Positions 1 through 60,150 of a stretch of 60,150 nucleotides of DNA are shown here, in pieces. Position 1 is the first letter of the stretch. The number at the start of each line of letters is the position of its first letter. Below the pieces are notes generated by a model. It saw only the letters and a program-made list of their open reading frames with translations, was not told the origin of the DNA and made no database searches. Made by a program: the position numbers and the translations under genes. The DNA lies in contig CALAJH010000024.1 in NCBI GenBank assembly GCA_937922655.1, positions 1 through 60,150 on the forward strand, given 5' to 3'. The DNA is from an uncultured Bacteroidia bacterium. GTDB taxonomy: Bacteria > Bacteroidota > Bacteroidia > J057 > CALAJH01.

Positions 1-176
1 ATTCCGCCCTTCGGCCTCATTTGCGGGTGCAAAGTTACAACCAATTCCCAAACAACTCCAAATAATTCTAAATCTTTTTTTTCCACACACCCCCAAAAAA
101 AACCTTTATCCCCCAAAATAAAAGAAAATCAACTCAAAAAAAAATCGGTCGAAAAAAACTTCTATCACAAAACATA

Positions 177-208
177 TTGAACGCGCGACGACATTCAAGC
201 AATTTTTG
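177..208 (+). promoter_or_regulatory. Probable promoter of the lipoprotein/DUF1501/NlpC operon
   Basis: TTG at 177-179, a 21-base spacer, then AATTTTTG at 201-208. This matches the Bacteroidota -33/-7 pattern (TTG ... TAnnTTTG) except for the first base of the -7 box. Expected transcription start is about 215, leaving a leader of roughly 28 bases before the ATG at 243. The rest of 1-242 is AT-rich with no other feature I can support. Confidence 0.45.
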
Positions 209-242
209 CTAAATTCGAAACCTGAAACAGACCATTCGATAC

Positions 243-788
243 ATGAAACCTCCGCTGTTTTTGGAGAATATCTACGCTTTCAGGATTAGTTTACGGCGCC
301 AAGGGTTAATTTTTGCCGTCGTCGCAACGCTGGCTCCGATTTTGTTCGGTTGCCAAAAGGAAAAAAAAGTTTATCAATACGAATTGGAGGAGGTGCGCGT
401 CGGCGCCCAAACCGCCGTCAAAAACAAACCTAAATCCGACCTTGAAGTCGTTTCGGTCGCCTATACCGACATTTTCGCGCAAACCATCCCCAACGAACTT
501 CTTAACCGACTTTCCAATTTTTACGCCGGCTTTGGAGACAAATCGACCGCAATCGAAATTATCACCCGCAACGGAGTGAACAACGAACGCGCGATTATCC
601 CCGGCGCCGAATCCATGCGCTCCGACCCCGAAAAATTTGTGGAAGAAACGTACAAAAAATTTTACATTCGTCGCCCCGGGGAATATGAAAAACAGTTTTG
701 GGTCGAAAAAATCCGCAACGACTCGACGCTTACTCCCAAAATCGTATATTATACTTTTATGACCTCGAAAGAATACAAGTTTTATTGA
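243..788 (+). CDS. Lipoprotein of unknown function, first gene of the DUF1501 operon
   Basis: A 181-residue protein with a positively charged N-terminus, a hydrophobic stretch (about residues 22-36) and a lipobox ending LFGC (Cys37), so it is probably a membrane-anchored lipoprotein. The mature part is hydrophilic. Its C-terminal third (FVEETYKKFYIRRPGEYEKQ and following) resembles the short helical DUF4214-like repeats found in exported proteins, but I would not assign a family firmly. The next gene starts two bases after its stop, so it is almost certainly co-transcribed and translationally coupled with the DUF1501 protein. Function unknown; it may tether or assist that secreted enzyme at the envelope. 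The start is the only ATG that keeps a complete signal sequence. Confidence 0.75.
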   Translation: MKPPLFLENIYAFRISLRRQGLIFAVVATLAPILFGCQKEKKVYQYELEEVRVGAQTAVKNKPKSDLEVVSVAYTDIFAQTIPNELLNRLSNFYAGFGDKSTAIEIITRNGVNNERAIIPGAESMRSDPEKFVEETYKKFYIRRPGEYEKQFWVEKIRNDSTLTPKIVYYTFMTSKEYKFY

Positions 789-789
789 A

Positions 790-2094
790 ATGAACCGACG
801 TAAATTTATTAAAACATTGGGCTTGGCGGCGGCCGGTGCGGCGGCGGCGCCGTACATTTTGCCGTCCGGAACGATATTCGCACGCACGGGTTCGCGGCGG
901 GTGAACCACGTGGTTTTTTGCCTTTTCGCCGGCGGCATACGCAACATCGAATCCGTTCACCAGCACTACGGCAACCTCATGCCGGGCATGCTCGAAGGGG
1001 AAATTTCAACCGCAACGGGAATCCATCCGTTTCCCGCCCCCCCCTATCCCGTTCCTTTGGCCCGCGAAGGCACGCTTTTCAAAGAATTTCGTTACAAAGA
1101 CGGTCCGACCGGACATTTCAACGGTCATACCGTCGCCATTACGGGCGTTTATACCGACACGGGCCTGAATTTACGTGAAAATCCGACGTTTCCCACGATT
1201 TTCGAATACTATCGCAAACACAACAGCCCGTCGTCTACGGCCTTGAACGCATGGTGGATTTCGAATTCGCTCGGTCCCTATCCGTCGTTGAATTTTAGTC
1301 GCCACCCCGATTACGGCCCCGATTACGGCGCCAACGTCATCAACCCCTTCAGCGTTTTCAACTGGAACGCCGCCCTCGGCAACGCGCTGCAATTCGACGA
1401 AAAAGAACGCCAACTCATCGCCCAACTACGCGGTTTTCTCGACGCAAACTTCAAAAACGAAACGACCTTGTCGAGCTTAGGCATAGTCAATACCGCCGAG
1501 GACGCGGAAAGACTGATGGCCTTCGTCCAAAAAACATACAACCAAATGTATGCCGGACAAGGCGGTTTCGACGCCCCCCTCGGCCTCGATTGGAGCCTCA
1601 TCAACAGCGACCTCTACAACGTCTTTATCGCGGAAAAAGTCATCGAGGAGTTCAAACCGGAACTCTTGGTGTTAAATATGACCGACACCGACATTTGCCA
1701 CCAAAACTTCACCGAATACCTCAACAATTTACGTAAAGCGGATTGGGGGGTTTCGCACCTTTGGAACTTCATTCAATCGACGCCGGGCATGGCCAACGAC
1801 ACCGTTCTGGTACTCGTTCCCGAACACGGCCGTAACCTCGAACCCAACTCGATAATCGACAACTACGGACGGGCGGCAATCGACCACACGGGCGACGCCA
1901 CGTCGCGCGAGATATTTTGCATGTTCGTCGGTCCCCAAGGAATCATACCTCACCAACGGGTCGTCGGCGACGCAAGCAGCCCCGTTGGGGAAAGTATCGA
2001 CGTAGTGCGAACCATTGCGGAAATATTGGGTTTCGGCCCCGAGGTGCCAGGCGGAATGTTGAAAGGCAGGGTATTAAGCGAAGCCCTCGCGTAA
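790..2094 (+). CDS. DUF1501 family protein with Tat signal
   Basis: A 434-residue protein starting MNRRKFIKTLG, a twin-arginine (Arg3-Arg4) signal followed by an Ala-rich hydrophobic stretch, so export of a folded protein by Tat is expected. The body fits the DUF1501 family, which belongs to the alkaline-phosphatase/sulfatase superfamily fold. Visible support: the DTDICHQNFTEYL stretch in the middle and VLVPEHGRN followed by DHTGD near the C-terminus, where family members keep metal-binding Asp/His residues. The substrate is not known. It begins two bases after the upstream lipoprotein and its stop codon abuts the ATG of the NlpC/P60 gene, so the three form one unit. Length is normal for the family. 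Confidence 0.85.
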   Translation: MNRRKFIKTLGLAAAGAAAAPYILPSGTIFARTGSRRVNHVVFCLFAGGIRNIESVHQHYGNLMPGMLEGEISTATGIHPFPAPPYPVPLAREGTLFKEFRYKDGPTGHFNGHTVAITGVYTDTGLNLRENPTFPTIFEYYRKHNSPSSTALNAWWISNSLGPYPSLNFSRHPDYGPDYGANVINPFSVFNWNAALGNALQFDEKERQLIAQLRGFLDANFKNETTLSSLGIVNTAEDAERLMAFVQKTYNQMYAGQGGFDAPLGLDWSLINSDLYNVFIAEKVIEEFKPELLVLNMTDTDICHQNFTEYLNNLRKADWGVSHLWNFIQSTPGMANDTVLVLVPEHGRNLEPNSIIDNYGRAAIDHTGDATSREIFCMFVGPQGIIPHQRVVGDASSPVGESIDVVRTIAEILGFGPEVPGGMLKGRVLSEALA

Positions 2095-2805
2095 ATGAAA
2101 ACGTGGATTTGCGGCGAAAGCGTGGCGCCCCTGCGTGTAGAACCGTCGCATCGGGCAGAGTGCGCGACTCAAATGCTCTTCGGCGAACCGGCGGAAATCT
2201 TGGAACACCAAGGCGATTGGGCAAAAATACGGTGTCGATTGGATGGTTGCACGGGGTGGATTTGCGCGGGTGCGTTGTGCGAAGTGGAAACGGACGGTAC
2301 GTGTAAAACCTATTGGGGCAAAAAACCGTATGAACAGGCTACGATAAACGGACGCAAAGTTTGGGTTTGCGACGGCGCGTGGGTCGTGAACAGCCCTTCC
2401 ATTTTTTTGCCGGCGCCGGGCCGCGCCCCCTCGCCCAAATCCTTTTTTGAGCGCTTCGACGGCGCACCGTATCTATGGGGGGGGAAAAATTTGGCGGGCA
2501 TAGACTGTTCGGGGCTGAGCCAACTGTTTTACCGCTTGTGTTTCAACGTATTCATTCCACGCGATGCGTCGTTGCAAGCCCAAACGGGCGCCTACGTCGC
2601 CTACGAACATCGCAAGGCTTTTGACGCCGCCTTTTTTGGCGACGAAAAAATCACCCACGTCGGCATTCTCACCCAAGACCGCGAACGGCTTGTTCACGCC
2701 GCGGGTTCGGGCCGAGTGCGTACGGACAAACTGACCGCCGACGGTATCTCGGCCGACGGCGGTCGGACTCACAAACTCGTTTTTTTAAGACGTTATTTCC
2801 AATAA
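2095..2805 (+). CDS. SH3-domain NlpC/P60 family peptidase
   Basis: A 236-residue protein of the C40 cysteine peptidase family, which cleaves peptide bonds in cell-wall stem peptides. The N-terminal half (about 1-90) reads as two bacterial SH3-like segments (VAPLRVEPSHRAE, then WAKIRCRLDGCTGWI). The catalytic domain (about 115-236) has YLWGGKNLAGIDCSGLSQ with Cys138 as nucleophile and ITHVGIL with His188. No signal peptide is evident, so it may stay cytoplasmic or leave by an unrecognised route; dipeptide-recycling members of this family in Bacteroidota are also leaderless. The ATG follows the DUF1501 stop codon directly. A hairpin at 2862-2889 follows the gene. Confidence 0.85.
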   Translation: MKTWICGESVAPLRVEPSHRAECATQMLFGEPAEILEHQGDWAKIRCRLDGCTGWICAGALCEVETDGTCKTYWGKKPYEQATINGRKVWVCDGAWVVNSPSIFLPAPGRAPSPKSFFERFDGAPYLWGGKNLAGIDCSGLSQLFYRLCFNVFIPRDASLQAQTGAYVAYEHRKAFDAAFFGDEKITHVGILTQDRERLVHAAGSGRVRTDKLTADGISADGGRTHKLVFLRRYFQ

Positions 2806-2861
2806 AAAACAGCGGCGGACGGAAAGCGAAAACAAAATTTTACCGGCAAAATCGAAATTAC

Positions 2862-2889
2862 AAAAGAGCCGCCTTTCGGCGGCTCTTTT
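2862..2889. terminator. Bidirectional intrinsic terminator
   Basis: Perfect inverted repeat AAAAGAGCCGCC (2862-2873), loop TTTC, GGCGGCTCTTTT (2878-2889). The A tract on one side and T tract on the other let it serve both converging genes: the NlpC peptidase (plus) and the DUF349 gene (minus). Confidence 0.85.
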
Positions 2890-2892
2890 AGG

Positions 2893-4935
2893 TTAAACTT
2901 GTTGCGACGCTTCGGCTCGCTTGGTTCCCCGAACGGACTGCAACACCTTGAGTTTTTGCTCGTAACGACGTTTTTCTTCTTTGTTTTCGTTAATCATCGC
3001 CTCGATTTCCAAACGCATTTTTTCGGCGGATTTGCTCTTGGAAATGAAAAGAATGTTGTTTTCGTATTGCATGATTTTGTCCTCAATCGAACGGATTTTT
3101 TTGCGAAGCGTCTGTTCCTCCTGAATGAGCTTTTGTAGGCCCTGATTTTGATTGAGAATGGAAAGATACTTGCTTTGAATGCCCAGTTTTTCGATTTCGG
3201 CGGGGTCTTTGACGACGGCGGCCAAAAGTTCGTTGTAAACTTTTAGAAAACGCACTTGAATGCGGTCTTTGGCTTTGACGGGAACATGGCCGATGGATTC
3301 GTAGTCTTGTTTTAGATTGGCTACAAAAGCCTCCGCTTCCTCCTTAGACTTGGATTCGATTTCGGCCAAATACTTTTCGGCTTCTTCGCACAGAGCCTCT
3401 TTTTTGGCCAAATTTTCCTCTTCGTCTTTACGGAGATTCTCGTAGTGTTCTTTTTTTCGGTCAAAAAATACGTCGCACGCTTTGCGGAAGCGTTTGTAAA
3501 GTTTATTGGCTTCTTTGCCTGTGTCGTCGCCCGAAATGACCCAGTCTCGCTGAAGCTGTTTAAGCCGTTCGGCGGTGCGAATCCAATCGATACTGTCTTT
3601 AAGCTCCTCGGCCTCTTCGCAAATGGCGGCTTTCTTTTTGAGCATTTCTTCGCGCTCGGCGTCGATTTCTTTGTAATGCTCTTTACGCTTGTCGTAAAAG
3701 GCGTTTAAAGCCTCAAGATAACGATTGTAAATTTGCTGGGAAACGGATTGCGGGACGGGACCGATTTCCTTCCAACGCGCCTGCAAGGCTTTGGCCTCCT
3801 CGCCGAGGGCTTTAATCGTTTCCACGTCGTCGGTTTCGACGGCCGTCATTTCCAAGATGCGAGCGATGATTTTTTCCTTGGCTTCAACGTTGGCTTCGCG
3901 TTCTTTATCAAGACCGTCGAAAAAGTTGCGCTTGATTTCGAAGAAACGGTCGCCGGCCTCTTTAAATTTTTTCCAAATATCCTCGGAAACCGAACGCGGA
4001 ACGGGACCGATGGCACGCCAACGTTCGTTGAGTTCTCGGACTTTTTCGGTGGCGGCAATCCAAAAGTCACGCGAACGCGGGGCGTCGTCCTCGGGAATGA
4101 TTTCCAAAAGTTCAACGAGGAGCTTACGTTTTTCCTCAAGGTTGTTTTTACGCTCAAGGTCGATAAGTTCAAGATGGCGCCCGCGAAGGTCGAAAAACCG
4201 GTCGAGGTACATCCGAAACGTCTGGTAAAGATGTTCGTTTTCCTCGGGCAGGGCTTGACCAATGGTTTTCCACCGTTCTTGCAATTCCTTGATGCGTTGA
4301 AGGGCATTGACGTCTTCTTTTTCAACGATTTCTTTGGCTTCGTTGATAAGCTCGTTTTTAGCCTTGGAGTTTGCGGCGCGCTCTTCGGCCTCGGCTTTTT
4401 CAAACTCCGCCTTACGTTTGTTGAAACGCTTAAAGGCGAGATTAAAACGTTCGGAAAGCTTGTGAACTTCGTCTTTGGCTGCAACGTCGTCGCCCAACTT
4501 TTTTATTTCGGCGGCATATTTGGCGTCGAAAGTCTTTTTAACCTTTTGTGCCTTGCGTATAACGTCCTTATTGACGACTTCCAAAGAAAACGCCTCCTCC
4601 AACAGCACGAGATCTTTGAGTTCCGCATTGCGAATGAGCTGGTCGAACTCGTCCATTTTTGCCGCCAAGGCCTCGTTGGCAATTTGGCTCATGAGGAGGG
4701 ATTGGGCTTTTCTGGCCGCATCGATATCCCCAATTTCGGGGACGTCGTCATGGTTCGTATCCGCCTCGTTAGTCGGACTTTCGGACGCTTCGCCCGAAGA
4801 TTCCGCAGATATGGCTGTAACGGCTGTATCGACATTCGGCGCTTGAAGCGCCGCTTCCATGGTCTCCGAAGTTTCTACGGCAACTTCGGCGGCGGCAACC
4901 GGAGATTCCGCCGTAACTTCGGCGGTCGTGGTCAT
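2893..4935 (-). CDS. DUF349 domain-containing protein
   Basis: A 680-residue acidic, highly charged, largely alpha-helical cytoplasmic protein. After an Ala/Thr/Glu-rich disordered N-terminus it carries at least five DUF349 repeats, each with a signature like RWKEIGPVPQS followed by an aromatic-rich helix (DRFFEIK, NAFYDKR, DVFFDRK), and one more divergent copy before them. The C-terminal part is coiled coil. DUF349 proteins are widespread in Bacteroidota; their role is not settled. I use the ATG at 4935 (MTTTAEV). The reading frame extends to a TTG at 4992, but the upstream residues look like translated leader. A consensus promoter lies at 5030-5061. Confidence 0.85.
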   Translation of the reverse strand: MTTTAEVTAESPVAAAEVAVETSETMEAALQAPNVDTAVTAISAESSGEASESPTNEADTNHDDVPEIGDIDAARKAQSLLMSQIANEALAAKMDEFDQLIRNAELKDLVLLEEAFSLEVVNKDVIRKAQKVKKTFDAKYAAEIKKLGDDVAAKDEVHKLSERFNLAFKRFNKRKAEFEKAEAEERAANSKAKNELINEAKEIVEKEDVNALQRIKELQERWKTIGQALPEENEHLYQTFRMYLDRFFDLRGRHLELIDLERKNNLEEKRKLLVELLEIIPEDDAPRSRDFWIAATEKVRELNERWRAIGPVPRSVSEDIWKKFKEAGDRFFEIKRNFFDGLDKEREANVEAKEKIIARILEMTAVETDDVETIKALGEEAKALQARWKEIGPVPQSVSQQIYNRYLEALNAFYDKRKEHYKEIDAEREEMLKKKAAICEEAEELKDSIDWIRTAERLKQLQRDWVISGDDTGKEANKLYKRFRKACDVFFDRKKEHYENLRKDEEENLAKKEALCEEAEKYLAEIESKSKEEAEAFVANLKQDYESIGHVPVKAKDRIQVRFLKVYNELLAAVVKDPAEIEKLGIQSKYLSILNQNQGLQKLIQEEQTLRKKIRSIEDKIMQYENNILFISKSKSAEKMRLEIEAMINENKEEKRRYEQKLKVLQSVRGTKRAEASQQV

Positions 4936-5029
4936 TTCTTCGCTCAATGTAATAGAATTTGTAATGGTACAATGGCCTGCCCCTAAGGGCAACGTCTCAA
5001 ATAGGGATGGGTATTTTATTTCGGCGACA

Positions 5030-5061
5030 CAAAATTAAGTCATACCAAACGTTTCACCAAA
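5030..5061 (-). promoter_or_regulatory. Consensus promoter for the DUF349 gene
   Basis: On the minus strand: TTTG (5061-5058), a 20-base spacer, TAATTTTG (5037-5030), a full match to the Bacteroidota -33/-7 consensus. Transcription should start near 5023, giving a leader of almost 90 bases before the ATG at 4935. Confidence 0.75.
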
Positions 5062-5181
5062 TTTTTTCGACAAATCCCTAAACTTTGTCGTTGAAAATCC
5101 CGGTAACGCCATTGACCATCCAAATCCATTGGAGGAAAATACAGCCGACGTCGGCAAACATTTCGTAAATTTCGGCACAAA

Positions 5182-5634
5182 ATGAACGCGGACAGGATTT
5201 TTTTGTGGGGGCTGCCGGCCTCGGGTAAAACCACGCTTGGAAGACGATGGGCCCGAATCTACAAACGCCCTTTCGCCGACCTCGACGAAATCATCGAAAA
5301 TCGCCACGGCCCCATAAACGAAATCTTCAACCGCTACGGACATTGGGGATTTCGACTAAGGGAACGGGCCGAATTACGCCGGTTGGTCAACGATTTTCGT
5401 TGCGGTATTGTTGCCGTAGGCGGCGGAACCCCCTGTTATTTCGACAACGCCGACTACATGAACGCCGTCGGAACAACGATATGGCTGGACGTACCCCCCG
5501 AAACAGCGGCCAATCGAATCGTTAACGACAATCGCCCCCTGTTTCACAATGTCGATACATTGGAAAAAATGCGACGCCTTTTACAAGAACGTTTGCCTTA
5601 CTACCAAAAATCCCATAAAATATACAAGCCGTGA
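5182..5634 (+). CDS. aroK: Shikimate kinase
   Basis: Phosphorylates shikimate to shikimate 3-phosphate with ATP, the fifth step of the shikimate pathway. Key parts are present: P-loop GLPASGKTT (10-18), the substrate/Mg Asp pair in FADLDEIIE (Asp33, Asp35), FRLRERAE (about 57-64), the GGG substrate-binding turn (80-82), the lid Arg in DNRPLF (Arg118), and the adenine-side Arg in ERLPYY (Arg137). At 150 residues it is about 20 short of typical family members. It ends soon after the last conserved Arg and lacks the usual C-terminal strand and helix. Its TGA overlaps the GTG start of pyrF (GTGA). Confidence 0.9.
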   Translation: MNADRIFLWGLPASGKTTLGRRWARIYKRPFADLDEIIENRHGPINEIFNRYGHWGFRLRERAELRRLVNDFRCGIVAVGGGTPCYFDNADYMNAVGTTIWLDVPPETAANRIVNDNRPLFHNVDTLEKMRRLLQERLPYYQKSHKIYKP

Positions 5635-6482
5635 GCGCAAAATTATTGGACGAAAAAATCAAAAAATTTAACCATTGTTTGTGCGTAGGCATGGACATTG
5701 ACCCCGACATGATTCCCGACGGGTGGACCATGCGTGATTATTATACCGCCGTAGAGAATTGCCTCGACGACGTTCCCGTGCTCAAATTCAACTTTGCCTT
5801 TACCGAACGTTTTTTTGACGCAAACCATATTCCAACCACGACAATAAAAAACCGTATTCGGGATAAAATCGTTATCGCGGACGCCAAACGCTGCGACGTC
5901 GGCCACTCGGCGGAACACTACGCCGCACGGATTTTCGACGAACTCGGATTTGACGCCGTTACCGTTTCCCCCTACATGGGTCTGGATTCCTTAACGCCGT
6001 TTTTAAGTCGCGAAAACAAACTCACCTTCGCTTTGGCCCTCACCTCCAACCCCGGAGCCAACGACTTTCAATTTCATCCCTATTCGTCTTTGGAAGATGC
6101 GCTCGTCGGTTGTCAAACCGCAGGCTTGAACGAACCGCTTTTTGTCAAAGTAATAAGAAAAATTTACGCCCATGCACAAAACCTGCCCGGGGACGTAGGG
6201 TTTGTCGTCGGTGCGACGCGCCCCGAAGCCATCGGACTGGTTCGCTCGTTGGCGCCCGACGCTTATATCTTGGTGCCGGGTGTAGGAACGCAGGGCGGAA
6301 GCGTGGAAGAAGTTTTAAAACAAACCAACAAACGCATACTCGTCAACGTCGGCCGCGACATCGTTTACGCCTATAAAAACACCGATTCAGGCGTATTGGA
6401 TGACAATCCCGAACTTTGGGCGGTAAAACGGCAAGTAAACCGGTACATCGAACGAATAAGGCCTTACATGGCGGCCCAATGA
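5631..6482 (+). CDS. pyrF: Orotidine 5'-phosphate decarboxylase (type 2)
   Basis: Converts orotidine 5'-phosphate to UMP, the last step of de novo pyrimidine synthesis. The 283-residue protein matches the longer type 2 branch of the family. It has CLCVGMDIDP near the N-terminus, the catalytic DAKRCDVGHSA motif (DxKxxD), a substrate-binding VVGATRPEA segment and the phosphate-binding PGVGTQGG loop. The GTG at 5631 overlaps the aroK stop by four bases, so translation is probably coupled; no ATG closer to the conserved N-terminus would keep the first strand complete. A hairpin follows at 6486-6518. Confidence 0.92.
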   Translation: MSAKLLDEKIKKFNHCLCVGMDIDPDMIPDGWTMRDYYTAVENCLDDVPVLKFNFAFTERFFDANHIPTTTIKNRIRDKIVIADAKRCDVGHSAEHYAARIFDELGFDAVTVSPYMGLDSLTPFLSRENKLTFALALTSNPGANDFQFHPYSSLEDALVGCQTAGLNEPLFVKVIRKIYAHAQNLPGDVGFVVGATRPEAIGLVRSLAPDAYILVPGVGTQGGSVEEVLKQTNKRILVNVGRDIVYAYKNTDSGVLDDNPELWAVKRQVNRYIERIRPYMAAQ

Positions 6483-6485
6483 ATC

Positions 6486-6518
6486 GTTTCCCCACCCACG
6501 GTTTTCGGGTGGGGAAAC
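6486..6518. terminator. Hairpin between converging genes, probable terminator
   Basis: GTTTCCCCACCC (6486-6497) pairs perfectly with GGGTGGGGAAAC (6507-6518) around a 9-base loop. It sits between pyrF (plus) and the alpha/beta hydrolase gene (minus). The T tract is weak on both sides, so intrinsic termination is likely but not certain. Confidence 0.55.
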
Positions 6519-6543
6519 GGATATTGCTTTCAAAAAAGCCCGG

Positions 6544-8070
6544 TTATTGCTTGACGAACTTCATGCCGGTGGTCGCGCTATTGGTTACCACGCGAAGCCA
6601 ATACACTCCGGCAGGCAAGTCGTCGACCGAAGCCTCGAACATCGTCGGATGGTCGGAGGTTTTTTCCCATACCTTTTCGCCCAAAATATTGTACATTTCC
6701 ACCTTTTTTAGGGTGAATTTGGGGTCGTGCAAAGCGACGACGAAATCACGGGTCGCAGGATTGGGAAACACGGAAAGGGCGGTTTGCAAGGCAAAAGCAT
6801 CATTACGACTGACCGCCGCCTGAAGCGCCTCCGGCAAATCCAACGCCGCCAACAAACGCGGCAACATAAAGTAAGTAACATCGTTGCGCAAATACGATTG
6901 GGCTTTGGCGGTACGGTCGGGATTGGTACGCGCAGGGGCTCCCCAACTCCACCAATTGTAAAACTCAAAACCTTCGCCGGGGAAAAGTTGCAGACCCGGA
7001 TGAACGGTGAGGTTTAGGGTGTCGTTTACGACAATATCATGAGGAGCGTCGCCCAATTTGTCGCGGAAAACATTTTGATTCCCCAACCGATTCGCAACCC
7101 TCACCATGTCCAATCCACCACTCACCTCAATAATGGGTTTTTCTAATGCGGCGGTAATAACGGTGGCGGTATTGTAGGGTGTGGTGGCGTCGTCGATGCC
7201 GTGTACGGCGATGATGGGCGGGTCGCCGGGGTCGAGAAAAGTCGTATCTCCCACCGCGCCGCCAAACGACAATATCGCATTGACGCGCGCGGACAAGGCC
7301 AAATCCGATGCTTGTAGACTACTTCCGTTGGGCTGAGTTTGCATAATGCCGTTGAGGTCGCCGATTTTCGTCGAGTCCACCAACGGAACCCCTTGGTCGT
7401 CCAGAAATTTTGCAACGGCAATAATTTCGTCGAAGCTGTCCAAAACCTGCGAATGAATACCAACGTATGCGCCCGAGGACGAACCACCGACGGCAATACG
7501 GTTTACGTCGATTTTGTATTGGGCGGCCACGGAGGGGCGACGCAAGTAACGAATACAGGCACGCATATCCTGTTGGGCGCGAAGCACCGCCTTGAAAACC
7601 CCTTCCACGCACGACTTGCCTTGACAGCTAATTGCATCCCAGCCCACACGATGGTCCATCGACGCGACGACAAAACCACGCTTGGCCAAATCGGTCGCCA
7701 TGTCCACAATCCAATTGTCGGTTTTGCGTCCGGCGGGGCCGGCCCTCAAGCCAAGGGGGCTCTCGACCGTCGTCGTGGATTGGAAACTACCCGCATGAAC
7801 GAGGATAATCAACGGACGATTTTCGGTTTGCGGGTCTTCGACGTAATATAGGTCGAGCAGCAAATCAACGGGCGCCGCCCCCATTATCGACGTATCGCAA
7901 CACTCGTAGGGAAACGGACGGTTGCGACCGTATACGATGTTGGAGTCGATTTTAACGGCTTGGTCGTAAAAATTTTTTGACCAATACTTTACCTTCTGGG
8001 CCCGAGCGGGGGTGCCCGGCCACGAACCCGCACCCAATATGCCTAATAAAAGTAAAACGAATGTTCTCAT
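6544..8070 (-). CDS. Secreted alpha/beta hydrolase (esterase-like) with T9SS sorting domain
   Basis: A 508-residue protein with a Sec signal peptide (about 1-24, ending PARAQ). The hydrolase domain shows the oxyanion-region ILVHAGSF and the nucleophile elbow GGSSSG (196-200, Ser198), as in carboxylesterase/BD-FAE-type enzymes; ppiIAVHGIDDATTPY supplies the likely catalytic Asp. The last 75 or so residues form a type A T9SS sorting domain (VFPNPATRDF, YNILGEKVWE, LPAGVYWLRVV, ending KFVKQ), so the enzyme should be secreted or attached to the cell surface. The natural ester substrate cannot be told from sequence. It stands alone, converging on pyrF. Confidence 0.85.
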   Translation of the reverse strand: MRTFVLLLLGILGAGSWPGTPARAQKVKYWSKNFYDQAVKIDSNIVYGRNRPFPYECCDTSIMGAAPVDLLLDLYYVEDPQTENRPLIILVHAGSFQSTTTVESPLGLRAGPAGRKTDNWIVDMATDLAKRGFVVASMDHRVGWDAISCQGKSCVEGVFKAVLRAQQDMRACIRYLRRPSVAAQYKIDVNRIAVGGSSSGAYVGIHSQVLDSFDEIIAVAKFLDDQGVPLVDSTKIGDLNGIMQTQPNGSSLQASDLALSARVNAILSFGGAVGDTTFLDPGDPPIIAVHGIDDATTPYNTATVITAALEKPIIEVSGGLDMVRVANRLGNQNVFRDKLGDAPHDIVVNDTLNLTVHPGLQLFPGEGFEFYNWWSWGAPARTNPDRTAKAQSYLRNDVTYFMLPRLLAALDLPEALQAAVSRNDAFALQTALSVFPNPATRDFVVALHDPKFTLKKVEMYNILGEKVWEKTSDHPTMFEASVDDLPAGVYWLRVVTNSATTGMKFVKQ

Positions 8071-8094
8071 TGCGGTTACTTAACGTTAATGCGA

Positions 8095-8122
8095 CAAAAA
8101 TAAGAAAAAATTGACAAACAAA
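8095..8122 (-). promoter_or_regulatory. Possible promoter of the secreted hydrolase
   Basis: On the minus strand, TATTTTTG at 8102-8095 is a perfect -7 match. TTTG at 8122-8119 lies 16 bases upstream of it, slightly closer than the usual spacing. The ATG is 25 bases downstream of the -7 box. Confidence 0.4.
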
Positions 8123-8165
8123 CACGATGCAAACTTTTTTGAGAAGGCTTTTTTCGAAAAATCGC

Positions 8166-8202
8166 AAAAAAAATCGCCGCCCAAGACGTTCCGGGGCGGC
8201 GA
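8166..8202 (-). terminator. Intrinsic terminator of the act operon
   Basis: On the minus strand, a stem of CGCCGCCC paired with GGGCGGCG around an 11-base loop is followed at once by eight T residues (A run at 8166-8173 on the plus strand). It lies 20 bases past the actF stop. Confidence 0.85.
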
Positions 8203-8222
8203 AAAATTTGGTTCCAACGAAA

Positions 8223-9755
8223 TTAATGATAATCGTGCAAGAGACTCTCTTTGAGATAAGGGTGTTTTTTGGGGATGAGGTTCGCTTTGGTGAGGAAGTG
8301 CCCCGTAGTGAAAAGAAACGCTCCCAAAAACAAGAGAAACGTTCCAATTTCCATGAAACCAACCGAACCCGACGCCTTCATCACCCCGGGCATCACCATG
8401 TTGTAAACGTCAAGCCAATGACCGACAAGTATAATTCCCGCAACGAACACCAACGTAGGCGCGTGGCGCATGTTGCCTTTGCTTAAAAGGATGAAGAAGG
8501 GTAAAATAAAATTCATGACGAACGCCGCAAAAAAGGTAACGGGATAGTTTTGCAGGCGGGCTACAAAATATATTCCCTCTTCGGGTATGTTCGCATACCA
8601 AATCAATAAGAATTGGCAAAACCAAATGTAAGTCCAAAAAATACTGAAAGCAAACATGAATTTGCCCAAATCGTGCAAGTGGGAGGAGTTTACGTTGGCG
8701 AAATAACCTTTGCTTTTCAAAAATATAACGGACATGGTCGTGAGCGCGAACATACTTACCCAACAGGTGGCGAATACGTAAACGCCGAACATCGTACTAA
8801 ACCAGTGCGCGTCGATGGACATAATCCAGTCCCACGCGGCGGAGCTGAAGGTCAATGCGGAAATTAGCGTGAAGGCCGCCGCTATCGTTACCCGCTTGAG
8901 GTAAAACTCGTGACCGCCGACTTCATCCTCTTTACGCGATAGGTTGCGCAACATCAAAAACATACCGAACCATATCGCAAAATACAACGTCTCCCGAATC
9001 AAGAAAAACGGCATATTCAGATAGCCCGATTTTCCCAATAGAATAGGGTCGTTGGCGACGGCCTCGGTATCCAGCCAGTGATAAACACTATGTCCGCCCG
9101 CCAAAAAGGCAATCAACAACACAACAAAGCCCACGGGCATGAAATGTCCCATGGCTTCGGGGAGACGCTGAAACAACACAAACCAACCCGCATTGGCTGA
9201 ATAGCTAATGGTAATAAACATCACGGCCATCAACGAAATACCCATAAAAAAGAAGCCGTTGATAATAAGGTTGGCCCATAAACGCGAAAGCAAGGGCGAA
9301 CCGTGAACGTGCTGTAGATGTTCGGGCATTCCTTGAACGGCTTTTTGGGCTTCGTTCGCGGGAGGAACAACCCCCGTGGGAGCTTTGGCGCCATGACCAT
9401 GACCGTGAGCAGCCCCGTGACCGGCGGATTTTTCACTTTTGGCTTCCGAAGCATGGGTTTGAGCCTTTTCTTGAACTTGCCGCGATTCCCGCTCCGTCGC
9501 TTGTTCTTCTTGTTGCTTTTCGTCCTTAGGCCGATCTTCGGCAATCAACCGACTTGCCGCCATGTATTGACCTTGCCGTTTGACGGCTCCGTGGTGACCG
9601 CCACCATGGTCGTCATGCTCCCCCCCGCCGCCAAACAACAAACCCAAGACGAAAAACACGGCGCCAACGGCCATAAGAATCATCAACGGCTTGCGTATAT
9701 CGGACGTAAATTCGAATCGTTCTTTTTCAGGCAAAGTTTCTTTGTGATGTCCCAT
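8223..9755 (-). CDS. actF: Alternative complex III subunit ActF (quinol:cytochrome c oxidoreductase membrane subunit)
   Basis: A polytopic inner-membrane subunit of alternative complex III (ACIII), which oxidises quinol and passes electrons to cytochrome c or directly to a terminal oxidase. Hydrophobic helices begin at about residue 25 and then run through the second half. Family-typical stretches include SSAAWDWIMSIDAHWFSTMF and FWTYIWFCQFLLIWYANIPE, the latter with the conserved WYANIPEE motif. At 510 residues it is longer than the roughly 400-450 I expect. The excess is a His-, Ala-, Glu- and Lys-rich segment (about 45-155) directly after the first helix, with clusters such as HDDHGGGHHG and HGAAHGHGHGAK. 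Last gene of the actC-D-E-F block, five bases after actE; a strong terminator follows. Confidence 0.85.
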   Translation of the reverse strand: MGHHKETLPEKERFEFTSDIRKPLMILMAVGAVFFVLGLLFGGGGEHDDHGGGHHGAVKRQGQYMAASRLIAEDRPKDEKQQEEQATERESRQVQEKAQTHASEAKSEKSAGHGAAHGHGHGAKAPTGVVPPANEAQKAVQGMPEHLQHVHGSPLLSRLWANLIINGFFFMGISLMAVMFITISYSANAGWFVLFQRLPEAMGHFMPVGFVVLLIAFLAGGHSVYHWLDTEAVANDPILLGKSGYLNMPFFLIRETLYFAIWFGMFLMLRNLSRKEDEVGGHEFYLKRVTIAAAFTLISALTFSSAAWDWIMSIDAHWFSTMFGVYVFATCWVSMFALTTMSVIFLKSKGYFANVNSSHLHDLGKFMFAFSIFWTYIWFCQFLLIWYANIPEEGIYFVARLQNYPVTFFAAFVMNFILPFFILLSKGNMRHAPTLVFVAGIILVGHWLDVYNMVMPGVMKASGSVGFMEIGTFLLFLGAFLFTTGHFLTKANLIPKKHPYLKESLLHDYH

Positions 9756-9760
9756 GGTCG

Positions 9761-10351
9761 TTATTTCTTTTCTTCCTTGTTTTCGCCTTGTTTTCCGGGC
9801 TCAAAACCCATGAGTTTACGCACGTGATGTACCACCTTCCATATCTCGGTAGGACTCAGTTGTGAGCCATGCGGCCCCATGGCGTTCTTACCCCAATAAA
9901 TGCTGTGAAAAATCTGCCCTTCGGCAAGATATGCACGGGCGGTATAAGCGGGCGGCTGAGCGAATTTCGCAGCGACAAGACCGTCGCCGGCCCCCGCCGC
10001 ACCGTGGCAGTGCGAGCAATAAAGCCCGTAAAGACGTTCGCCTTCGGCAAGGTTTTCTTGCGTCGGTTCAACGGGATTTTTTATTTCTTTCGCCGCCCTT
10101 TCGTAGCCTTCGTTGGTATTGGGCAGCGGATAGTAATAATCCATCTTACCGCGAGCTATCGAACCTTTTGCAGGTTCGCGCATATTTTTTCCGTCGGCGT
10201 TGAACTTGTTTGCGGCCAATTGAACATAAGGTTCGTAGGATATCGGATGATACATTTGCGGCGCGTATTCCAAACCGGTACTGCGCTCGTCGCGGCCGCA
10301 TCCGCTCAACCACATCGCCGCCGCAATCCCTAGATATAAGTATGGCTTCAT
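9761..10351 (-). CDS. actE: Alternative complex III subunit ActE (mono-haem cytochrome c lipoprotein)
   Basis: A 196-residue lipoprotein (lipobox around LSGC, Cys17) with one covalent haem site, Cys112-Ser-His-Cys115-His116. The N-terminal YAPQMYHPISYEPY motif is typical of ActE, and the charged tail ends in a run of Glu/Lys. It serves as the periplasmic electron-accepting cytochrome of ACIII. The GPHGSQLSPTEIWKVVHHV stretch is where the distal axial ligand is expected; I cannot fix which residue serves. Gaps to neighbours are one base (actD) and five bases (actF), which fits a single transcript. Confidence 0.9.
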   Translation of the reverse strand: MKPYLYLGIAAAMWLSGCGRDERSTGLEYAPQMYHPISYEPYVQLAANKFNADGKNMREPAKGSIARGKMDYYYPLPNTNEGYERAAKEIKNPVEPTQENLAEGERLYGLYCSHCHGAAGAGDGLVAAKFAQPPAYTARAYLAEGQIFHSIYWGKNAMGPHGSQLSPTEIWKVVHHVRKLMGFEPGKQGENKEEKK

Positions 10352-10352
10352 G

Positions 10353-10904
10353 TTATTCTTCTTCGGTGTCGGTAAGGATTTGTTCGCGCACGGTTTCCGC
10401 GCCGGTATCGTTGTAGGCTTGTTTCACCTTTTGGTTGTAGGCTTCGTCTTTGGCTTTAACAATGACGACGAATTTATCGTCGGTTTGACGGGGGTCGACC
10501 ACCTCGGGTTGAACACCGGGTCCAATTTTGTTGGCAATCAGATAGGTACCGACCATACCCAATGCCGCAAACAGCACCGTCAATTCAAAAGTTACGGGTA
10601 TAAACGACGGCAGCGGCAAAGAAGATTTCCCGCCGACGTTCACCTGCCAATCTATGGTGTAAGTGCCGATTTGAATGGCCAAGGCTGTAATCGTTCCCAG
10701 CGTCCCGAAAATAAACGCGACGTCGGGCAAACGCGAATCCTTGTAGCCTAAGGCGTGCTCCAAACCGTGAATGGGAAAGGGAGTGAATACGTCCGCAATT
10801 TTTATCCCTCTTTGGCGTATAACTTCGACGGCGTGCAAAAGCTTTTCGTCGTCGTCGTATATACCAACCAAATGATTTACTTTTTCTTTCTTTTTCTTGG
10901 ACAT
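10353..10904 (-). CDS. actD: Alternative complex III subunit ActD (DUF3341 family)
   Basis: A 183-residue membrane subunit of ACIII. A cytoplasmic N-terminal segment (HLVGIYDDDEKLLHAVE) precedes the family's FTPFPIHGLEHALG motif, then two transmembrane helices (about 60-80 and 100-125), then a C-terminal soluble part. This matches the DUF3341/ActD layout. It lies between actC and actE with gaps of six and one bases. Confidence 0.9.
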   Translation of the reverse strand: MSKKKKEKVNHLVGIYDDDEKLLHAVEVIRQRGIKIADVFTPFPIHGLEHALGYKDSRLPDVAFIFGTLGTITALAIQIGTYTIDWQVNVGGKSSLPLPSFIPVTFELTVLFAALGMVGTYLIANKIGPGVQPEVVDPRQTDDKFVVIVKAKDEAYNQKVKQAYNDTGAETVREQILTDTEEE

Positions 10905-10910
10905 GGCCGT

Positions 10911-12347
10911 TTATTGTAGGTTGGAATCGGGTGAACGATAGGCCGGAACGCCGGCGGGCGTACCGTGAAAAATCTCAACTTGGGCGTCCTTGCGATAGGT
11001 GTCGCTCGACGTTTTCATGATACTTTTCACCTCCGCTATCGCCACCACGGGGAAAAAGCGAGTGAAAAGAAGAAATAACGTGAAAAATAAGCCAAATACG
11101 CCTATCATAATCGCCCATTCGGTAATCGAGGGAGTGTACATGCGCCAGCTCGAAACTAAATAATCGCGGTGTAAAGAGGTTACGATAATCACGAAACGTT
11201 CAAACCACATTCCGATGTTCACAAAAATCGAAATAACAAACACGAACCAAGGATTGCGACGCAGTTTGCGTATCCAAAAAACCTGCGGACTGAATACGTT
11301 GCAACTAAACATTATCCAATAGGCCCACCAGTACGGCCCAAAAGCACGATTGATGAATGCATAACGTTCGTAAATACTGCCCGAATACCAAGCAATAAAA
11401 AACTCGGTGGTGTACGCAATGCCGACCATCATCCCCGTGGCAATCAAAACCTTGCACATCGCTTCAATATGACCGATGGTGATGTAATCTTCAAGGTTCA
11501 ATACTTTTCGGGTTATAATCATGAGCGTAAGCACCATGCCGAATCCCGAAAAAATGGCGCCGGCCACAAAATACGGAGGGAATATCGTCGTGTGCCAACC
11601 CGGAATAACGGACGTGGCAAAGTCAAAGCTTACTATCGTATGCACCGATAACACCAGAGGAGTCGAAAGCCCGGCCAAAATCAACGACACCGCCTCGAAA
11701 CGCTGCCAATTTTTCGCGCTTCCCACCCATCCGAACGACAACGCCGTGTATACCGACTTGGCAAACTTGCCTTTGATACGGTCGCGAACGGTGGCAAAGT
11801 CCGGTATCAAGCCCGTGTACCAAAACACCAGCGACACCGTAAAATACGTACTGATGGCGAAAACGTCCCATAGCAAAGGAGAATTAAAGTTTACCCACAA
11901 CGGGCCGTGGTAGTTGGGAAGGGGAAAAATCCAGTACGCCAACCAAGGACGGCCCATGTGCAAGCCCGGGAAAAGAGCCGCACACAAAACCGCAAAAATC
12001 GTCATGGCCTCCGCCGCCCGATTAACCCCCGTACGCCATTTCTGACGAAAAAGCAAAAGAATCGCCGAAATCAACGTGCCGGCGTGACCGATACCAATCC
12101 AAAACACGAAATTGGTGATGTCGAAGGCCCAGCCGACCGTCTTGTTCAGGCCCCAAGCGCCGATTCCGTTCACCAACGTGTTCAGAATCCCAATGCCCCC
12201 TATACCCAATATCGAAGCCGACAACAAAAAGGCTCCCAGCCATTCCTTGCTCGGCTTCGAATGTATCGGTCTGCAGATATCCTCCGTCACCTGAGCGTAA
12301 CTCTTGTTGCCGGTAACCAGCAGTTGACGTAATGGTGAATCGTACAT
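10911..12347 (-). CDS. actC: Alternative complex III subunit ActC (NrfD/PsrC-like quinone-binding subunit)
   Basis: A 478-residue integral membrane protein of the NrfD/PsrC family with about ten transmembrane helices. It is the quinol-oxidising membrane subunit of ACIII. It has a short cytoplasmic N-terminus with ITED-like sequence ([10 protein letters not shown]), [19 protein letters not shown] in an early helix, and [19 protein letters not shown] further on. It is the first act gene in this block: the 231 bases upstream carry no coding region, and beyond them lies an unrelated reductase gene, so actA and actB are not adjacent. A lone -7-like TAGATTTG sits at 12466-12459 without a -33 partner. 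Confidence 0.9.
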
Positions 12348-12578
12348 GGACGTTATTTTTTATATTTATTTAAGCGGGAATGCTTCCCGTGTCGTGTATT
12401 TCTAATCGTTCGCAAGACAAGCCCGACGCCTTGGCCGAACCCGCTTTGGATTTTCGCGCAAATCTAAGCAATCGCCGTGAAATATTTTGCACCCCTACAA
12501 TGAAATTATCAAAAAATTTACATTGCCGCGAGTACGAGTCCGAAGGTCCGCCATCCGGGCGAAACCATCGTAAAAACC

Positions 12579-13166
12579 TTATTTTTTTTTGAAAGCGATA
12601 TTGCGCCCCAAGCCCGCGCCGAAAGCCAGTGCGCCCCATAGCGCCGCGCCTTGTTCGAGCAACCCTTCCTTGTCCAACCCCCCAACGTCGTAGACGTTGA
12701 AACCCAACGCCTCGGCCAACGTTTTTACTTTCGCCTTCGCCTCGACGCTGTTGCCGCAAAGCAGCATGTCCGCCCAAACACCGCCATAATTCGGGTCGTC
12801 CAAATTTTCCGCGCCTATCCAATTAAAACATTTGACGACGTTGTCGGAACCGCAACCCGCCGCGATAGCCTCGGAAGTTTTCGAGTACGGCTCGGGCTTG
12901 CGAAAAACGGCATTCATCGCGTCAATGATAACGACGTTCCGCGTCAAAGGCCCGACGGCTTTGGCCGTTTCGTAAGCCGCCGTAGCGGGAACGGCGAACA
13001 CCACCACGTCCGCGCCTTCGCACGCCGACTTAAGCGTCGCCGCCCGAACGCCCGTATCGTTTTTTTGCACGTCGCGCAAGCCGACGACCACGTCGTAACC
13101 CACCGCCGCCCAGCGTTTGGCCAAACGTCCGCCAATGTTTCCCGCTCCCAAAACCGCGATTTTCAT
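12579..13166 (-). CDS. NADPH-dependent F420 reductase-like / dinucleotide-binding oxidoreductase
   Basis: A 195-residue soluble protein with an N-terminal Rossmann fold (MKIAVLGAGNIGGRLAKRWA), then VVVGLRDVQK, where a basic residue after the second strand suggests NADP(H) preference. VVFAVPATAAYET and VVIIDAMNAVF follow, with the C-terminal CFNWIGAENLDDP block seen in this family. In archaea and actinobacteria the family reduces coenzyme F420; Bacteroidota generally lack F420, so here the substrate is unknown. It lies 18 bases downstream of pabB and is probably co-transcribed with it. Confidence 0.8.
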   Translation of the reverse strand: MKIAVLGAGNIGGRLAKRWAAVGYDVVVGLRDVQKNDTGVRAATLKSACEGADVVVFAVPATAAYETAKAVGPLTRNVVIIDAMNAVFRKPEPYSKTSEAIAAGCGSDNVVKCFNWIGAENLDDPNYGGVWADMLLCGNSVEAKAKVKTLAEALGFNVYDVGGLDKEGLLEQGAALWGALAFGAGLGRNIAFKKK

Positions 13167-13184
13167 AATGCGAAATTGCCATAT

Positions 13185-14351
13185 CTATTTCAATTTTGCA
13201 AACGACGCCGCCTTGGTCAAACACTCCTCATATTCCGCCTCAGGCTCGGAATCCATCGTCAACGCCCCTCCGACGTGAAAAAACATTTTGTCTCCAAAAA
13301 TAAAAACGGCACGTATCACGACGTTGAAATCAAAATCACCGTTGGCGTCCCTGTAACCCGCCGCGCCGGAATACCATCCCCGGGAAAATTTTTCGTTTTC
13401 GTCTATAAGTTCCATCGCTCGAAATTTGGGTGCGCCCGTCATCGAACCCGGAGGAAAAACGGCGCCAAACGCCGACGACCACCTTTGCCCCTCCTCCATC
13501 TCCCCAACTATCGTCGAAACCGAATGATAAAGAGACGGAAAAGAGCGCACGTCGCACCATTTTTCCACACGAACGCTCCCCGGCACGCAAACCCGATGCA
13601 AGTCGTTGCGAGAAAGGTCTACGATCATCGTATTTTCCGCCCGAAATTTGGCTCCCCTCCTCAGCCAACGACGCATGCGCTTATCAATAACGGGGTCGCG
13701 CGTGCGCCGCAACGTACCTTTTATCGGTTCGGTTATCAACCTTCGGCCGCGCTTTTGTAAAAAACGTTCGGGTGAAAAACACAACATCGTTCGTTCGCCG
13801 TCATGGTAAATACATGAAAAGGGTACGGGCACGGCGCGACGCTCGTAATAATCAAACGGGTCGAAATAGCTCGGTACGTTCGCCGCGAAGGGAAAAGTAT
13901 AGTTGATTTCGTAAACGTCGCCCCGACGAATGTGTTCCATCAACCTTCCAACGGATTCTATGTATCCTTGACGCGAAATCAAGGGTTCGAACACCGGAAA
14001 CTCGGGAACGGGAGACGACGGCCTAATCGGAAGATAACCGCCGGGTTCGAGCGAAAGCTCCGTGGGATAAAAAAAAGAAACCGTCGGATGAGGATAAAGC
14101 CCCGCATGAGCGGAAGAAAGCCCGGGTTCAATGTAATTTTTGGCGTCGTAGGCCACGACTCCGAACATCGGCTCGCCGACGGCGTCCGGCGCCTCGGAAA
14201 AATCTTTGTACGACGTAATTTGCGGCGCGACATCGCTTATGGCTACCCCTCGACGATACACACCATAACGGTCTTGCGGCCCTGCCGTCTCAAAATAGAA
14301 CCCGCAAGCCCCGCGACGCAATATTTTCAGCGACTCACGCCGCGTCGCCAC
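13185..14351 (-). CDS. pabB: Aminodeoxychorismate synthase component I
   Basis: Converts chorismate plus ammonia to 4-amino-4-deoxychorismate for folate synthesis. The chorismate-binding domain is complete: GDVYEINYTFPF, EPIKGTLRRTRDP, NTMIVDLSRNDLHRV, PPGSMTGAPKFRAMELI and the C-terminal EYEECLTKA. The Lys in PIKGT is the residue used as nucleophile by PabB enzymes; anthranilate synthases usually have Ala there, which favours pabB over trpE. At 388 residues it is on the short side, with a reduced N-terminal region. The start is a GTG inside the upstream small gene (17-base overlap, 14335-14351). No pabA or pabC lies next to it, so the amidotransferase subunit must be elsewhere. Confidence 0.88.
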   Translation of the reverse strand: MATRRESLKILRRGACGFYFETAGPQDRYGVYRRGVAISDVAPQITSYKDFSEAPDAVGEPMFGVVAYDAKNYIEPGLSSAHAGLYPHPTVSFFYPTELSLEPGGYLPIRPSSPVPEFPVFEPLISRQGYIESVGRLMEHIRRGDVYEINYTFPFAANVPSYFDPFDYYERRAVPVPFSCIYHDGERTMLCFSPERFLQKRGRRLITEPIKGTLRRTRDPVIDKRMRRWLRRGAKFRAENTMIVDLSRNDLHRVCVPGSVRVEKWCDVRSFPSLYHSVSTIVGEMEEGQRWSSAFGAVFPPGSMTGAPKFRAMELIDENEKFSRGWYSGAAGYRDANGDFDFNVVIRAVFIFGDKMFFHVGGALTMDSEPEAEYEECLTKAASFAKLK

Positions 14352-14538
14352 CGCTTTTTTCCATACTTTGACGTTGTTTGCGACGAAAACCGTACATAAA
14401 CGCCGCCACCCCCAACGCCAAACACAACACCACCCACTCGTTGGTTTCGGTCATGTCCTCGTACTTGTATATCCCCACGCCGACCAAACCAATCAACCAT
14501 GCCAGCCAATAATGTTCGGCACGCAATTTTTTTAGCAT
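14335..14538 (-). CDS. Small two-helix membrane protein
   Basis: A 67-residue protein starting MLKKLRAEHYW, with two hydrophobic helices (about 10-24 and 32-50) separated by the short loop YEDMTETNEW, and a basic tail FRRKQRQ. I choose the ATG at 14538; a TTG two codons upstream is also in frame. It overlaps the GTG start of pabB by 17 bases, which suggests translational coupling. I do not recognise a family. Confidence 0.6.
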   Translation of the reverse strand: MLKKLRAEHYWLAWLIGLVGVGIYKYEDMTETNEWVVLCLALGVAAFMYGFRRKQRQSMEKSGGDAA

Positions 14539-14551
14539 TTGCAAAATTAGA

Positions 14552-14582
14552 CAAAAAGAAAACCCCGCCCGAAAGGGCGGGG
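14552..14582 (-). terminator. Intrinsic terminator of the T9SS cargo gene
   Basis: On the minus strand, CCCCGCCC-TTTC-GGGCGGGG (arms at 14582-14575 and 14570-14563) is followed by TTTTCTTTTT. It lies about 20 bases past the stop codon at 14604 and separates that gene from the small-protein/pabB unit. Confidence 0.85.
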
Positions 14583-14603
14583 TAATATCGTCCGTGGAAA
14601 AAT

Positions 14604-16316
14604 TTAGTTTTTCACCAACTTTTGGTTAAAAGCCTTGCCGCCCGCAATGATTTGAGACATGTAAGAACCCGACGCCAACGACTTCACGCTATCGCTAAAA
14701 TCGATGGTATTTTTGCCCGCCGGCAGTTCGTGCGTCCCTTCAAGCACCAGAGCGCCTTTTGCATCGTAGAGACGAACTTGAACTTTGCCCGCCGTCGGCA
14801 TAATAACGTCCAAAGTCAAGTCGCCGCTCGTCGGATTGGGATAGAAACGCGCTTCGAGTTCGAGGCCGTCGGTCAATATCGCTTGGCGGACTTGCGAATA
14901 ATACGTGCGTCCGTCGTTGTCCACTACGCGCAAACGATAATAATACAAAGTGTTGAACTGAACTTTCGCATCTTCGAAGTTGTAACGCGTTTCCGAAGAG
15001 GTAAAGCCTTTTGCCGGAATACCCGTTTTAATAGGTACGAACGAACGGCCGTCGAGCGAACGTTCCAAATCGAAATAGGCGGTGTTGATTTCTCGACTCG
15101 TGCGCCAGTCAAGCATAATGGTGGTTACCAGCGGCGTGGCATTGAATTCCAGTGTCTCGATAGGGAAAGGAGTGCTCGGGGGGGAGGTACCGAAGGCGCT
15201 GCCTTTGGAAAAGGAAGTAAGCCCCGTAACGTACACGTTGTGCTTGTTGCCAAAGTCGTAGCACGGGTCGTGGATATCCACTCCGTCGGCGGGAACGTCG
15301 TCGTCGAAACGGATAACGTCTGTGGTGAAGTCTAGCGCGCCGACAACGTGGCGAACGGCGGCGCCAATGCCGATATTGTCCAATCCGGCGGCCTCCGTGC
15401 TGTAAGGGCGCATACGTAAATTATAAGGGTCCACCGTAATGGTCAGAGGCGTACCCGAAGAAATATTGGCGGGAGTCGTCGCGTTGGTCAGCGCACGCCA
15501 GTGATAAATCCCCGTATAATGGGTCAAGGGCTTGTCCAAACATCCGGTGGGAGTGGTCATGGGCTGTTCCGCCTCAAAATACGCTTCCAAGAAAGTGGCG
15601 CCGTCGATGGTGAAACGGCCGTTGAGTTCCATATACTGCGCACCCCGAACGGCGGCTTTACTCCCGCTTTTCGTACCCACCGGAAAGGGATAGGTCAAGT
15701 TGGTTCCCGAAGCCTGCCACAACACTCTTCCGTTGACGTACTTATTGTTCATCGTGGCGTCGCCACCAACGTTGTGTATACCGTTAAACTGCGACATCGA
15801 CGCCCCCGACGTGCTCATCACCAAATAATAATCTCCCGTATTGATAATGTTATTGGCGGGTCCCACGGAAAAGTCCATCGTTCCATTGACTTTAAGCCGC
15901 AAGTTGGAGTCGAGGTTGAGATCGTCGGTTTGAAGCTCGACGTTGTAAAGCGGATTGGCGTCGGGATCATCGTCAAAATAGGCTTGCGAAGCTCCGGTTC
16001 CTCCGTTAAAAACGACTTTGCTGTTCACGGCGGCGGCGAAGGAACCGAAGTTTAAGAAATCTTTTTCGACGTAAAGCACGCCCGTCGAATTAAGGTTCGT
16101 CGTAGCGTCGTTGGAGAAAGTTCCACTCGTGGTTCTAACCCACAAGTTGCCACTGTTGTCAAGCGTGCCGCCGCTTGTGTTGAGAACGTCGCCATAGACG
16201 TGGACGGCGGCGCCGTTTTGTATGGTTATGAGCGCCCCGTCGTTGTACAACAGCTGCGCCGACGCAGACCACGCGGCTGTTAGGGCGAATCCCAGAGTTA
16301 AGTATAATTTTTTCAT
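14604..16316 (-). CDS. Secreted T9SS cargo protein of unknown function (type A sorting domain)
   Basis: A 570-residue protein with a Sec signal peptide (1-20, ending WSASA). The region from about 25 to 200 is rich in short Asn/Gly turns alternating with beta strands (NGAAVHVYGDVLNTSGG and similar), as in beta-solenoid-like surface proteins. About 375-465 resembles a fibronectin-III-like domain often found before T9SS tails (LDWRTSREINTAYFDLERS ... YYYRLRVVDNDG). The last 90 residues are a type A sorting domain (ARFYPNPTSGDL, VRLYDAKGALV, ending QKLVKN). No catalytic motif is visible; a structural or adhesive surface role is a guess. It is divergent from fabH. Confidence 0.8.
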   Translation of the reverse strand: MKKLYLTLGFALTAAWSASAQLLYNDGALITIQNGAAVHVYGDVLNTSGGTLDNSGNLWVRTTSGTFSNDATTNLNSTGVLYVEKDFLNFGSFAAAVNSKVVFNGGTGASQAYFDDDPDANPLYNVELQTDDLNLDSNLRLKVNGTMDFSVGPANNIINTGDYYLVMSTSGASMSQFNGIHNVGGDATMNNKYVNGRVLWQASGTNLTYPFPVGTKSGSKAAVRGAQYMELNGRFTIDGATFLEAYFEAEQPMTTPTGCLDKPLTHYTGIYHWRALTNATTPANISSGTPLTITVDPYNLRMRPYSTEAAGLDNIGIGAAVRHVVGALDFTTDVIRFDDDVPADGVDIHDPCYDFGNKHNVYVTGLTSFSKGSAFGTSPPSTPFPIETLEFNATPLVTTIMLDWRTSREINTAYFDLERSLDGRSFVPIKTGIPAKGFTSSETRYNFEDAKVQFNTLYYYRLRVVDNDGRTYYSQVRQAILTDGLELEARFYPNPTSGDLTLDVIMPTAGKVQVRLYDAKGALVLEGTHELPAGKNTIDFSDSVKSLASGSYMSQIIAGGKAFNQKLVKN

Positions 16317-16603
16317 ATTTCAATACAATTTTACTTGGTTAAGGCATAAATCTGAATGAAATTTTTTGAATGGAATATAAATTTCTTTTTCAACGGTAAA
16401 ATTACAACGCTTTAAGTTATTTTCCAAATTTTTTTCTCGTTTTTTTTGTCGCCCCCCAAAAAAAAACGAGACGTGTGATTTATGGCATTTCCCTCGCCAT
16501 TGCCTTCGGCGATGCGGGCGTCGCACGGCATGCACGAAAATAATAAATTTCGTGTTTAGCGCAAATTTGCGTAATTTTACGCGGCGAATCAAACAAAACC
16601 AAT

Positions 16604-17587
16604 ATGCCATACGCCGTTATTACGGGAACGGGCCACTACGTTCCCGAAAAGGTGGTTAAAAACGACGACCTAAAAGCATTTTACGACACGAGCGACGAAT
16701 GGATTTACGAGCGCTCGGGGATACGCGAGCGGCGTTTTGCCCCCGAAGGCGTTGGCCCGGCGGACTTGGCCATCCCCGCCGTCAAGCAGGCCCTAGAACG
16801 CGCCGGCGTGGATAAAACGGCATTGGACATGGTCGTCTTCGCCACGCTCAGCCCCGAGTGTTGGTTCCCCGGTTCGGCGTGCTTTTTGCAAGAAAAAATG
16901 GACTTGCCCACCATCCCCGCACTGGACATACGCATGCAATGTTCGGGCTTCGTTTACGGCCTTTCCATCGCCGAACAGTACATAAAAAACGGAATGTACC
17001 GGCGGGTGTTGGTTGTGGGTGCGGAAATGCAATCGACGTCGCTCGACCTTTCTCCCGAAGGACGAACGGTAGGGGTGCTTTTCGGCGACGGGGCGGGGGC
17101 GGTGGTGGTCGAAGCGTCGCAAACGGGTCCGGGAATCGTTTCCACCCACCTGCACACCCAAGGCAAATACGCCCGGGAATTGTGGATACCCGAGCCTTCG
17201 AGCCTCAAACGCCCCAAAGTCTCCCCCGACCTCAAAGGCCTCTATCCTTACATGAACGGCAAGGAAGTGTTCAAACACGCCGTTGTTCGTATGAAAGAGT
17301 CCGCCCTTGAAGCTCTCGAATCCGCCGGCTGGGCGCCCGAAGAAGTCGATTGGTACTTTCCCCATCAAGCCAATTACCGCATCGCCGCCGCCATGGCAGA
17401 CCAAATAGGCCTTTCGATGGACAAATTTTATATGACCATTCACAAATACGGCAACACCACGGCCGCCAGCATTCCCATCTCGCTTTCGGAGGCGGAACGC
17501 GACGGTTCGTTGAAAAAAGGACAGAAAATTATTCTAACGGCGTTTGGTTCCGGTTTTACATGGGCCTCCGCCGCCATCGTTTGGTAA
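16604..17587 (+). CDS. 3-oxoacyl-ACP synthase III (FabH-like)
   Basis: A 327-residue thiolase-fold condensing enzyme. The Cys-His-Asn triad is intact: Cys113 (MQCSGFVYG), His254 (FPHQANYRI) and Asn284 (KYGNTTAAS). GDGAGAVVVE and the C-terminal AFGSGFTWASAAIVW are also family-typical. True FabH joins acetyl-CoA to malonyl-ACP to start fatty acid synthesis, but paralogues start other acyl chains. No other fab genes surround it, so I give no gene symbol. The stop is 16 bases before the TlpA-like lipoprotein. The 287-base divergent region upstream holds no full promoter match. Confidence 0.85.
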   Translation: MPYAVITGTGHYVPEKVVKNDDLKAFYDTSDEWIYERSGIRERRFAPEGVGPADLAIPAVKQALERAGVDKTALDMVVFATLSPECWFPGSACFLQEKMDLPTIPALDIRMQCSGFVYGLSIAEQYIKNGMYRRVLVVGAEMQSTSLDLSPEGRTVGVLFGDGAGAVVVEASQTGPGIVSTHLHTQGKYARELWIPEPSSLKRPKVSPDLKGLYPYMNGKEVFKHAVVRMKESALEALESAGWAPEEVDWYFPHQANYRIAAAMADQIGLSMDKFYMTIHKYGNTTAASIPISLSEAERDGSLKKGQKIILTAFGSGFTWASAAIVW

Positions 17588-17603
17588 AATAAATACAAAA
17601 AAA

Positions 17604-19031
17604 ATGCTTAAACCGATAGCCGTCCTTACGGGCTTGATTTTTTTCTTGGCGTGCAGCGGCGGTGAAACGACCCAAGGCGCCGTACCCTACGTCGTCAAAG
17701 GAACGCTCAAAGACCTGAGCGCCGATTCCGTTTCGCTTTTCGAATATTACGGAAACGAGGTCAACGTCCTCAAAACCGTCGCGTTAAATCAGGGAAAATT
17801 TGAACTGCGAGGAAGCGTCGAACATCCGGGCATTTACGCCGTGGGGGTCAAGCACTTCGGCCAAAACGGCGAAATTCAAGTAAACGGCTTCGACGTGCTT
17901 TTGGGCGCGGACGCGGAAATCGTCGTTGAAGCCACCGGACCCTACCTTGCCCAAACCGTCACCGTAATATCGGGAAGGCTCAATACCGGCCTTGCCGAAT
18001 TTTTGAAAAAAACCCGCGAGTACCAAACCCAAATCCAAGACGCCCGCCAACAATACGGCCAAGCGTTTCAAAGCGCAAACGCCGAAGAACAACAAAAAAA
18101 GAAAAAAGCCCTTGACGCCGTTTACAAGGCCCAAGCCGACTATCAAGCGAAAGTCAAAGCCGAAAACGCCGGCAACCTGCTCGGCAAAGTCGCACAGCTT
18201 TATCATTACTCCCCTTACGGAGCCGACCCCGCCGTCTCCGCCAAGTATCCCGACGAAAAAGCCTATCTCAAAAGCGAGTTTTTTTCGGGCCTCGACCTCA
18301 AAGACCCCGACCTCGGCCGTTACCCCATCTTTTACCAAAAAGTCATGGCCTTTGTCGCCACGTTGGCCGGACAGTTCGGCGAAGACTACTCCCAACTCGT
18401 CCCCACGGTGGACGCGCTCTTGAAAAAAACGACGGACAAGTCCCGGACGCGCGAAATGTTCATTCTCGGCGCGATGCACGGCGCCATCGCCTCCAAATCC
18501 CCCGACTACGTCGATATTTACCTTTATTATGCCGAAAAATACGTAAACGAATTTCCCGCCACCCCCAACGCCCAACGCTTCAAACAAGACTTGGAAAAAT
18601 TTGGGGCGGTGCGTTTGGGCAGTCCCGCGCCCGAAATCGTCATGGCCTCCCCGGAGGGCAAAGACCTCAAACTTTCATCGTTAAAAGGAAAAATTGTACT
18701 TATCGATTTCTGGGCGAGCTGGTGCGGGCCGTGCCGACGCGAAAACCCCAACGTCGTGCGCGTTTACGAAAAATTCAAAAACAAAGGCTTCGATATTTTC
18801 AGCGTCAGCCTCGACCAAACCAAAGAAAAATGGCTGGCCGCCATCGAACAGGACAAACTCGTTTGGCCCAACCACGTCTCCGACCTCAAAGGCTGGCAGT
18901 CGGCGGCGGGCAAACTCTACGGCGTCACCTCCATTCCCCAAACCTTTTTGATAGACCGCGAAGGTAAAATCATTGCAAAGAACCTTCGCGGCGAAGCCCT
19001 CGAACGCAAACTCGAACAACTTATGCCCTAA
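17604..19031 (+). CDS. TlpA-like thioredoxin-fold lipoprotein
   Basis: A 475-residue protein with a lipobox (LACS, Cys17). An N-terminal beta-rich domain of the DUF4369 type (about 25-125) leads to a helical, charged middle (about 150-330) and a C-terminal AhpC/TSA-thioredoxin domain. The redox motif is WASWCGPCRRENP (Cys374, Cys377), and cis-Pro lies in SIPQTFLID. Such proteins act as disulfide reductases in the periplasm, for instance in cytochrome c maturation; the precise partner is unknown. The ATG at 17604 is used because the reading frame upstream of it is the out-of-frame end of the FabH gene. It converges on the acylase gene with a six-base gap. Confidence 0.85.
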   Translation: MLKPIAVLTGLIFFLACSGGETTQGAVPYVVKGTLKDLSADSVSLFEYYGNEVNVLKTVALNQGKFELRGSVEHPGIYAVGVKHFGQNGEIQVNGFDVLLGADAEIVVEATGPYLAQTVTVISGRLNTGLAEFLKKTREYQTQIQDARQQYGQAFQSANAEEQQKKKKALDAVYKAQADYQAKVKAENAGNLLGKVAQLYHYSPYGADPAVSAKYPDEKAYLKSEFFSGLDLKDPDLGRYPIFYQKVMAFVATLAGQFGEDYSQLVPTVDALLKKTTDKSRTREMFILGAMHGAIASKSPDYVDIYLYYAEKYVNEFPATPNAQRFKQDLEKFGAVRLGSPAPEIVMASPEGKDLKLSSLKGKIVLIDFWASWCGPCRRENPNVVRVYEKFKNKGFDIFSVSLDQTKEKWLAAIEQDKLVWPNHVSDLKGWQSAAGKLYGVTSIPQTFLIDREGKIIAKNLRGEALERKLEQLMP

Positions 19032-19037
19032 CGTTAC

Positions 19038-21530
19038 TCATACGGGTTTAAACGTGATGGCGCCAATGATCTTTTTTCCGTCGGGCGAGGCCCAAAAGTT
19101 GAGCGCGTGAAGCTCGCCTCTGACCCATGTGGAAATGGAATGGTCGTAAAACCGACTGGCGGGATTTCCCGATTGTCCGCCGGGAAAGACGCCGAAGCCC
19201 TTAACGGGCGTGCCAAGCGCGACAACCATGCGCCACGACGGGCCGTGACCCGGCTTCAAAGCATTGACAACGTTGTGTCCGCCGCCGACGTTCAAGTTTT
19301 CGACGCCAAAGGATTTAAGGTTGGCGCCCAAAAGATGATAAATGGAAATACGGCGAAAGTTGGCCCACGTCCATTGCGCCGTGTCGGGGTTGAAGCGTTT
19401 GAGGGAATCGACGGCTTTACGGAAGGCGGCGCGGGCGATATCGGCCGCGGACTCTTTGGCGTTTTCGGTGCGTACGTCGTCAAACCACGGCGAATGCGGC
19501 TTGTTCAATAAAAGTTGAGCCGTTCGCGACGAAGGCGGATATTCGTATTGGGCCGCCGGCAATTGGTCTTCCCACACTCCCTCCTCAAACATCTCCCACC
19601 ACAAATAAAACAGGGTCGCCCCCGTGGATTGGGCGTGATTTTGATGGTTCCATTTTGCAAAGACGTCCAAAGCCGGCCGATAATCGGCGGGCATGAGCGT
19701 GTCGGAACGCAGATACTCCAACGTTCGCGGCAAAACCAGCTCTGCCAAAAGATTGGCGTTGTCGGTTTGGAGAAGACGGAGGCTGTCGGGCGTAACGTTT
19801 TGCATAGCGGCAAGCCGACGGTTGATTTGAGCGCCGCGCTCGAAAGTGGCAAAGTTCCAATCCAAATAATAAGGATAATTGGGAGCGGCGGGGGCTTGGT
19901 TGGCCGAGGAGACGAAGCCTCGGGGCGGATTTTTGGTTGCCGGCACGTGGTCGCGCGGCACCCACCCCGCCCAATCGTGCGCGGGTTCGGAACCGTCCAG
20001 AACGTATTTTCCCTGCCCTTTCCATTTTAAAGGATATTTTCCGTTGGAACGCAGGGCGATGGTTTTGTCGTTGCCGGCATAACAAAAGTTTTGGGCGGGA
20101 CAATCGAAATATTCGAGCGCGGCAAGATAGTCGTCGTAATTCTTGGCCTTGTTGAGGGCAAGAAAAGTAAGAATTTCGGCCGACGGCGCATGCGCCCCCC
20201 ACTTCAAGGCGCAACCGGCGGGAAAAGCATCGGAAAACGGCTTTTCGTTCGGACGATAAACAATCGGACCGTGGTGGGTGGAAAAGATGGTGTCCAAGAC
20301 GGGTTCGGAACGCCCCTTGACCCGAATGGTGTCCACGCGCATCGTTACGGGTTTGTACTCGCCGCCGTGGAGATAGGCGTCCATGTTCGAGTCCTTGAAC
20401 GTAATTTTGTACCAGTCGATTACGTCGGCGCCGACGTTGGTCACGCCCCATGCAATATTTTCGTTGAAGCCGATGACCACGCCGGGCGCGCCGGGCAAAG
20501 ATACGCCGTAAACGTTGAAATCCGAGGATTTTAGCTGTATTTCGAACCAAATCGAAGGCAAACGCAATCCAAGATGGGGGTCGTTGGCCAAAATTGGGTA
20601 ACCGGAAACGGTTTTGGAGCCGTGTACGGCCCAGTTGTTGCTGCCGTTGTTGGGGTCGGGGCCGTCGGGGCGTTGGGCGTCGGGCCAACCCACGCCGGGT
20701 TTGGCGGGAAGGGGCGGAAGGGCCTCGGCCTTGAATTCCCACTTGGTGTCTTCGGGGGCAATCGGGTCGGTGTAAGGCAAATAATCGGGATAAAGTTCTT
20801 GGGTTGCTTCAAGTCCGTATTTTTCCAGTGCACGCGAAAGCTGTGGGTCGGTATGAGCGCCGGTTAAGTCCCAAGCCATGTATTTAAGCAAAAGCGCGGT
20901 ACGCAGGGGCGTCCATTCTTCGGGGGCAAAGTCCAAAAGTTTGTATTCGAGGGGATATTCGGCGGGAGTAAGCGAGCGCACGAAGGCATTGACGCCGTCG
21001 CAATAGGCTTGGACGATGTTTCGGGCCTCGGGGTCATGGGAAAGACGTTCGACCACGTCTTGGGCGGCCTTGAGCATGCCGATGCGCCTACGACTACGGT
21101 CGTATTCGACAAATTTTTCTCCCATGACCTCGGCCAATCTTCCACCCGCCGCCCGGGTTTGCATATCCATTTGAAAAAGTCTGAAACGTGCGGTAACGAA
21201 CCCTTGCGCCCTATAAGCGTCGAGGGGCTTTTGGGCATAGACGTGCGGTACCAAACGCTCGTCGAAAACGACGCGTACGCCGGCCTCGGAGCCGGGCAAA
21301 ATCCACTCCTCGTCCTTACCCACGGGAGAATCCGTTGCCTCGGCGTTCTGCCAAAAACCATGAAACGGCGAAAAAAACGGCCCCAAACGCGGGACCGAAC
21401 CCCATTTGCCACTCAATGCAACGACCAGCCCGGCCGTCGCCCCCAAAGTTGTCAAAAAAATAACGGTGCGCATAGATTGTTGCCTTCCCAACTGCGACCC
21501 AAATTTCGTAAAAATTACGGGTTGAGACAT
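19038..21530 (-). CDS. Penicillin acylase family N-terminal-nucleophile hydrolase
   Basis: About 830 residues in the penicillin/acyl-homoserine-lactone acylase family. These are made as one chain that cuts itself into alpha, spacer and beta parts; the new N-terminal Ser of beta is the nucleophile. That Ser is at the GSNNW site (Ser297 from the ATG at 21530, Ser278 from the ATG at 21473), followed by family-typical ILANDPHLGLRLP. Other family features are ARFRLFQMDMQTRAA in the alpha part and VGGGHNVVNALKPGHGPS with YDHSISTW near the C-terminus. The hydrophobic stretch VIFLTTLGATAGLVVAL is a signal peptide or anchor. The 21530 ATG follows an A-rich leader typical of the phylum; 21473 is a good alternative. 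The substrate (beta-lactam, homoserine lactone or other amide) is unknown. Confidence 0.87.
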   Translation of the reverse strand: MSQPVIFTKFGSQLGRQQSMRTVIFLTTLGATAGLVVALSGKWGSVPRLGPFFSPFHGFWQNAEATDSPVGKDEEWILPGSEAGVRVVFDERLVPHVYAQKPLDAYRAQGFVTARFRLFQMDMQTRAAGGRLAEVMGEKFVEYDRSRRRIGMLKAAQDVVERLSHDPEARNIVQAYCDGVNAFVRSLTPAEYPLEYKLLDFAPEEWTPLRTALLLKYMAWDLTGAHTDPQLSRALEKYGLEATQELYPDYLPYTDPIAPEDTKWEFKAEALPPLPAKPGVGWPDAQRPDGPDPNNGSNNWAVHGSKTVSGYPILANDPHLGLRLPSIWFEIQLKSSDFNVYGVSLPGAPGVVIGFNENIAWGVTNVGADVIDWYKITFKDSNMDAYLHGGEYKPVTMRVDTIRVKGRSEPVLDTIFSTHHGPIVYRPNEKPFSDAFPAGCALKWGAHAPSAEILTFLALNKAKNYDDYLAALEYFDCPAQNFCYAGNDKTIALRSNGKYPLKWKGQGKYVLDGSEPAHDWAGWVPRDHVPATKNPPRGFVSSANQAPAAPNYPYYLDWNFATFERGAQINRRLAAMQNVTPDSLRLLQTDNANLLAELVLPRTLEYLRSDTLMPADYRPALDVFAKWNHQNHAQSTGATLFYLWWEMFEEGVWEDQLPAAQYEYPPSSRTAQLLLNKPHSPWFDDVRTENAKESAADIARAAFRKAVDSLKRFNPDTAQWTWANFRRISIYHLLGANLKSFGVENLNVGGGHNVVNALKPGHGPSWRMVVALGTPVKGFGVFPGGQSGNPASRFYDHSISTWVRGELHALNFWASPDGKKIIGAITFKPV

Positions 21531-21610
21531 TTTTTTGTGCAAAGAAGGACGATGTGCGTAAAATAGCTTAGACCGGGGTATTTTCACGTAAAAAAATTGG
21601 ACAAAGTGGT

Positions 21611-21618
21611 TATTTTTG
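21611..21618 (+). promoter_or_regulatory. Possible -7 element for the 2OG oxygenase operon
   Basis: TATTTTTG is a perfect -7 match 24 bases before the ATG at 21643. The nearest TTG (21597-21599) lies only 11 bases upstream, too close for the usual -33 spacing, so only half of the promoter is supported. Confidence 0.35.
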
Positions 21619-21642
21619 CGATTATTCTTTTTGATAAATATC

Positions 21643-22602
21643 ATGAACGCAATACCCACCTTGGATTTGGCGGACTTTACACAGGGAGACTCGGCGGCAC
21701 GTAAGCGTTTTACCGACGCCTTGGGTCAAACCTATCAAGACATCGGCTTTGTGGCGATAAAGAACCATTTTTTGTCGCCGGAACTTGAAAATCGGTTGTA
21801 TGCCGCAAGTCGGGCGTTTTTCGCCCTACCCGACGAGATTAAAATCAAGTATTACCGTCCCGAAATCGGCGGGCAACGCGGTTATACCCCTAAGGGTCAA
21901 GAACACGCCAAAGGCCGCAACGTCGGCGACCTCAAAGAATTTTACCATGTCGGCCCCGAACTTTCCCCGGAACGTTTGGCGGAATTAAACTATCCCGCCA
22001 ACATCTTTCCAAGCGAGACGCCGGACTTTGGCCCGTCGCACGTCGAGGCGTTTTACGCCCTCGAAAACACGGGGCGGCAAATGCTCAAAAGCTTGGCGCT
22101 GTATTTGGGTTTGGACGAAAACCATTTCGAGCCGCACGTTCACGAAGGCGTCAGCATCCTGCGCTCGATACACTACTTCCCGATAGAAGACCCCGATTCG
22201 GTACCCGAGGACGCGGTTCGCGCCGCCGCCCACGAGGACATCAACCTCATCACCCTGCTCATGGGCGCCAGCGCCGAAGGCTTGGAGGTTTTGAGCCGGA
22301 ACGGACAATGGGTGCCGATAACGGCGGTGCCCGGATGCGTGGTGGTCAACGTCGGCGACATGCTCCAACGCCTGACCAATCACAAACTCGTTTCGACGAC
22401 GCACCGCGTAGTCAATCCCCCGCGCGAAAAAATGCATACGCCCCGGTTTTCGATACCGTTTTTTCTTCACCCAAAACCGACGATGTCCTTGGCCTGCCTC
22501 GAATCCTGCATCGACGCGCAAAACCCCAAACGCTACCCCGACGCCACGGCGGGCGAATACCTCACCGAACGCCTCATCGAAATCGGACTCGTCCAAAAAT
22601 AG
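21643..22602 (+). CDS. 2-oxoglutarate/Fe(II)-dependent oxygenase, isopenicillin-N-synthase-like
   Basis: A 319-residue soluble enzyme. The N-terminal DIOX_N-type segment (IPTLDLADF ... DIGFVAIKNH) precedes the double-stranded beta-helix core. Iron ligands are His197 and Asp199 (AHEDIN) and His254 (STTHRV); the 2-oxoglutarate-binding Arg268-x-Ser270 is in PRFSIPFF. Plant and bacterial relatives hydroxylate or desaturate small molecules; the substrate here cannot be deduced. The ATG at 21643 is chosen because MNAIPTLDL is the natural family start. It is followed two bases after its stop by the acyltransferase gene, with which it shares an operon. Confidence 0.88.
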   Translation: MNAIPTLDLADFTQGDSAARKRFTDALGQTYQDIGFVAIKNHFLSPELENRLYAASRAFFALPDEIKIKYYRPEIGGQRGYTPKGQEHAKGRNVGDLKEFYHVGPELSPERLAELNYPANIFPSETPDFGPSHVEAFYALENTGRQMLKSLALYLGLDENHFEPHVHEGVSILRSIHYFPIEDPDSVPEDAVRAAAHEDINLITLLMGASAEGLEVLSRNGQWVPITAVPGCVVVNVGDMLQRLTNHKLVSTTHRVVNPPREKMHTPRFSIPFFLHPKPTMSLACLESCIDAQNPKRYPDATAGEYLTERLIEIGLVQK

Positions 22603-22604
22603 CC

Positions 22605-23294
22605 GTGGCCTCGGAAAACGAAAAGGGCTTCATTCCCGCCCGCCATTCGCCATGGCTGGAAAAAATTATCGCTTGGTATGTAAAGCGGATATTGTCGTCG
22701 GACTTTGCGGGCGCCTATTGTTTGAACCGGCCGCCCCAACCCGTCGACGGCGCGGCAATGATAGTCACCCCCAACCACGTTTCGTGGTGGGACGGCTTTT
22801 GGGCCCTCGAAATCAACCGTCGTTTCTGGAAGCGTAAATTTTACATCATGATGCTCGAGGAACAGCTCCGACAATATCCACTTTTTGCAAAAGCCGGCGC
22901 CTTTTCCATCGACCCTTTCAACCCCAAAAATATTTTCCGTTCGCTGAACTATTTGGCGGAAGTAAGCGCGGTTCCCGGCACGTTGGCCGTTTTTTTCCCT
23001 CAAGGCAAGATAGTACCGGACGTCGCACCCGTCCAACTAAAACTCGGCCTGACCAAGCTAAAACCCCATATCCCAACGTTTCTTTACCCTTATTACACGT
23101 GCGTCCACGGCTTCAACCGCCGCAAGCCAACGATATTCTTCCACTTCGGACGCCCCATTTCGTTTGAAAAACGCTACCTCAAAAACCCCGAAACCCTAGA
23201 AAACGAAATTAATATTTTAAGAAAAAAAACCGCGGCCCGCCTAACGTCCGAAGACTTCGGCGAGTTGCTGTTCGGAACGGAACTAAGACCATGA
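22605..23294 (+). CDS. Lysophospholipid acyltransferase family protein (PlsC-like)
   Basis: About 229 residues from a GTG two bases after the oxygenase stop. The acyltransferase signature NHVSWWD (Asn57-Asp63, the NHx4D catalytic pair) is intact, and VFFPQGKIVPD corresponds to the family's FPEG block with Gln in place of Glu. It would transfer an acyl chain from acyl-ACP or acyl-CoA to a lysolipid or other acceptor. The long open frame upstream to 22308 is only the out-of-frame oxygenase. It overlaps the next gene by four bases (ATGA at 23291). Confidence 0.82.
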   Translation: MASENEKGFIPARHSPWLEKIIAWYVKRILSSDFAGAYCLNRPPQPVDGAAMIVTPNHVSWWDGFWALEINRRFWKRKFYIMMLEEQLRQYPLFAKAGAFSIDPFNPKNIFRSLNYLAEVSAVPGTLAVFFPQGKIVPDVAPVQLKLGLTKLKPHIPTFLYPYYTCVHGFNRRKPTIFFHFGRPISFEKRYLKNPETLENEINILRKKTAARLTSEDFGELLFGTELRP

Positions 23295-25072
23295 CGGAAA
23301 AACGTTTTATATTGTGCGTCCAACCCAACGACGCCGCCAAAGTCCAACTCAAACGCCATATCGAAACCTGCTTCGCCGGCGAATTTGAATACCGGTACGA
23401 AGACGGGGGCGAAAACGCGCTTCGTTGGTTGGACAAAATCATTCTTGAAGGAAGGGACGTAGCCATGATTTTCGTCGAACAAAACCTGCCCGACGGCAGA
23501 GGCGACGCCTTTTTGCAAAAATTCTTTAAAAAACGGCCCAACAGCCTATTAATATTGTTCGCCGAAACGGACGACAACGTGCAGGAAACGGCGCTTGAGG
23601 CCGCCAAAGTCTACCGGCTCATTTATCGCCCCGTTACCGACCCCGAACTCAAAAACGCCCTTCAAGAAGCCTTGCGCCACTACCGTCAACGCATCGAGCT
23701 GACGGAAAAATCACGCATACTCACCGAACTCAACCGGGCCTCGCTTTCGCTCATCGGCGAAATCAACTTGCAAAAACTTTTGCACAAGCTCATGCGCATC
23801 ATGATAGACAACGCCAACGCCGCCAACGCTTTCATCATTCTCGAAGGGGAAAACGGCCCGAGCATCGAGGCCGAGGGCCATGGAGGCCGCTACGAAACCA
23901 AATTCGAATCCCAAGACATTACCGATTTTTCGCCCGTTTGTCCGGCGATCGTCGAATATTGCCGTACGACCAAAGAAACGGTCGTCCTCGGCGACGCCGC
24001 CAACGAAGGCGTCTTTTCGGCCCACCCCTACATTCGCAAAAACGGATGCCGTTCCATTTTATGCGCCCCGCTTGTCTATCAGGGCATTCTTTTCGGACTG
24101 CTGTATCTCGACAATCCCGAAAAAACCCATGCGTTCAACGTCCACAACCTCGAACTTTTTCGATTGCTTTCCGCGCCGGCGGCCATCGCCATCCAAAACG
24201 CCAAACTTTACGCCGAACTCGAACGTAAAGTCGAAGAGCGCACCCGTGAAGTCAACGAGCAAAAAGCGGAAATCACCCGCCAACGCGACCTCATCAAACA
24301 AAAAAACGACGACATTATCGCCAGCATCCAATACGCCCGACGCATTCAAGACGCCTTTCTGCCCAAAAACCACGAAATCAAAAACGCTTTCCCGCAATCG
24401 TTCGTCTATTACAAGCCCAAAGACGTGGTTTCGGGCGACTTTTACTGGTTCAGCCAACGGCTAAGCAAGGTTATCATCGCGGCGGCGGACTGCACGGGCC
24501 ACGGTATTCCGGGAGCGTTCATGACCGTCATGGCCAACACCCTCCTACGACAAATCGTCGAACTCGAAGGCCTGTTTAAACCCGAGGAAATCCTGCTTCA
24601 ACTGCACATCCGCGTACGCGTCGCTTTACAACAAGAAAATCCACAAGAAGGAGGCAACAAGGACGGGCTCGACATGGCGCTGTGCCAAATCGACATCCAC
24701 CGAAAAAAAATGCTTTTCGCCGGCGCCAACCGGCCTTTGGTGCTTATTCGCGGCGGCGAGGTCGTCGAATTTAAGCCCGACCGCCACGGCGTGGGCGGCG
24801 TTCAATACGAGCAAAGCCGTGAATTTACCTGCCACAGCATCGACCTGCTCGAAGGCGACGTCATTTATCTGTTCTCCGACGGCTACCCCGACCAAATCGG
24901 CGAAGAAATCAACAAACGCTTTCTCAGCCGACGCTTCTACACCCTTTTGCAAGAAATCCACCACTACGAACTCGATCGCCAACGCCTCCTGCTCGACGCC
25001 GAATTTCGCCGCTGGCGCGGCGACGTCGAACAAACCGACGACATCCTCGTCATCGGTTTAAAAATCGGATAA
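23291..25072 (+). CDS. Receiver-like, GAF and SpoIIE/PP2C-type phosphatase protein
   Basis: A 593-residue cytoplasmic signalling protein. Residues 1-130 follow the response-regulator receiver pattern, but Glu63 (FVEQNLPDG) sits where the phosphorylated Asp is expected, the acidic pair near the first strand is replaced (CVQPND), and the usual Lys is Arg (IYRPVT). GAF domain at about 145-320; coiled coil at about 320-350 (ELERKVEERTREVNEQ); SpoIIE-like Ser/Thr phosphatase at about 375-593, with DVVSGDFYWF, DCTGHGIPGAFMT and FSDGYPDQIG as metal-binding blocks. It probably dephosphorylates an anti-sigma-antagonist-type or other phosphoprotein. It overlaps the acyltransferase gene by four bases. 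Confidence 0.87.
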   Translation: MTEKRFILCVQPNDAAKVQLKRHIETCFAGEFEYRYEDGGENALRWLDKIILEGRDVAMIFVEQNLPDGRGDAFLQKFFKKRPNSLLILFAETDDNVQETALEAAKVYRLIYRPVTDPELKNALQEALRHYRQRIELTEKSRILTELNRASLSLIGEINLQKLLHKLMRIMIDNANAANAFIILEGENGPSIEAEGHGGRYETKFESQDITDFSPVCPAIVEYCRTTKETVVLGDAANEGVFSAHPYIRKNGCRSILCAPLVYQGILFGLLYLDNPEKTHAFNVHNLELFRLLSAPAAIAIQNAKLYAELERKVEERTREVNEQKAEITRQRDLIKQKNDDIIASIQYARRIQDAFLPKNHEIKNAFPQSFVYYKPKDVVSGDFYWFSQRLSKVIIAAADCTGHGIPGAFMTVMANTLLRQIVELEGLFKPEEILLQLHIRVRVALQQENPQEGGNKDGLDMALCQIDIHRKKMLFAGANRPLVLIRGGEVVEFKPDRHGVGGVQYEQSREFTCHSIDLLEGDVIYLFSDGYPDQIGEEINKRFLSRRFYTLLQEIHHYELDRQRLLLDAEFRRWRGDVEQTDDILVIGLKIG

Positions 25073-25300
25073 AAACGCCAATGCGTTGGGGCCTTGCGTC
25101 TTTGCACGAAATTCGGCATTTATTCGTTTGCCATAAATTCTTTACGGTAGTTCAAATATAGCGGCTACCATGCGGCGCCAAGCCGGATACTTTCGGCGGT
25201 ATTGGGACGTTTAAGATGTTCACATATTCACGGGAAAAACCCCGTTGCGCCGATTGTGCGAAAAGATTTGCTTTGTCGTCGGAAACGGAGGGTAAAGTCC

Positions 25301-26077
25301 ATGAAAAAAGAACGTGAGCGAGAAGAGGCAAACATCAAAAAAAGAAGCGCGGCGCTGACGGCGCTGGCCTGTTTGATGCTCGGCATATTGGCGGTGTGGT
25401 GGGTGGTCAAACGCGGGGTAACGCCGCCCGAAGAGGAGCCGCAATACGTGGTGCAAGGACGCATCGATTTCGGCAACTTCCAAGAAGGCAGTGCGAAAAT
25501 CAACAACCAAAAGCCTCCGACCGAAAAGCCCAAAGAAGCCGAACCCGTGCCGGTCAAAACGCCCGTGGTCAAAAAGACCCCGCCCAAAGCGGAAAAGGTC
25601 GTTACGCAAAAACAAGAGTCGAAAGTGAAGGCGGCCGAAAAACCCGCCCCCAAAGCCGACCCTAAACCGGCCCCCAAAACCCCCGAGAAAGCCGCGGAAA
25701 AATCCGCCGAAGGCGGCGGCGGCGCCAACCACGGCAATGCCAACAACAAAACCGGCGACCGCGGAAGCCCCAAAGCCAACTTCGTCGACCCCCAAGGACT
25801 CTTCTCCTTCGGCGTCGGCGAAGGAGAAGGCCTCAACGGACGCGAACTCCTTTCCTACGCACGCCCCAAATACGACGCGCAAGAAGAAGGCAAACTTACC
25901 TTCCAAATCACCATCGCGCCCGACGGGCGCGTCGTGGCCGTCAAAGCCGTCAATTACGGCGGACAACGCAACCTCAAAGAGGCCACCGAAGCCGCCCTCA
26001 GAAAATGGAAGTTCTCCCCCGTCGAAACCAAACAAAACCAAACCGTAAAAGTAACCTTTACCTTCAAACTCAAATAA
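25301..26077 (+). CDS. TonB-like energy transducer protein
   Basis: A 258-residue inner-membrane protein. A short charged cytoplasmic N-terminus leads to one transmembrane helix (about 20-37, ALACLMLGILAVWWVV), a Pro/Lys/Ala-rich periplasmic spacer (about 65-150) and a TonB C-terminal-type domain (about 180-258: YARPKYDAQEEGKLTFQITIA and RKWKFSP). It could carry proton-motive energy to outer-membrane receptors, but no exbB/exbD or receptor gene is nearby. The ATG at 25301 is preceded by GGAGGG, an unusually clear Shine-Dalgarno for this phylum, which decides the start. The 228 bases upstream show no full promoter match. Confidence 0.8.
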   Translation: MKKEREREEANIKKRSAALTALACLMLGILAVWWVVKRGVTPPEEEPQYVVQGRIDFGNFQEGSAKINNQKPPTEKPKEAEPVPVKTPVVKKTPPKAEKVVTQKQESKVKAAEKPAPKADPKPAPKTPEKAAEKSAEGGGGANHGNANNKTGDRGSPKANFVDPQGLFSFGVGEGEGLNGRELLSYARPKYDAQEEGKLTFQITIAPDGRVVAVKAVNYGGQRNLKEATEAALRKWKFSPVETKQNQTVKVTFTFKLK

Positions 26078-26115
26078 ACGGCACGGCTTTTGTTTGAATA
26101 TTTCAAAAGAAAGTC

Positions 26116-27576
26116 ATGAGAACGATAATAGGGATAGGGTTGGGGTTGCTGATGGCGCACGAAGCGTGGGCGTTCTGCGGTTTTTTCGTTGCCCAAGCGG
26201 GTGCAAAACTCTTTAACAAAACCTCGCAAGTCATCGTCGTCAGGGATGGAGCGCGAACGGTCGTGACCATGGCCAACGACTATCAAGGCGACGTAAAAAA
26301 CTTTGCGATGGTCGTTCCCGTCCCGACGGTGCTTAAACGCGAGCAAATTCGGGTGGTGGAATCGGACCTCTTCGACCGTCTCGACGCTTACAGCGGTCCC
26401 CGATTGGCCGAATACTACGACCCGCCGCCTTGCCAACGCATGTACGCCCGCTCTTCGGGGATGTACGAGACGAGTTCGGCCGTGGAAAACGCCGCCGCAC
26501 CCGTCCCCGGAAGCGCCCAAAAACTCGGCGTTACCATCGAAGCCCGGTACACCGTCGGCGAATACGACATTCTCATTCTTTCGGCCAAAGAATCGGACGG
26601 CCTCGCCACTTGGCTGACCCAAAACGGCTACCACATCCCCGACCAAGCCCGAGAAGTCCTCGAACCTTACATCAAAAACAAGCTCAAATTTTTTGTCGTC
26701 AAGGTCAATCTCAACGAATTGGCCAACAGCAACCACCTCCGTCCCATTCAAATCGAATACGACTACGACCGATTCATGTTGCCGATACGCTTGGGCATGG
26801 CCAACTCCGACGGCGTACAGGATATGGTCGTTTACGCACTCTCTAAAACGGGACGCGTAGAAACGGTCAATTACCGCACCGTTCCCATGCCCACAAACAT
26901 CGACGTTCCCGTTTCGGTGAAATCACGCTTTGGGGAATTTTACAAAGCCGTCTTTGATAAAGCATGGCGGGAAGAAGGGAAAAAAGCCGTTTTTTTGGAG
27001 TATTCTTGGGATTTAAGCGGGTCGAACTTCGTCAAATGCGACCCTTGCGCCACCAACCCGCCCACGGGCGAGGACCTCGTCGCCGCCGGAGCCCACTGGC
27101 TGACCCTCAAACAACCCGACGATTGGGACGGCTCGAATTACGATGGAAACGTCTACCTTACCCGCTTGCACGTTCGTTACGGCCGCAAAGAGTTTCCCGA
27201 AGACCTCAACTTTACCGAAACGCCCAACAAACAAAACTTTCAAAGCCGGTACGTGCTGCACATCCCCGGAGAAGGCCCTTACGACTGCCCGGAAGGCAAA
27301 CGCTACCTCAAAGAATTGGCCGAAAGGCGGATGAAGGAAGCCGACAACCTCGCCAAACTTACCGACTGGGACGTTACCCCGGAACGCAAGGAAGCAAAAG
27401 ACACCGAAAAAAACTATATGCCGTGGATATTTTCCCGCGACGTCGACGAACCCGGTCCGCCCCCTACTTTTACCGACTACCTGCTTTACGTTTCGGGAAC
27501 CGTCGCCGTCGTCCTATTGATTCTAACGCTGATACTCGTTTTGCCCGCCGCGTTCAAAAGATTGAAAGCGACATAA
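26116..27576 (+). CDS. DUF2330 domain-containing membrane-anchored protein
   Basis: A 486-residue protein with a signal peptide (1-18, ending EAWA). CGFFVAQAGAKLFNKTSQVI and MANDYQGDVKNFAMVVPVP are typical of DUF2330, and the paired Cys in DPPPC and KCDPCA may form disulfides. A single C-terminal transmembrane helix (VSGTVAVVLLILTLILVLP) ends in a basic tail, so the bulk should be periplasmic and anchored in the inner membrane. The function of the family is not established. It follows the TonB-like gene by 38 bases in the same direction. Confidence 0.82.
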   Translation: MRTIIGIGLGLLMAHEAWAFCGFFVAQAGAKLFNKTSQVIVVRDGARTVVTMANDYQGDVKNFAMVVPVPTVLKREQIRVVESDLFDRLDAYSGPRLAEYYDPPPCQRMYARSSGMYETSSAVENAAAPVPGSAQKLGVTIEARYTVGEYDILILSAKESDGLATWLTQNGYHIPDQAREVLEPYIKNKLKFFVVKVNLNELANSNHLRPIQIEYDYDRFMLPIRLGMANSDGVQDMVVYALSKTGRVETVNYRTVPMPTNIDVPVSVKSRFGEFYKAVFDKAWREEGKKAVFLEYSWDLSGSNFVKCDPCATNPPTGEDLVAAGAHWLTLKQPDDWDGSNYDGNVYLTRLHVRYGRKEFPEDLNFTETPNKQNFQSRYVLHIPGEGPYDCPEGKRYLKELAERRMKEADNLAKLTDWDVTPERKEAKDTEKNYMPWIFSRDVDEPGPPPTFTDYLLYVSGTVAVVLLILTLILVLPAAFKRLKAT

Positions 27577-27765
27577 CAAAGACCAAGAAACGCGCGCCCT
27601 GTTCGCTTGTGTGAATACCGCCTCGACGCGGCTCGTACATTTCGTATATTTTGCCGGAGCACAAAAGCAATGCCCGTTGTTTGGACGCAAGAAGACAAAG
27701 GTAAAATTAAAATTTGAAAAAAATTGCAATAATAAATATGGGTTTGCATTTTGGCATCGTGGGAC

Positions 27766-27796
27766 TTGGCGCCGGCGTTAAAGGTTCGTATCTTTG
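27766..27796 (+). promoter_or_regulatory. Consensus promoter for the flavin reductase gene
   Basis: TTG at 27766-27768, a 20-base spacer, and TATCTTTG at 27789-27796, a full match to TTG ... TAnnTTTG. Transcription would start near 27803, with a leader of about 13 bases. Confidence 0.7.
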
Positions 27797-27815
27797 CATG
27801 CGATAATCATAGAAA

Positions 27816-28658
27816 ATGGACGAATATTTGTCGGTCAATCCGTCGCAAACGCCTACGGCCCGAATACACGGATTGTTGTTGAGTGCGGTGGCGCCGCGAC
27901 CGATTGCCTTCGCCTCAACCATCGACTTGGAGGGACGTCCCAATTTGGCTCCGTTCAGCTTTTTCAACGTCTTCAGCGCCAAACCGCCGATTCTCGTTTT
28001 TGCCCCCAATCGTTCGGGACGGACGGGACAAGACAAAGACACCGCCCTCAACGTCCGCCAAACTTTCGAGGTCGTCATCAATACGATAAGCCACGACATG
28101 GCGGCGTGGGCCAACGTCGCAAGTGCGGAATTTGAGCGCGGGGTCAATGAATTTGAAAAAGCGGGCTTTACCCCTTTGGCATCCGAGGTGGTCAAACCGT
28201 TTCGCGTCGCCGAATCGCCGATGCAAATCGAATGCAAAGTAAACGAGGTGATAAGCGTGGGCGCGGGCGGAGGTTCGGGGGACTTGATTGTTTGCGAGGC
28301 CGTAAAAATACACGTCAAAAAATCGGTCTTGGACGCCGACGGCGTTCCCGACCCCCAAAAGTTGGACTTGGTCGCACGTTGGAACCGCGACTGGTGGACG
28401 CGCGGCGCAACGGGACTCTTTTCCTTGCCCAAACCCGAAGGCACAAACTTGGTGGGTTACGAAAAACTACCGACGATATTGAAAGAAAAACTTTCGCCGT
28501 TTGCGGCGGGCAGGATGGCGACCGTCATCGAATCGGTTCTTGCGCATACAGAGCCAAACGATGCGCCGGATTTTGAAACCATCGAAAAGTTGGCGTACGA
28601 GGGGCGTTTGAACGAAGCATGGGCCCTGTTTTACGCCGCGGGCTCGCCTTCCAGGTAA
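27816..28658 (+). CDS. Flavin reductase family protein (FMN-binding split barrel)
   Basis: A 280-residue soluble protein. The N-terminal 200 residues match the flavin-reductase split-barrel domain: [37 protein letters not shown], and [22 protein letters not shown]. It should bind FMN and use NAD(P)H or act as a flavoprotein; the partner enzyme is unknown. The last 60-80 residues extend beyond the core domain. Its 3' end overlaps the 3' end of accA on the opposite strand by 28 bases (28631-28658). Confidence 0.87.
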
Positions 28659-29599
28659 ACCCCCATCGAACAAAACTTCTCGATTCGTTTTTCAACGAGT
28701 TCGTCGGGAGCAAAAGCCCTGAGTTCGCGTGTGGTTTCAAGGATGGTTTTTTTAACCGAATCGTAAACGGCACGCGGATTTTTGTGGGCGCCGCCCAAAG
28801 GCTCGGGTATCACCCCGTCGATAATGCCGAGTTCCAAATTGTCTTTGGCCGTCAATTTGAGGGCGAGGGCCGCTTTTTCTTTGTGTTCCCAACTTCTAAA
28901 CAATATCGACGAGCAGGATTCCGGCGAAATGACGGAATACCAAGTGTTTTCGAGCATAAAAACGCGGTCGCCGACGCCGATGCCCAAGGCCCCTCCGCTC
29001 GCCCCTTCGCCGATGACGATGCAAACAATGGGCGTGCGTAAAACCGACATTTCCATCAGATTTCGGGCGATAGCCTCGGCCTGACCGTATTCTTCGGCGT
29101 GCATGCCCGGATAAGCGCCCGGAGTGTCGATAAAAGTTACAACGGGTTTGTTAAATTTTTCGGCCAACTTCATCAAGCGCAAAGCTTTTCGATAGCCCTC
29201 GGGATTCGCCATGCCGAAGTTGCGATATTGGCGCGTCTTGGTGTCGCGTCCTTTTTGATGGCCAATAACCATAAACACGTCGCCCGAAATACGCGCCCAT
29301 CCACCGACGATGGCCTTGTCGTCGCCGCCGCATCGGTTGCCCGCCAGCTCGATAAATTCCGAACTCAACGCGTGTATGTAATCAAGCGTATAGGGCCGCA
29401 AGGGATGACGCGCCAACTGCACCCGTTGCCAGCCGTTCAAGTTGCTGTAAATGCTGACTTTAAGTTCGTGAATTTTGGCCTCCAAGGCCGTTACCGACGC
29501 TTCGACGTTCACGTTGTTTTGGGCGCCCAAACGCTTGATTTCCTCGAGTTTGGACTCGAGTTCGACAATCGGCTTTTCAAAATCGTATTCGACTTCCAT
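28631..29599 (-). CDS. accA: Acetyl-CoA carboxylase carboxyltransferase subunit alpha
   Basis: 322 residues, normal for AccA. With AccD it transfers the carboxyl group from biotin to acetyl-CoA to give malonyl-CoA, the committed step of fatty acid synthesis. Recognised blocks: the coiled N-terminus ([14 protein letters not shown]), [56 protein letters not shown] and [17 protein letters not shown] use the ATG at 29599 ([10 protein letters not shown]); the frame upstream belongs to the end of the enoyl-CoA hydratase gene in another frame. It is separated from that gene by two bases, last in a three-gene operon, and tail-to-tail with the flavin reductase. Confidence 0.93.
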
Positions 29600-29601
29600 C
29601 G

Positions 29602-30381
29602 CTATTTGCCCGTAAAGTTGGGTTTTCTTTTTTGAGTAAAAGCCATAACGCCTTCGACGTAGTCGCCCGAGGCGCCCGCAATTTCTTGACAATACATTTC
29701 CATTTCGAGCATCTGTTCAAGAGAACTGTGATGCGAACGGTTAAGCATACGCTTGATGAGGGCCAGCGACTTGGGGGCTTTTTCGGCATAACGCACGGCC
29801 CATTCCCGCGTAACCGAATCGAGTTCGGAGAAAGGAACGACGCGCGTAACCAGCCCCAGTTCCAACGCTTGTTGAGCGGAAATTTTTTCGCCCAACGTCG
29901 CCAATTCAAACGCTTTTTTTCGTCCGACGATTCGCGGCAAGGTATAAGAACTTCCGCTGTCCAACACCAAACCGATATTCACAAAAGCGAAAAGCAGCGA
30001 GGAAGTATCGGCGGCGATGGCAATGTCGGCGGCCAAAACAATACCCGCGCCGGCGCCGGCGGCCACGCCGTTCACTCGTGCGATGACCGGCTTTTCCATA
30101 TTGACGATGGCGCGGGTCATGGGGTTGTATCTGCGATTTACCGATTCGCCGAGCGAACGTTCCACACCCGCCACGTCTTTAAGGTCCTGACCCGAACAGA
30201 ACGCTTTATCCCCCGCGCCCGTAACGACGACCACCCGTACCGCCGAATCTTTATCGCATTTTTTCAGCGCGTCTATCAATTCAAAGCTCAACTCGTTGTT
30301 GAGCGCGTTGTAGCGTTCGGGACGGTTGAGGGTAACGGTCGCTATCCCCTCCGCCACTTCAAACAATATCGTATTGTACAT
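29602..30381 (-). CDS. Enoyl-CoA hydratase/isomerase family protein
   Basis: A 259-residue crotonase-fold enzyme. The oxyanion-hole segments [14 protein letters not shown] and [20 protein letters not shown] are clear, and [20 protein letters not shown] matches the PaaG-like subgroup (ring-opening epoxyphenylacetyl-CoA isomerase) as well as general enoyl-CoA hydratases. The Asp in LVLDSGSSY is the position used as base in PaaG-type isomerases, which tilts the call that way, but no other paa genes are near. It starts three bases after the histidine kinase stop and ends two bases before accA. Confidence 0.85.
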
Positions 30382-30384
30382 GGG

Positions 30385-33300
30385 TTATTCAACGATAGGA
30401 ATTTTGACGGTAAAAGTGGTTTTGCCCGGAACGGATTCAAAACCAATAGTGCCTTTGTGCCGTTCGACGATTTTGCGGCAAATGTCAAGCCCCAAACCCG
30501 AACCCTCGCCTTGACGTTTGGTGGTAAAGAAGGCCTCAAAGATGCGCGGTTGCACTTCCGGCGGAATACCCGGGCCGTTGTCGGTAATGCTGACGAGAAC
30601 GTGGCCGTTTTCGCGCTTGGTTTCGATGTCGATTTTGCCCTTGCCGTCCATGGCCTGTATCGAATTGTGAATAAGGTTGGTCCAAACTTGGTTGAGCTGG
30701 TCGGGGAAACATTTGAACTTTGGAATGGATTCGTCGTAATGTTTGGTAACTTCGACGCCGTACTTGAGCTGATTGTGGTAGATGGTAAGCACCGATTCGA
30801 TGTTTTCGTGCAAATCCGCCGGTACCGGGTCTTCGGAAACTTGTCGGTGCGAATAACTTTTGAGCGCAAAAACGATTTTTTGCATTTTTTGAACGGCAAG
30901 GGCGATGTAGTCGATGTGCATGCGCATCTTACCGATGTTGGAGGCGGCGTCGAGAATACCGGTGGAGTTGGGATGTTCAAAAATGGGCTTAAAAGGTGCA
31001 AGATTGTCAAAAACCCCGACCTTTATCAATTCGCGGGCCAAGGCCGAAGCATTGGTCACGCCCAAGGATTCAAGTTCGTCCTGTACTTGCTTACGATACT
31101 GGCGTTCTTCGCGGCTGGTGAGCGTTCCCGAAAATCCCAGCGTTCTTTCCACCAACTGAAAAAACAGCTCCTCGATTTCGGGGGTAATGGATTTAAACAG
31201 CGGCGGAAGGTCTTTTTGAATCAAAATGGGCATCGCTTTGGCGATTGACCCCGACGAGGCGTTGATGGCGCCGAGCGGCGTATTGATTTCGTGCGCCACC
31301 CCCGCAATCAACTGCCCCAAAGCCGCCATTTTTTCCGACTGCACCAACTGGTCTTGGGTGGCTTTGAGTTGTTCGTAAGCCGTTTCGACTTCTTCTTTGG
31401 CTTTGCTGACCTCCTCGTTCTTTTTGATGAGGTCTTTTTGCGCGGCTTCGAGGCTTTGGTTCGTGGCTTCGAGGCGTTTGTTGAAACCTTCGAGTTGCTC
31501 GTTTTTTTGACGGATTTCCGCCGTACGAGCGGCGACGGTTTCCTCCAATTCCCGGTTGCGCGCCCGCAAACGGGCTTGGTTGGCAAACATAATACCCACC
31601 CCCAAACCAATAGCCAACAACAAATAAAGAAAATAGGCTATCGAACTGCGATAAAACGGCGGCGAAACCTTGAACAAAAACCGTGCCGACTCGGATATAT
31701 TTCCCGTCGCGTCCATCGCACGAAACTCGAATTGATAACCGCCTTCGCTCGCGCCGTTGATGTTCAACGTAGGCTCGCTTTGCCATTCCGACCATGCATC
31801 GCCGTCGCGCAAACGATACTGATACATCAAACCCGAAGGATTGGAATAGGCGCTCACCCCCATGACAAAGGTGAGGTTGGAATGCGCATAGTCGAAGTCG
31901 GGGGTGAAAAGTTCGGTTTGTTTCGGGGAAAAAACGCTTTTTTCGTCCCAAAAAAATCCGTTGTAGTACGTCGAATCGGTACCGACTTGAAGCCTACTCA
32001 AGAAAGCGACGGGCTTGGAATCCGAGGCGGGTTCGTAACGTTCGCTGTAATAAATTTTGTTTTTATGGGCGAACCACATGCCGTTGGCCGAAGGATGAAA
32101 GGCGTCGAAAGGCACGCCCGCAAGATTGGCCGCGTACTTGCGCTCGACGCCGCCTGATTCCTTGATTAACGCAACGCCGCGCCGTCCGTAAATCCACGTT
32201 CGGCCCTCGGAATCCATCTTAATCTTCGTGCCTTGTTCTTTGAGCAGCTTGCTTAGTTCCTCGTTGTAAACAAACGAGGCGCCTTCTTGAATATATACCC
32301 CGGAACGGGTGCGAAAGTATAGTTTTTTACCTATGGCAAATATATTGACGGCGCCGTCGGTCAGACCGGCTTTTTCGCCCACGCGCTCGATTTGGGGCTT
32401 GTCTCCGCCGAAGGTAATTTTGGCCGCACCGCGGTTGTTGGTACCCACCCAAACGGTGTTGGGGTCGGGGGCGTAAAGGGAATTGACCTCGTCGTTGAAG
32501 CCGGCGACGCGCTCGAAAGCCGTCCATCCTCCGGCGCCGCCTTCCAACACCGCCACGCCGTCTATCAAGCCAACGTACGCCCGCCTGTCGCTAACGGGCA
32601 CTATCCTCAACGCAATGACGCCGGGCAAAACGGCTTTGGCCGTACCGGCGCTTACATCGTAAACCCCCAAATTCGTGGCCGCCAACATTCTGCCGCCCGC
32701 CGCGCGCACGTTCCACGATTCGGCGTTGAGGCCGTCCACCTGCTTGAAGGCCGTCGCACCGGGGTCCAAATAGAACACGCCGCCGACCGTCGTCGCGTAC
32801 AACCTTCCGTTAAGCTCGGCCAAATCCGTCGCCTTACCCCGCAGTCCCGCAAACATTTCGTAGGTCTTCAAACCCGAAAACGGCAAAATTTGCGTCAGGC
32901 CGTCGTTGTGCGACGTCCAAAGATTCCCCTCGTGGTCGCAATACAAACTGTACATTTCCTCGTACGGAAAACCCGTTTGCCGATTGAATATCGACGTGGC
33001 TTTGCCCTCTTTGTTAAATATCACGACCCCGCCGTATTTCGTGGCAATCGCAAAACCGCCGCCCGGCAAACCCGCCGCATCGTAGACAATGTTTTTGGAA
33101 AGATATTCGTCCGCCGACGTGGAAAACTTTCCCAAATTCTGCCCCGACAACTTAAACAGCCCGTCTTGCGACGTGCCGACAATGTATTCTTTTTCGCCGA
33201 CTTTGATTATTGTCGTAATTTCGGAATTCTTGAAAACCTCGCCGGCCGAAACCTTTTTGAATCCGCCTTTGTCAAAGTTGCACAAACCCGTTCCCTCCAA

Positions 33301-33822
33301 ATTCACGTACATCCCGTCCAACATCGTGCCGTGGCCCAAGATCGTCTCTTTGATATTCGAGATGGTGATATTGACCTTGTTTTCGACCCAAGTCGCGGTG
33401 ATGATTTTGTTGTCGGAAACGTAGTAAGTGGCGGCGGGAAGGGCGTATATTTTTTGGATTTCGGTGATGTTGCGTTGTTCTTCGGGCAAAAGCGAACGAA
33501 AAGAAAAATATTCCAGCGTACCGGACTTGGTAGGTTTGTACATACCGAAATCGCCCTGACCGCCGATGTAAAGCCGGTTTTTGGAATCGAACGCAAGCGC
33601 GCGCACCGCAAACGGAGTGGATATCGTTTTCCATTCGCTACCCGTGAAAACAACTATTCCTTCGTTGTTGGCCATGTACAGGGCTTTGTTGGCGTCCTGT
33701 GTCATAGCCCATATCAGCGGATGGGCCTTATAATCGTCGGCGGTGTAGTGCCGAAAAAACGGCAGCTGTGCAGATGCGCATAACGGCACGGCCAGCATCA
33801 GCGCCAATAAACATTTTTTCAT
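30385..33822 (-). CDS. Two-component-type sensor histidine kinase with periplasmic beta-propeller
   Basis: An 1145-residue membrane sensor. Signal peptide (about 1-18), a beta-propeller sensor region of two-component-regulator type (about 20-630), a Y_Y_Y-like domain (about 650-715), one transmembrane helix (about 724-745), a coiled coil (about 755-840), HisKA with phospho-acceptor His844 (AGVAHEINTPLGA), and HATPase with N box (NLIHNSIQAMDG), G1 (DNGPGIPPE) and G2 (GEGSGLGL). There is no receiver or DNA-binding domain and no response regulator next door. The ATG at 33822 is preferred over an upstream TTG. A consensus promoter lies at 33850-33881, and the two fatty-acid genes follow with gaps of three and two bases. 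Confidence 0.9.
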   Translation of the reverse strand: MKKCLLALMLAVPLCASAQLPFFRHYTADDYKAHPLIWAMTQDANKALYMANNEGIVVFTGSEWKTISTPFAVRALAFDSKNRLYIGGQGDFGMYKPTKSGTLEYFSFRSLLPEEQRNITEIQKIYALPAATYYVSDNKIITATWVENKVNITISNIKETILGHGTMLDGMYVNLEGTGLCNFDKGGFKKVSAGEVFKNSEITTIIKVGEKEYIVGTSQDGLFKLSGQNLGKFSTSADEYLSKNIVYDAAGLPGGGFAIATKYGGVVIFNKEGKATSIFNRQTGFPYEEMYSLYCDHEGNLWTSHNDGLTQILPFSGLKTYEMFAGLRGKATDLAELNGRLYATTVGGVFYLDPGATAFKQVDGLNAESWNVRAAGGRMLAATNLGVYDVSAGTAKAVLPGVIALRIVPVSDRRAYVGLIDGVAVLEGGAGGWTAFERVAGFNDEVNSLYAPDPNTVWVGTNNRGAAKITFGGDKPQIERVGEKAGLTDGAVNIFAIGKKLYFRTRSGVYIQEGASFVYNEELSKLLKEQGTKIKMDSEGRTWIYGRRGVALIKESGGVERKYAANLAGVPFDAFHPSANGMWFAHKNKIYYSERYEPASDSKPVAFLSRLQVGTDSTYYNGFFWDEKSVFSPKQTELFTPDFDYAHSNLTFVMGVSAYSNPSGLMYQYRLRDGDAWSEWQSEPTLNINGASEGGYQFEFRAMDATGNISESARFLFKVSPPFYRSSIAYFLYLLLAIGLGVGIMFANQARLRARNRELEETVAARTAEIRQKNEQLEGFNKRLEATNQSLEAAQKDLIKKNEEVSKAKEEVETAYEQLKATQDQLVQSEKMAALGQLIAGVAHEINTPLGAINASSGSIAKAMPILIQKDLPPLFKSITPEIEELFFQLVERTLGFSGTLTSREERQYRKQVQDELESLGVTNASALARELIKVGVFDNLAPFKPIFEHPNSTGILDAASNIGKMRMHIDYIALAVQKMQKIVFALKSYSHRQVSEDPVPADLHENIESVLTIYHNQLKYGVEVTKHYDESIPKFKCFPDQLNQVWTNLIHNSIQAMDGKGKIDIETKRENGHVLVSITDNGPGIPPEVQPRIFEAFFTTKRQGEGSGLGLDICRKIVERHKGTIGFESVPGKTTFTVKIPIVE

Positions 33823-33849
33823 ACCGAGTTTCAAGTCGCCTTATGCGGG

Positions 33850-33881
33850 CAAATATAGCGCTTATTTCGTCATCGCCGCAA
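33850..33881 (-). promoter_or_regulatory. Consensus promoter of the histidine kinase operon
   Basis: On the minus strand: TTG (33881-33879), a 21-base spacer, TATATTTG (33857-33850). Full match to the Bacteroidota consensus; the leader to the ATG at 33822 would be about 20 bases. Confidence 0.75.
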
Positions 33882-34219
33882 TAGCATACCTTGTTATTAT
33901 CCGAACGTCCAAATCAATAAGTGGATAACTTTTACAAAAAACGTTTCCCGTCGTCGTTAAACAATTTCCAATATCGGTTCCGTTATTCTCGCTTCAACGA
34001 CCCTGCATTCAAAGCTCGAATACGTCTTTTGCGTAACCGGTCGAGGTGCGTCGGACAACGACCACCCGCAATCGACGCAAGGAGTTCATCCCTTCCACTG
34101 CGCAAATTCGCATTATTGGCTGTCGAATTGCGTTAATCGTCGAAAGCGTGTTCGGGGCTTGGGCCGCTCCATGCAACCAAAGCCCCGAACTTGTTTGGAG
34201 AAAGGGTATCGACGTGGAA
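33882..34219. other. Intergenic region with a long-stem hairpin
   Basis: No convincing gene is present between the histidine kinase promoter and the giant T9SS gene. An 11-bp perfect inverted repeat, GTTCGGGGCTT (34150-34160) and AAGCCCCGAAC (34180-34190), lies 30 bases past the stop of the giant gene around a 19-base loop. It may act in termination or 3'-end protection, but there is no good T tract on the minus strand. Confidence 0.5.
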
Positions 34220-37200
34220 TTATTCCACCGACAACTTCGCGAAAAACGCACCGCTTGCCTTGTGCAAATGCAAGAGGTACAAACCCACGGCTAGTTTGAG
34301 GTCGAACTCGCGGACGTTTTCACCCGCGTTGGCGGTAAAGACTTCCGAATGCGCCAAACGCCCCGAGGCATCGTAAATCTTGACCGTCGCCGGCTCGTTC
34401 AGAGCGTCGAAAGACAAGGTAAACGTCCCACGGTTGGGATTGGGATAAACGGTGGCGCGAACCGCGGTTTCGGCGACGGCGGCGAAGCGTCCGCCCGGCA
34501 CCGACAACGTTTGCGTTGTCGAAAACGCGCTTGTCGTCGTTTCGCATCGCGCCCGTACACGAAACTCGTAGTTCACCCCCGGCGTCAAACCCGTTACCAA
34601 CGCGTTCGTCGTCGCCGTATTGATTGTCGACCAAAACGCCGTTCCCACCCTGCGGTATTGCAGGTTGTACTGCGTGGCGCCCGCCACTTCCGTCCATGCA
34701 ACCAACGCGCTCGTCGAATTAATCATGTTCGTCAGCGTGATGGTCGGAGCGGGGCATGCCGGCGGTGTGGACACAAGCGTCGTAAACGTAAACGTCGAAC
34801 TAAATCGACTGAAAACCGTCGTCCCGCAACGAGAACGTATTCTAAACACGTAACTCGTATTCGGCTGTAAGTTGCTCAGCGTAATAGACGATGCGGGAGT
34901 CGTCGCGGAGGTCCAAAACGACGACGTTGAAAGCCGATACTGCACTTGATAGCTTTGCACGCCCGGAACGGCCGTCCACGTAATGGTCGCGGACGTGGCC
35001 GTAACATTGGAAACGGTGATATTGTCCGGCGCTCGGCAAGGTTGTGCCACACTCAAAACCACCGTCACGGGCTGTTCGCAGCCGTTGGTATCCCGAAGGG
35101 TAACGACGTACGTACCGGGCAAAAGTCCCGAAAACGTCGGAGAACTTTGAAACGCCCCGCCGTTCAACGAAAACTCGAACGGTTGGTAAGGCCCGTAAAC
35201 CGTAAGGGAAATCAAGCCGTTGGCACAGGTTTCGCACGTCGGGGAACTTGTCGTCAGCCCCGTAAAATAATGATTGTTCACGGTCACGGTATGCGAACCC
35301 GTAAAGTTGCAACCGTCCGCCGAACCCGAATAGTTTATCGTGTGCGTACCCACGCCCGCAAGGCCCGGATAAAACGCATTGCCGATAACGCCGGGGCCGG
35401 AGAACGTTCCCCCCGAAGGCGTTCCCGTCAGCGTCGCCGGCGCCGAACACAAAGTGTAACTTTGTGCCAAACCGCCAACCGTCGCCGACGCCGTCGTGTT
35501 GCTTACCGTTACCGTTACGCTCGTCGTATACGTACAACCCGCCGATTCGCCCGAATAAGTAATCGTATGCGTACCTAAACCCGCATTTTGCGGAATGAAC
35601 ACGTCGTCGACCACGCCCGGCCCCGAAAACGTACCTCCCGACGGTATGCCGAACAGTTGCACCCACGGCGCGTTCAAGCAATATTCTTGTTCAAGGCCGT
35701 ACAAATTGCCGACGGGGTCGGGGAAAACGCGCGTCGCCGCCGTGGTCGTTATCGTACAACCGTTGATTACGCCCGTCCACGTGATGGTGTGAATACCCAC
35801 GCCGGCGGCGGCGGGGGTAAAGACGTTGCCCGTCATCCCCGGCCCCGTATACGTCCCAAACGTCGGCAAAAGCGTCGTTGCCGACGCACCTTCACAGTAT
35901 TGTTGCTCCAAGTTGGCTATCGTTACGGGTTCGGAGGCATTGACCGTTACGGTCGTGAAACCTTCGACTTCGCACCCGTCCACATTGACCGAATAAATGA
36001 TGACGTGTTCGCCCGCGCCCGCAATCAACGGCGCAAAATTCGAACCGATTACCCCCGGGCCGATAAAAAATCCTCCTTCGGGCGTAGCCGTCAGCGCTAC
36101 GGGAGCGTCCGTTTCACAAAACGTTCCCGTTCCCGCCGAAACCGTCGCTACGGGCGGCGGGATAACCGTTACCGTGCTCGTCGTCGCGTAACTGCAACCC
36201 GCAAGACTATGGGTATAGGCCACAACGTGCGTACCCACGCCCGCATTGCCGGGATTGAAAACGTTGCCCGAAACGCCCGGCCCCGAAAACGTTCCGCCCG
36301 CCGGCTGTGCTACCAGCGTTACCGCCGGCGCGTTTGTACAGTACGTCGGCGACAAACTAACAATTTGTGCCGGAGCCGGCGGCGCAATACTCAAACTATA
36401 TTCGGCGATGCAGTTCGGCGCGGGCCAAGTGTCGATTATCAAATAATAGCTTTGCCCCGCCTCAACGGTCGCGCACATGCTCTTGGAACCGAATTGCGAT
36501 TGAGCGAACGCCACACATCCCCCTCCGGGCTCTCCGAACGGACAACCCCTAAAAAGCGCCAAAGCCGTATAATTCGCCGTAGTCGTCAGGCTGAATTCCA
36601 ACTCTTGCGTTGCCATCGGTGTGAAGTTGTAAACTTTGTCCTCTCCACCGAAATAGACGGGATTGCCACAGGCGACAACGGTCGTGGGGGTGAGGTCGTT
36701 GCCCGCACCGCAAGTCGTAGAGGTCGTATTGTAAGGCAGGGTAACGACTTGGTAGTCGCCCAAATCCTGAGGACACGAACGCGCCGGCGGCCCGCTCACG
36801 CACAAACCGAACGTTCCGGGCGTACCGTTGGCGTACACCCACGTGCGGATGTAATACGTCTGACCCGGAACAAGGTCGTTGCGTTCGATGTACGACATGA
36901 ATCCCGTTCCGCCGTCGTCGTCGCATTGCACCAACGACAAATTGCCGCAACTTCCCGAATACAAGGCCATGCCCAAGTCGGTAACCGAGCCCGCCTGCGT
37001 ATTGATGTACATCGACGGCGCCGTAGCTACAAAACTGAACCATACGTCGCGCGTCGTTCCCAAATTAAAGGCCGCGCAACCCGGAGTCGGAGGGTTCGAC
37101 GACGGCGTCGAACTCGTCAAATTATAGGTGGTAAAAATACAATCCTCATTGACCTCGACGGCGACGGCGCCCACACATTCGTCGTTGGCGGGCGGCGGCG

Positions 37201-40200
37201 GCGGAACGGAAACGCAAATACCGTAATCGCCCGTAGCCGTCGAACTGTACGCCCATGTACGAACGTAATACGTTTGTCCGACAACGAAGTCGTTGCGTTC
37301 GATGCGGGGCATGAGGCCCGGGCCGTCGTCGTCGTCGCATTCTATCCATTGAAGATTACCGCATTCGTTGGTGTAAAGGGCCATAGCCAAGTCGGTAATG
37401 GCGCCGGCTTGGGTTTCAATAACGTGCGTCGTTCCCGTCGCAACGAATTGATACCATACGTCGCGCGAAACGCCTTGTTGAAAGTTGCCGCAACCGCCGG
37501 CGGGCGCGTTAATCGTCGCGGACGAACTTTCCGTCGTGCCGGTAACGTAATTGCAAGTTTCTTCGGCCAAAAGTACAATCGCGCCGTCGCATTCGTCGTT
37601 GGCGGGCGGCGGCAGGGGCGAAGAAACACAAATGTTGAACGTGGGGTCTGCGGGATTGCCCGCATAGTAGTCAAAAACACGCACGTAATACGTTTGCCCA
37701 ACGGTCAATCCCGTAAGGGCGACGATTTCCACGCCGCCGGCAAACGTGGCGTCGGCACAGGACAAACTCGCGCCGCCGCATGCGCTCATCACCTCCACGA
37801 CGGCGTCGAACGAACCGTTGCCGTCCACCCGAACGTTGAGTTCGGTTTCCGTCGCTACAAAAGAATACCATACGTCGTCGTTGGCCGTGCCAAAACAGCC
37901 GGTGGGCGGCGTGGAACCCGTCGCACCCGCAACCGTGCCGTCGATGGGGTTGCACGTCGAACCGACGGTCAAGGCTATCGCGCCGGAACAGTCGTCGTTG
38001 GCGGGCGGGTCGGGCGCGCGGCTGACGCATAAATTATAAGTGCCTTGCATTCCCGGAGAATACGGCCACACACGCAAATAATACGTTTGTCCGGGCACGA
38101 AATCGGCGCGGGAAATATAGGGCATGAGGCCGGGGCCGTCGTCGTCGTCGCATTCGACGAGCGTCAGATTGCCGCATTCGCCCGAATAGAGGGCAAAGGC
38201 CAAATCGGTGATGGTGCCGGCTTGGGAATTGATTTCCAATGCGTTGTAATCGGCGACGAAAGCATACCACACGTCGCGGGAATTGCCGAGTTGGAAGTTG
38301 GCACAGCCGGGCAAGGGCAAGGTTGCCGAGCCGGTGGCGGCGGCGTTCGTTCCTTCGACGAATTCGCACGTCAAGCCGACGGGCAAAGCAATGGCGCCAA
38401 CGCATTCGTCGTTGGCGGGCGGGTCGGGGGCGCCGGCTACACACAGTTCAAACGTGCCTTGTACGTTCGGCGAATACGGCCAAACGCGCAAATAATACGT
38501 TTGACCGACGACAAAATCGGCGCGGGAAATGTAGGGCATGAGGCCCGGGCCGTCGTCGTCGTCGCATTCGACGAGCGCTAGGTTGCCGCAATCGCCCGTG
38601 TAGACGGCAAAGGCCAAGTCGGTGATGGTACCCGCAACGGAATTGATTTCCAAGGCCGGCGCCGTGGCCGTAAAACGATACCATACGTCGCGCGAATTGC
38701 CTTGTTGGAAGTTGGCGCAACCGGGCAAGGGCAAGGTTGCCGAGCCCAAGGCGTTTTCGTTGTTGCCTTGCACATAAACGCAAGTCGCTTCGGCGGTCAA
38801 TTCAAAGGCGCCGGAACAGTCGTCGTTGTCGGGCGGCGGCGGCGGTACGCTCACGCATATGGTAAAATCCGTACCCGCCGGCACGGTGGAGTACCAGTCG
38901 TAAACGCGAACGTAATAAGTTTGTCCGGGGGTAAGGCCGCCAAGCGTGGCGGTTTCCGTGCCGGCGTTGAAGGTGGCGTCCACGCAGGCAAGCGAATTGC
39001 CCGTACATCCATCAAGTACCTGCACGACGGCGTCGAAACCCGCGCCGCCGGCGACGACCACCGTATGCGCCGTCCCCGTTGCGACGAACGAATACCATAC
39101 GTCGTTGTTGGCCGTACCCGTACAGCCGGGCAGGGATTGGGAGGCATTGGCCACCGAACCCGATACGGGGTTGCACACCTCGCCGGGCGTTAAGGCGACG
39201 GCGCCCGAACAGTTGTCGTTGGCGGGCGGCGGCGGCGGCACCGCCACGCATATTTCAAACGTAGGATTGGATAAAATCCCCGAACCCAAAGAATAGACGC
39301 GCGCAAAATACGTTTGTCCGACGGTTAAATCGGTAACGACGGCGCGTTCAATGCCGCCCGCACCCGTCGAATTGACGCACGACAAACTTTGTCCCGAACA
39401 GGCGTCAAAAACCTCGACGACGGCGTTCAACTCCGTCGAGGGCGTAACGATGACGACGTGGTAAGGCGATGCGGCGACGAACGAATACCATACGTCGTCG
39501 TTGGCCGTGCCTGTACACCCGGGTTGGGACTGGGTGGCGCCCGATAGAGCGCCCGTAACCGTGGTTGCACACGTTTCACCCGGCGACGGCGTTAAATTGA
39601 CGGCGGCGGAACATTCGTCGTTGGCGGGCGGCGGCGGCGGATTGTACACGCACACCGAAAACTGTGTACCCGAGGGAATGGAATTGAACCAGTCGTAAAC
39701 GCGAATGTAATACGTTTGCCCGACGATTAATCCCGAGACTATCGTCGCCTCGGTGCCGGCGTTGAAGGTGTTGTCCACGCATGCCAAAGAATTTCCCGTA
39801 CAACCGTCCAAGACTTGCAAAACGGCGTCGAAACCCGTTTGTCCGGTTACGGAAACGATGTGCGCCGTTCCCGTCGCGACGAACGAATACCACACGTCGT
39901 TGTTGGCCGTGCCGGTACATCCGGGCAGGGACTGCGTGGCGTCTTGCACGGTGCCGTTGACGGGATTGCACGTCGAACCGACGGTCAGGGCTATCGCACC
40001 GGAGCACTCGTCGTTGGCGGGCGGGTTGGGCGTACGCACACATATATTAAAGGTGCCGACGACGCCCGCGCTATACGCCCAAAGACGAACGTAGTAATAG
40101 TTTCCCGGAACGAAGTCGTTGCGTTCGATGCGGGGCATGAGACCGGGGCCGTCGTCGTCGTCGCATTCGACGAAAACAAGGTTGTTGCAGTTGCCGGAAT

Positions 40201-42124
40201 AGAGGGCCATGGCCATGTCCGAAACCGAACCTTGTATCGTTTCGATGATTTGCGTGGCCGAGGCGGCACGGAAACGATACCACACGTCAATACGGTTGGC
40301 GGGGTTGTTAAAAAACCCGGCACAATTGGGAGCGGGGACGTTGCTTGGCGTTCCGCCCTCGGTCGTGCCTTCGATGGCGTTGCACGTGAGGCTCGGATTG
40401 AGTTCGGGCGAAGTGTTGCAATTGTCGTTGGGCGGCGGCGGCGGCGGCAACGACACGCATATATTAAAGTTGGGATTGGTCGGGGGTACGGCGGACGCGT
40501 CGTAAACGCGGATGTAATAACTTTGTCCGACGACGAGGTTGTTAAAGGTTTGGGATTCTGCGGCACCGGCGCCGGTAGCGTTCACGCACGCCAAAGACGA
40601 ACCCGAACAGCTTTGCGCAAAAACCTGAAACACGGCGTTGAAAGCCGTTTGTCCTTGCACGCGCACGGTCAACGTCTCGGCGGTGGCGACGAAATAAAAC
40701 CATACGTCGTCGTCGGCGGTACCCGAACAGCCGGGTTGGGATTGCGTAGCGTCGTAGGTGGAGCCTTGGGTATTGACGCAGGTTTCGTTGACCGTCAATT
40801 CAACGGCGCCGGCGCATTCGTCGTTGGCCGGCGGAACGGGTTCGCGAACGCAAATGCCAAAAGTACCGAGAATGGTGGCGGAATAGGCCCATGCGCGAAG
40901 GTAATAGGTTTGTCCCGGGACGAAGTCGCTACGGGAAATCAAGGACATGAGTCCGGGGCCGTCGTCGTCGTCGCATTCGACGAGCGTCAGATTGCCGCAT
41001 TCACCCGAATAAAGGGCGAGTCCGCCGTCGGTGATGGTACCCGCCGAAGTTTCGATGATTTGAGCGTTGGAGGTGGCAACAAATTGAAACCATATGTCGG
41101 TTCGGGCGCCGACGGCGTTAAAGTTGGCGCACCCCGGCACGGGAAGGTCTTGGGAGGCGGAGGCGTTGGTCGTCGAATCGACAACGACTTCGCACGTCAA
41201 ACCGGGGGTTAAGACGCGGGCGCCCGAACATTCGTCGTTGGACGGCGGCGGCGGCGGAACGACCACACATATGTCAAAGGTGTTGGTCGAGGGTACGGAC
41301 GAAAGGGCGTGGTGAACCCGGACGTAATACGTTTGTCCGACGGTCAGATTGGAAATCGTGGCGGTTTCGAGGCCGCCGTTGAACGTTTGATTGACGCAAG
41401 CCAAAGAATTGCCCGAACAGCCGTCGAAGACCTGCAAGACGGCATTGAATCCCGACGAGCCGGTAACGCGCACCTGATGGACGGTTTGGGTGGCGACAAA
41501 ACCAAACCAGACGTCGGGGGAAGTTTCTCCGGCGCAGGCGGGGTCTTGGGGCAGAGCGTCGGCCACCGTTCCCGTGACGGGGGTGCAGATTTCGGAGGGC
41601 AAAAGCGCAACGGCGCCCGAACACACGTCGTTGGCGGGCGGTTCGGGAACGCGTACGCACAACCTAAATATTCCTTGCGTGTTGGCGCCGAAAGCCCAAA
41701 AACGAATGTAGTACGTCAAACCCGGAACGAAATCGGTGCGGCCGATGTAGGGCATGGCGCCGGGACCGTCGTCGTCGTCGCATTCAATGGGGGTTAAACC
41801 GTTGGGACACTCGCCGCGATAAAGCATCATCGTACCGTCGGTAACGTTGCCGCTCCCGCCCGATTGGGTTTCGATAAAATGGGTTTCGTTCGTGGCAACG
41901 AAGGCGAACCAAACGTCGCGACGGGTGTTGGCTCCCGAAAAAGAGCCGCATTGGGGACTTGGAACGGGGGAAACCGTCGCGCCCGTTAAGGTACCGGTCG
42001 TAAATTCGCAAGTTACGCCCGGGGTAAGAAATACGGGGTTGTCGCATTCGTCGTTCGACGGCTGGGCGTACATCGGAGCCACGCCCATGAGCAACATTAC
42101 CCACAATATTCGTATAAAACGCAT
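34220..42124 (-). CDS. Giant modular surface protein with T9SS type A sorting domain (2634 aa)
   Basis: A Sec signal peptide (about 1-20) is followed by 13 modules of 130-140 residues, each starting with a motif like NDECSGAIAL (from residue 24). Subtype A modules (1, 3, 5, 9, 10, 12, 13) contain VECDDDDGPGLMP; subtype B modules (2, 4, 6, 7, 8, 11) contain DGCTGNSLACVD. Both share DVWYSFVAT and GQTYYVRV, and are joined by Pro-rich linkers. A degenerate module (about 1780-1915), five Ig-like repeats with GGTFSGPGV (about 1915-2285), one SprB-type repeat, two fibronectin-III domains (about 2361-2545) and a type A sorting domain (VYPNPNRGTFTL) follow. Probably an extracellular adhesin or matrix protein; no enzymatic domain is seen. 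Confidence 0.88.
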   Translation of the reverse strand: MRFIRILWVMLLMGVAPMYAQPSNDECDNPVFLTPGVTCEFTTGTLTGATVSPVPSPQCGSFSGANTRRDVWFAFVATNETHFIETQSGGSGNVTDGTMMLYRGECPNGLTPIECDDDDGPGAMPYIGRTDFVPGLTYYIRFWAFGANTQGIFRLCVRVPEPPANDVCSGAVALLPSEICTPVTGTVADALPQDPACAGETSPDVWFGFVATQTVHQVRVTGSSGFNAVLQVFDGCSGNSLACVNQTFNGGLETATISNLTVGQTYYVRVHHALSSVPSTNTFDICVVVPPPPPSNDECSGARVLTPGLTCEVVVDSTTNASASQDLPVPGCANFNAVGARTDIWFQFVATSNAQIIETSAGTITDGGLALYSGECGNLTLVECDDDDGPGLMSLISRSDFVPGQTYYLRAWAYSATILGTFGICVREPVPPANDECAGAVELTVNETCVNTQGSTYDATQSQPGCSGTADDDVWFYFVATAETLTVRVQGQTAFNAVFQVFAQSCSGSSLACVNATGAGAAESQTFNNLVVGQSYYIRVYDASAVPPTNPNFNICVSLPPPPPPNDNCNTSPELNPSLTCNAIEGTTEGGTPSNVPAPNCAGFFNNPANRIDVWYRFRAASATQIIETIQGSVSDMAMALYSGNCNNLVFVECDDDDGPGLMPRIERNDFVPGNYYYVRLWAYSAGVVGTFNICVRTPNPPANDECSGAIALTVGSTCNPVNGTVQDATQSLPGCTGTANNDVWYSFVATGTAHIVSVTGQTGFDAVLQVLDGCTGNSLACVDNTFNAGTEATIVSGLIVGQTYYIRVYDWFNSIPSGTQFSVCVYNPPPPPANDECSAAVNLTPSPGETCATTVTGALSGATQSQPGCTGTANDDVWYSFVAASPYHVVIVTPSTELNAVVEVFDACSGQSLSCVNSTGAGGIERAVVTDLTVGQTYFARVYSLGSGILSNPTFEICVAVPPPPPANDNCSGAVALTPGEVCNPVSGSVANASQSLPGCTGTANNDVWYSFVATGTAHTVVVAGGAGFDAVVQVLDGCTGNSLACVDATFNAGTETATLGGLTPGQTYYVRVYDWYSTVPAGTDFTICVSVPPPPPDNDDCSGAFELTAEATCVYVQGNNENALGSATLPLPGCANFQQGNSRDVWYRFTATAPALEINSVAGTITDLAFAVYTGDCGNLALVECDDDDGPGLMPYISRADFVVGQTYYLRVWPYSPNVQGTFELCVAGAPDPPANDECVGAIALPVGLTCEFVEGTNAAATGSATLPLPGCANFQLGNSRDVWYAFVADYNALEINSQAGTITDLAFALYSGECGNLTLVECDDDDGPGLMPYISRADFVPGQTYYLRVWPYSPGMQGTYNLCVSRAPDPPANDDCSGAIALTVGSTCNPIDGTVAGATGSTPPTGCFGTANDDVWYSFVATETELNVRVDGNGSFDAVVEVMSACGGASLSCADATFAGGVEIVALTGLTVGQTYYVRVFDYYAGNPADPTFNICVSSPLPPPANDECDGAIVLLAEETCNYVTGTTESSSATINAPAGGCGNFQQGVSRDVWYQFVATGTTHVIETQAGAITDLAMALYTNECGNLQWIECDDDDGPGLMPRIERNDFVVGQTYYVRTWAYSSTATGDYGICVSVPPPPPANDECVGAVAVEVNEDCIFTTYNLTSSTPSSNPPTPGCAAFNLGTTRDVWFSFVATAPSMYINTQAGSVTDLGMALYSGSCGNLSLVQCDDDGGTGFMSYIERNDLVPGQTYYIRTWVYANGTPGTFGLCVSGPPARSCPQDLGDYQVVTLPYNTTSTTCGAGNDLTPTTVVACGNPVYFGGEDKVYNFTPMATQELEFSLTTTANYTALALFRGCPFGEPGGGCVAFAQSQFGSKSMCATVEAGQSYYLIIDTWPAPNCIAEYSLSIAPPAPAQIVSLSPTYCTNAPAVTLVAQPAGGTFSGPGVSGNVFNPGNAGVGTHVVAYTHSLAGCSYATTSTVTVIPPPVATVSAGTGTFCETDAPVALTATPEGGFFIGPGVIGSNFAPLIAGAGEHVIIYSVNVDGCEVEGFTTVTVNASEPVTIANLEQQYCEGASATTLLPTFGTYTGPGMTGNVFTPAAAGVGIHTITWTGVINGCTITTTAATRVFPDPVGNLYGLEQEYCLNAPWVQLFGIPSGGTFSGPGVVDDVFIPQNAGLGTHTITYSGESAGCTYTTSVTVTVSNTTASATVGGLAQSYTLCSAPATLTGTPSGGTFSGPGVIGNAFYPGLAGVGTHTINYSGSADGCNFTGSHTVTVNNHYFTGLTTSSPTCETCANGLISLTVYGPYQPFEFSLNGGAFQSSPTFSGLLPGTYVVTLRDTNGCEQPVTVVLSVAQPCRAPDNITVSNVTATSATITWTAVPGVQSYQVQYRLSTSSFWTSATTPASSITLSNLQPNTSYVFRIRSRCGTTVFSRFSSTFTFTTLVSTPPACPAPTITLTNMINSTSALVAWTEVAGATQYNLQYRRVGTAFWSTINTATTNALVTGLTPGVNYEFRVRARCETTTSAFSTTQTLSVPGGRFAAVAETAVRATVYPNPNRGTFTLSFDALNEPATVKIYDASGRLAHSEVFTANAGENVREFDLKLAVGLYLLHLHKASGAFFAKLSVE
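36785..42058 (-). repeat. Tandem ~400-bp modules of two interleaved subtypes
   Basis: The modules begin near 42058, 41635, 41240, 40825, 40427, 40018, 39622, 39220, 38828, 38412, 38001, 37598 and 37183 (minus-strand order), ending about 36785. Each boundary is marked on the plus strand by a TCGTCGTTGG-like sequence. The subtype order is A B A B A B B B A A B A A. Pairs 9/10 and 6/8 are nearly identical over long stretches, which suggests recent duplication or gene conversion. Each A module carries a GTC-repeat tract encoding its Asp run. Confidence 0.85.
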
Positions 42125-42305
42125 CGTTATTGAATTGGGTTTATATCAAATTACGGCGGCCAAAACGGACGCGGTCATGATAATGTAAAATTAGCAATTG
42201 TTTTTAAATTGTTCGTTGCAAATTTATTTTTTGTCAAAAAACGCCGCCGCATTTAATATTAACCGCCCGTTTCCGGAGACCGGTTTTTAGATTTTCATCG
42301 ACTCG

Positions 42306-42337
42306 TTTGGTCACCGTTTATCAAAAAAGTATATTTG
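42306..42337 (+). promoter_or_regulatory. Consensus promoter for the FKBP isomerase
   Basis: TTTG at 42306-42309, a 20-base spacer, TATATTTG at 42330-42337: a full match. The start of transcription would be near 42343, with a leader of about 19 bases. The rest of the 237-base divergent region (42125-42361) has a lone TAAATTTG on the minus strand (42226-42219) that may serve the giant gene. Confidence 0.75.
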
Positions 42338-42361
42338 CGTAAAATTATTGCGAATAAAAAC

Positions 42362-42796
42362 ATGCTGTTGGTAAAATTAGTTGTGGCGGCGTTGTTCGCG
42401 CCGTGGGCGGCGGCACAAAACCTCAAAAAACCGCCTTTCCCATTTGAGGAAACGGAGCTCAAAACGACAACCTCGGGATTGAAATACGTCGTCGTGGCGG
42501 CGGGTGAAGGCCCGCAAGTCAAAACGGGAGACAAGGTCAAAGTTTATTACCACGGCGTTTTGGACGACGGAAAGGTCTTCGATTCCAATTTTGGCTTCGA
42601 CGCCTTTGGATTCGAGGTCGGAAAAAAAGAGGTAATACCCGGCTGGGACGAGGGACTGACCTACCTGCGCGAAGGCGACAAAGCCGTGTTGATTGTGCCG
42701 CCCGATTTAGCCTACGGCAATCGACAGGTCGGTTCCATTCCCCCCAATTCCACCCTTACCTTTCATATTCACGTGAAAAAGGTAACGTCGAAATAA
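42362..42796 (+). CDS. FKBP-type peptidyl-prolyl cis-trans isomerase
   Basis: A 144-residue exported protein: signal peptide MLLVKLVVAALFAPWAAAQ, then a single FKBP domain. Family residues include KVKVYYHGVLDDGKVFDSN, FEVGKKEVIPGWDEGL and LIVPPDLAYGNRQVGSIPPN, covering the isomerase pocket. It speeds proline isomerisation in exported proteins. The ATG at 42362 gives a clean signal peptide and fits the promoter upstream. It converges on the metallophosphoesterase gene. Confidence 0.9.
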   Translation: MLLVKLVVAALFAPWAAAQNLKKPPFPFEETELKTTTSGLKYVVVAAGEGPQVKTGDKVKVYYHGVLDDGKVFDSNFGFDAFGFEVGKKEVIPGWDEGLTYLREGDKAVLIVPPDLAYGNRQVGSIPPNSTLTFHIHVKKVTSK

Positions 42797-42817
42797 AAAC
42801 CGCATCGCTTAAAGTAT

Positions 42818-42851
42818 TTCGTCGCCGACGCTTTGACGCACCGGCGACGAA
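42818..42851. terminator. Hairpin between converging genes
   Basis: TTCGTCGCCG (42818-42827) pairs perfectly with CGGCGACGAA (42842-42851) around a 14-base loop, between the FKBP gene (plus) and the metallophosphoesterase gene (minus). No strong T tract on either side, so the terminator role is inferred from position. Confidence 0.45.
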
Positions 42852-42865
42852 CGACAACCGCCGGC

Positions 42866-44191
42866 TTATGCGTCAAGGCGTTTGAGGGTAACGAGCGTAA
42901 TTTCGGGGAAAATACCGACCCGTCCCGGGAATCCGGCGAACCCAAAACCCCGATTGACGTTGAGTTTGGCGCCGTTTTGCTCGTACATTCCGGCCCAATG
43001 CGGATATTTCCATCCGACGGGACTCCACCGCCAATCTCCAATTTCGACCCCGAACTGCATTCCATGGGTATGACCGGAAAGGGTAAGGTCAACGGGGTTG
43101 GGTTGTTTTAATACAACGTGGTCCCAATGGGAGGGGTCGTGGGAAAGAAGAATTTTGAAGTCTTCGGGACGGGTGTTTTCGAGAGCGAGGTCGAGGCGAC
43201 CGTAACGAGGGAAAGGGGGCACGCCCCAATTTTCCACGCCCGCCACAACAATGCTTTCCTCGCCGCGCGTCAAACGCACGTGCCGGTTGCGCAACAGCTC
43301 CCAGCCCAAGCGTTGGTGATTGTAAAGCATTTGTTCGAAGTCGGCCTCGCGTTCGGCGTCGGTAAGATTCCAAGCGTAGAGGCTGTAATCGTGATTGCCG
43401 AGTACGGAATAGACCCCTTCGGGAGCTTTTAAAAGTTCAAAAACTTTTTCCCAACCCTCGATTTCGTGCGGACGATTGTTGACCATATCGCCCGTGAAAA
43501 GAATGAGGTCGGGTTCAAGGGCGCGGGCCATGTCTATGCCGCGCATCACCTGACGTTGGGAATCAAAACTACCGACGTGGATATCGGATATCTGAACGAT
43601 TTTGAGGCCGTCGAAAGCGGCGGGAACCCGGTCCGAGGTTAAGGTATGTTCGTGAACCTTGAAACTGTATTTTCCAAAGGCCACGCCGTGCAAGCCTCCG
43701 ACAAACGGCACGGTCGTTACCGCAAACGCCGTGCGAGTCAAGAACTCGTTGCGGTCAATCCATACCGTCTCGTCGGCCACAATCGGCTCGCGACTTCCAA
43801 ACATCGGGCGTAATTTGCGATACGCGGCCACGGCGAGTCGATAAAGGTCGTTGGGTAAAAGGAAAAGCGCGAAAACGAGCTTGGCGGCAAAGATTACGGT
43901 CAAAAACGCCATGCCGTATTGCAAACCGCTGATTTGGCGTCCGTCCAACTTGCCTTGACTCAATGCCGTGAACGCAAAAAGCGCCAACGCCAGCGGCAAC
44001 GACGACCAATACAAATATTTTAGCGCCTTGCGAATCCGCAGGGGCAGTCGGAAAATGAGCTTTTTAAAGCCTCCGTAAGCGTACGAGTCCACCAGCCACA
44101 AGGCGGCAACGACGAACAACACGCGAGTAAAAAAAACGCCCGGGCTTATCGCCATCACCAGCTCAAAAGACAATATTCGCACCGATTCCAT
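42866..44191 (-). CDS. Membrane-anchored metallophosphoesterase
   Basis: A 441-residue protein. The N-terminal 150 residues contain about four transmembrane helices; the C-terminal part is a calcineurin-like phosphoesterase with all five metal-binding blocks: SDIHVG, TGDMVNN, LGNHDY, LSHDPSHWD and LSGHTHG. This layout (membrane segment followed by a YkuE/YaeI-type domain) is common in Bacteroidota; relatives have been linked to lipid or cell-wall intermediate hydrolysis, but the substrate here is not known. A GC hairpin (44192-44212) touches its start codon, and the tRNA-like gene lies 105 bases upstream on the same strand. Confidence 0.88.
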   Translation of the reverse strand: MESVRILSFELVMAISPGVFFTRVLFVVAALWLVDSYAYGGFKKLIFRLPLRIRKALKYLYWSSLPLALALFAFTALSQGKLDGRQISGLQYGMAFLTVIFAAKLVFALFLLPNDLYRLAVAAYRKLRPMFGSREPIVADETVWIDRNEFLTRTAFAVTTVPFVGGLHGVAFGKYSFKVHEHTLTSDRVPAAFDGLKIVQISDIHVGSFDSQRQVMRGIDMARALEPDLILFTGDMVNNRPHEIEGWEKVFELLKAPEGVYSVLGNHDYSLYAWNLTDAEREADFEQMLYNHQRLGWELLRNRHVRLTRGEESIVVAGVENWGVPPFPRYGRLDLALENTRPEDFKILLSHDPSHWDHVVLKQPNPVDLTLSGHTHGMQFGVEIGDWRWSPVGWKYPHWAGMYEQNGAKLNVNRGFGFAGFPGRVGIFPEITLVTLKRLDA

Positions 44192-44212
44192 GCCTCCAAT
44201 TTCATAGGAGGC
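44192..44212 (-). promoter_or_regulatory. Hairpin directly before the metallophosphoesterase start codon
   Basis: On the minus strand, GCCTCC and GGAGGC form a 6-bp stem with a 9-base loop and end at the base before the ATG. A GGAGG so close to the ATG could not work as a normal ribosome-binding site, so the stem may limit initiation or mark the 5' side of a processed transcript. Confidence 0.35.
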
Positions 44213-44296
44213 TGTTTAATTACGATAAAGTCTATGAAAAGGTTCCGGTCAAATCCGGTAAAGTTTGCGTTAAAAAAGTTAATTGAATGTTAAAGG

Positions 44297-44414
44297 CTGT
44301 AGGGGTAGGATTCGAACCTACAAGGAGGGGTTGGGCGCGGGTCGCCCCTGCTTTATCCCCGATTCTCCACCCGCGAGACCGGCGGGCACGGCTGCCATAT
44401 TTCGTCACCCTACA
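44297..44414 (-). tRNA. Unusual 118-nt class-II-like tRNA or tRNA-like RNA, isotype unresolved
   Basis: Read on the minus strand: acceptor stem TGTAGGG/CCCTACA (7 perfect pairs) with discriminator G; T arm GTAGG-TTCGAAT-CCTAC, fully canonical; U8-G9; D arm with the 3-bp ACG/CGT stem and GG in the loop, as in leucine tRNAs; anticodon arm CCCGC-CGGTCTC-GCGGG. Two things are abnormal. Loop position 33 is G, not the near-universal U; counting normally gives GTC at 34-36. The variable region is 48 nt (44322-44369) instead of at most about 24, and can fold as GGA/TCC, GGGG/CCCC and GGGCG/CGCCC stems. CCA is not encoded. A perfect promoter lies at 44469-44500. It could be a functional odd tRNA, a tRNA-derived regulatory RNA or a decaying gene; the intact arms and promoter argue against decay. 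Confidence 0.65.
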
Positions 44415-44468
44415 AGATAACACCGCATTGATTTTCGTTTTTTCAACGAATAATCCAAAACGATGACG

Positions 44469-44500
44469 CAAAATTATTAAACAAAACTATTCGTTGCAAA
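44469..44500 (-). promoter_or_regulatory. Consensus promoter upstream of the tRNA-like gene
   Basis: On the minus strand: TTTG (44500-44497), a 20-base spacer, TAATTTTG (44476-44469). It is a full match. Expected start near 44462 leaves a leader of about 48 bases before the tRNA-like 5' end. The rest of the 44192-44712 gap holds AT-rich sequence and the terminator of the giant gene; no protein gene is seen. Confidence 0.7.
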
Positions 44501-44651
44501 TATTTTAAAAATTTATGTTTTTCATTGAATAATTTTCATTTAATCCCATAACCTTTACCCTCGTCTTGCGTTGTCGGGCGTCTGAAAGATTTTGGATTCG
44601 GCGCTTCAACGGCATTGGGGTACGGGCGCCGTTGCGCAATGCAACGATTCC

Positions 44652-44691
44652 CAAAAACAACGGCGCCGCAACCCAAAAGTCGCGGCGCCGT
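44652..44691 (-). terminator. Intrinsic terminator of the 3118-residue surface protein gene
   Basis: On the minus strand, ACGGCGCCGC pairs perfectly with GCGGCGCCGT (44691-44682 and 44669-44660) around a 12-base loop and is followed by TGTTTTTG. It lies just past the stop at 44713. Confidence 0.88.
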
Positions 44692-44712
44692 CCGAGTGTT
44701 TTTTAAAAAATT

Positions 44713-47700
44713 TTAACGAATAACGAAAATCATGCCCGTTTCGTTGATGGGTATGCCCGTCAACGCGCCCTTGGCCTCCATTTTGTACAAATACGCCCCT
44801 TCCGGTACTTGTTGGCCTTTCCCCGGCCCCGCCGCCACCGAGCCGTCCCACGTAAATTTCGGATTGTCGGACTCGAATATCATCGTTCCCCAACGGTTGA
44901 AAATCTGGAACTTGAAATTCTCGACGTTGAAAGGCAAAACATAATACAACTCGTTCACACCGTCCGAATTGGGAGAAAACGCCGTCGGTATGACTACTTT
45001 TTCTTCGTTGGAAATGACGACCTCCACCCCCGCGGTGTCGGTGCAACCACCGTCGGTGGTAACGATTAACATCACCGATTGATTGCCTTCGGAAATGAAT
45101 TTGTGGACGGGGTTGGTGTCGCGCAAAACGGTACCGTCGCCAAAACGCCATTCCCATGCAACGATTTGGCCGTCGCGAGAAGTCGAACGGTCGAAAAATT
45201 GTATTGGTATGCCCGTCCGCGTAACGGGAATGTCGCTGACGAACGCCGCCTCGGGACGTTCGCGGAAGTCGAAACGATAAAATTTGGACGTCGTCGTACA
45301 CAACGTGGAACGGGAAGTATCGGTGATTTGGACGCGGTAACCCTTTTCGTCAAAGACGTTGATGCTGCGGGTCGTTTCTCCGGTGTTCCAAAAATAGCCG
45401 TACGGGCCGTCGGGTGCGGTCAGTGTCACGGGCGAACCCCAGCAATACGGCGGCGGCGTAACCTCGATTTCGCCGCTTGGATAAGGATTAACCACAATGG
45501 TAATTTCACCCGTAATCGGACAGCCTTCGGGCGAAATCCCCGTCGCGCGGTAAGTCGTCGTCGTTTCGGGAATAAATATCCCCACCCATGCCGTATCCGC
45601 ATCCAAAAATTGTATCGGCGCGGGGTCGAACGTTACCTCCCCGAAATCGTAGCCCATGGCGAACAGCACAATCGGGTCGCCGACGCAATATTCGGGTTCG
45701 CGGCTGATTATTCTTCCGTACGGACGATGCACGCCTACGCGCACTTCCACCGTATCCGTACATCCGTTGAGCAGCGTGCCGATGAGCGTATAGACCGTCG
45801 TGGTTTCGGGACTGACGGTAACGACGGCGGCGTTCGGGTCGGCAATACCTGCGGTCGGACTCCAACGATACAAGTCCGCACCCGACGCCGACAAGGTTGC
45901 TTGGCCGCCCGGGCAAATTTCTTGCGCCGTAGCGTTCACCGTTAACGCCGGCGCCGGCAATACCGTAACGGTTACAAACAGCGTTTCGGCGCAGGCATAG
46001 CCGTCCGTCGCGATAACGGTGTATTCCGTCGTTTGGCTTGGGGTCACGATGAGCGAATCCACGGTTTGGTTCATCGGAAGCCAACGGAACGTTACCGCCG
46101 TCGAATGTTGCTGCGTCAATCGCGCCCGCAACTTCACCGGCGAATAGGGACAAATATTGTTGCGCGAAGCCTCGGCAACGAACACGGGCAAGGGACGCAC
46201 CTGCACCGTAACCGCTTGGGTTTCGGTACAAGTGCGGGTAACGGTCGCGCCGCCGTCGTCGAAGGTAAACTGACGAATGCCCGTAACGGTATAAACCGTC
46301 GTTTGTTGGGGCGCCACTTGATAAGTCGGGCCGCCGACCTCGTTGTTCCAAACGTAGCTGTCGGCGCCTTGCGCGACCAAGACCACGGGCGTTCCGGGGC
46401 AAATCGGCGCCTCGGGACCGGAAACCGTCATCGGTACCCGCGCCACCGTTACCGAAATCGTCGCCGTCGCGTCGCAACCCGTGTTCACATCCACGCCCGT
46501 AACCGTGTATTCGGTCGAAAATTGCGGCGTGGGTGTATAATTCGCACCGATAAACTGGCCGGGCATCCACATATAAGTATCGGCGCCCGTGGCGGTTAAG
46601 GATATCGTTTGCCCCGCGCATACGTATCGGTCTTCGTCGGAATCCAAAACAACGGCAACCAAGGGGTCGGGATTGGCGACGATGGTTAGCGTCGTTTGGG
46701 TCGCGCAACCGTTGCTTCCCGTACCCGTCAAGATGTAGGTCGTCGTGGTGGTCGGGAAAAACGTTTGCGAGGAGCCCAAATATTGATTGACCCCGTCGGA
46801 CCAGATGTAACTTTCGGCGCCCGAAGCCACCACGTTGGCCACGTCCCCCGGACACAACGACGATTGGTCCGTCGTAATCGTCAATTCGGGCAAGGGCAAG
46901 ACCGTTATCGTGCCAACGACGCTATTGACGCACCCGAAACCGTCCCGACCGGTAAGGGTGTAAAACGTGGTGGTTTGGGGTTGGACGGTCAGAGTGCCGC
47001 CGCCGAACTGTTGCAATTGTCCATTGGCGTCCAAAAATTCCCAGTTGTACTGTTGCGCCCCTGTGCCGACGAGCGTAATGGTTTGACCGGCGCAAACGGT
47101 CGTTTCCGCCGGGGCGATGACCGGCGCGGGCAAAGGGGCGACCGTTACCGTCGCCTCCCGCGTGTACGCGCAACCGTTGTTGTCGGTAAAGGTAACGGTA
47201 TAGGTCGTGGTCTGGACCGGCGCCACGACCGCGACGTTGCCGTTCACCTCGACGATACCCGTCAGCGGTTCCCAACCGTAAAATCCGAAGGTCGAGCCTT
47301 GCGCCGTCAGCGTCGTCGAAGAACCGGTGCAAATCGTGGGATTCGACGGGGTTAAGTTGAGCGTCGGTTCCGGGTGGGCTTCCACGGTTATAAAGGCGGT
47401 ATCCAAACATCCGTTGGCCGCCGTACCTACAACCGTGTAAGTAACGGTGTTGAATATTTGTACGGAGATGTTTTGTCCGGTCAAACCTCCGGGCTGCCAT
47501 GTGTAATTTTGGGCGCCGGCGGCGGAAAGTTGGGCCGTCGAACCGGGGCATAGCGTTTGCGTCGGTCCCGTCGCCGTAACGTTCGGCGCCGGCAAAACCG
47601 TCAAAGTAACCGTAGCCGTGTCCCTACATCCCGCCAAATTGGTTCCGACGGCGGTATAGGTTGTCGTTGCCGACGGTGCGGCCACCACCAACGGCCCGAA

Positions 47701-50700
47701 AGTCGAACTCAATCCCGTTGAAGGCGACCACTCCACAATCAATGCTCCCGATACCGTCAAAGGCACAAACTGGGAGGGGCAAATATTGGTGAACGGGGCG
47801 TTGATGGAAATATCGGGCTTGGGCGAAACATTGACCGTCACCGTAGTCGTCGATTCACAGCCCAAGGTATCGATTCCGTAAAGCGTGTACGTAGTCGATG
47901 CGGAAGGAGCGGTCAAGTTCAATATTGCACCCGTTGCGCCGCCCGGTTCCCAGCGGTAACTCACCGCGCCCGAGGCCGTAATAACAACGGGTTCGAAGGG
48001 ACAATACGCCGCTTTGTCGGTCGTTGCCGCCGGCGGCGCTTCCGAAACCCTTACCTGCACCGTCGCCGTGTTCAAACAACCCAAAGAATCAATCCCCGTT
48101 ACAACGAAGGTCGAATTGGCGTAAACGGCAAGATAAACGGTATCGCCGTCGCCGACGTAGGCGCCGCCCGATTGCCACGAATAAATTTGGGCGCCCGTGG
48201 CGGTAAGCGTCAGCGAATCGCCCGGACAAACCACGACGCGGCTCGCAAACGCACGAACATCGGGACGCGGATGCACCGTTACCCGTACCGTGTCGTAATA
48301 CGTGCAACCGTTAAAGTCTTGAATTTCGGCGATGTAGTCGGTGGTCGTATCGGGCGTTACGGTAATTTCGTTGCCCGTGAAGCTTCCGGGGAACCATGTG
48401 GTCAATGCGGCGTTGACGACCGAGAGCGTACAAATTTCGCCCGCGCATATTTCCGCCGGATTGACCGAAATGCCGTACGACGGCGCATAAACGTGAAAAA
48501 ACAACGAATCAATGAAAACGCATTCCATTTCGCCCGTAAATTGAACGGTGTACATCGTCGAAACGGTCGGGGAAATCCAAACGGTGTCGCCGGAAACGGA
48601 ATCGGGTGCGGGCGACCAAACGTAATCCCGCGCCCCCAATGGAACGACGCGTATCGGCGAACCCGGACACACCAAATCCGACGGATTGACGACGAAGGCC
48701 AACACGGGCCGTTGTTGCACGTAAACGTCCAAAGAATCGACGGACGAACAGCCGCGCTCGTCGGTCGTGGTAATGTAAAAACGTCCCGACTCATAGGGTT
48801 CCACCACCAATTCGGAAACGGAGGGAACCAAAACGGGCGTTTCCGCGGGCACGAACGCACCGTCGTAATTCATGCCGACGTTCGCCGTCCAAAACACAAG
48901 CTCGTCGCCGTAACCGTCGTTGTAAACGGTGACGGTTTCGCCGCGACAAATCGAGTCGTCCGAGGCGCCGAAAGGCACAATGGGCAAAGGCCCGAAGGTT
49001 AGACGTATCGTGTCCCTGTCGATACAGTCGCCCGGCCCGACACCCGTAACCACAAAATCCGTGTCCTGAAAAAGCGAAACCTGCACGGTGGCGCCCGTCA
49101 GCCCGCCGGGCTCCCAATAATATGCGTCGGCGCCGACGGCGGTCAGCGTTTGCCGTTCAAACAAACAAACGATGGTTCCGTTGTCGTCGGTGGGAGGCAG
49201 AATTTGTACTTCGGGATTTTCGACAATGGAAATGGAAACGGTACGTCCCGCGACGCATCCCGGCCCTTGTCCCGAAAGAAGGGTATAGGTCGTGTTTTGA
49301 ACGGGAAATACGGTGATGGACGAAGCGGTTTGCCCGCCCGGAAGCCACAAAAAGGTTTCGCCGCCGGCGCCGTTGAGCGTAACGCTTCCCCCTCTGCAAA
49401 CCGAAAGTCGGTCGGCCGTAATTTGTGTGTTCGGATACGGCACAACCGTAACCCGTATTTCGTCTATCGTCAAGCAACCCTCGGCGCTAAATCCATAAAC
49501 CCGGTAGTCGGTGGTAAATTGCGGGTTGTGCGTGGGGTTGGGCGACGTGGAGCCGATGGGGAACCAAAGATAGGATTCGGCGCCCGTCGCGGAAAGAAAA
49601 ATCAGTTCGCCCTCGCAAACGGTATCCCTATCAACGGCGGCGTTTACGTTTGGACGGGGCAAGGGAACGACGGTTACGGTGTCGCGATTGACGCAAGCGT
49701 TGGCGTCGACGCCCGTGAGTTCAAACGTTCGCGGCGTTTGGCCCACCTGCCAAGAAATCATGTCGCCGTATATCGTTTCGTCGCCGGCAAGGTCGCGCCA
49801 CTCGTAAAAAACGGCGCCCGTTCCCCGAACCTGTACCACTTGTCCGATACAAACCGCCGTATCGGAAGGAACGCTACGCACGTTGGGCAAAGGCCAAACC
49901 TCCAAGGGCACGTTCACCGCCGCGTCGCAACCATAAGCGTTCACTGCCCGCAGGACATAATTTGTCGATTGCGTGGGCGCCAAAACAACCGACGAACCCG
50001 TCAAATCCAAAGACGTGTCCCCGTATTCGAGTATCCAAAAAATCACGTCCACCGTACCGGAATAGAACAATACCGTATTGTTACCGTAGCAAATGGCGGG
50101 TTCGTACGAAAAGTCGGTGATGGCGGGATTGGCCCGAACGACGACGGTGGTCGTATCCGAATCGGCGCAACCGTATTCGTTGAAGGCGGTAACGGTAAAG
50201 GTCGTCGTTTCGGTGGGGCGAACGAAGGCGATGCCCTGTTCCAAATCCGCATAGAGGAAAAAGTTTTCGGGTTGAACTTGATAGTTTACCCCGCCGGAAA
50301 GAATCAAGGCCATCGCCTCGCCTTCGCACAAATACGACCCGGCCTGTGTTACGCCCGGCACGGGCAATTGGCGTACGTAAACCCAAACCGTGTCCGTGTT
50401 CTCGCAGCCGTATTCGTCCATGCCGACGACGGCAAAACGCGTCGCGCGTTCGACGACGACCTCGGCCGTCGAACCGAAATACAGTTCGCCCGTAAATTGG
50501 TTCAACGAATCGAGTTCGAACCATGCAAACTCGCCGACCGTACTTCCGGCGTCGGCCACGAGCGAAGCGGTTAAAGTGGCTACGGCGCCCGGACAAACCG
50601 AATCGCCCGCCGCCGACAAAACCGGCAAATTCAAAACCGTTACCGTAATTGTATCAACGAAGGTACATCCGCGCGAATCCAAAGAAACGACAAAGACCGA

Positions 50701-53700
50701 ATATCGTCCCGGAGCGTCGGGAGCGACGGTAACCCCCGTGGCCGTGCTGTCGGAAAACGCCAAGGCCGACGCCCAAACATAAGAAAAACCTTCGGGAACG
50801 TTCAAACGAACCGTACCCCCGATGCAAATGCTGTCGTTGGGAAACGCTTGCACCTCAAAAACGGGAAGCGGATGGTTGCGAACGGTAACGGAATCGGAAG
50901 CGTTGCAACCGTATCGGTCCACGCCCGTCAAAATCAGGGTCGTCGTTCCGTCGGGGACGATTTCAATGGTATCGCCGAAATACACGGCGCCCGTGGCCTC
51001 GTTCAACCAAACGTAGTCTTGGGCGCCGGCGGCAAAAAGCCGAACCGATTCGCGCGGACAAACGCTGTCGAATTCGGCCGTCGCAACGACGACGGGCAAG
51101 GGTACGACGGCCACTTCTCGGGTCGTGGATTGTACGCATCCGTTGGCGTCGGTGGCCGTGAGGGTGAAGGTCGTCGTAACGTCCAAGGCCACGTAAATCG
51201 TGGGCGTGGTAAAGCCGCCCGGTTCCCATACGTAAGCGACGCCGCCCGATGCGGACAACGAGCTAACGTAACCGAGACATACGGTATCGGACTCGGGAAC
51301 GACAACGGGCGTGGGAAGCGGCCAAACGTTCACGACAAAAGTGACGGAGTCCTCGCAACCCGCGCTATTGGAGGCGTAAACGGTGTAAACCGTCGTTTGG
51401 GACGGGGAAACGCTTATCGTCGGAGTCGTCAAAAAGCCGGGTTGCCACAGATAGTTTTCGTAACCTTGTATGGAAAGCACGGCCGAATGGCCGACACAAA
51501 CGTTTTGATTTTGGGGGGTGAGATATTCGAGCGAGTCGATGTAAACGGTAACGTAAGCGGTATCCAAACATCCGGGGGCGTTGGCGCCGATGACGGTGTA
51601 AGTCGTGGTAACGACGGGCGAAACAACATAGCTTTGCCCGTCAAGGAAAAATCCGTTGCCCGGCTCGACGTTGTACTGCAAGGCGCCCGTCGCGTTTATC
51701 ACCGAACTTACCCCCGAACAAACCGACGACGGGGTTGCGACAACGGAAATCACGGGCGGCTCGTAGACGACGACGGTTACCGTGGCGGTGTCGGTGCAAC
51801 CGTTGGCGGCAAAAACAACGACGGAATAGGTCGTCGTTGCAAGGGGATAAACAACGACTTGCGACGACGTTTGCCCGCCGGGCAACCACGTCAGCGGCAA
51901 GGCTCCGGGATTGCCCGCGACCAACAACGCGGGACTGCCCGGACATATCGCCGAAGAGGGCGACGTCGCCGTTACCGTCGGAGAAGGAACGACGGTAACG
52001 ACGACGGTCTGTTGGTCGATACAACCGTCGGCGGTGGTTCCGGTAACGGTATATTCGGTGGTGGTTGCGGGGTTGGCCCACACTTCGGGTTGGTCGATGG
52101 CGGAAAGGCCGTCCGGCGGCGCCCATTGGTAGGTTGCGCCCGGCACCCGAGTAACGGCCAACCGAACGGATTGACCCTCGCACAAAGTTACGTCGGCCAA
52201 ATCGGCGCCCAGCGGCCCGACGAAAATCGTAATTTGGGTCGTATCCGAACAACGCGAAGCATTATAGGCAACAAGCGTGTACGTGGTGGTTTGGGCGGGG
52301 CTTACGTCAATCGAGGGACCAAACAAATCACCGGGTTGCCAAAAATAATTCCCCGCCGCTCCAATAGCCGAAAGCGTTACCGTCTCGCCGAAACATATGA
52401 CCGAATCGCCGGATACAATCTCCGCGCCAATCTCGACGTAAGGGTCGACGGCCACTTGAACGGTCGTTTCGTTGGGACATCCGGAGTTGTCGGCGCCGCG
52501 AACGGTATAAAACGTTGTTCCAAGGGGAGGGTAATCCACCAGCGTGTTGTTGGGCGGAGACTCAATGGCGTTACCGTTGATAAACCATTGCAAATCGTTG
52601 CCGAAGCCGGTCAGCGTAACCGGATTGCCTATGCATATCGTGGTTTGCTCGGCGTACAAACCCGTCGTTCCGTCTCCGATTTGCACGACGGCGGTGGCGG
52701 TTTGAACGCATCCGTCGAGGCCGTAGGCGGTAACGGTATAGGCGGTGGTTTGGGTGGGCGCGGCGATGACGGCGGCTTGGTCGGTGGCGCTCAGGCCCAA
52801 ACCCGGCGACCATTCGTAAGCCAGATACACGTCCGAGCCGTTGGCCTCTTCGGCGGACAAAACCACGCTTTGCCCTTGGCACAAAGACACAACGTTTGCG
52901 GGAAGCACGACCAACGACGGACATCCGACCAACACCGTTACCACGGCGGTACCGGCGCAACCGGCGGAATCCAAAACGCCCGTAAGGGTATAGGTCGTGG
53001 TTTGCGTGGGATTGACGGTAACGCTTTGGCCGGAGAGATTGCCGGGTTGCCAAATATAATTGTCGGCGCCGTAACCGAAAAGCGTTGCGGCGTCGCCGAT
53101 TTCGATGGAAACGGGCGAAGCGGCGGCAGAAACCGTCGGCACAACGCCAAAAGAAGTATAGGCGGTGTCGGTACAACAGGCCGACGTAACGACGAGCCGA
53201 TAGGCGCCGAAGTCGGCGGGCTGAAGGTTGTCGCGAACGGCGACGCGCTCGGTCGAAACAAAGCCGCCGGGCCCCGTCCATTGATAACTTGCGCCCGGAA
53301 CTTCGACGGCGGTCAAAACGACGCTTCCGCCCAAACAAGCGGGGCCGTTGTTGGAGGCGACGGCGGCAAAGGGCGCATACGCCAAACATTGCGTGTTATC
53401 AACAACGGAAGCGGGGTTTTGGAGCGTGCCGTTGAATTGGGTACTTGCGTTGTTGGCCAGGGCGTTGGCGCCGTCGAAGGTATAATAGGCCAAAAGTCCG
53501 GTTTGGGGGCCGACCAACGGCCCGTACATGCCGGCGGCGATTTGCGCTTGGGAACGGGCGACGTTCCATATGCGTACCTCGTCGTAATAGCCGCGCAGAT
53601 GTTCGCTGTTGTTGGAGCGGTAACCGACGCCGAGGTTGGCGTTGTTGGTGAAAAGGTTGCCCGAGGCCGCGATTTGATTGACCAAACAGCCGTTGATGTA

Positions 53701-54069
53701 AAGATAAGCGTTTTGTCCGTCGTACACGGCGGCGAGGTGGTAACAAACACCGGCTTGAAGCGGGCAGGGATTGGGCAAAAAATGCTCCGTCGAACCGGTA
53801 CGAAATCGGAAACCTTCGGGACGAAGGAGGTAGTTGGCGTTGGTTCCGTTGGCGCCCGAATGTTTGGAAACGATGGCGCCCGTCGGGGCGGGCGGGATTT
53901 CAAAAAAAACCACCGCTTCGACCGTCAGGTTTTGACCCGATACCGAAACGTTGCCGGAGCGCATTCCGCCGTTGCCCGCAGTGGTATTGAGCCAACGTTG
54001 GTTTTGTGCGAAAGCGTCCGTCCCCCACCAAAGAAAAAACGCCGCTTGTATCAAATATAAAATTTTCAT
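44713..54069 (-). CDS. Giant Ig-like repeat surface protein with LamG-like domain and T9SS type B sorting domain (3118 aa)
   Basis: Signal peptide (1-22), then a LamG/concanavalin-like domain (about 25-225: LTVEAVVFF, YHLAAVYDGQNAYLYINGCLV, GYYDEVRIWNVARS). About 35 Ig-like repeats of 70-90 residues follow; a typical copy runs from VCPGDSLTLTATGA through YxWxPGG and TTTYTVTG to GCxxTATVTV. Most have two Cys that could form a disulfide. A PKD domain comes next (about 2940-3020: WEWRFGDGTVLRDTNP) and then the gliding-motility-associated type B sorting domain (PTAFSPNSDGVNE, FQIFNRWGTMIFESD, PEGAYLYKMEA). It resembles SprB-like adhesins in layout. Cargo with this tail usually works with a PorP/SprF partner, which is not encoded nearby. 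The start gives an intact signal peptide; a lone -7 box (TAATTTTG, 54150-54143) lies upstream. Confidence 0.9.
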   Translation of the reverse strand: MKILYLIQAAFFLWWGTDAFAQNQRWLNTTAGNGGMRSGNVSVSGQNLTVEAVVFFEIPPAPTGAIVSKHSGANGTNANYLLRPEGFRFRTGSTEHFLPNPCPLQAGVCYHLAAVYDGQNAYLYINGCLVNQIAASGNLFTNNANLGVGYRSNNSEHLRGYYDEVRIWNVARSQAQIAAGMYGPLVGPQTGLLAYYTFDGANALANNASTQFNGTLQNPASVVDNTQCLAYAPFAAVASNNGPACLGGSVVLTAVEVPGASYQWTGPGGFVSTERVAVRDNLQPADFGAYRLVVTSACCTDTAYTSFGVVPTVSAAASPVSIEIGDAATLFGYGADNYIWQPGNLSGQSVTVNPTQTTTYTLTGVLDSAGCAGTAVVTVLVGCPSLVVLPANVVSLCQGQSVVLSAEEANGSDVYLAYEWSPGLGLSATDQAAVIAAPTQTTAYTVTAYGLDGCVQTATAVVQIGDGTTGLYAEQTTICIGNPVTLTGFGNDLQWFINGNAIESPPNNTLVDYPPLGTTFYTVRGADNSGCPNETTVQVAVDPYVEIGAEIVSGDSVICFGETVTLSAIGAAGNYFWQPGDLFGPSIDVSPAQTTTYTLVAYNASRCSDTTQITIFVGPLGADLADVTLCEGQSVRLAVTRVPGATYQWAPPDGLSAIDQPEVWANPATTTEYTVTGTTADGCIDQQTVVVTVVPSPTVTATSPSSAICPGSPALLVAGNPGALPLTWLPGGQTSSQVVVYPLATTTYSVVVFAANGCTDTATVTVVVYEPPVISVVATPSSVCSGVSSVINATGALQYNVEPGNGFFLDGQSYVVSPVVTTTYTVIGANAPGCLDTAYVTVYIDSLEYLTPQNQNVCVGHSAVLSIQGYENYLWQPGFLTTPTISVSPSQTTVYTVYASNSAGCEDSVTFVVNVWPLPTPVVVPESDTVCLGYVSSLSASGGVAYVWEPGGFTTPTIYVALDVTTTFTLTATDANGCVQSTTREVAVVPLPVVVATAEFDSVCPRESVRLFAAGAQDYVWLNEATGAVYFGDTIEIVPDGTTTLILTGVDRYGCNASDSVTVRNHPLPVFEVQAFPNDSICIGGTVRLNVPEGFSYVWASALAFSDSTATGVTVAPDAPGRYSVFVVSLDSRGCTFVDTITVTVLNLPVLSAAGDSVCPGAVATLTASLVADAGSTVGEFAWFELDSLNQFTGELYFGSTAEVVVERATRFAVVGMDEYGCENTDTVWVYVRQLPVPGVTQAGSYLCEGEAMALILSGGVNYQVQPENFFLYADLEQGIAFVRPTETTTFTVTAFNEYGCADSDTTTVVVRANPAITDFSYEPAICYGNNTVLFYSGTVDVIFWILEYGDTSLDLTGSSVVLAPTQSTNYVLRAVNAYGCDAAVNVPLEVWPLPNVRSVPSDTAVCIGQVVQVRGTGAVFYEWRDLAGDETIYGDMISWQVGQTPRTFELTGVDANACVNRDTVTVVPLPRPNVNAAVDRDTVCEGELIFLSATGAESYLWFPIGSTSPNPTHNPQFTTDYRVYGFSAEGCLTIDEIRVTVVPYPNTQITADRLSVCRGGSVTLNGAGGETFLWLPGGQTASSITVFPVQNTTYTLLSGQGPGCVAGRTVSISIVENPEVQILPPTDDNGTIVCLFERQTLTAVGADAYYWEPGGLTGATVQVSLFQDTDFVVTGVGPGDCIDRDTIRLTFGPLPIVPFGASDDSICRGETVTVYNDGYGDELVFWTANVGMNYDGAFVPAETPVLVPSVSELVVEPYESGRFYITTTDERGCSSVDSLDVYVQQRPVLAFVVNPSDLVCPGSPIRVVPLGARDYVWSPAPDSVSGDTVWISPTVSTMYTVQFTGEMECVFIDSLFFHVYAPSYGISVNPAEICAGEICTLSVVNAALTTWFPGSFTGNEITVTPDTTTDYIAEIQDFNGCTYYDTVRVTVHPRPDVRAFASRVVVCPGDSLTLTATGAQIYSWQSGGAYVGDGDTVYLAVYANSTFVVTGIDSLGCLNTATVQVRVSEAPPAATTDKAAYCPFEPVVITASGAVSYRWEPGGATGAILNLTAPSASTTYTLYGIDTLGCESTTTVTVNVSPKPDISINAPFTNICPSQFVPLTVSGALIVEWSPSTGLSSTFGPLVVAAPSATTTYTAVGTNLAGCRDTATVTLTVLPAPNVTATGPTQTLCPGSTAQLSAAGAQNYTWQPGGLTGQNISVQIFNTVTYTVVGTAANGCLDTAFITVEAHPEPTLNLTPSNPTICTGSSTTLTAQGSTFGFYGWEPLTGIVEVNGNVAVVAPVQTTTYTVTFTDNNGCAYTREATVTVAPLPAPVIAPAETTVCAGQTITLVGTGAQQYNWEFLDANGQLQQFGGGTLTVQPQTTTFYTLTGRDGFGCVNSVVGTITVLPLPELTITTDQSSLCPGDVANVVASGAESYIWSDGVNQYLGSSQTFFPTTTTTYILTGTGSNGCATQTTLTIVANPDPLVAVVLDSDEDRYVCAGQTISLTATGADTYMWMPGQFIGANYTPTPQFSTEYTVTGVDVNTGCDATATISVTVARVPMTVSGPEAPICPGTPVVLVAQGADSYVWNNEVGGPTYQVAPQQTTVYTVTGIRQFTFDDGGATVTRTCTETQAVTVQVRPLPVFVAEASRNNICPYSPVKLRARLTQQHSTAVTFRWLPMNQTVDSLIVTPSQTTEYTVIATDGYACAETLFVTVTVLPAPALTVNATAQEICPGGQATLSASGADLYRWSPTAGIADPNAAVVTVSPETTTVYTLIGTLLNGCTDTVEVRVGVHRPYGRIISREPEYCVGDPIVLFAMGYDFGEVTFDPAPIQFLDADTAWVGIFIPETTTTYRATGISPEGCPITGEITIVVNPYPSGEIEVTPPPYCWGSPVTLTAPDGPYGYFWNTGETTRSINVFDEKGYRVQITDTSRSTLCTTTSKFYRFDFRERPEAAFVSDIPVTRTGIPIQFFDRSTSRDGQIVAWEWRFGDGTVLRDTNPVHKFISEGNQSVMLIVTTDGGCTDTAGVEVVISNEEKVVIPTAFSPNSDGVNELYYVLPFNVENFKFQIFNRWGTMIFESDNPKFTWDGSVAAGPGKGQQVPEGAYLYKMEAKGALTGIPINETGMIFVIR
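45240..53385 (-). repeat. About 35 tandem Ig-like repeats
   Basis: Repeats of 210-270 bp encode the Ig-like domains. Unlike the 400-bp modules of the other giant gene, neighbouring copies differ widely and no two look recently duplicated, so this array is older or under selection for diversity. The count of 35 is by eye, taken from the GC-x-TATVTV ends and xxCxGxxVxL starts, and could be off by one or two. Confidence 0.8.
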
Positions 54070-54492
54070 AGATGGAAAATTATCGCATCCGTGGTTTTGC
54101 CGCGCCGTCGGGCGCTACTTGGACAATCTACAATAATAACGGCAAAATTAATCGTTTATTTGGTAATTACGTAACCGGCGGCCAATTATGTGGGCAAATG
54201 GCGCAAAGAAGCTATTGATCGGAAACATGAACGCAACTCAACGGCCGTAAACCGCTCGTTGTCCGCGCGCACGTTCGATTGACAAAACAAAACACGCCGT
54301 CGGCGTAAATCATATTTGTAATGAGGCCGACGACGACAACGGCCTCATTACGGACGGAACGGATTTGGCTTGTCGCCTTTCGTTTATCGCGGTTGCATAC
54401 GACAAGCGCCGAATAAAGAACATAACGACGAAGTTATGCACAAGAAAATCCTCGAATCCACCCGTTAAACACGCGCTTTCCTATGTATTGGT
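54070..54492. other. Intergenic region with a strong hairpin
   Basis: No gene seen in 423 bases. A 12-bp perfect inverted repeat, GTAATGAGGCCG (54318-54329) and CGGCCTCATTAC (54340-54351), lies about 140 bases past the stop of the lipase gene. It lacks a T tract on the minus strand. The -7 box at 54143-54150 (minus) is the best promoter candidate for the giant gene. Confidence 0.5.
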
Positions 54493-55734
54493 TTAAGGAT
54501 TGAAACGTTCAAAGAAATTTCGCGCTTCCAAAAGAGCGGGCAATGCGCACTCGACGTGGTCGGTGTCGGCGGAGAGGGAAACGTCCATCGTATCCACATG
54601 AGCGGCTCCGGCGGCATGGAAATATTCGGCGGCGTTTTTGGCATTGCGCCACGAAACGCTTCGGTCGCCTTTGCAGTACAACAATTTCATCGGCGCCTTG
54701 GGAACCCAACCCAAATAAGTATTGCTTTCGCGCAAACGCATGCGAAAAGGAAAAACCGTCGAATGGACGTCGTCCCTGAAAAGTTTGAGGGCCTCGGGAC
54801 GCATCATTTGGTTGGGAACGGTGGGAATGTGGAGGTTGATGTAACGGGAATTGTATTCGCCGTTTAAAAGTTCGGGCAATATTTCGGCGTATTCGGGTTT
54901 GAAAAAACGCTTGGGATCTTCCATCAATTCCGGATAAACGGACCGAAAACCAAAAACGACGTAAGGCAAATAAGACGGGTCGGGATAATCCTCGTCCTTG
55001 ATGATGTATTGCGCCTGCTCGTCGTTGAGGTCGTAGGGGCCGGACATGGGTGCGGACGCGGTAACGGTAAATTCGTCGGCGTATTCGGTTTCGATATATT
55101 TGTGTGCGGCCATGGTGGCGTGTCCCCCTTGCGAATAACCGAAAAGAAAAAGTTTTCCGTTGAGGGCGATGTTTTTTTGTTGAGCGATTTTTCTAACGGC
55201 ACGAAGCATGTCGATGACGGCCGTCGCTTCGGACTTGGCGTGGCAATACGGATGCATCCCCGGGCCGTAACCCAAGCCCAAATAGTCGGGTAAGGCGGAA
55301 ACGTAGCCTTCGCCCGCCATAATCAAACCGATAATAAATTCGCCGCCTTTGAGCCTGCGCGAAGCGACTTCGTCCTTTTTGTTGATGGTGCCGTGTTGAT
55401 AAGAGGCCAACGACGCCGGCCGCGACAATCCTTTGGGCAAAAGCGCCAAACCCGAAGCCCGGGTTTCCTTGCCCCGACCGTCTATCGTTTCGTAAACAAC
55501 GGTATAGACGTCGACGCCGTATTGCACGTTTACAAACGCGCTTGCCAAGCCGCCCGTTTCCACCGAAAGCAGTGAATCGACCTGAGACTTGCTGTAAACG
55601 GCCGACAATTCGACGGATATAATCCGTCCGCGTCCCTGTTCGCAAGGCATGGAATTGTCTTTGTCTTCCTGCGTGCAACCCGCCATAAAAACCGGCGCCC
55701 AAACCGCACAGACCCTTAATAATTTTTTTAACAT
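54493..55734 (-). CDS. Secretory lipase-type alpha/beta hydrolase, lipoprotein
   Basis: A 413-residue protein with lipobox FMAGC (Cys20). The nucleophile elbow is LFGYSQGGHATMAAHKYIE (GYSQG); LLYCKGDRSVSW offers the likely Asp and DTDHVECALPAL the His. SYQHGTINKKDEV and YVSALPDYLGLGYGPGMHPY match the secretory-lipase family (PF03583-like), which in bacteria and fungi hydrolyses lipid or other esters. As a lipoprotein it should sit in the periplasm or at the outer membrane. It lies alone: 105 bases from the RnfD-like gene upstream. Confidence 0.83.
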   Translation of the reverse strand: MLKKLLRVCAVWAPVFMAGCTQEDKDNSMPCEQGRGRIISVELSAVYSKSQVDSLLSVETGGLASAFVNVQYGVDVYTVVYETIDGRGKETRASGLALLPKGLSRPASLASYQHGTINKKDEVASRRLKGGEFIIGLIMAGEGYVSALPDYLGLGYGPGMHPYCHAKSEATAVIDMLRAVRKIAQQKNIALNGKLFLFGYSQGGHATMAAHKYIETEYADEFTVTASAPMSGPYDLNDEQAQYIIKDEDYPDPSYLPYVVFGFRSVYPELMEDPKRFFKPEYAEILPELLNGEYNSRYINLHIPTVPNQMMRPEALKLFRDDVHSTVFPFRMRLRESNTYLGWVPKAPMKLLYCKGDRSVSWRNAKNAAEYFHAAGAAHVDTMDVSLSADTDHVECALPALLEARNFFERFNP

Positions 55735-55839
55735 TCGATAACTTTAAATTTTCGGCGAAATTAATTAAAAAAATGGTTAAGACTCCCCATCAATAAAAAC
55801 ATGCCGGGTTGGGGTCATTGGGGAACGCGGAAAACAAAT

Positions 55840-56664
55840 TCAAGTTTTTTTTGTTTTCGACCCCTCGTTGGTCCATACAAACGTTTTCGCGGGAAAGATT
55901 CGGTCCAACAACGGCGTAAGCGGAGAAAAGAAAAACAACGCCCAAACAAACGCCGAATACCGGTAATAAAAGTTAATGGCCACGAAGGAAACGACGCCAA
56001 TGGCCGCCGCCCAAACCATACGCACCCACGGCCGATTGGGTATCGAGCGTGGGTCGGTAATCATAAAAAAAGCAAACAGCAAAAGGGCGCCGTTGGTCAG
56101 CTTGTGCGTCCATACGTCCGGTTCCCAACCCAAATACCAAAGCTGGCGCACAGCCTCGAGGCCGAGATAGGTCGGTAAAAAACCCGCCGTCGTTTCGATT
56201 CTACCCACCTTGCCGACGACCATCAAGCCCGTGGCGCAAAACAAAAACAACAGCGCATAACCCGAACCCCATTGCCCCGGCGAAAGCCATGCCTCGCCGG
56301 TTAAAAACGCCACAATCATACCCAAATTAGCGGGGTTGAAAAAATGTTTTCCGTCCACACGAAAAACGAACTTTGAGGAAACGGCCGCCGCCGCCGCCAC
56401 GGCGCTCACCCACGCCGCGTTCGTCTTTAAAAGCATGCATAAACTAAACGCGGTGATGGTCGCGCTCATGAGCGAGCGGTGGTCGGGCAAGCCCTTGAAG
56501 CGTATCCACAACGCTTGGGTCGAAAGCGCGACGACGAAAACCGTAATGTAATGCACGACGTTCGGCGTCCAACCTTTAAAGAGCAGTCCGAAGATGAAAA
56601 ACGTCCCCAAAAAGGCTATCTGGAACCAACGCGCGTCAATGGATGGGATTAATGCCGTCGCCAT
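55840..56664 (-). CDS. RnfD/NqrB-family membrane protein (stand-alone)
   Basis: A 274-residue protein with about nine hydrophobic helices. ALWIRFKGLPDHRSLMSATITAF and FVFRVDGKHFFNPANLGMI are typical of the NqrB/RnfD family, and FFMITDPRSIPN corresponds to the segment that carries covalently bound FMN on Thr in NqrB/RnfD. Here that stretch has Thr-Asp-Pro, so the FMN-Thr site could be kept. It is shorter than RnfD of full complexes, and no other rnf/nqr gene lies nearby; stand-alone members have unknown roles. It starts three bases after the SDR stop, so these two and the T9SS gene upstream form one unit. Confidence 0.78.
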   Translation of the reverse strand: MATALIPSIDARWFQIAFLGTFFIFGLLFKGWTPNVVHYITVFVVALSTQALWIRFKGLPDHRSLMSATITAFSLCMLLKTNAAWVSAVAAAAAVSSKFVFRVDGKHFFNPANLGMIVAFLTGEAWLSPGQWGSGYALLFLFCATGLMVVGKVGRIETTAGFLPTYLGLEAVRQLWYLGWEPDVWTHKLTNGALLLFAFFMITDPRSIPNRPWVRMVWAAAIGVVSFVAINFYYRYSAFVWALFFFSPLTPLLDRIFPAKTFVWTNEGSKTKKT

Positions 56665-56667
56665 GGA

Positions 56668-57438
56668 CTAGAACTTTTGCGGTGTCCGGTCCCGGGCGAC
56701 GACGCCCGAGGCCGCCTGCGCCGACGGCAACATCACTACGTCCGCGATATTGACGTGTGCCGGCGCGTTGGCGACGTAAAAAATCGTTTCGGCGACGTCG
56801 TCGCCCGTCAAGGGCCGAAAACCTTCGTACACTTTTTTTGCGCGGGTTTCGTCGCCGCGAAAACGGATCAAACTGAACTCCGTTTCCACCAAACCGGGAT
56901 GTACCGCGCTTACCTTAACGCCTTTGGGCGTCAAATCCAAACGCATGGCCCGCGTGAGCGCGTCCACCGCGTGTTTGGTCGCGCAATAAACGTTGCCTTT
57001 GGCGTACACCTCCTTGCCCGCCAACGAACCAACATTGATGATATGCCCCGAATTTTGCCGTACCATCATCGGCGCCACCATCCGCGTAACGTTGAGCAGG
57101 CCTTTGAGGTTTACGTCTATCATTTCGTCCCAATCCTCGAAATCGCCGTCCTCTATCGAACTCAATCCCCGTGCCAATCCCGCATTATTGACGAGCAAAT
57201 CGATTTTCGACCATTCCATGAGCAGGTTGTCGAAAAAATCGCGTACCTTTTTGCGGTCTCGAACGTCCAATTGGGCGGTGTGAAGTTGTTTGGCCGTATA
57301 GTTGTTTTTGAGTTCGAGAAGACGAAAGGCGCGGCGCCCGAGGGCTATCACCCTCCAACCGCCGGCGATGAACCTATGCACGCACGCCCGGCCGATGCCC
57401 GCCGTGGCCCCCGTAACACAAGCAACCCTGCCTATCAT
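56668..57438 (-). CDS. SDR family NAD(P)-dependent oxidoreductase (YdfG-like)
   Basis: A 256-residue classical short-chain dehydrogenase. Nucleotide-binding TGATAGIG (9-16), NNAG (84-87), and the active triad Ser138, Tyr151, Lys155 (VGSLAGKE, VYCATK) are present. IALGRRAFRLLELK shows Arg after the second strand, which fits NADP(H). Relatives such as YdfG act on 3-hydroxy acids (serine, 3-hydroxypropionate), but the substrate is unproven. Its ATG overlaps the stop of the upstream T9SS gene by four bases. Confidence 0.88.
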   Translation of the reverse strand: MIGRVACVTGATAGIGRACVHRFIAGGWRVIALGRRAFRLLELKNNYTAKQLHTAQLDVRDRKKVRDFFDNLLMEWSKIDLLVNNAGLARGLSSIEDGDFEDWDEMIDVNLKGLLNVTRMVAPMMVRQNSGHIINVGSLAGKEVYAKGNVYCATKHAVDALTRAMRLDLTPKGVKVSAVHPGLVETEFSLIRFRGDETRAKKVYEGFRPLTGDDVAETIFYVANAPAHVNIADVVMLPSAQAASGVVARDRTPQKF

Positions 57439-60150
57439 CTAACTATCGACAAACGCACCCGTTCCGTTCCCGATTCCAAGACATAAACACCCGCCGGCAA
57501 ATCCGTCAAATCCAATCGAAACTCGGTCGGAGCATCAATACGATGTTGCCTCAAAACTTTGCCGCTCATGTCTATGAGTTTTAAGTCCACGAACGACGGC
57601 GTCTTGTCCCATTTAACGATTGCCTCGTTTTGGGCGGGGTTGGGATAAACGGTCATGACGGAGCCGGCAACGGCCTTGTCGCGCGAAACCGAAGTACTTA
57701 CCGTAACGACAAAACTTTTTTCGGCGCTGCAACCTTCGGCGTCGGTTGCTTTGACGCGTATCGTTATGGGGGAAAGAGAGATGTCCGCTTGCGTCCATTG
57801 CACGTCGATTTTATTGGTGTTTTGGCCGGAAACGATGGTTCCCCCCGTGGTCGTCCATGTGTAATTGACGTTGTTTTGCCGAAAAACCGAATAAGCGCTC
57901 GTCGTCCCGGCTTTGGGACGAGGATTGCCCGTAATGTTGGAAAGCACGACGTTGCCTGCAACGACCGTAACCGTATCGACGGCTTCGCAATAGCCGTTGT
58001 AAACTTTTACGGTATAAACGCCCGTCGGAACGCCGTTAAGCGTCGGCGTCGTCGCGCCGTTCGACCATAAATAATTGACCTCCAAGCCCGCGGGATTGTT
58101 TACCTCGGGGTTAAGGTTGACGGGTTCGCCGCCGCAAACCTTGATTTCCCTAACCCCCAAGTCCACGCTCAAATTGGCGGCCACGACGTTCGTCTCCAAC
58201 CTTTGTTCGCAACCGTATCGTGAGGTGATTTGCGCGAAATAAACCCCCGGAGTTGGCGCCGTAAGCGTCGGTTGCTCACCCACAAGGACGCCCGAAGCGT
58301 CGTACCATTTTACATTCCCGCCGGGAGGGAGATTGCCGGGGGTAATATCTATCGCATTGCCGCAGGTGAAATAATCTAAATCCAACGCGGCGTTTACACC
58401 GTCCAAGCGAACGAAAAACGAATCGGAACGGGAACAGCCGTTGGGCGCCGTCAAATCAAGCCAATACACCCCCGTTTCGGGGAAGGAAACAATCCCCCCG
58501 GTTGCGCCCGTACTCCACAGCGCCGTGAGGTTCTCGGGAATGTCGAAATAAAGCGTATTGTCGTTGCAAAGCACGCGGACGCTGTCCCAGTCGGGCAATC
58601 GGTTGGGCGAAGGCAAAACGAAAACCGTAACGTCGTCGATGGCGAAATCCAAACAGCCGAGGGTCGTAACGACGACACGGTAGGTACCCGTTTGCTCGAC
58701 GGTAAATTTTTTGCTTCGAGCGAGAGTGTCGCCGAGGTTGGGAAGTTTGAACCACGCGTATCTTGCGCCATAGGCGCCAAACCCCGCGTCCAACACCGTC
58801 GAACCGCAAGCCACCACCGTCGCGTCGGGCCCCAAATCCGCCGCCGGCGGAACGGTAATCGTCAGCGTAACCGTATCCGAACGCACACATCCAAACGGCG
58901 TGCTTACCGTAGCGACGTACGTCCCCGAAATTTGCGCGACATAAACGGGATTTTGGGACAAAATTACGTCGGGTACGTCGGTTTTGACCCAACGATAAGT
59001 CGCCCCCGGAATATCGGAAAAAACGGTCAGCGTTTCGGTTCCGCAAACGGGACGGTCGGGACCCAAATCCGGAGTCGGTTCGGGATAAACCGTTATCGTC
59101 ACCTCGTCTTCAAGGGTTAAGTCGCAGGGCGCGAAAACCTGCACCCGATAAGTTCCCGATTGGGAAACGATGAAGTTTCGGGCCGTCGAAAGTATGTTTT
59201 CGGGTTGGTCGGCGTTCGTCCATCGGTATTGGATACCCAGATAGTTGTTGCCGGCGTCGAGGGTTACGGCGTTGCACACGCTGCGGTCGGGGCCTAGATT
59301 CACCGAAAGTTGGGGCAGGACTTCGACGGTAACGGTATCGAAATTAACGCAACCGTTAAGGTCGGTTACGCGTACGCCGTAAAGTCCCGATTGGACAACG
59401 GTGAGCGTCGGCGCGTTCGAGGGCAGGGTTTGACCCGTTTGGGCGTTGAACCAACGGTATTGGGCGCCAAACACGGTCGCCGTTTCGAGCGTCGCCGTCC
59501 CACAACCAACGACCACGTCGGGAAGCGTAACGGGCGGGAGCGCATAAACCACGACCGCAACCGTATCCTCGTCGGCATCCCCGCACGGGGAAATTACCCG
59601 TCCGATGTATTCCCCCGACTGGGTTACGGTCAAAACCCGCTCGTTGGAAAGGATTGCGGTTTGTCCGTAACGGCGCCATTGAAATTGATTGCCCAAAAAG
59701 TTGTTGCCCAAATCAAGCGTTACCGAGCCGCAACCCGATTTGTCGGCTCCCAAATCCACGTCGATTATCGGCGAAACTTGTACGACAATCGTGTCCCTAC
59801 CCACACAGCCATTGGGCGCGGTAATTTCGCCGACGTACGTACCCGTTTGTTGGACGGTGAAAGCCGAAGCGCCGGAAACGATTTGCCCGTCGGCATACCA
59901 ACGATACAGTCCGCCCGCAACGTTGGGAAGTTGTAGGGTGGTAGGGCCGCAAACGTTTCTATCGGGACCGAGATTGACTTGCGGCACGGGCCTGACCACA
60001 ACGTTGATAGGTTCGGCGGCCGACTCGCAACCGGCGTTGTTGCGCACAAAAAGACGGTAAGCGCCGGATTGGGAAACGGTAATCGAAGGGGTGGTCTGCC
60101 CGCCGGGTTCCCAACGGTAGGCGGCGGCAACGACGTCGGAAGCGAGAACG
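57435..60150 (-). CDS. Repeat-rich T9SS type A surface protein, 5' end outside the window
   Basis: An open frame of more than 900 residues; the true start lies beyond the right edge. The frame stays open through 60150 and the first visible residues (YRWEPGGQTTPSITVSQSG) already belong to a repeat. At least nine Ig-like repeats of 70-80 residues are visible, many beginning with DLGPDRxVC and containing YRW and SGTYRVxV, followed by a PKD/Ig-like domain (about 57650-57960) and a type A sorting domain (TVYPNPAQNEAIV, LIDMSGKVLRQ, LPAGVYVLESG). The stop overlaps the SDR start (ATGA at 57435-57438), an odd coupling of a surface protein with a metabolic enzyme. An adhesin or matrix role is likely but not shown. 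Confidence 0.85.
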   Translation of the reverse strand, partial: VLASDVVAAAYRWEPGGQTTPSITVSQSGAYRLFVRNNAGCESAAEPINVVVRPVPQVNLGPDRNVCGPTTLQLPNVAGGLYRWYADGQIVSGASAFTVQQTGTYVGEITAPNGCVGRDTIVVQVSPIIDVDLGADKSGCGSVTLDLGNNFLGNQFQWRRYGQTAILSNERVLTVTQSGEYIGRVISPCGDADEDTVAVVVYALPPVTLPDVVVGCGTATLETATVFGAQYRWFNAQTGQTLPSNAPTLTVVQSGLYGVRVTDLNGCVNFDTVTVEVLPQLSVNLGPDRSVCNAVTLDAGNNYLGIQYRWTNADQPENILSTARNFIVSQSGTYRVQVFAPCDLTLEDEVTITVYPEPTPDLGPDRPVCGTETLTVFSDIPGATYRWVKTDVPDVILSQNPVYVAQISGTYVATVSTPFGCVRSDTVTLTITVPPAADLGPDATVVACGSTVLDAGFGAYGARYAWFKLPNLGDTLARSKKFTVEQTGTYRVVVTTLGCLDFAIDDVTVFVLPSPNRLPDWDSVRVLCNDNTLYFDIPENLTALWSTGATGGIVSFPETGVYWLDLTAPNGCSRSDSFFVRLDGVNAALDLDYFTCGNAIDITPGNLPPGGNVKWYDASGVLVGEQPTLTAPTPGVYFAQITSRYGCEQRLETNVVAANLSVDLGVREIKVCGGEPVNLNPEVNNPAGLEVNYLWSNGATTPTLNGVPTGVYTVKVYNGYCEAVDTVTVVAGNVVLSNITGNPRPKAGTTSAYSVFRQNNVNYTWTTTGGTIVSGQNTNKIDVQWTQADISLSPITIRVKATDAEGCSAEKSFVVTVSTSVSRDKAVAGSVMTVYPNPAQNEAIVKWDKTPSFVDLKLIDMSGKVLRQHRIDAPTEFRLDLTDLPAGVYVLESGTERVRLSIVR

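Follow-up and report, generated by a model that had tools for sequence, protein, structure and literature searches.

Genomic setting and anatomy of the RNA

The window, by which we mean the whole 60,150-nucleotide stretch analysed here from an uncultured Bacteroidia bacterium, carries a gene for a tRNA-like RNA that is flanked by a gene for a metallophosphoesterase (42866-44191) and by a giant gene of CHU_C/Ig_7 type (44713-54069), with all three on the minus strand. The window contains two very large repetitive genes (34220-42124 and 44713-54069, encoding 2634 and 3118 aa); in the second, Ig_7 and PKD accompany a CHU_C type IX secretion signal. A covariance model scan found the window RNA to be the only strong copy in its own genome. 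Its parts are given below; the conserved unit includes the 5' end base (44415) and C74 (44296).

44296-44415, minus strand: tRNA-like RNA gene, class II cloverleaf, 120 nt including base -1 and the encoded C74 (117 bits with the covariance model, plus covariation)
44408-44414, minus strand: acceptor stem, 5' strand UGUAGGG; U1 pairs with A72 and G2 with C71
44298-44304, minus strand: acceptor stem, 3' strand CCCUACA; 7/7 bp with the 5' strand
44388-44405, minus strand: D arm with a 3-bp stem (ACG/CGU) and a leucine-type loop with A14 A15 and G18 G19; the D stem covaries
44403-44405 and 44388-44390, minus strand: D stem strands
44370-44386, minus strand: anticodon arm with a 5-bp stem (CCCGC/GCGGG), anticodon GUC, U37 and C38
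44382-44386 and 44370-44374, minus strand: anticodon stem strands
44375-44381, minus strand: anticodon loop CGGTCTC (CGGUCUC in the RNA), with G33
44322-44369, minus strand: 48-nt variable arm with outer stem GGAG/CUCC, inner stem GG/CC, a conserved internal loop and an apical hairpin; helices 4, 5 and 6 covary
44305-44321, minus strand: T arm with a 5-bp stem and the loop UUCGAAU
44317-44321 and 44305-44309, minus strand: T stem strands
44296-44297, minus strand: discriminator G73 and encoded C74

An earlier note on this DNA had described 44297-44414 as having a complete acceptor stem (7/7), a complete T arm (5/5, loop TTCGAAT) and a 48-nt variable region, and this anatomy proved exact. The note was also right about the leucine-like D arm and the tRNA ancestry.

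Standard tools pass over the gene. ARAGORN called no tRNA at the locus, Rfam had no match at gathering level and none of relevance up to E=10, and RF00005 found 44 tRNAs in the same genome with the window RNA not among them. The RNA had no Rfam match to RF01852 (selenocysteine tRNA) or RF00023 (tmRNA) and its D stem has 3 bp, and both identities were rejected. The earlier note was right that this is no standard isotype, and its suggestion of a novel class II type holds for a tRNA-like RNA that standard tools overlook. The single-sequence fold energy of the window RNA is ordinary (z -0.64), so the case for the RNA rests on its homologues.

Distribution and covariation of the family

A first DNA search across 60 relatives gave matches in 12 genomes, some of them with tandem copies. 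We built a covariance model from nine sequences and scanned it over 395 Bacteroidia genomes, 67 of which contained the RNA (matches of 109-180 nt scoring >70 bits), with E values down to 1e-30, well outside what chance would give; this count is a lower bound, since a match of 53 bits and 181 nt in one further genome (G243) is clearly a true member. A second, clearly separate group of matches in the same scan was 81-89 nt long and scored below ~62 bits, and those checked proved to be ordinary tRNAs, one for Ser and, in three genomes, Leu-GAG. Among the carriers with names are Pedobacter, Dyadobacter, Spirosoma, Algoriphagus, Cyclobacterium, Chitinophaga, Neolewinella and Phaeodactylibacter, along with Saprospiraceae. 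Copies found by pattern also lie in three MAG contigs labelled Ignavibacteria (L100, L182 and L191; misbinning or transfer), one of which, L100, has an AsnC neighbor as well.

The compensatory changes that the earlier note had proposed looking for are present throughout the fold. Among 42 distinct members, 98.4% of cells are paired and 20 of 31 pairs show two-sided changes, with all seven helices covarying; none of 500 shuffles reached the observed covariation, and slid controls dropped to about half. The apical hairpin of the variable arm varies freely in sequence and keeps its pairing. Members have the class II tRNA fold, with a cloverleaf, a long variable arm, GG in the D loop and a T loop of the form UUCRANY. 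A UUGACCA/UAGACCA motif occurs in 51 of 153 variable arms, and longer members (142-194 nt) often carry it; a candidate UAA/GAN motif in the internal loop was dropped, as its G is not conserved. These data establish a real, widespread and unannotated RNA family in Bacteroidota and their phages, and a literature search of open-licence papers found no description of it.

Tandem arrangements take several forms. Phaeodactylibacter xiamenensis has five copies within ~750 bases (L158:311-1053), and four Pedobacter loci (L119, L134, L148 and L161) carry pairs of a short (110-116 nt) and a longer (138-147 nt) member, which sit downstream of one asnC-divergent promoter region. One outlier member (L012:1506-1623, in G010) differs in its variable arm and has the loop UCGUCUA.

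Promoter and RNA ends

Two probable promoter elements precede the window RNA in the arrangement TTG-N20-TAATTTTG, the downstream element starting 61 nt upstream of base -1.

44469-44476, minus strand: probable -7 element TAATTTTG (Bacteroidota consensus TAnnTTTG)
44497-44499, minus strand: probable -33 element TTG, 20 nt before the -7 element

Upstream of family members the -7 element is found in 81 of 154 copies versus 5.9 in shuffled sequence, and the full TTG-N17-25-TAnnTTTG arrangement occurs in 61 of the 154 versus 1.1 in mononucleotide shuffles. Upstream of 21 of 154 copies (1.9 shuffled) there is also a GTTCTT resembling the boxA of stable-RNA leaders. The 3' end, G73 C74, resembles that of ordinary tRNAs of the same genome, which also encode C74, and we therefore dropped C74 as a special feature. 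We likewise make no claim for an AsnC-binding palindrome upstream, where AT-rich repeats exceeded no more than a weak shuffle control.

Linkage to AsnC and alternation with asparagine synthetases

An AsnC regulator is encoded by 65 of the 67 genomes with the RNA and by 25 of the 328 without it (395 in total, uncorrected for shared ancestry). The RNA is divergent from asnC in 44 of the 65 genomes that have both, mostly across a gap of 101-258 nt, and in 31 of 40 flanking regions it is divergent from a gene of the Lrp/AsnC family, the one neighbor that is widely shared; no other neighbor family is common to >6 of these 40 loci. Across 80 named loci the divergent arrangement appears 43 times, plus six truncated loci. 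About a third of carriers, the window's genome included, have the RNA at a place not adjoining asnC, and in the window's genome AsnC lies on another contig (C60). Pfam finds AsnC domains in the regulator, and among NCBIfam models AsnC NF008384 fits it best, at 169-171 bits against a cut-off of 227, which makes the AsnC assignment likely, not formal.

In eight genomes that encode AsnC and lack the RNA, the slot divergent from asnC is occupied by AsnB (five genomes) or by an archaeal-type asparagine synthetase A (three genomes). The slot AsnB matches NF006949 in G118 and G381 (941 bits in G118) and is another AsnB in G268, G291 and G370 (658 bits to NF006949 in G291), and the archaeal-type enzyme of G234, G344 and G189, which has the PDB relative 3p8t, matches NF005054 at 326 and 332 bits (cut-off 309). 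Since AsnB, archaeal-type AsnA or the RNA is found in the same asnC-divergent slot, asparagine synthetases that are unrelated to each other alternate there with the RNA. The slot of a further genome (G146) holds a weak RNA-like match of 28.8 bits, divergent from asnC. The weak model match divergent from asnC at L405:1469-1583 (minus strand) has an acceptor and T arm, with no clear GUC anticodon arm, and is a decayed or strongly divergent member.

An AsnB of ~540-560 aa is absent from the matches listed (down to 384 bits) in the 67 genomes with the RNA and present in 5 of 10 AsnC-encoding genomes without it, versus none listed in carriers (p 1e-5, uncorrected for shared ancestry). An AsnB-like protein of 590-700 aa that passes the TIGR01536 cut-off is nonetheless encoded in most carriers; the window's genome has two such proteins over the cut-off, located outside any evident polysaccharide cluster. 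Because AsnB-like proteins are kept in most carriers, any asparagine route through the RNA is likely additional there rather than the sole one. AsnA (PF03590) was found in 2 of 33 carriers tested, AsnRS in 28 of 28 and GatB in 27 of 28; GatB is common in genomes with and without the RNA alike and was dropped as a discriminator. Four carriers that are >=99% complete (G002, G301, G311 and G340) yielded no AsnA, no AsnB over the cut-off and no archaeal-type AsnA, and all four have GatB and AsnRS.

Identity elements and the anticodon loop

The viral and genome-contig sets were found by a pattern that fixes positions 34-36, so anticodon statistics are limited to 60 unbiased members found by the model. 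Positions 34-36 are GUC in 58 of these and C38 is present in 59, while position 37 is U in 49, C in 7, G in 4 and never A. The earlier note had stressed the missing U33, and the window loop does have G33, but this is not the defining oddity of the family: position 33 is U in 45 members, G in 13 and C in 2, with G33 mostly in the window copy and its relatives of the same order. The loss of U33 is a clade trait and not decay, and the oddities constant across the family are the GUC anticodon with U, C or G at 37, the U1-A72 pair and G73. The family does not show the canonical elongator loop (U33 with a purine at 37), and the window RNA lacks U33.

The acceptor stem is equally uniform, with U1-A72 in 154 of 156 cellular and 53 of 55 viral copies and G2-C71 in 155 of the 156. 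Bacterial Asp identity resides in G73, G10, G34, U35, C36 and C38 (PMC9976931), all of which the family has except G10, a minor determinant that is not conserved. GatCAB recognition depends on a U1-A72 pair (PMC4206432). In the window's genome, tRNA-Asp and tRNA-Asn have G1-C72 (tRNA-Asn was inspected here and at one other locus), and among the elongator tRNAs read only tRNA-Gln has U1-A72. The tRNA-Asp loop of this genome, CUGUCAC, and the common family loop, CUGUCUC, differ only at position 37. With the Asp identity marks and U1-A72 together, the RNA looks, on sequence grounds, like an aspartate-accepting tRNA that GatCAB could amidate. An RNA that carried Asn behind an Asp anticodon would endanger translation, and this hazard, we infer, would explain the lost A37 and, in one clade, the lost U33.

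Phage copies

At least 120 viral contigs gave matches, and among 80 that were rescored >70 carry the full RNA. On several phage contigs it lies inside arrays with up to 25 other tRNAs, ordinary tRNA-Asp included, and recurring neighbors of the phage copies are terminase, portal and PhoH genes. A comparison with known phage records gave no match. At L228, L235, L272 and related viral loci there are 92-97-nt copies, possibly a minimal form, that ARAGORN calls tRNA-Asp(gtc).

Proposed function and alternatives

The Asp and amidation marks, the loop unsuited to decoding and the location in the asnC slot of asparagine synthetases together suggest that the RNA probably serves to make asparagine and not in translation. 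With somewhat more confidence than doubt, we propose that AspRS and GatCAB make asparagine on this RNA, a tRNA dedicated to that purpose and not used in decoding. The gene would be transcribed as its own stable RNA, from a promoter region that in most genomes also serves asnC in the opposite direction, and would undergo tRNA-like processing. AspRS would load aspartate through G34 U35 C36, C38 and G73, and GatCAB, selecting by U1-A72, would amidate Asp-RNA to Asn-RNA. Asparagine might then be freed as the amino acid or passed on, with AsnRS using it for ordinary tRNA-Asn; our analysis found no dedicated hydrolase for its release. The very long variable arm and the pyrimidine or G at 37, joined in one clade by G33, would keep Asn-RNA off the ribosome, and AsnC would tune the supply to asparagine. 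We see about an even chance that the broader evolutionary reading holds, namely, that a tRNA gene replaced an enzyme gene, providing an AsnC-controlled, Asp-charged, non-decoding GatCAB substrate for the cell's asparagine, and that phages carry the RNA as a metabolic aid. The recoding tRNA that the earlier note had considered is not indicated; the surroundings of the gene point to a role in supplying asparagine.

The AsnC linkage would also suit a regulatory RNA under AsnC control whose charging (with Asp, with Asn or not at all) signals asparagine status and which acts on a protein or mRNA through its variable arm without making asparagine. The conserved internal loop, the UUGACCA/UAGACCA motif and the tandem, differing copies are in keeping with this, but we consider it unlikely, because conservation of U1-A72 together with the Asp anticodon set fits a biosynthetic role better, as does replacement at the slot by biosynthetic enzymes and not by regulators. 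That Asp-RNA or Asn-RNA feeds some other reaction outside the ribosome, for instance one that modifies lipids, the cell wall or peptides, is quite improbable: such pathways do use a charged, poorly decoding tRNA, but no transferase gene recurs beside the RNA at 40 loci.

We give very little credence to a special elongator that decodes some Asp codons. The GUC anticodon, the U33 of most members and the presence of the RNA within phage tRNA arrays would be expected of one, but A is never found at position 37, a whole clade has lost U33, both the window's genome and several phage arrays contain an ordinary tRNA-Asp, and U1-A72 would risk placing Asn at Asp codons. A decaying tRNA-Leu or a chance fold has next to no likelihood left; tRNA-Leu is the nearest ordinary relative by model score (62 bits), but the covariation in all helices, judged against shuffles and slid controls, refutes this reading, and the family has its own promoters and is spread across many families and phages.

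If asparagine synthesis is indeed the role of this RNA, a widespread family overlooked by tRNA and RNA annotation would be, to our knowledge, the first tRNA devoted to making an amino acid instead of reading codons. It would also explain how AsnRS-using bacteria without AsnA or AsnB are supplied with asparagine and why phages carry such an RNA.

Comparison with known systems

The family shares with tRNA-Leu a 3-bp D stem, A14, A15, G18 G19 and a long variable arm, and tRNA-Leu is the best cross-match of the model, but the family differs in having G73 (A73 in tRNA-Leu), U1-A72, a GUC loop and a variable arm that brings the whole RNA to 109-194 nt. Its likeness to tRNA-Asp lies in G34 U35 C36, C38, G73 and G2-C71, whereas the class II body, U1-A72 in place of G1-C72 and the replacement of A37 set it apart. 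In E. coli the divergent partner of AsnC is asnA, and in relatives without the RNA it is AsnB or the archaeal-type AsnA; the RNA has the same slot and the same regulator, except that here the partner of AsnC is an RNA and not an enzyme. The staphylococcal cell-wall tRNA-Gly, a charged and poorly decoding tRNA used outside translation, offers a parallel as a tRNA withdrawn from decoding for another job, although its amino acid, body and context differ.

A further comparison is with tRNA-dependent asparagine synthesis, in which AspRS and GatCAB act on tRNA-Asn in Deinococcus, Thermus and Bdellovibrio (PMC4206432). Here too there is a U1-A72 substrate, GatCAB and AsnRS are present, and some genomes appear to have no asparagine synthetase. 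Unlike in that system, the carrier would be a separate, non-decoding class II RNA with an Asp anticodon, encoded beside AsnC, and since such a carrier would itself bear the Asp anticodon, a non-discriminating AspRS would not be needed.
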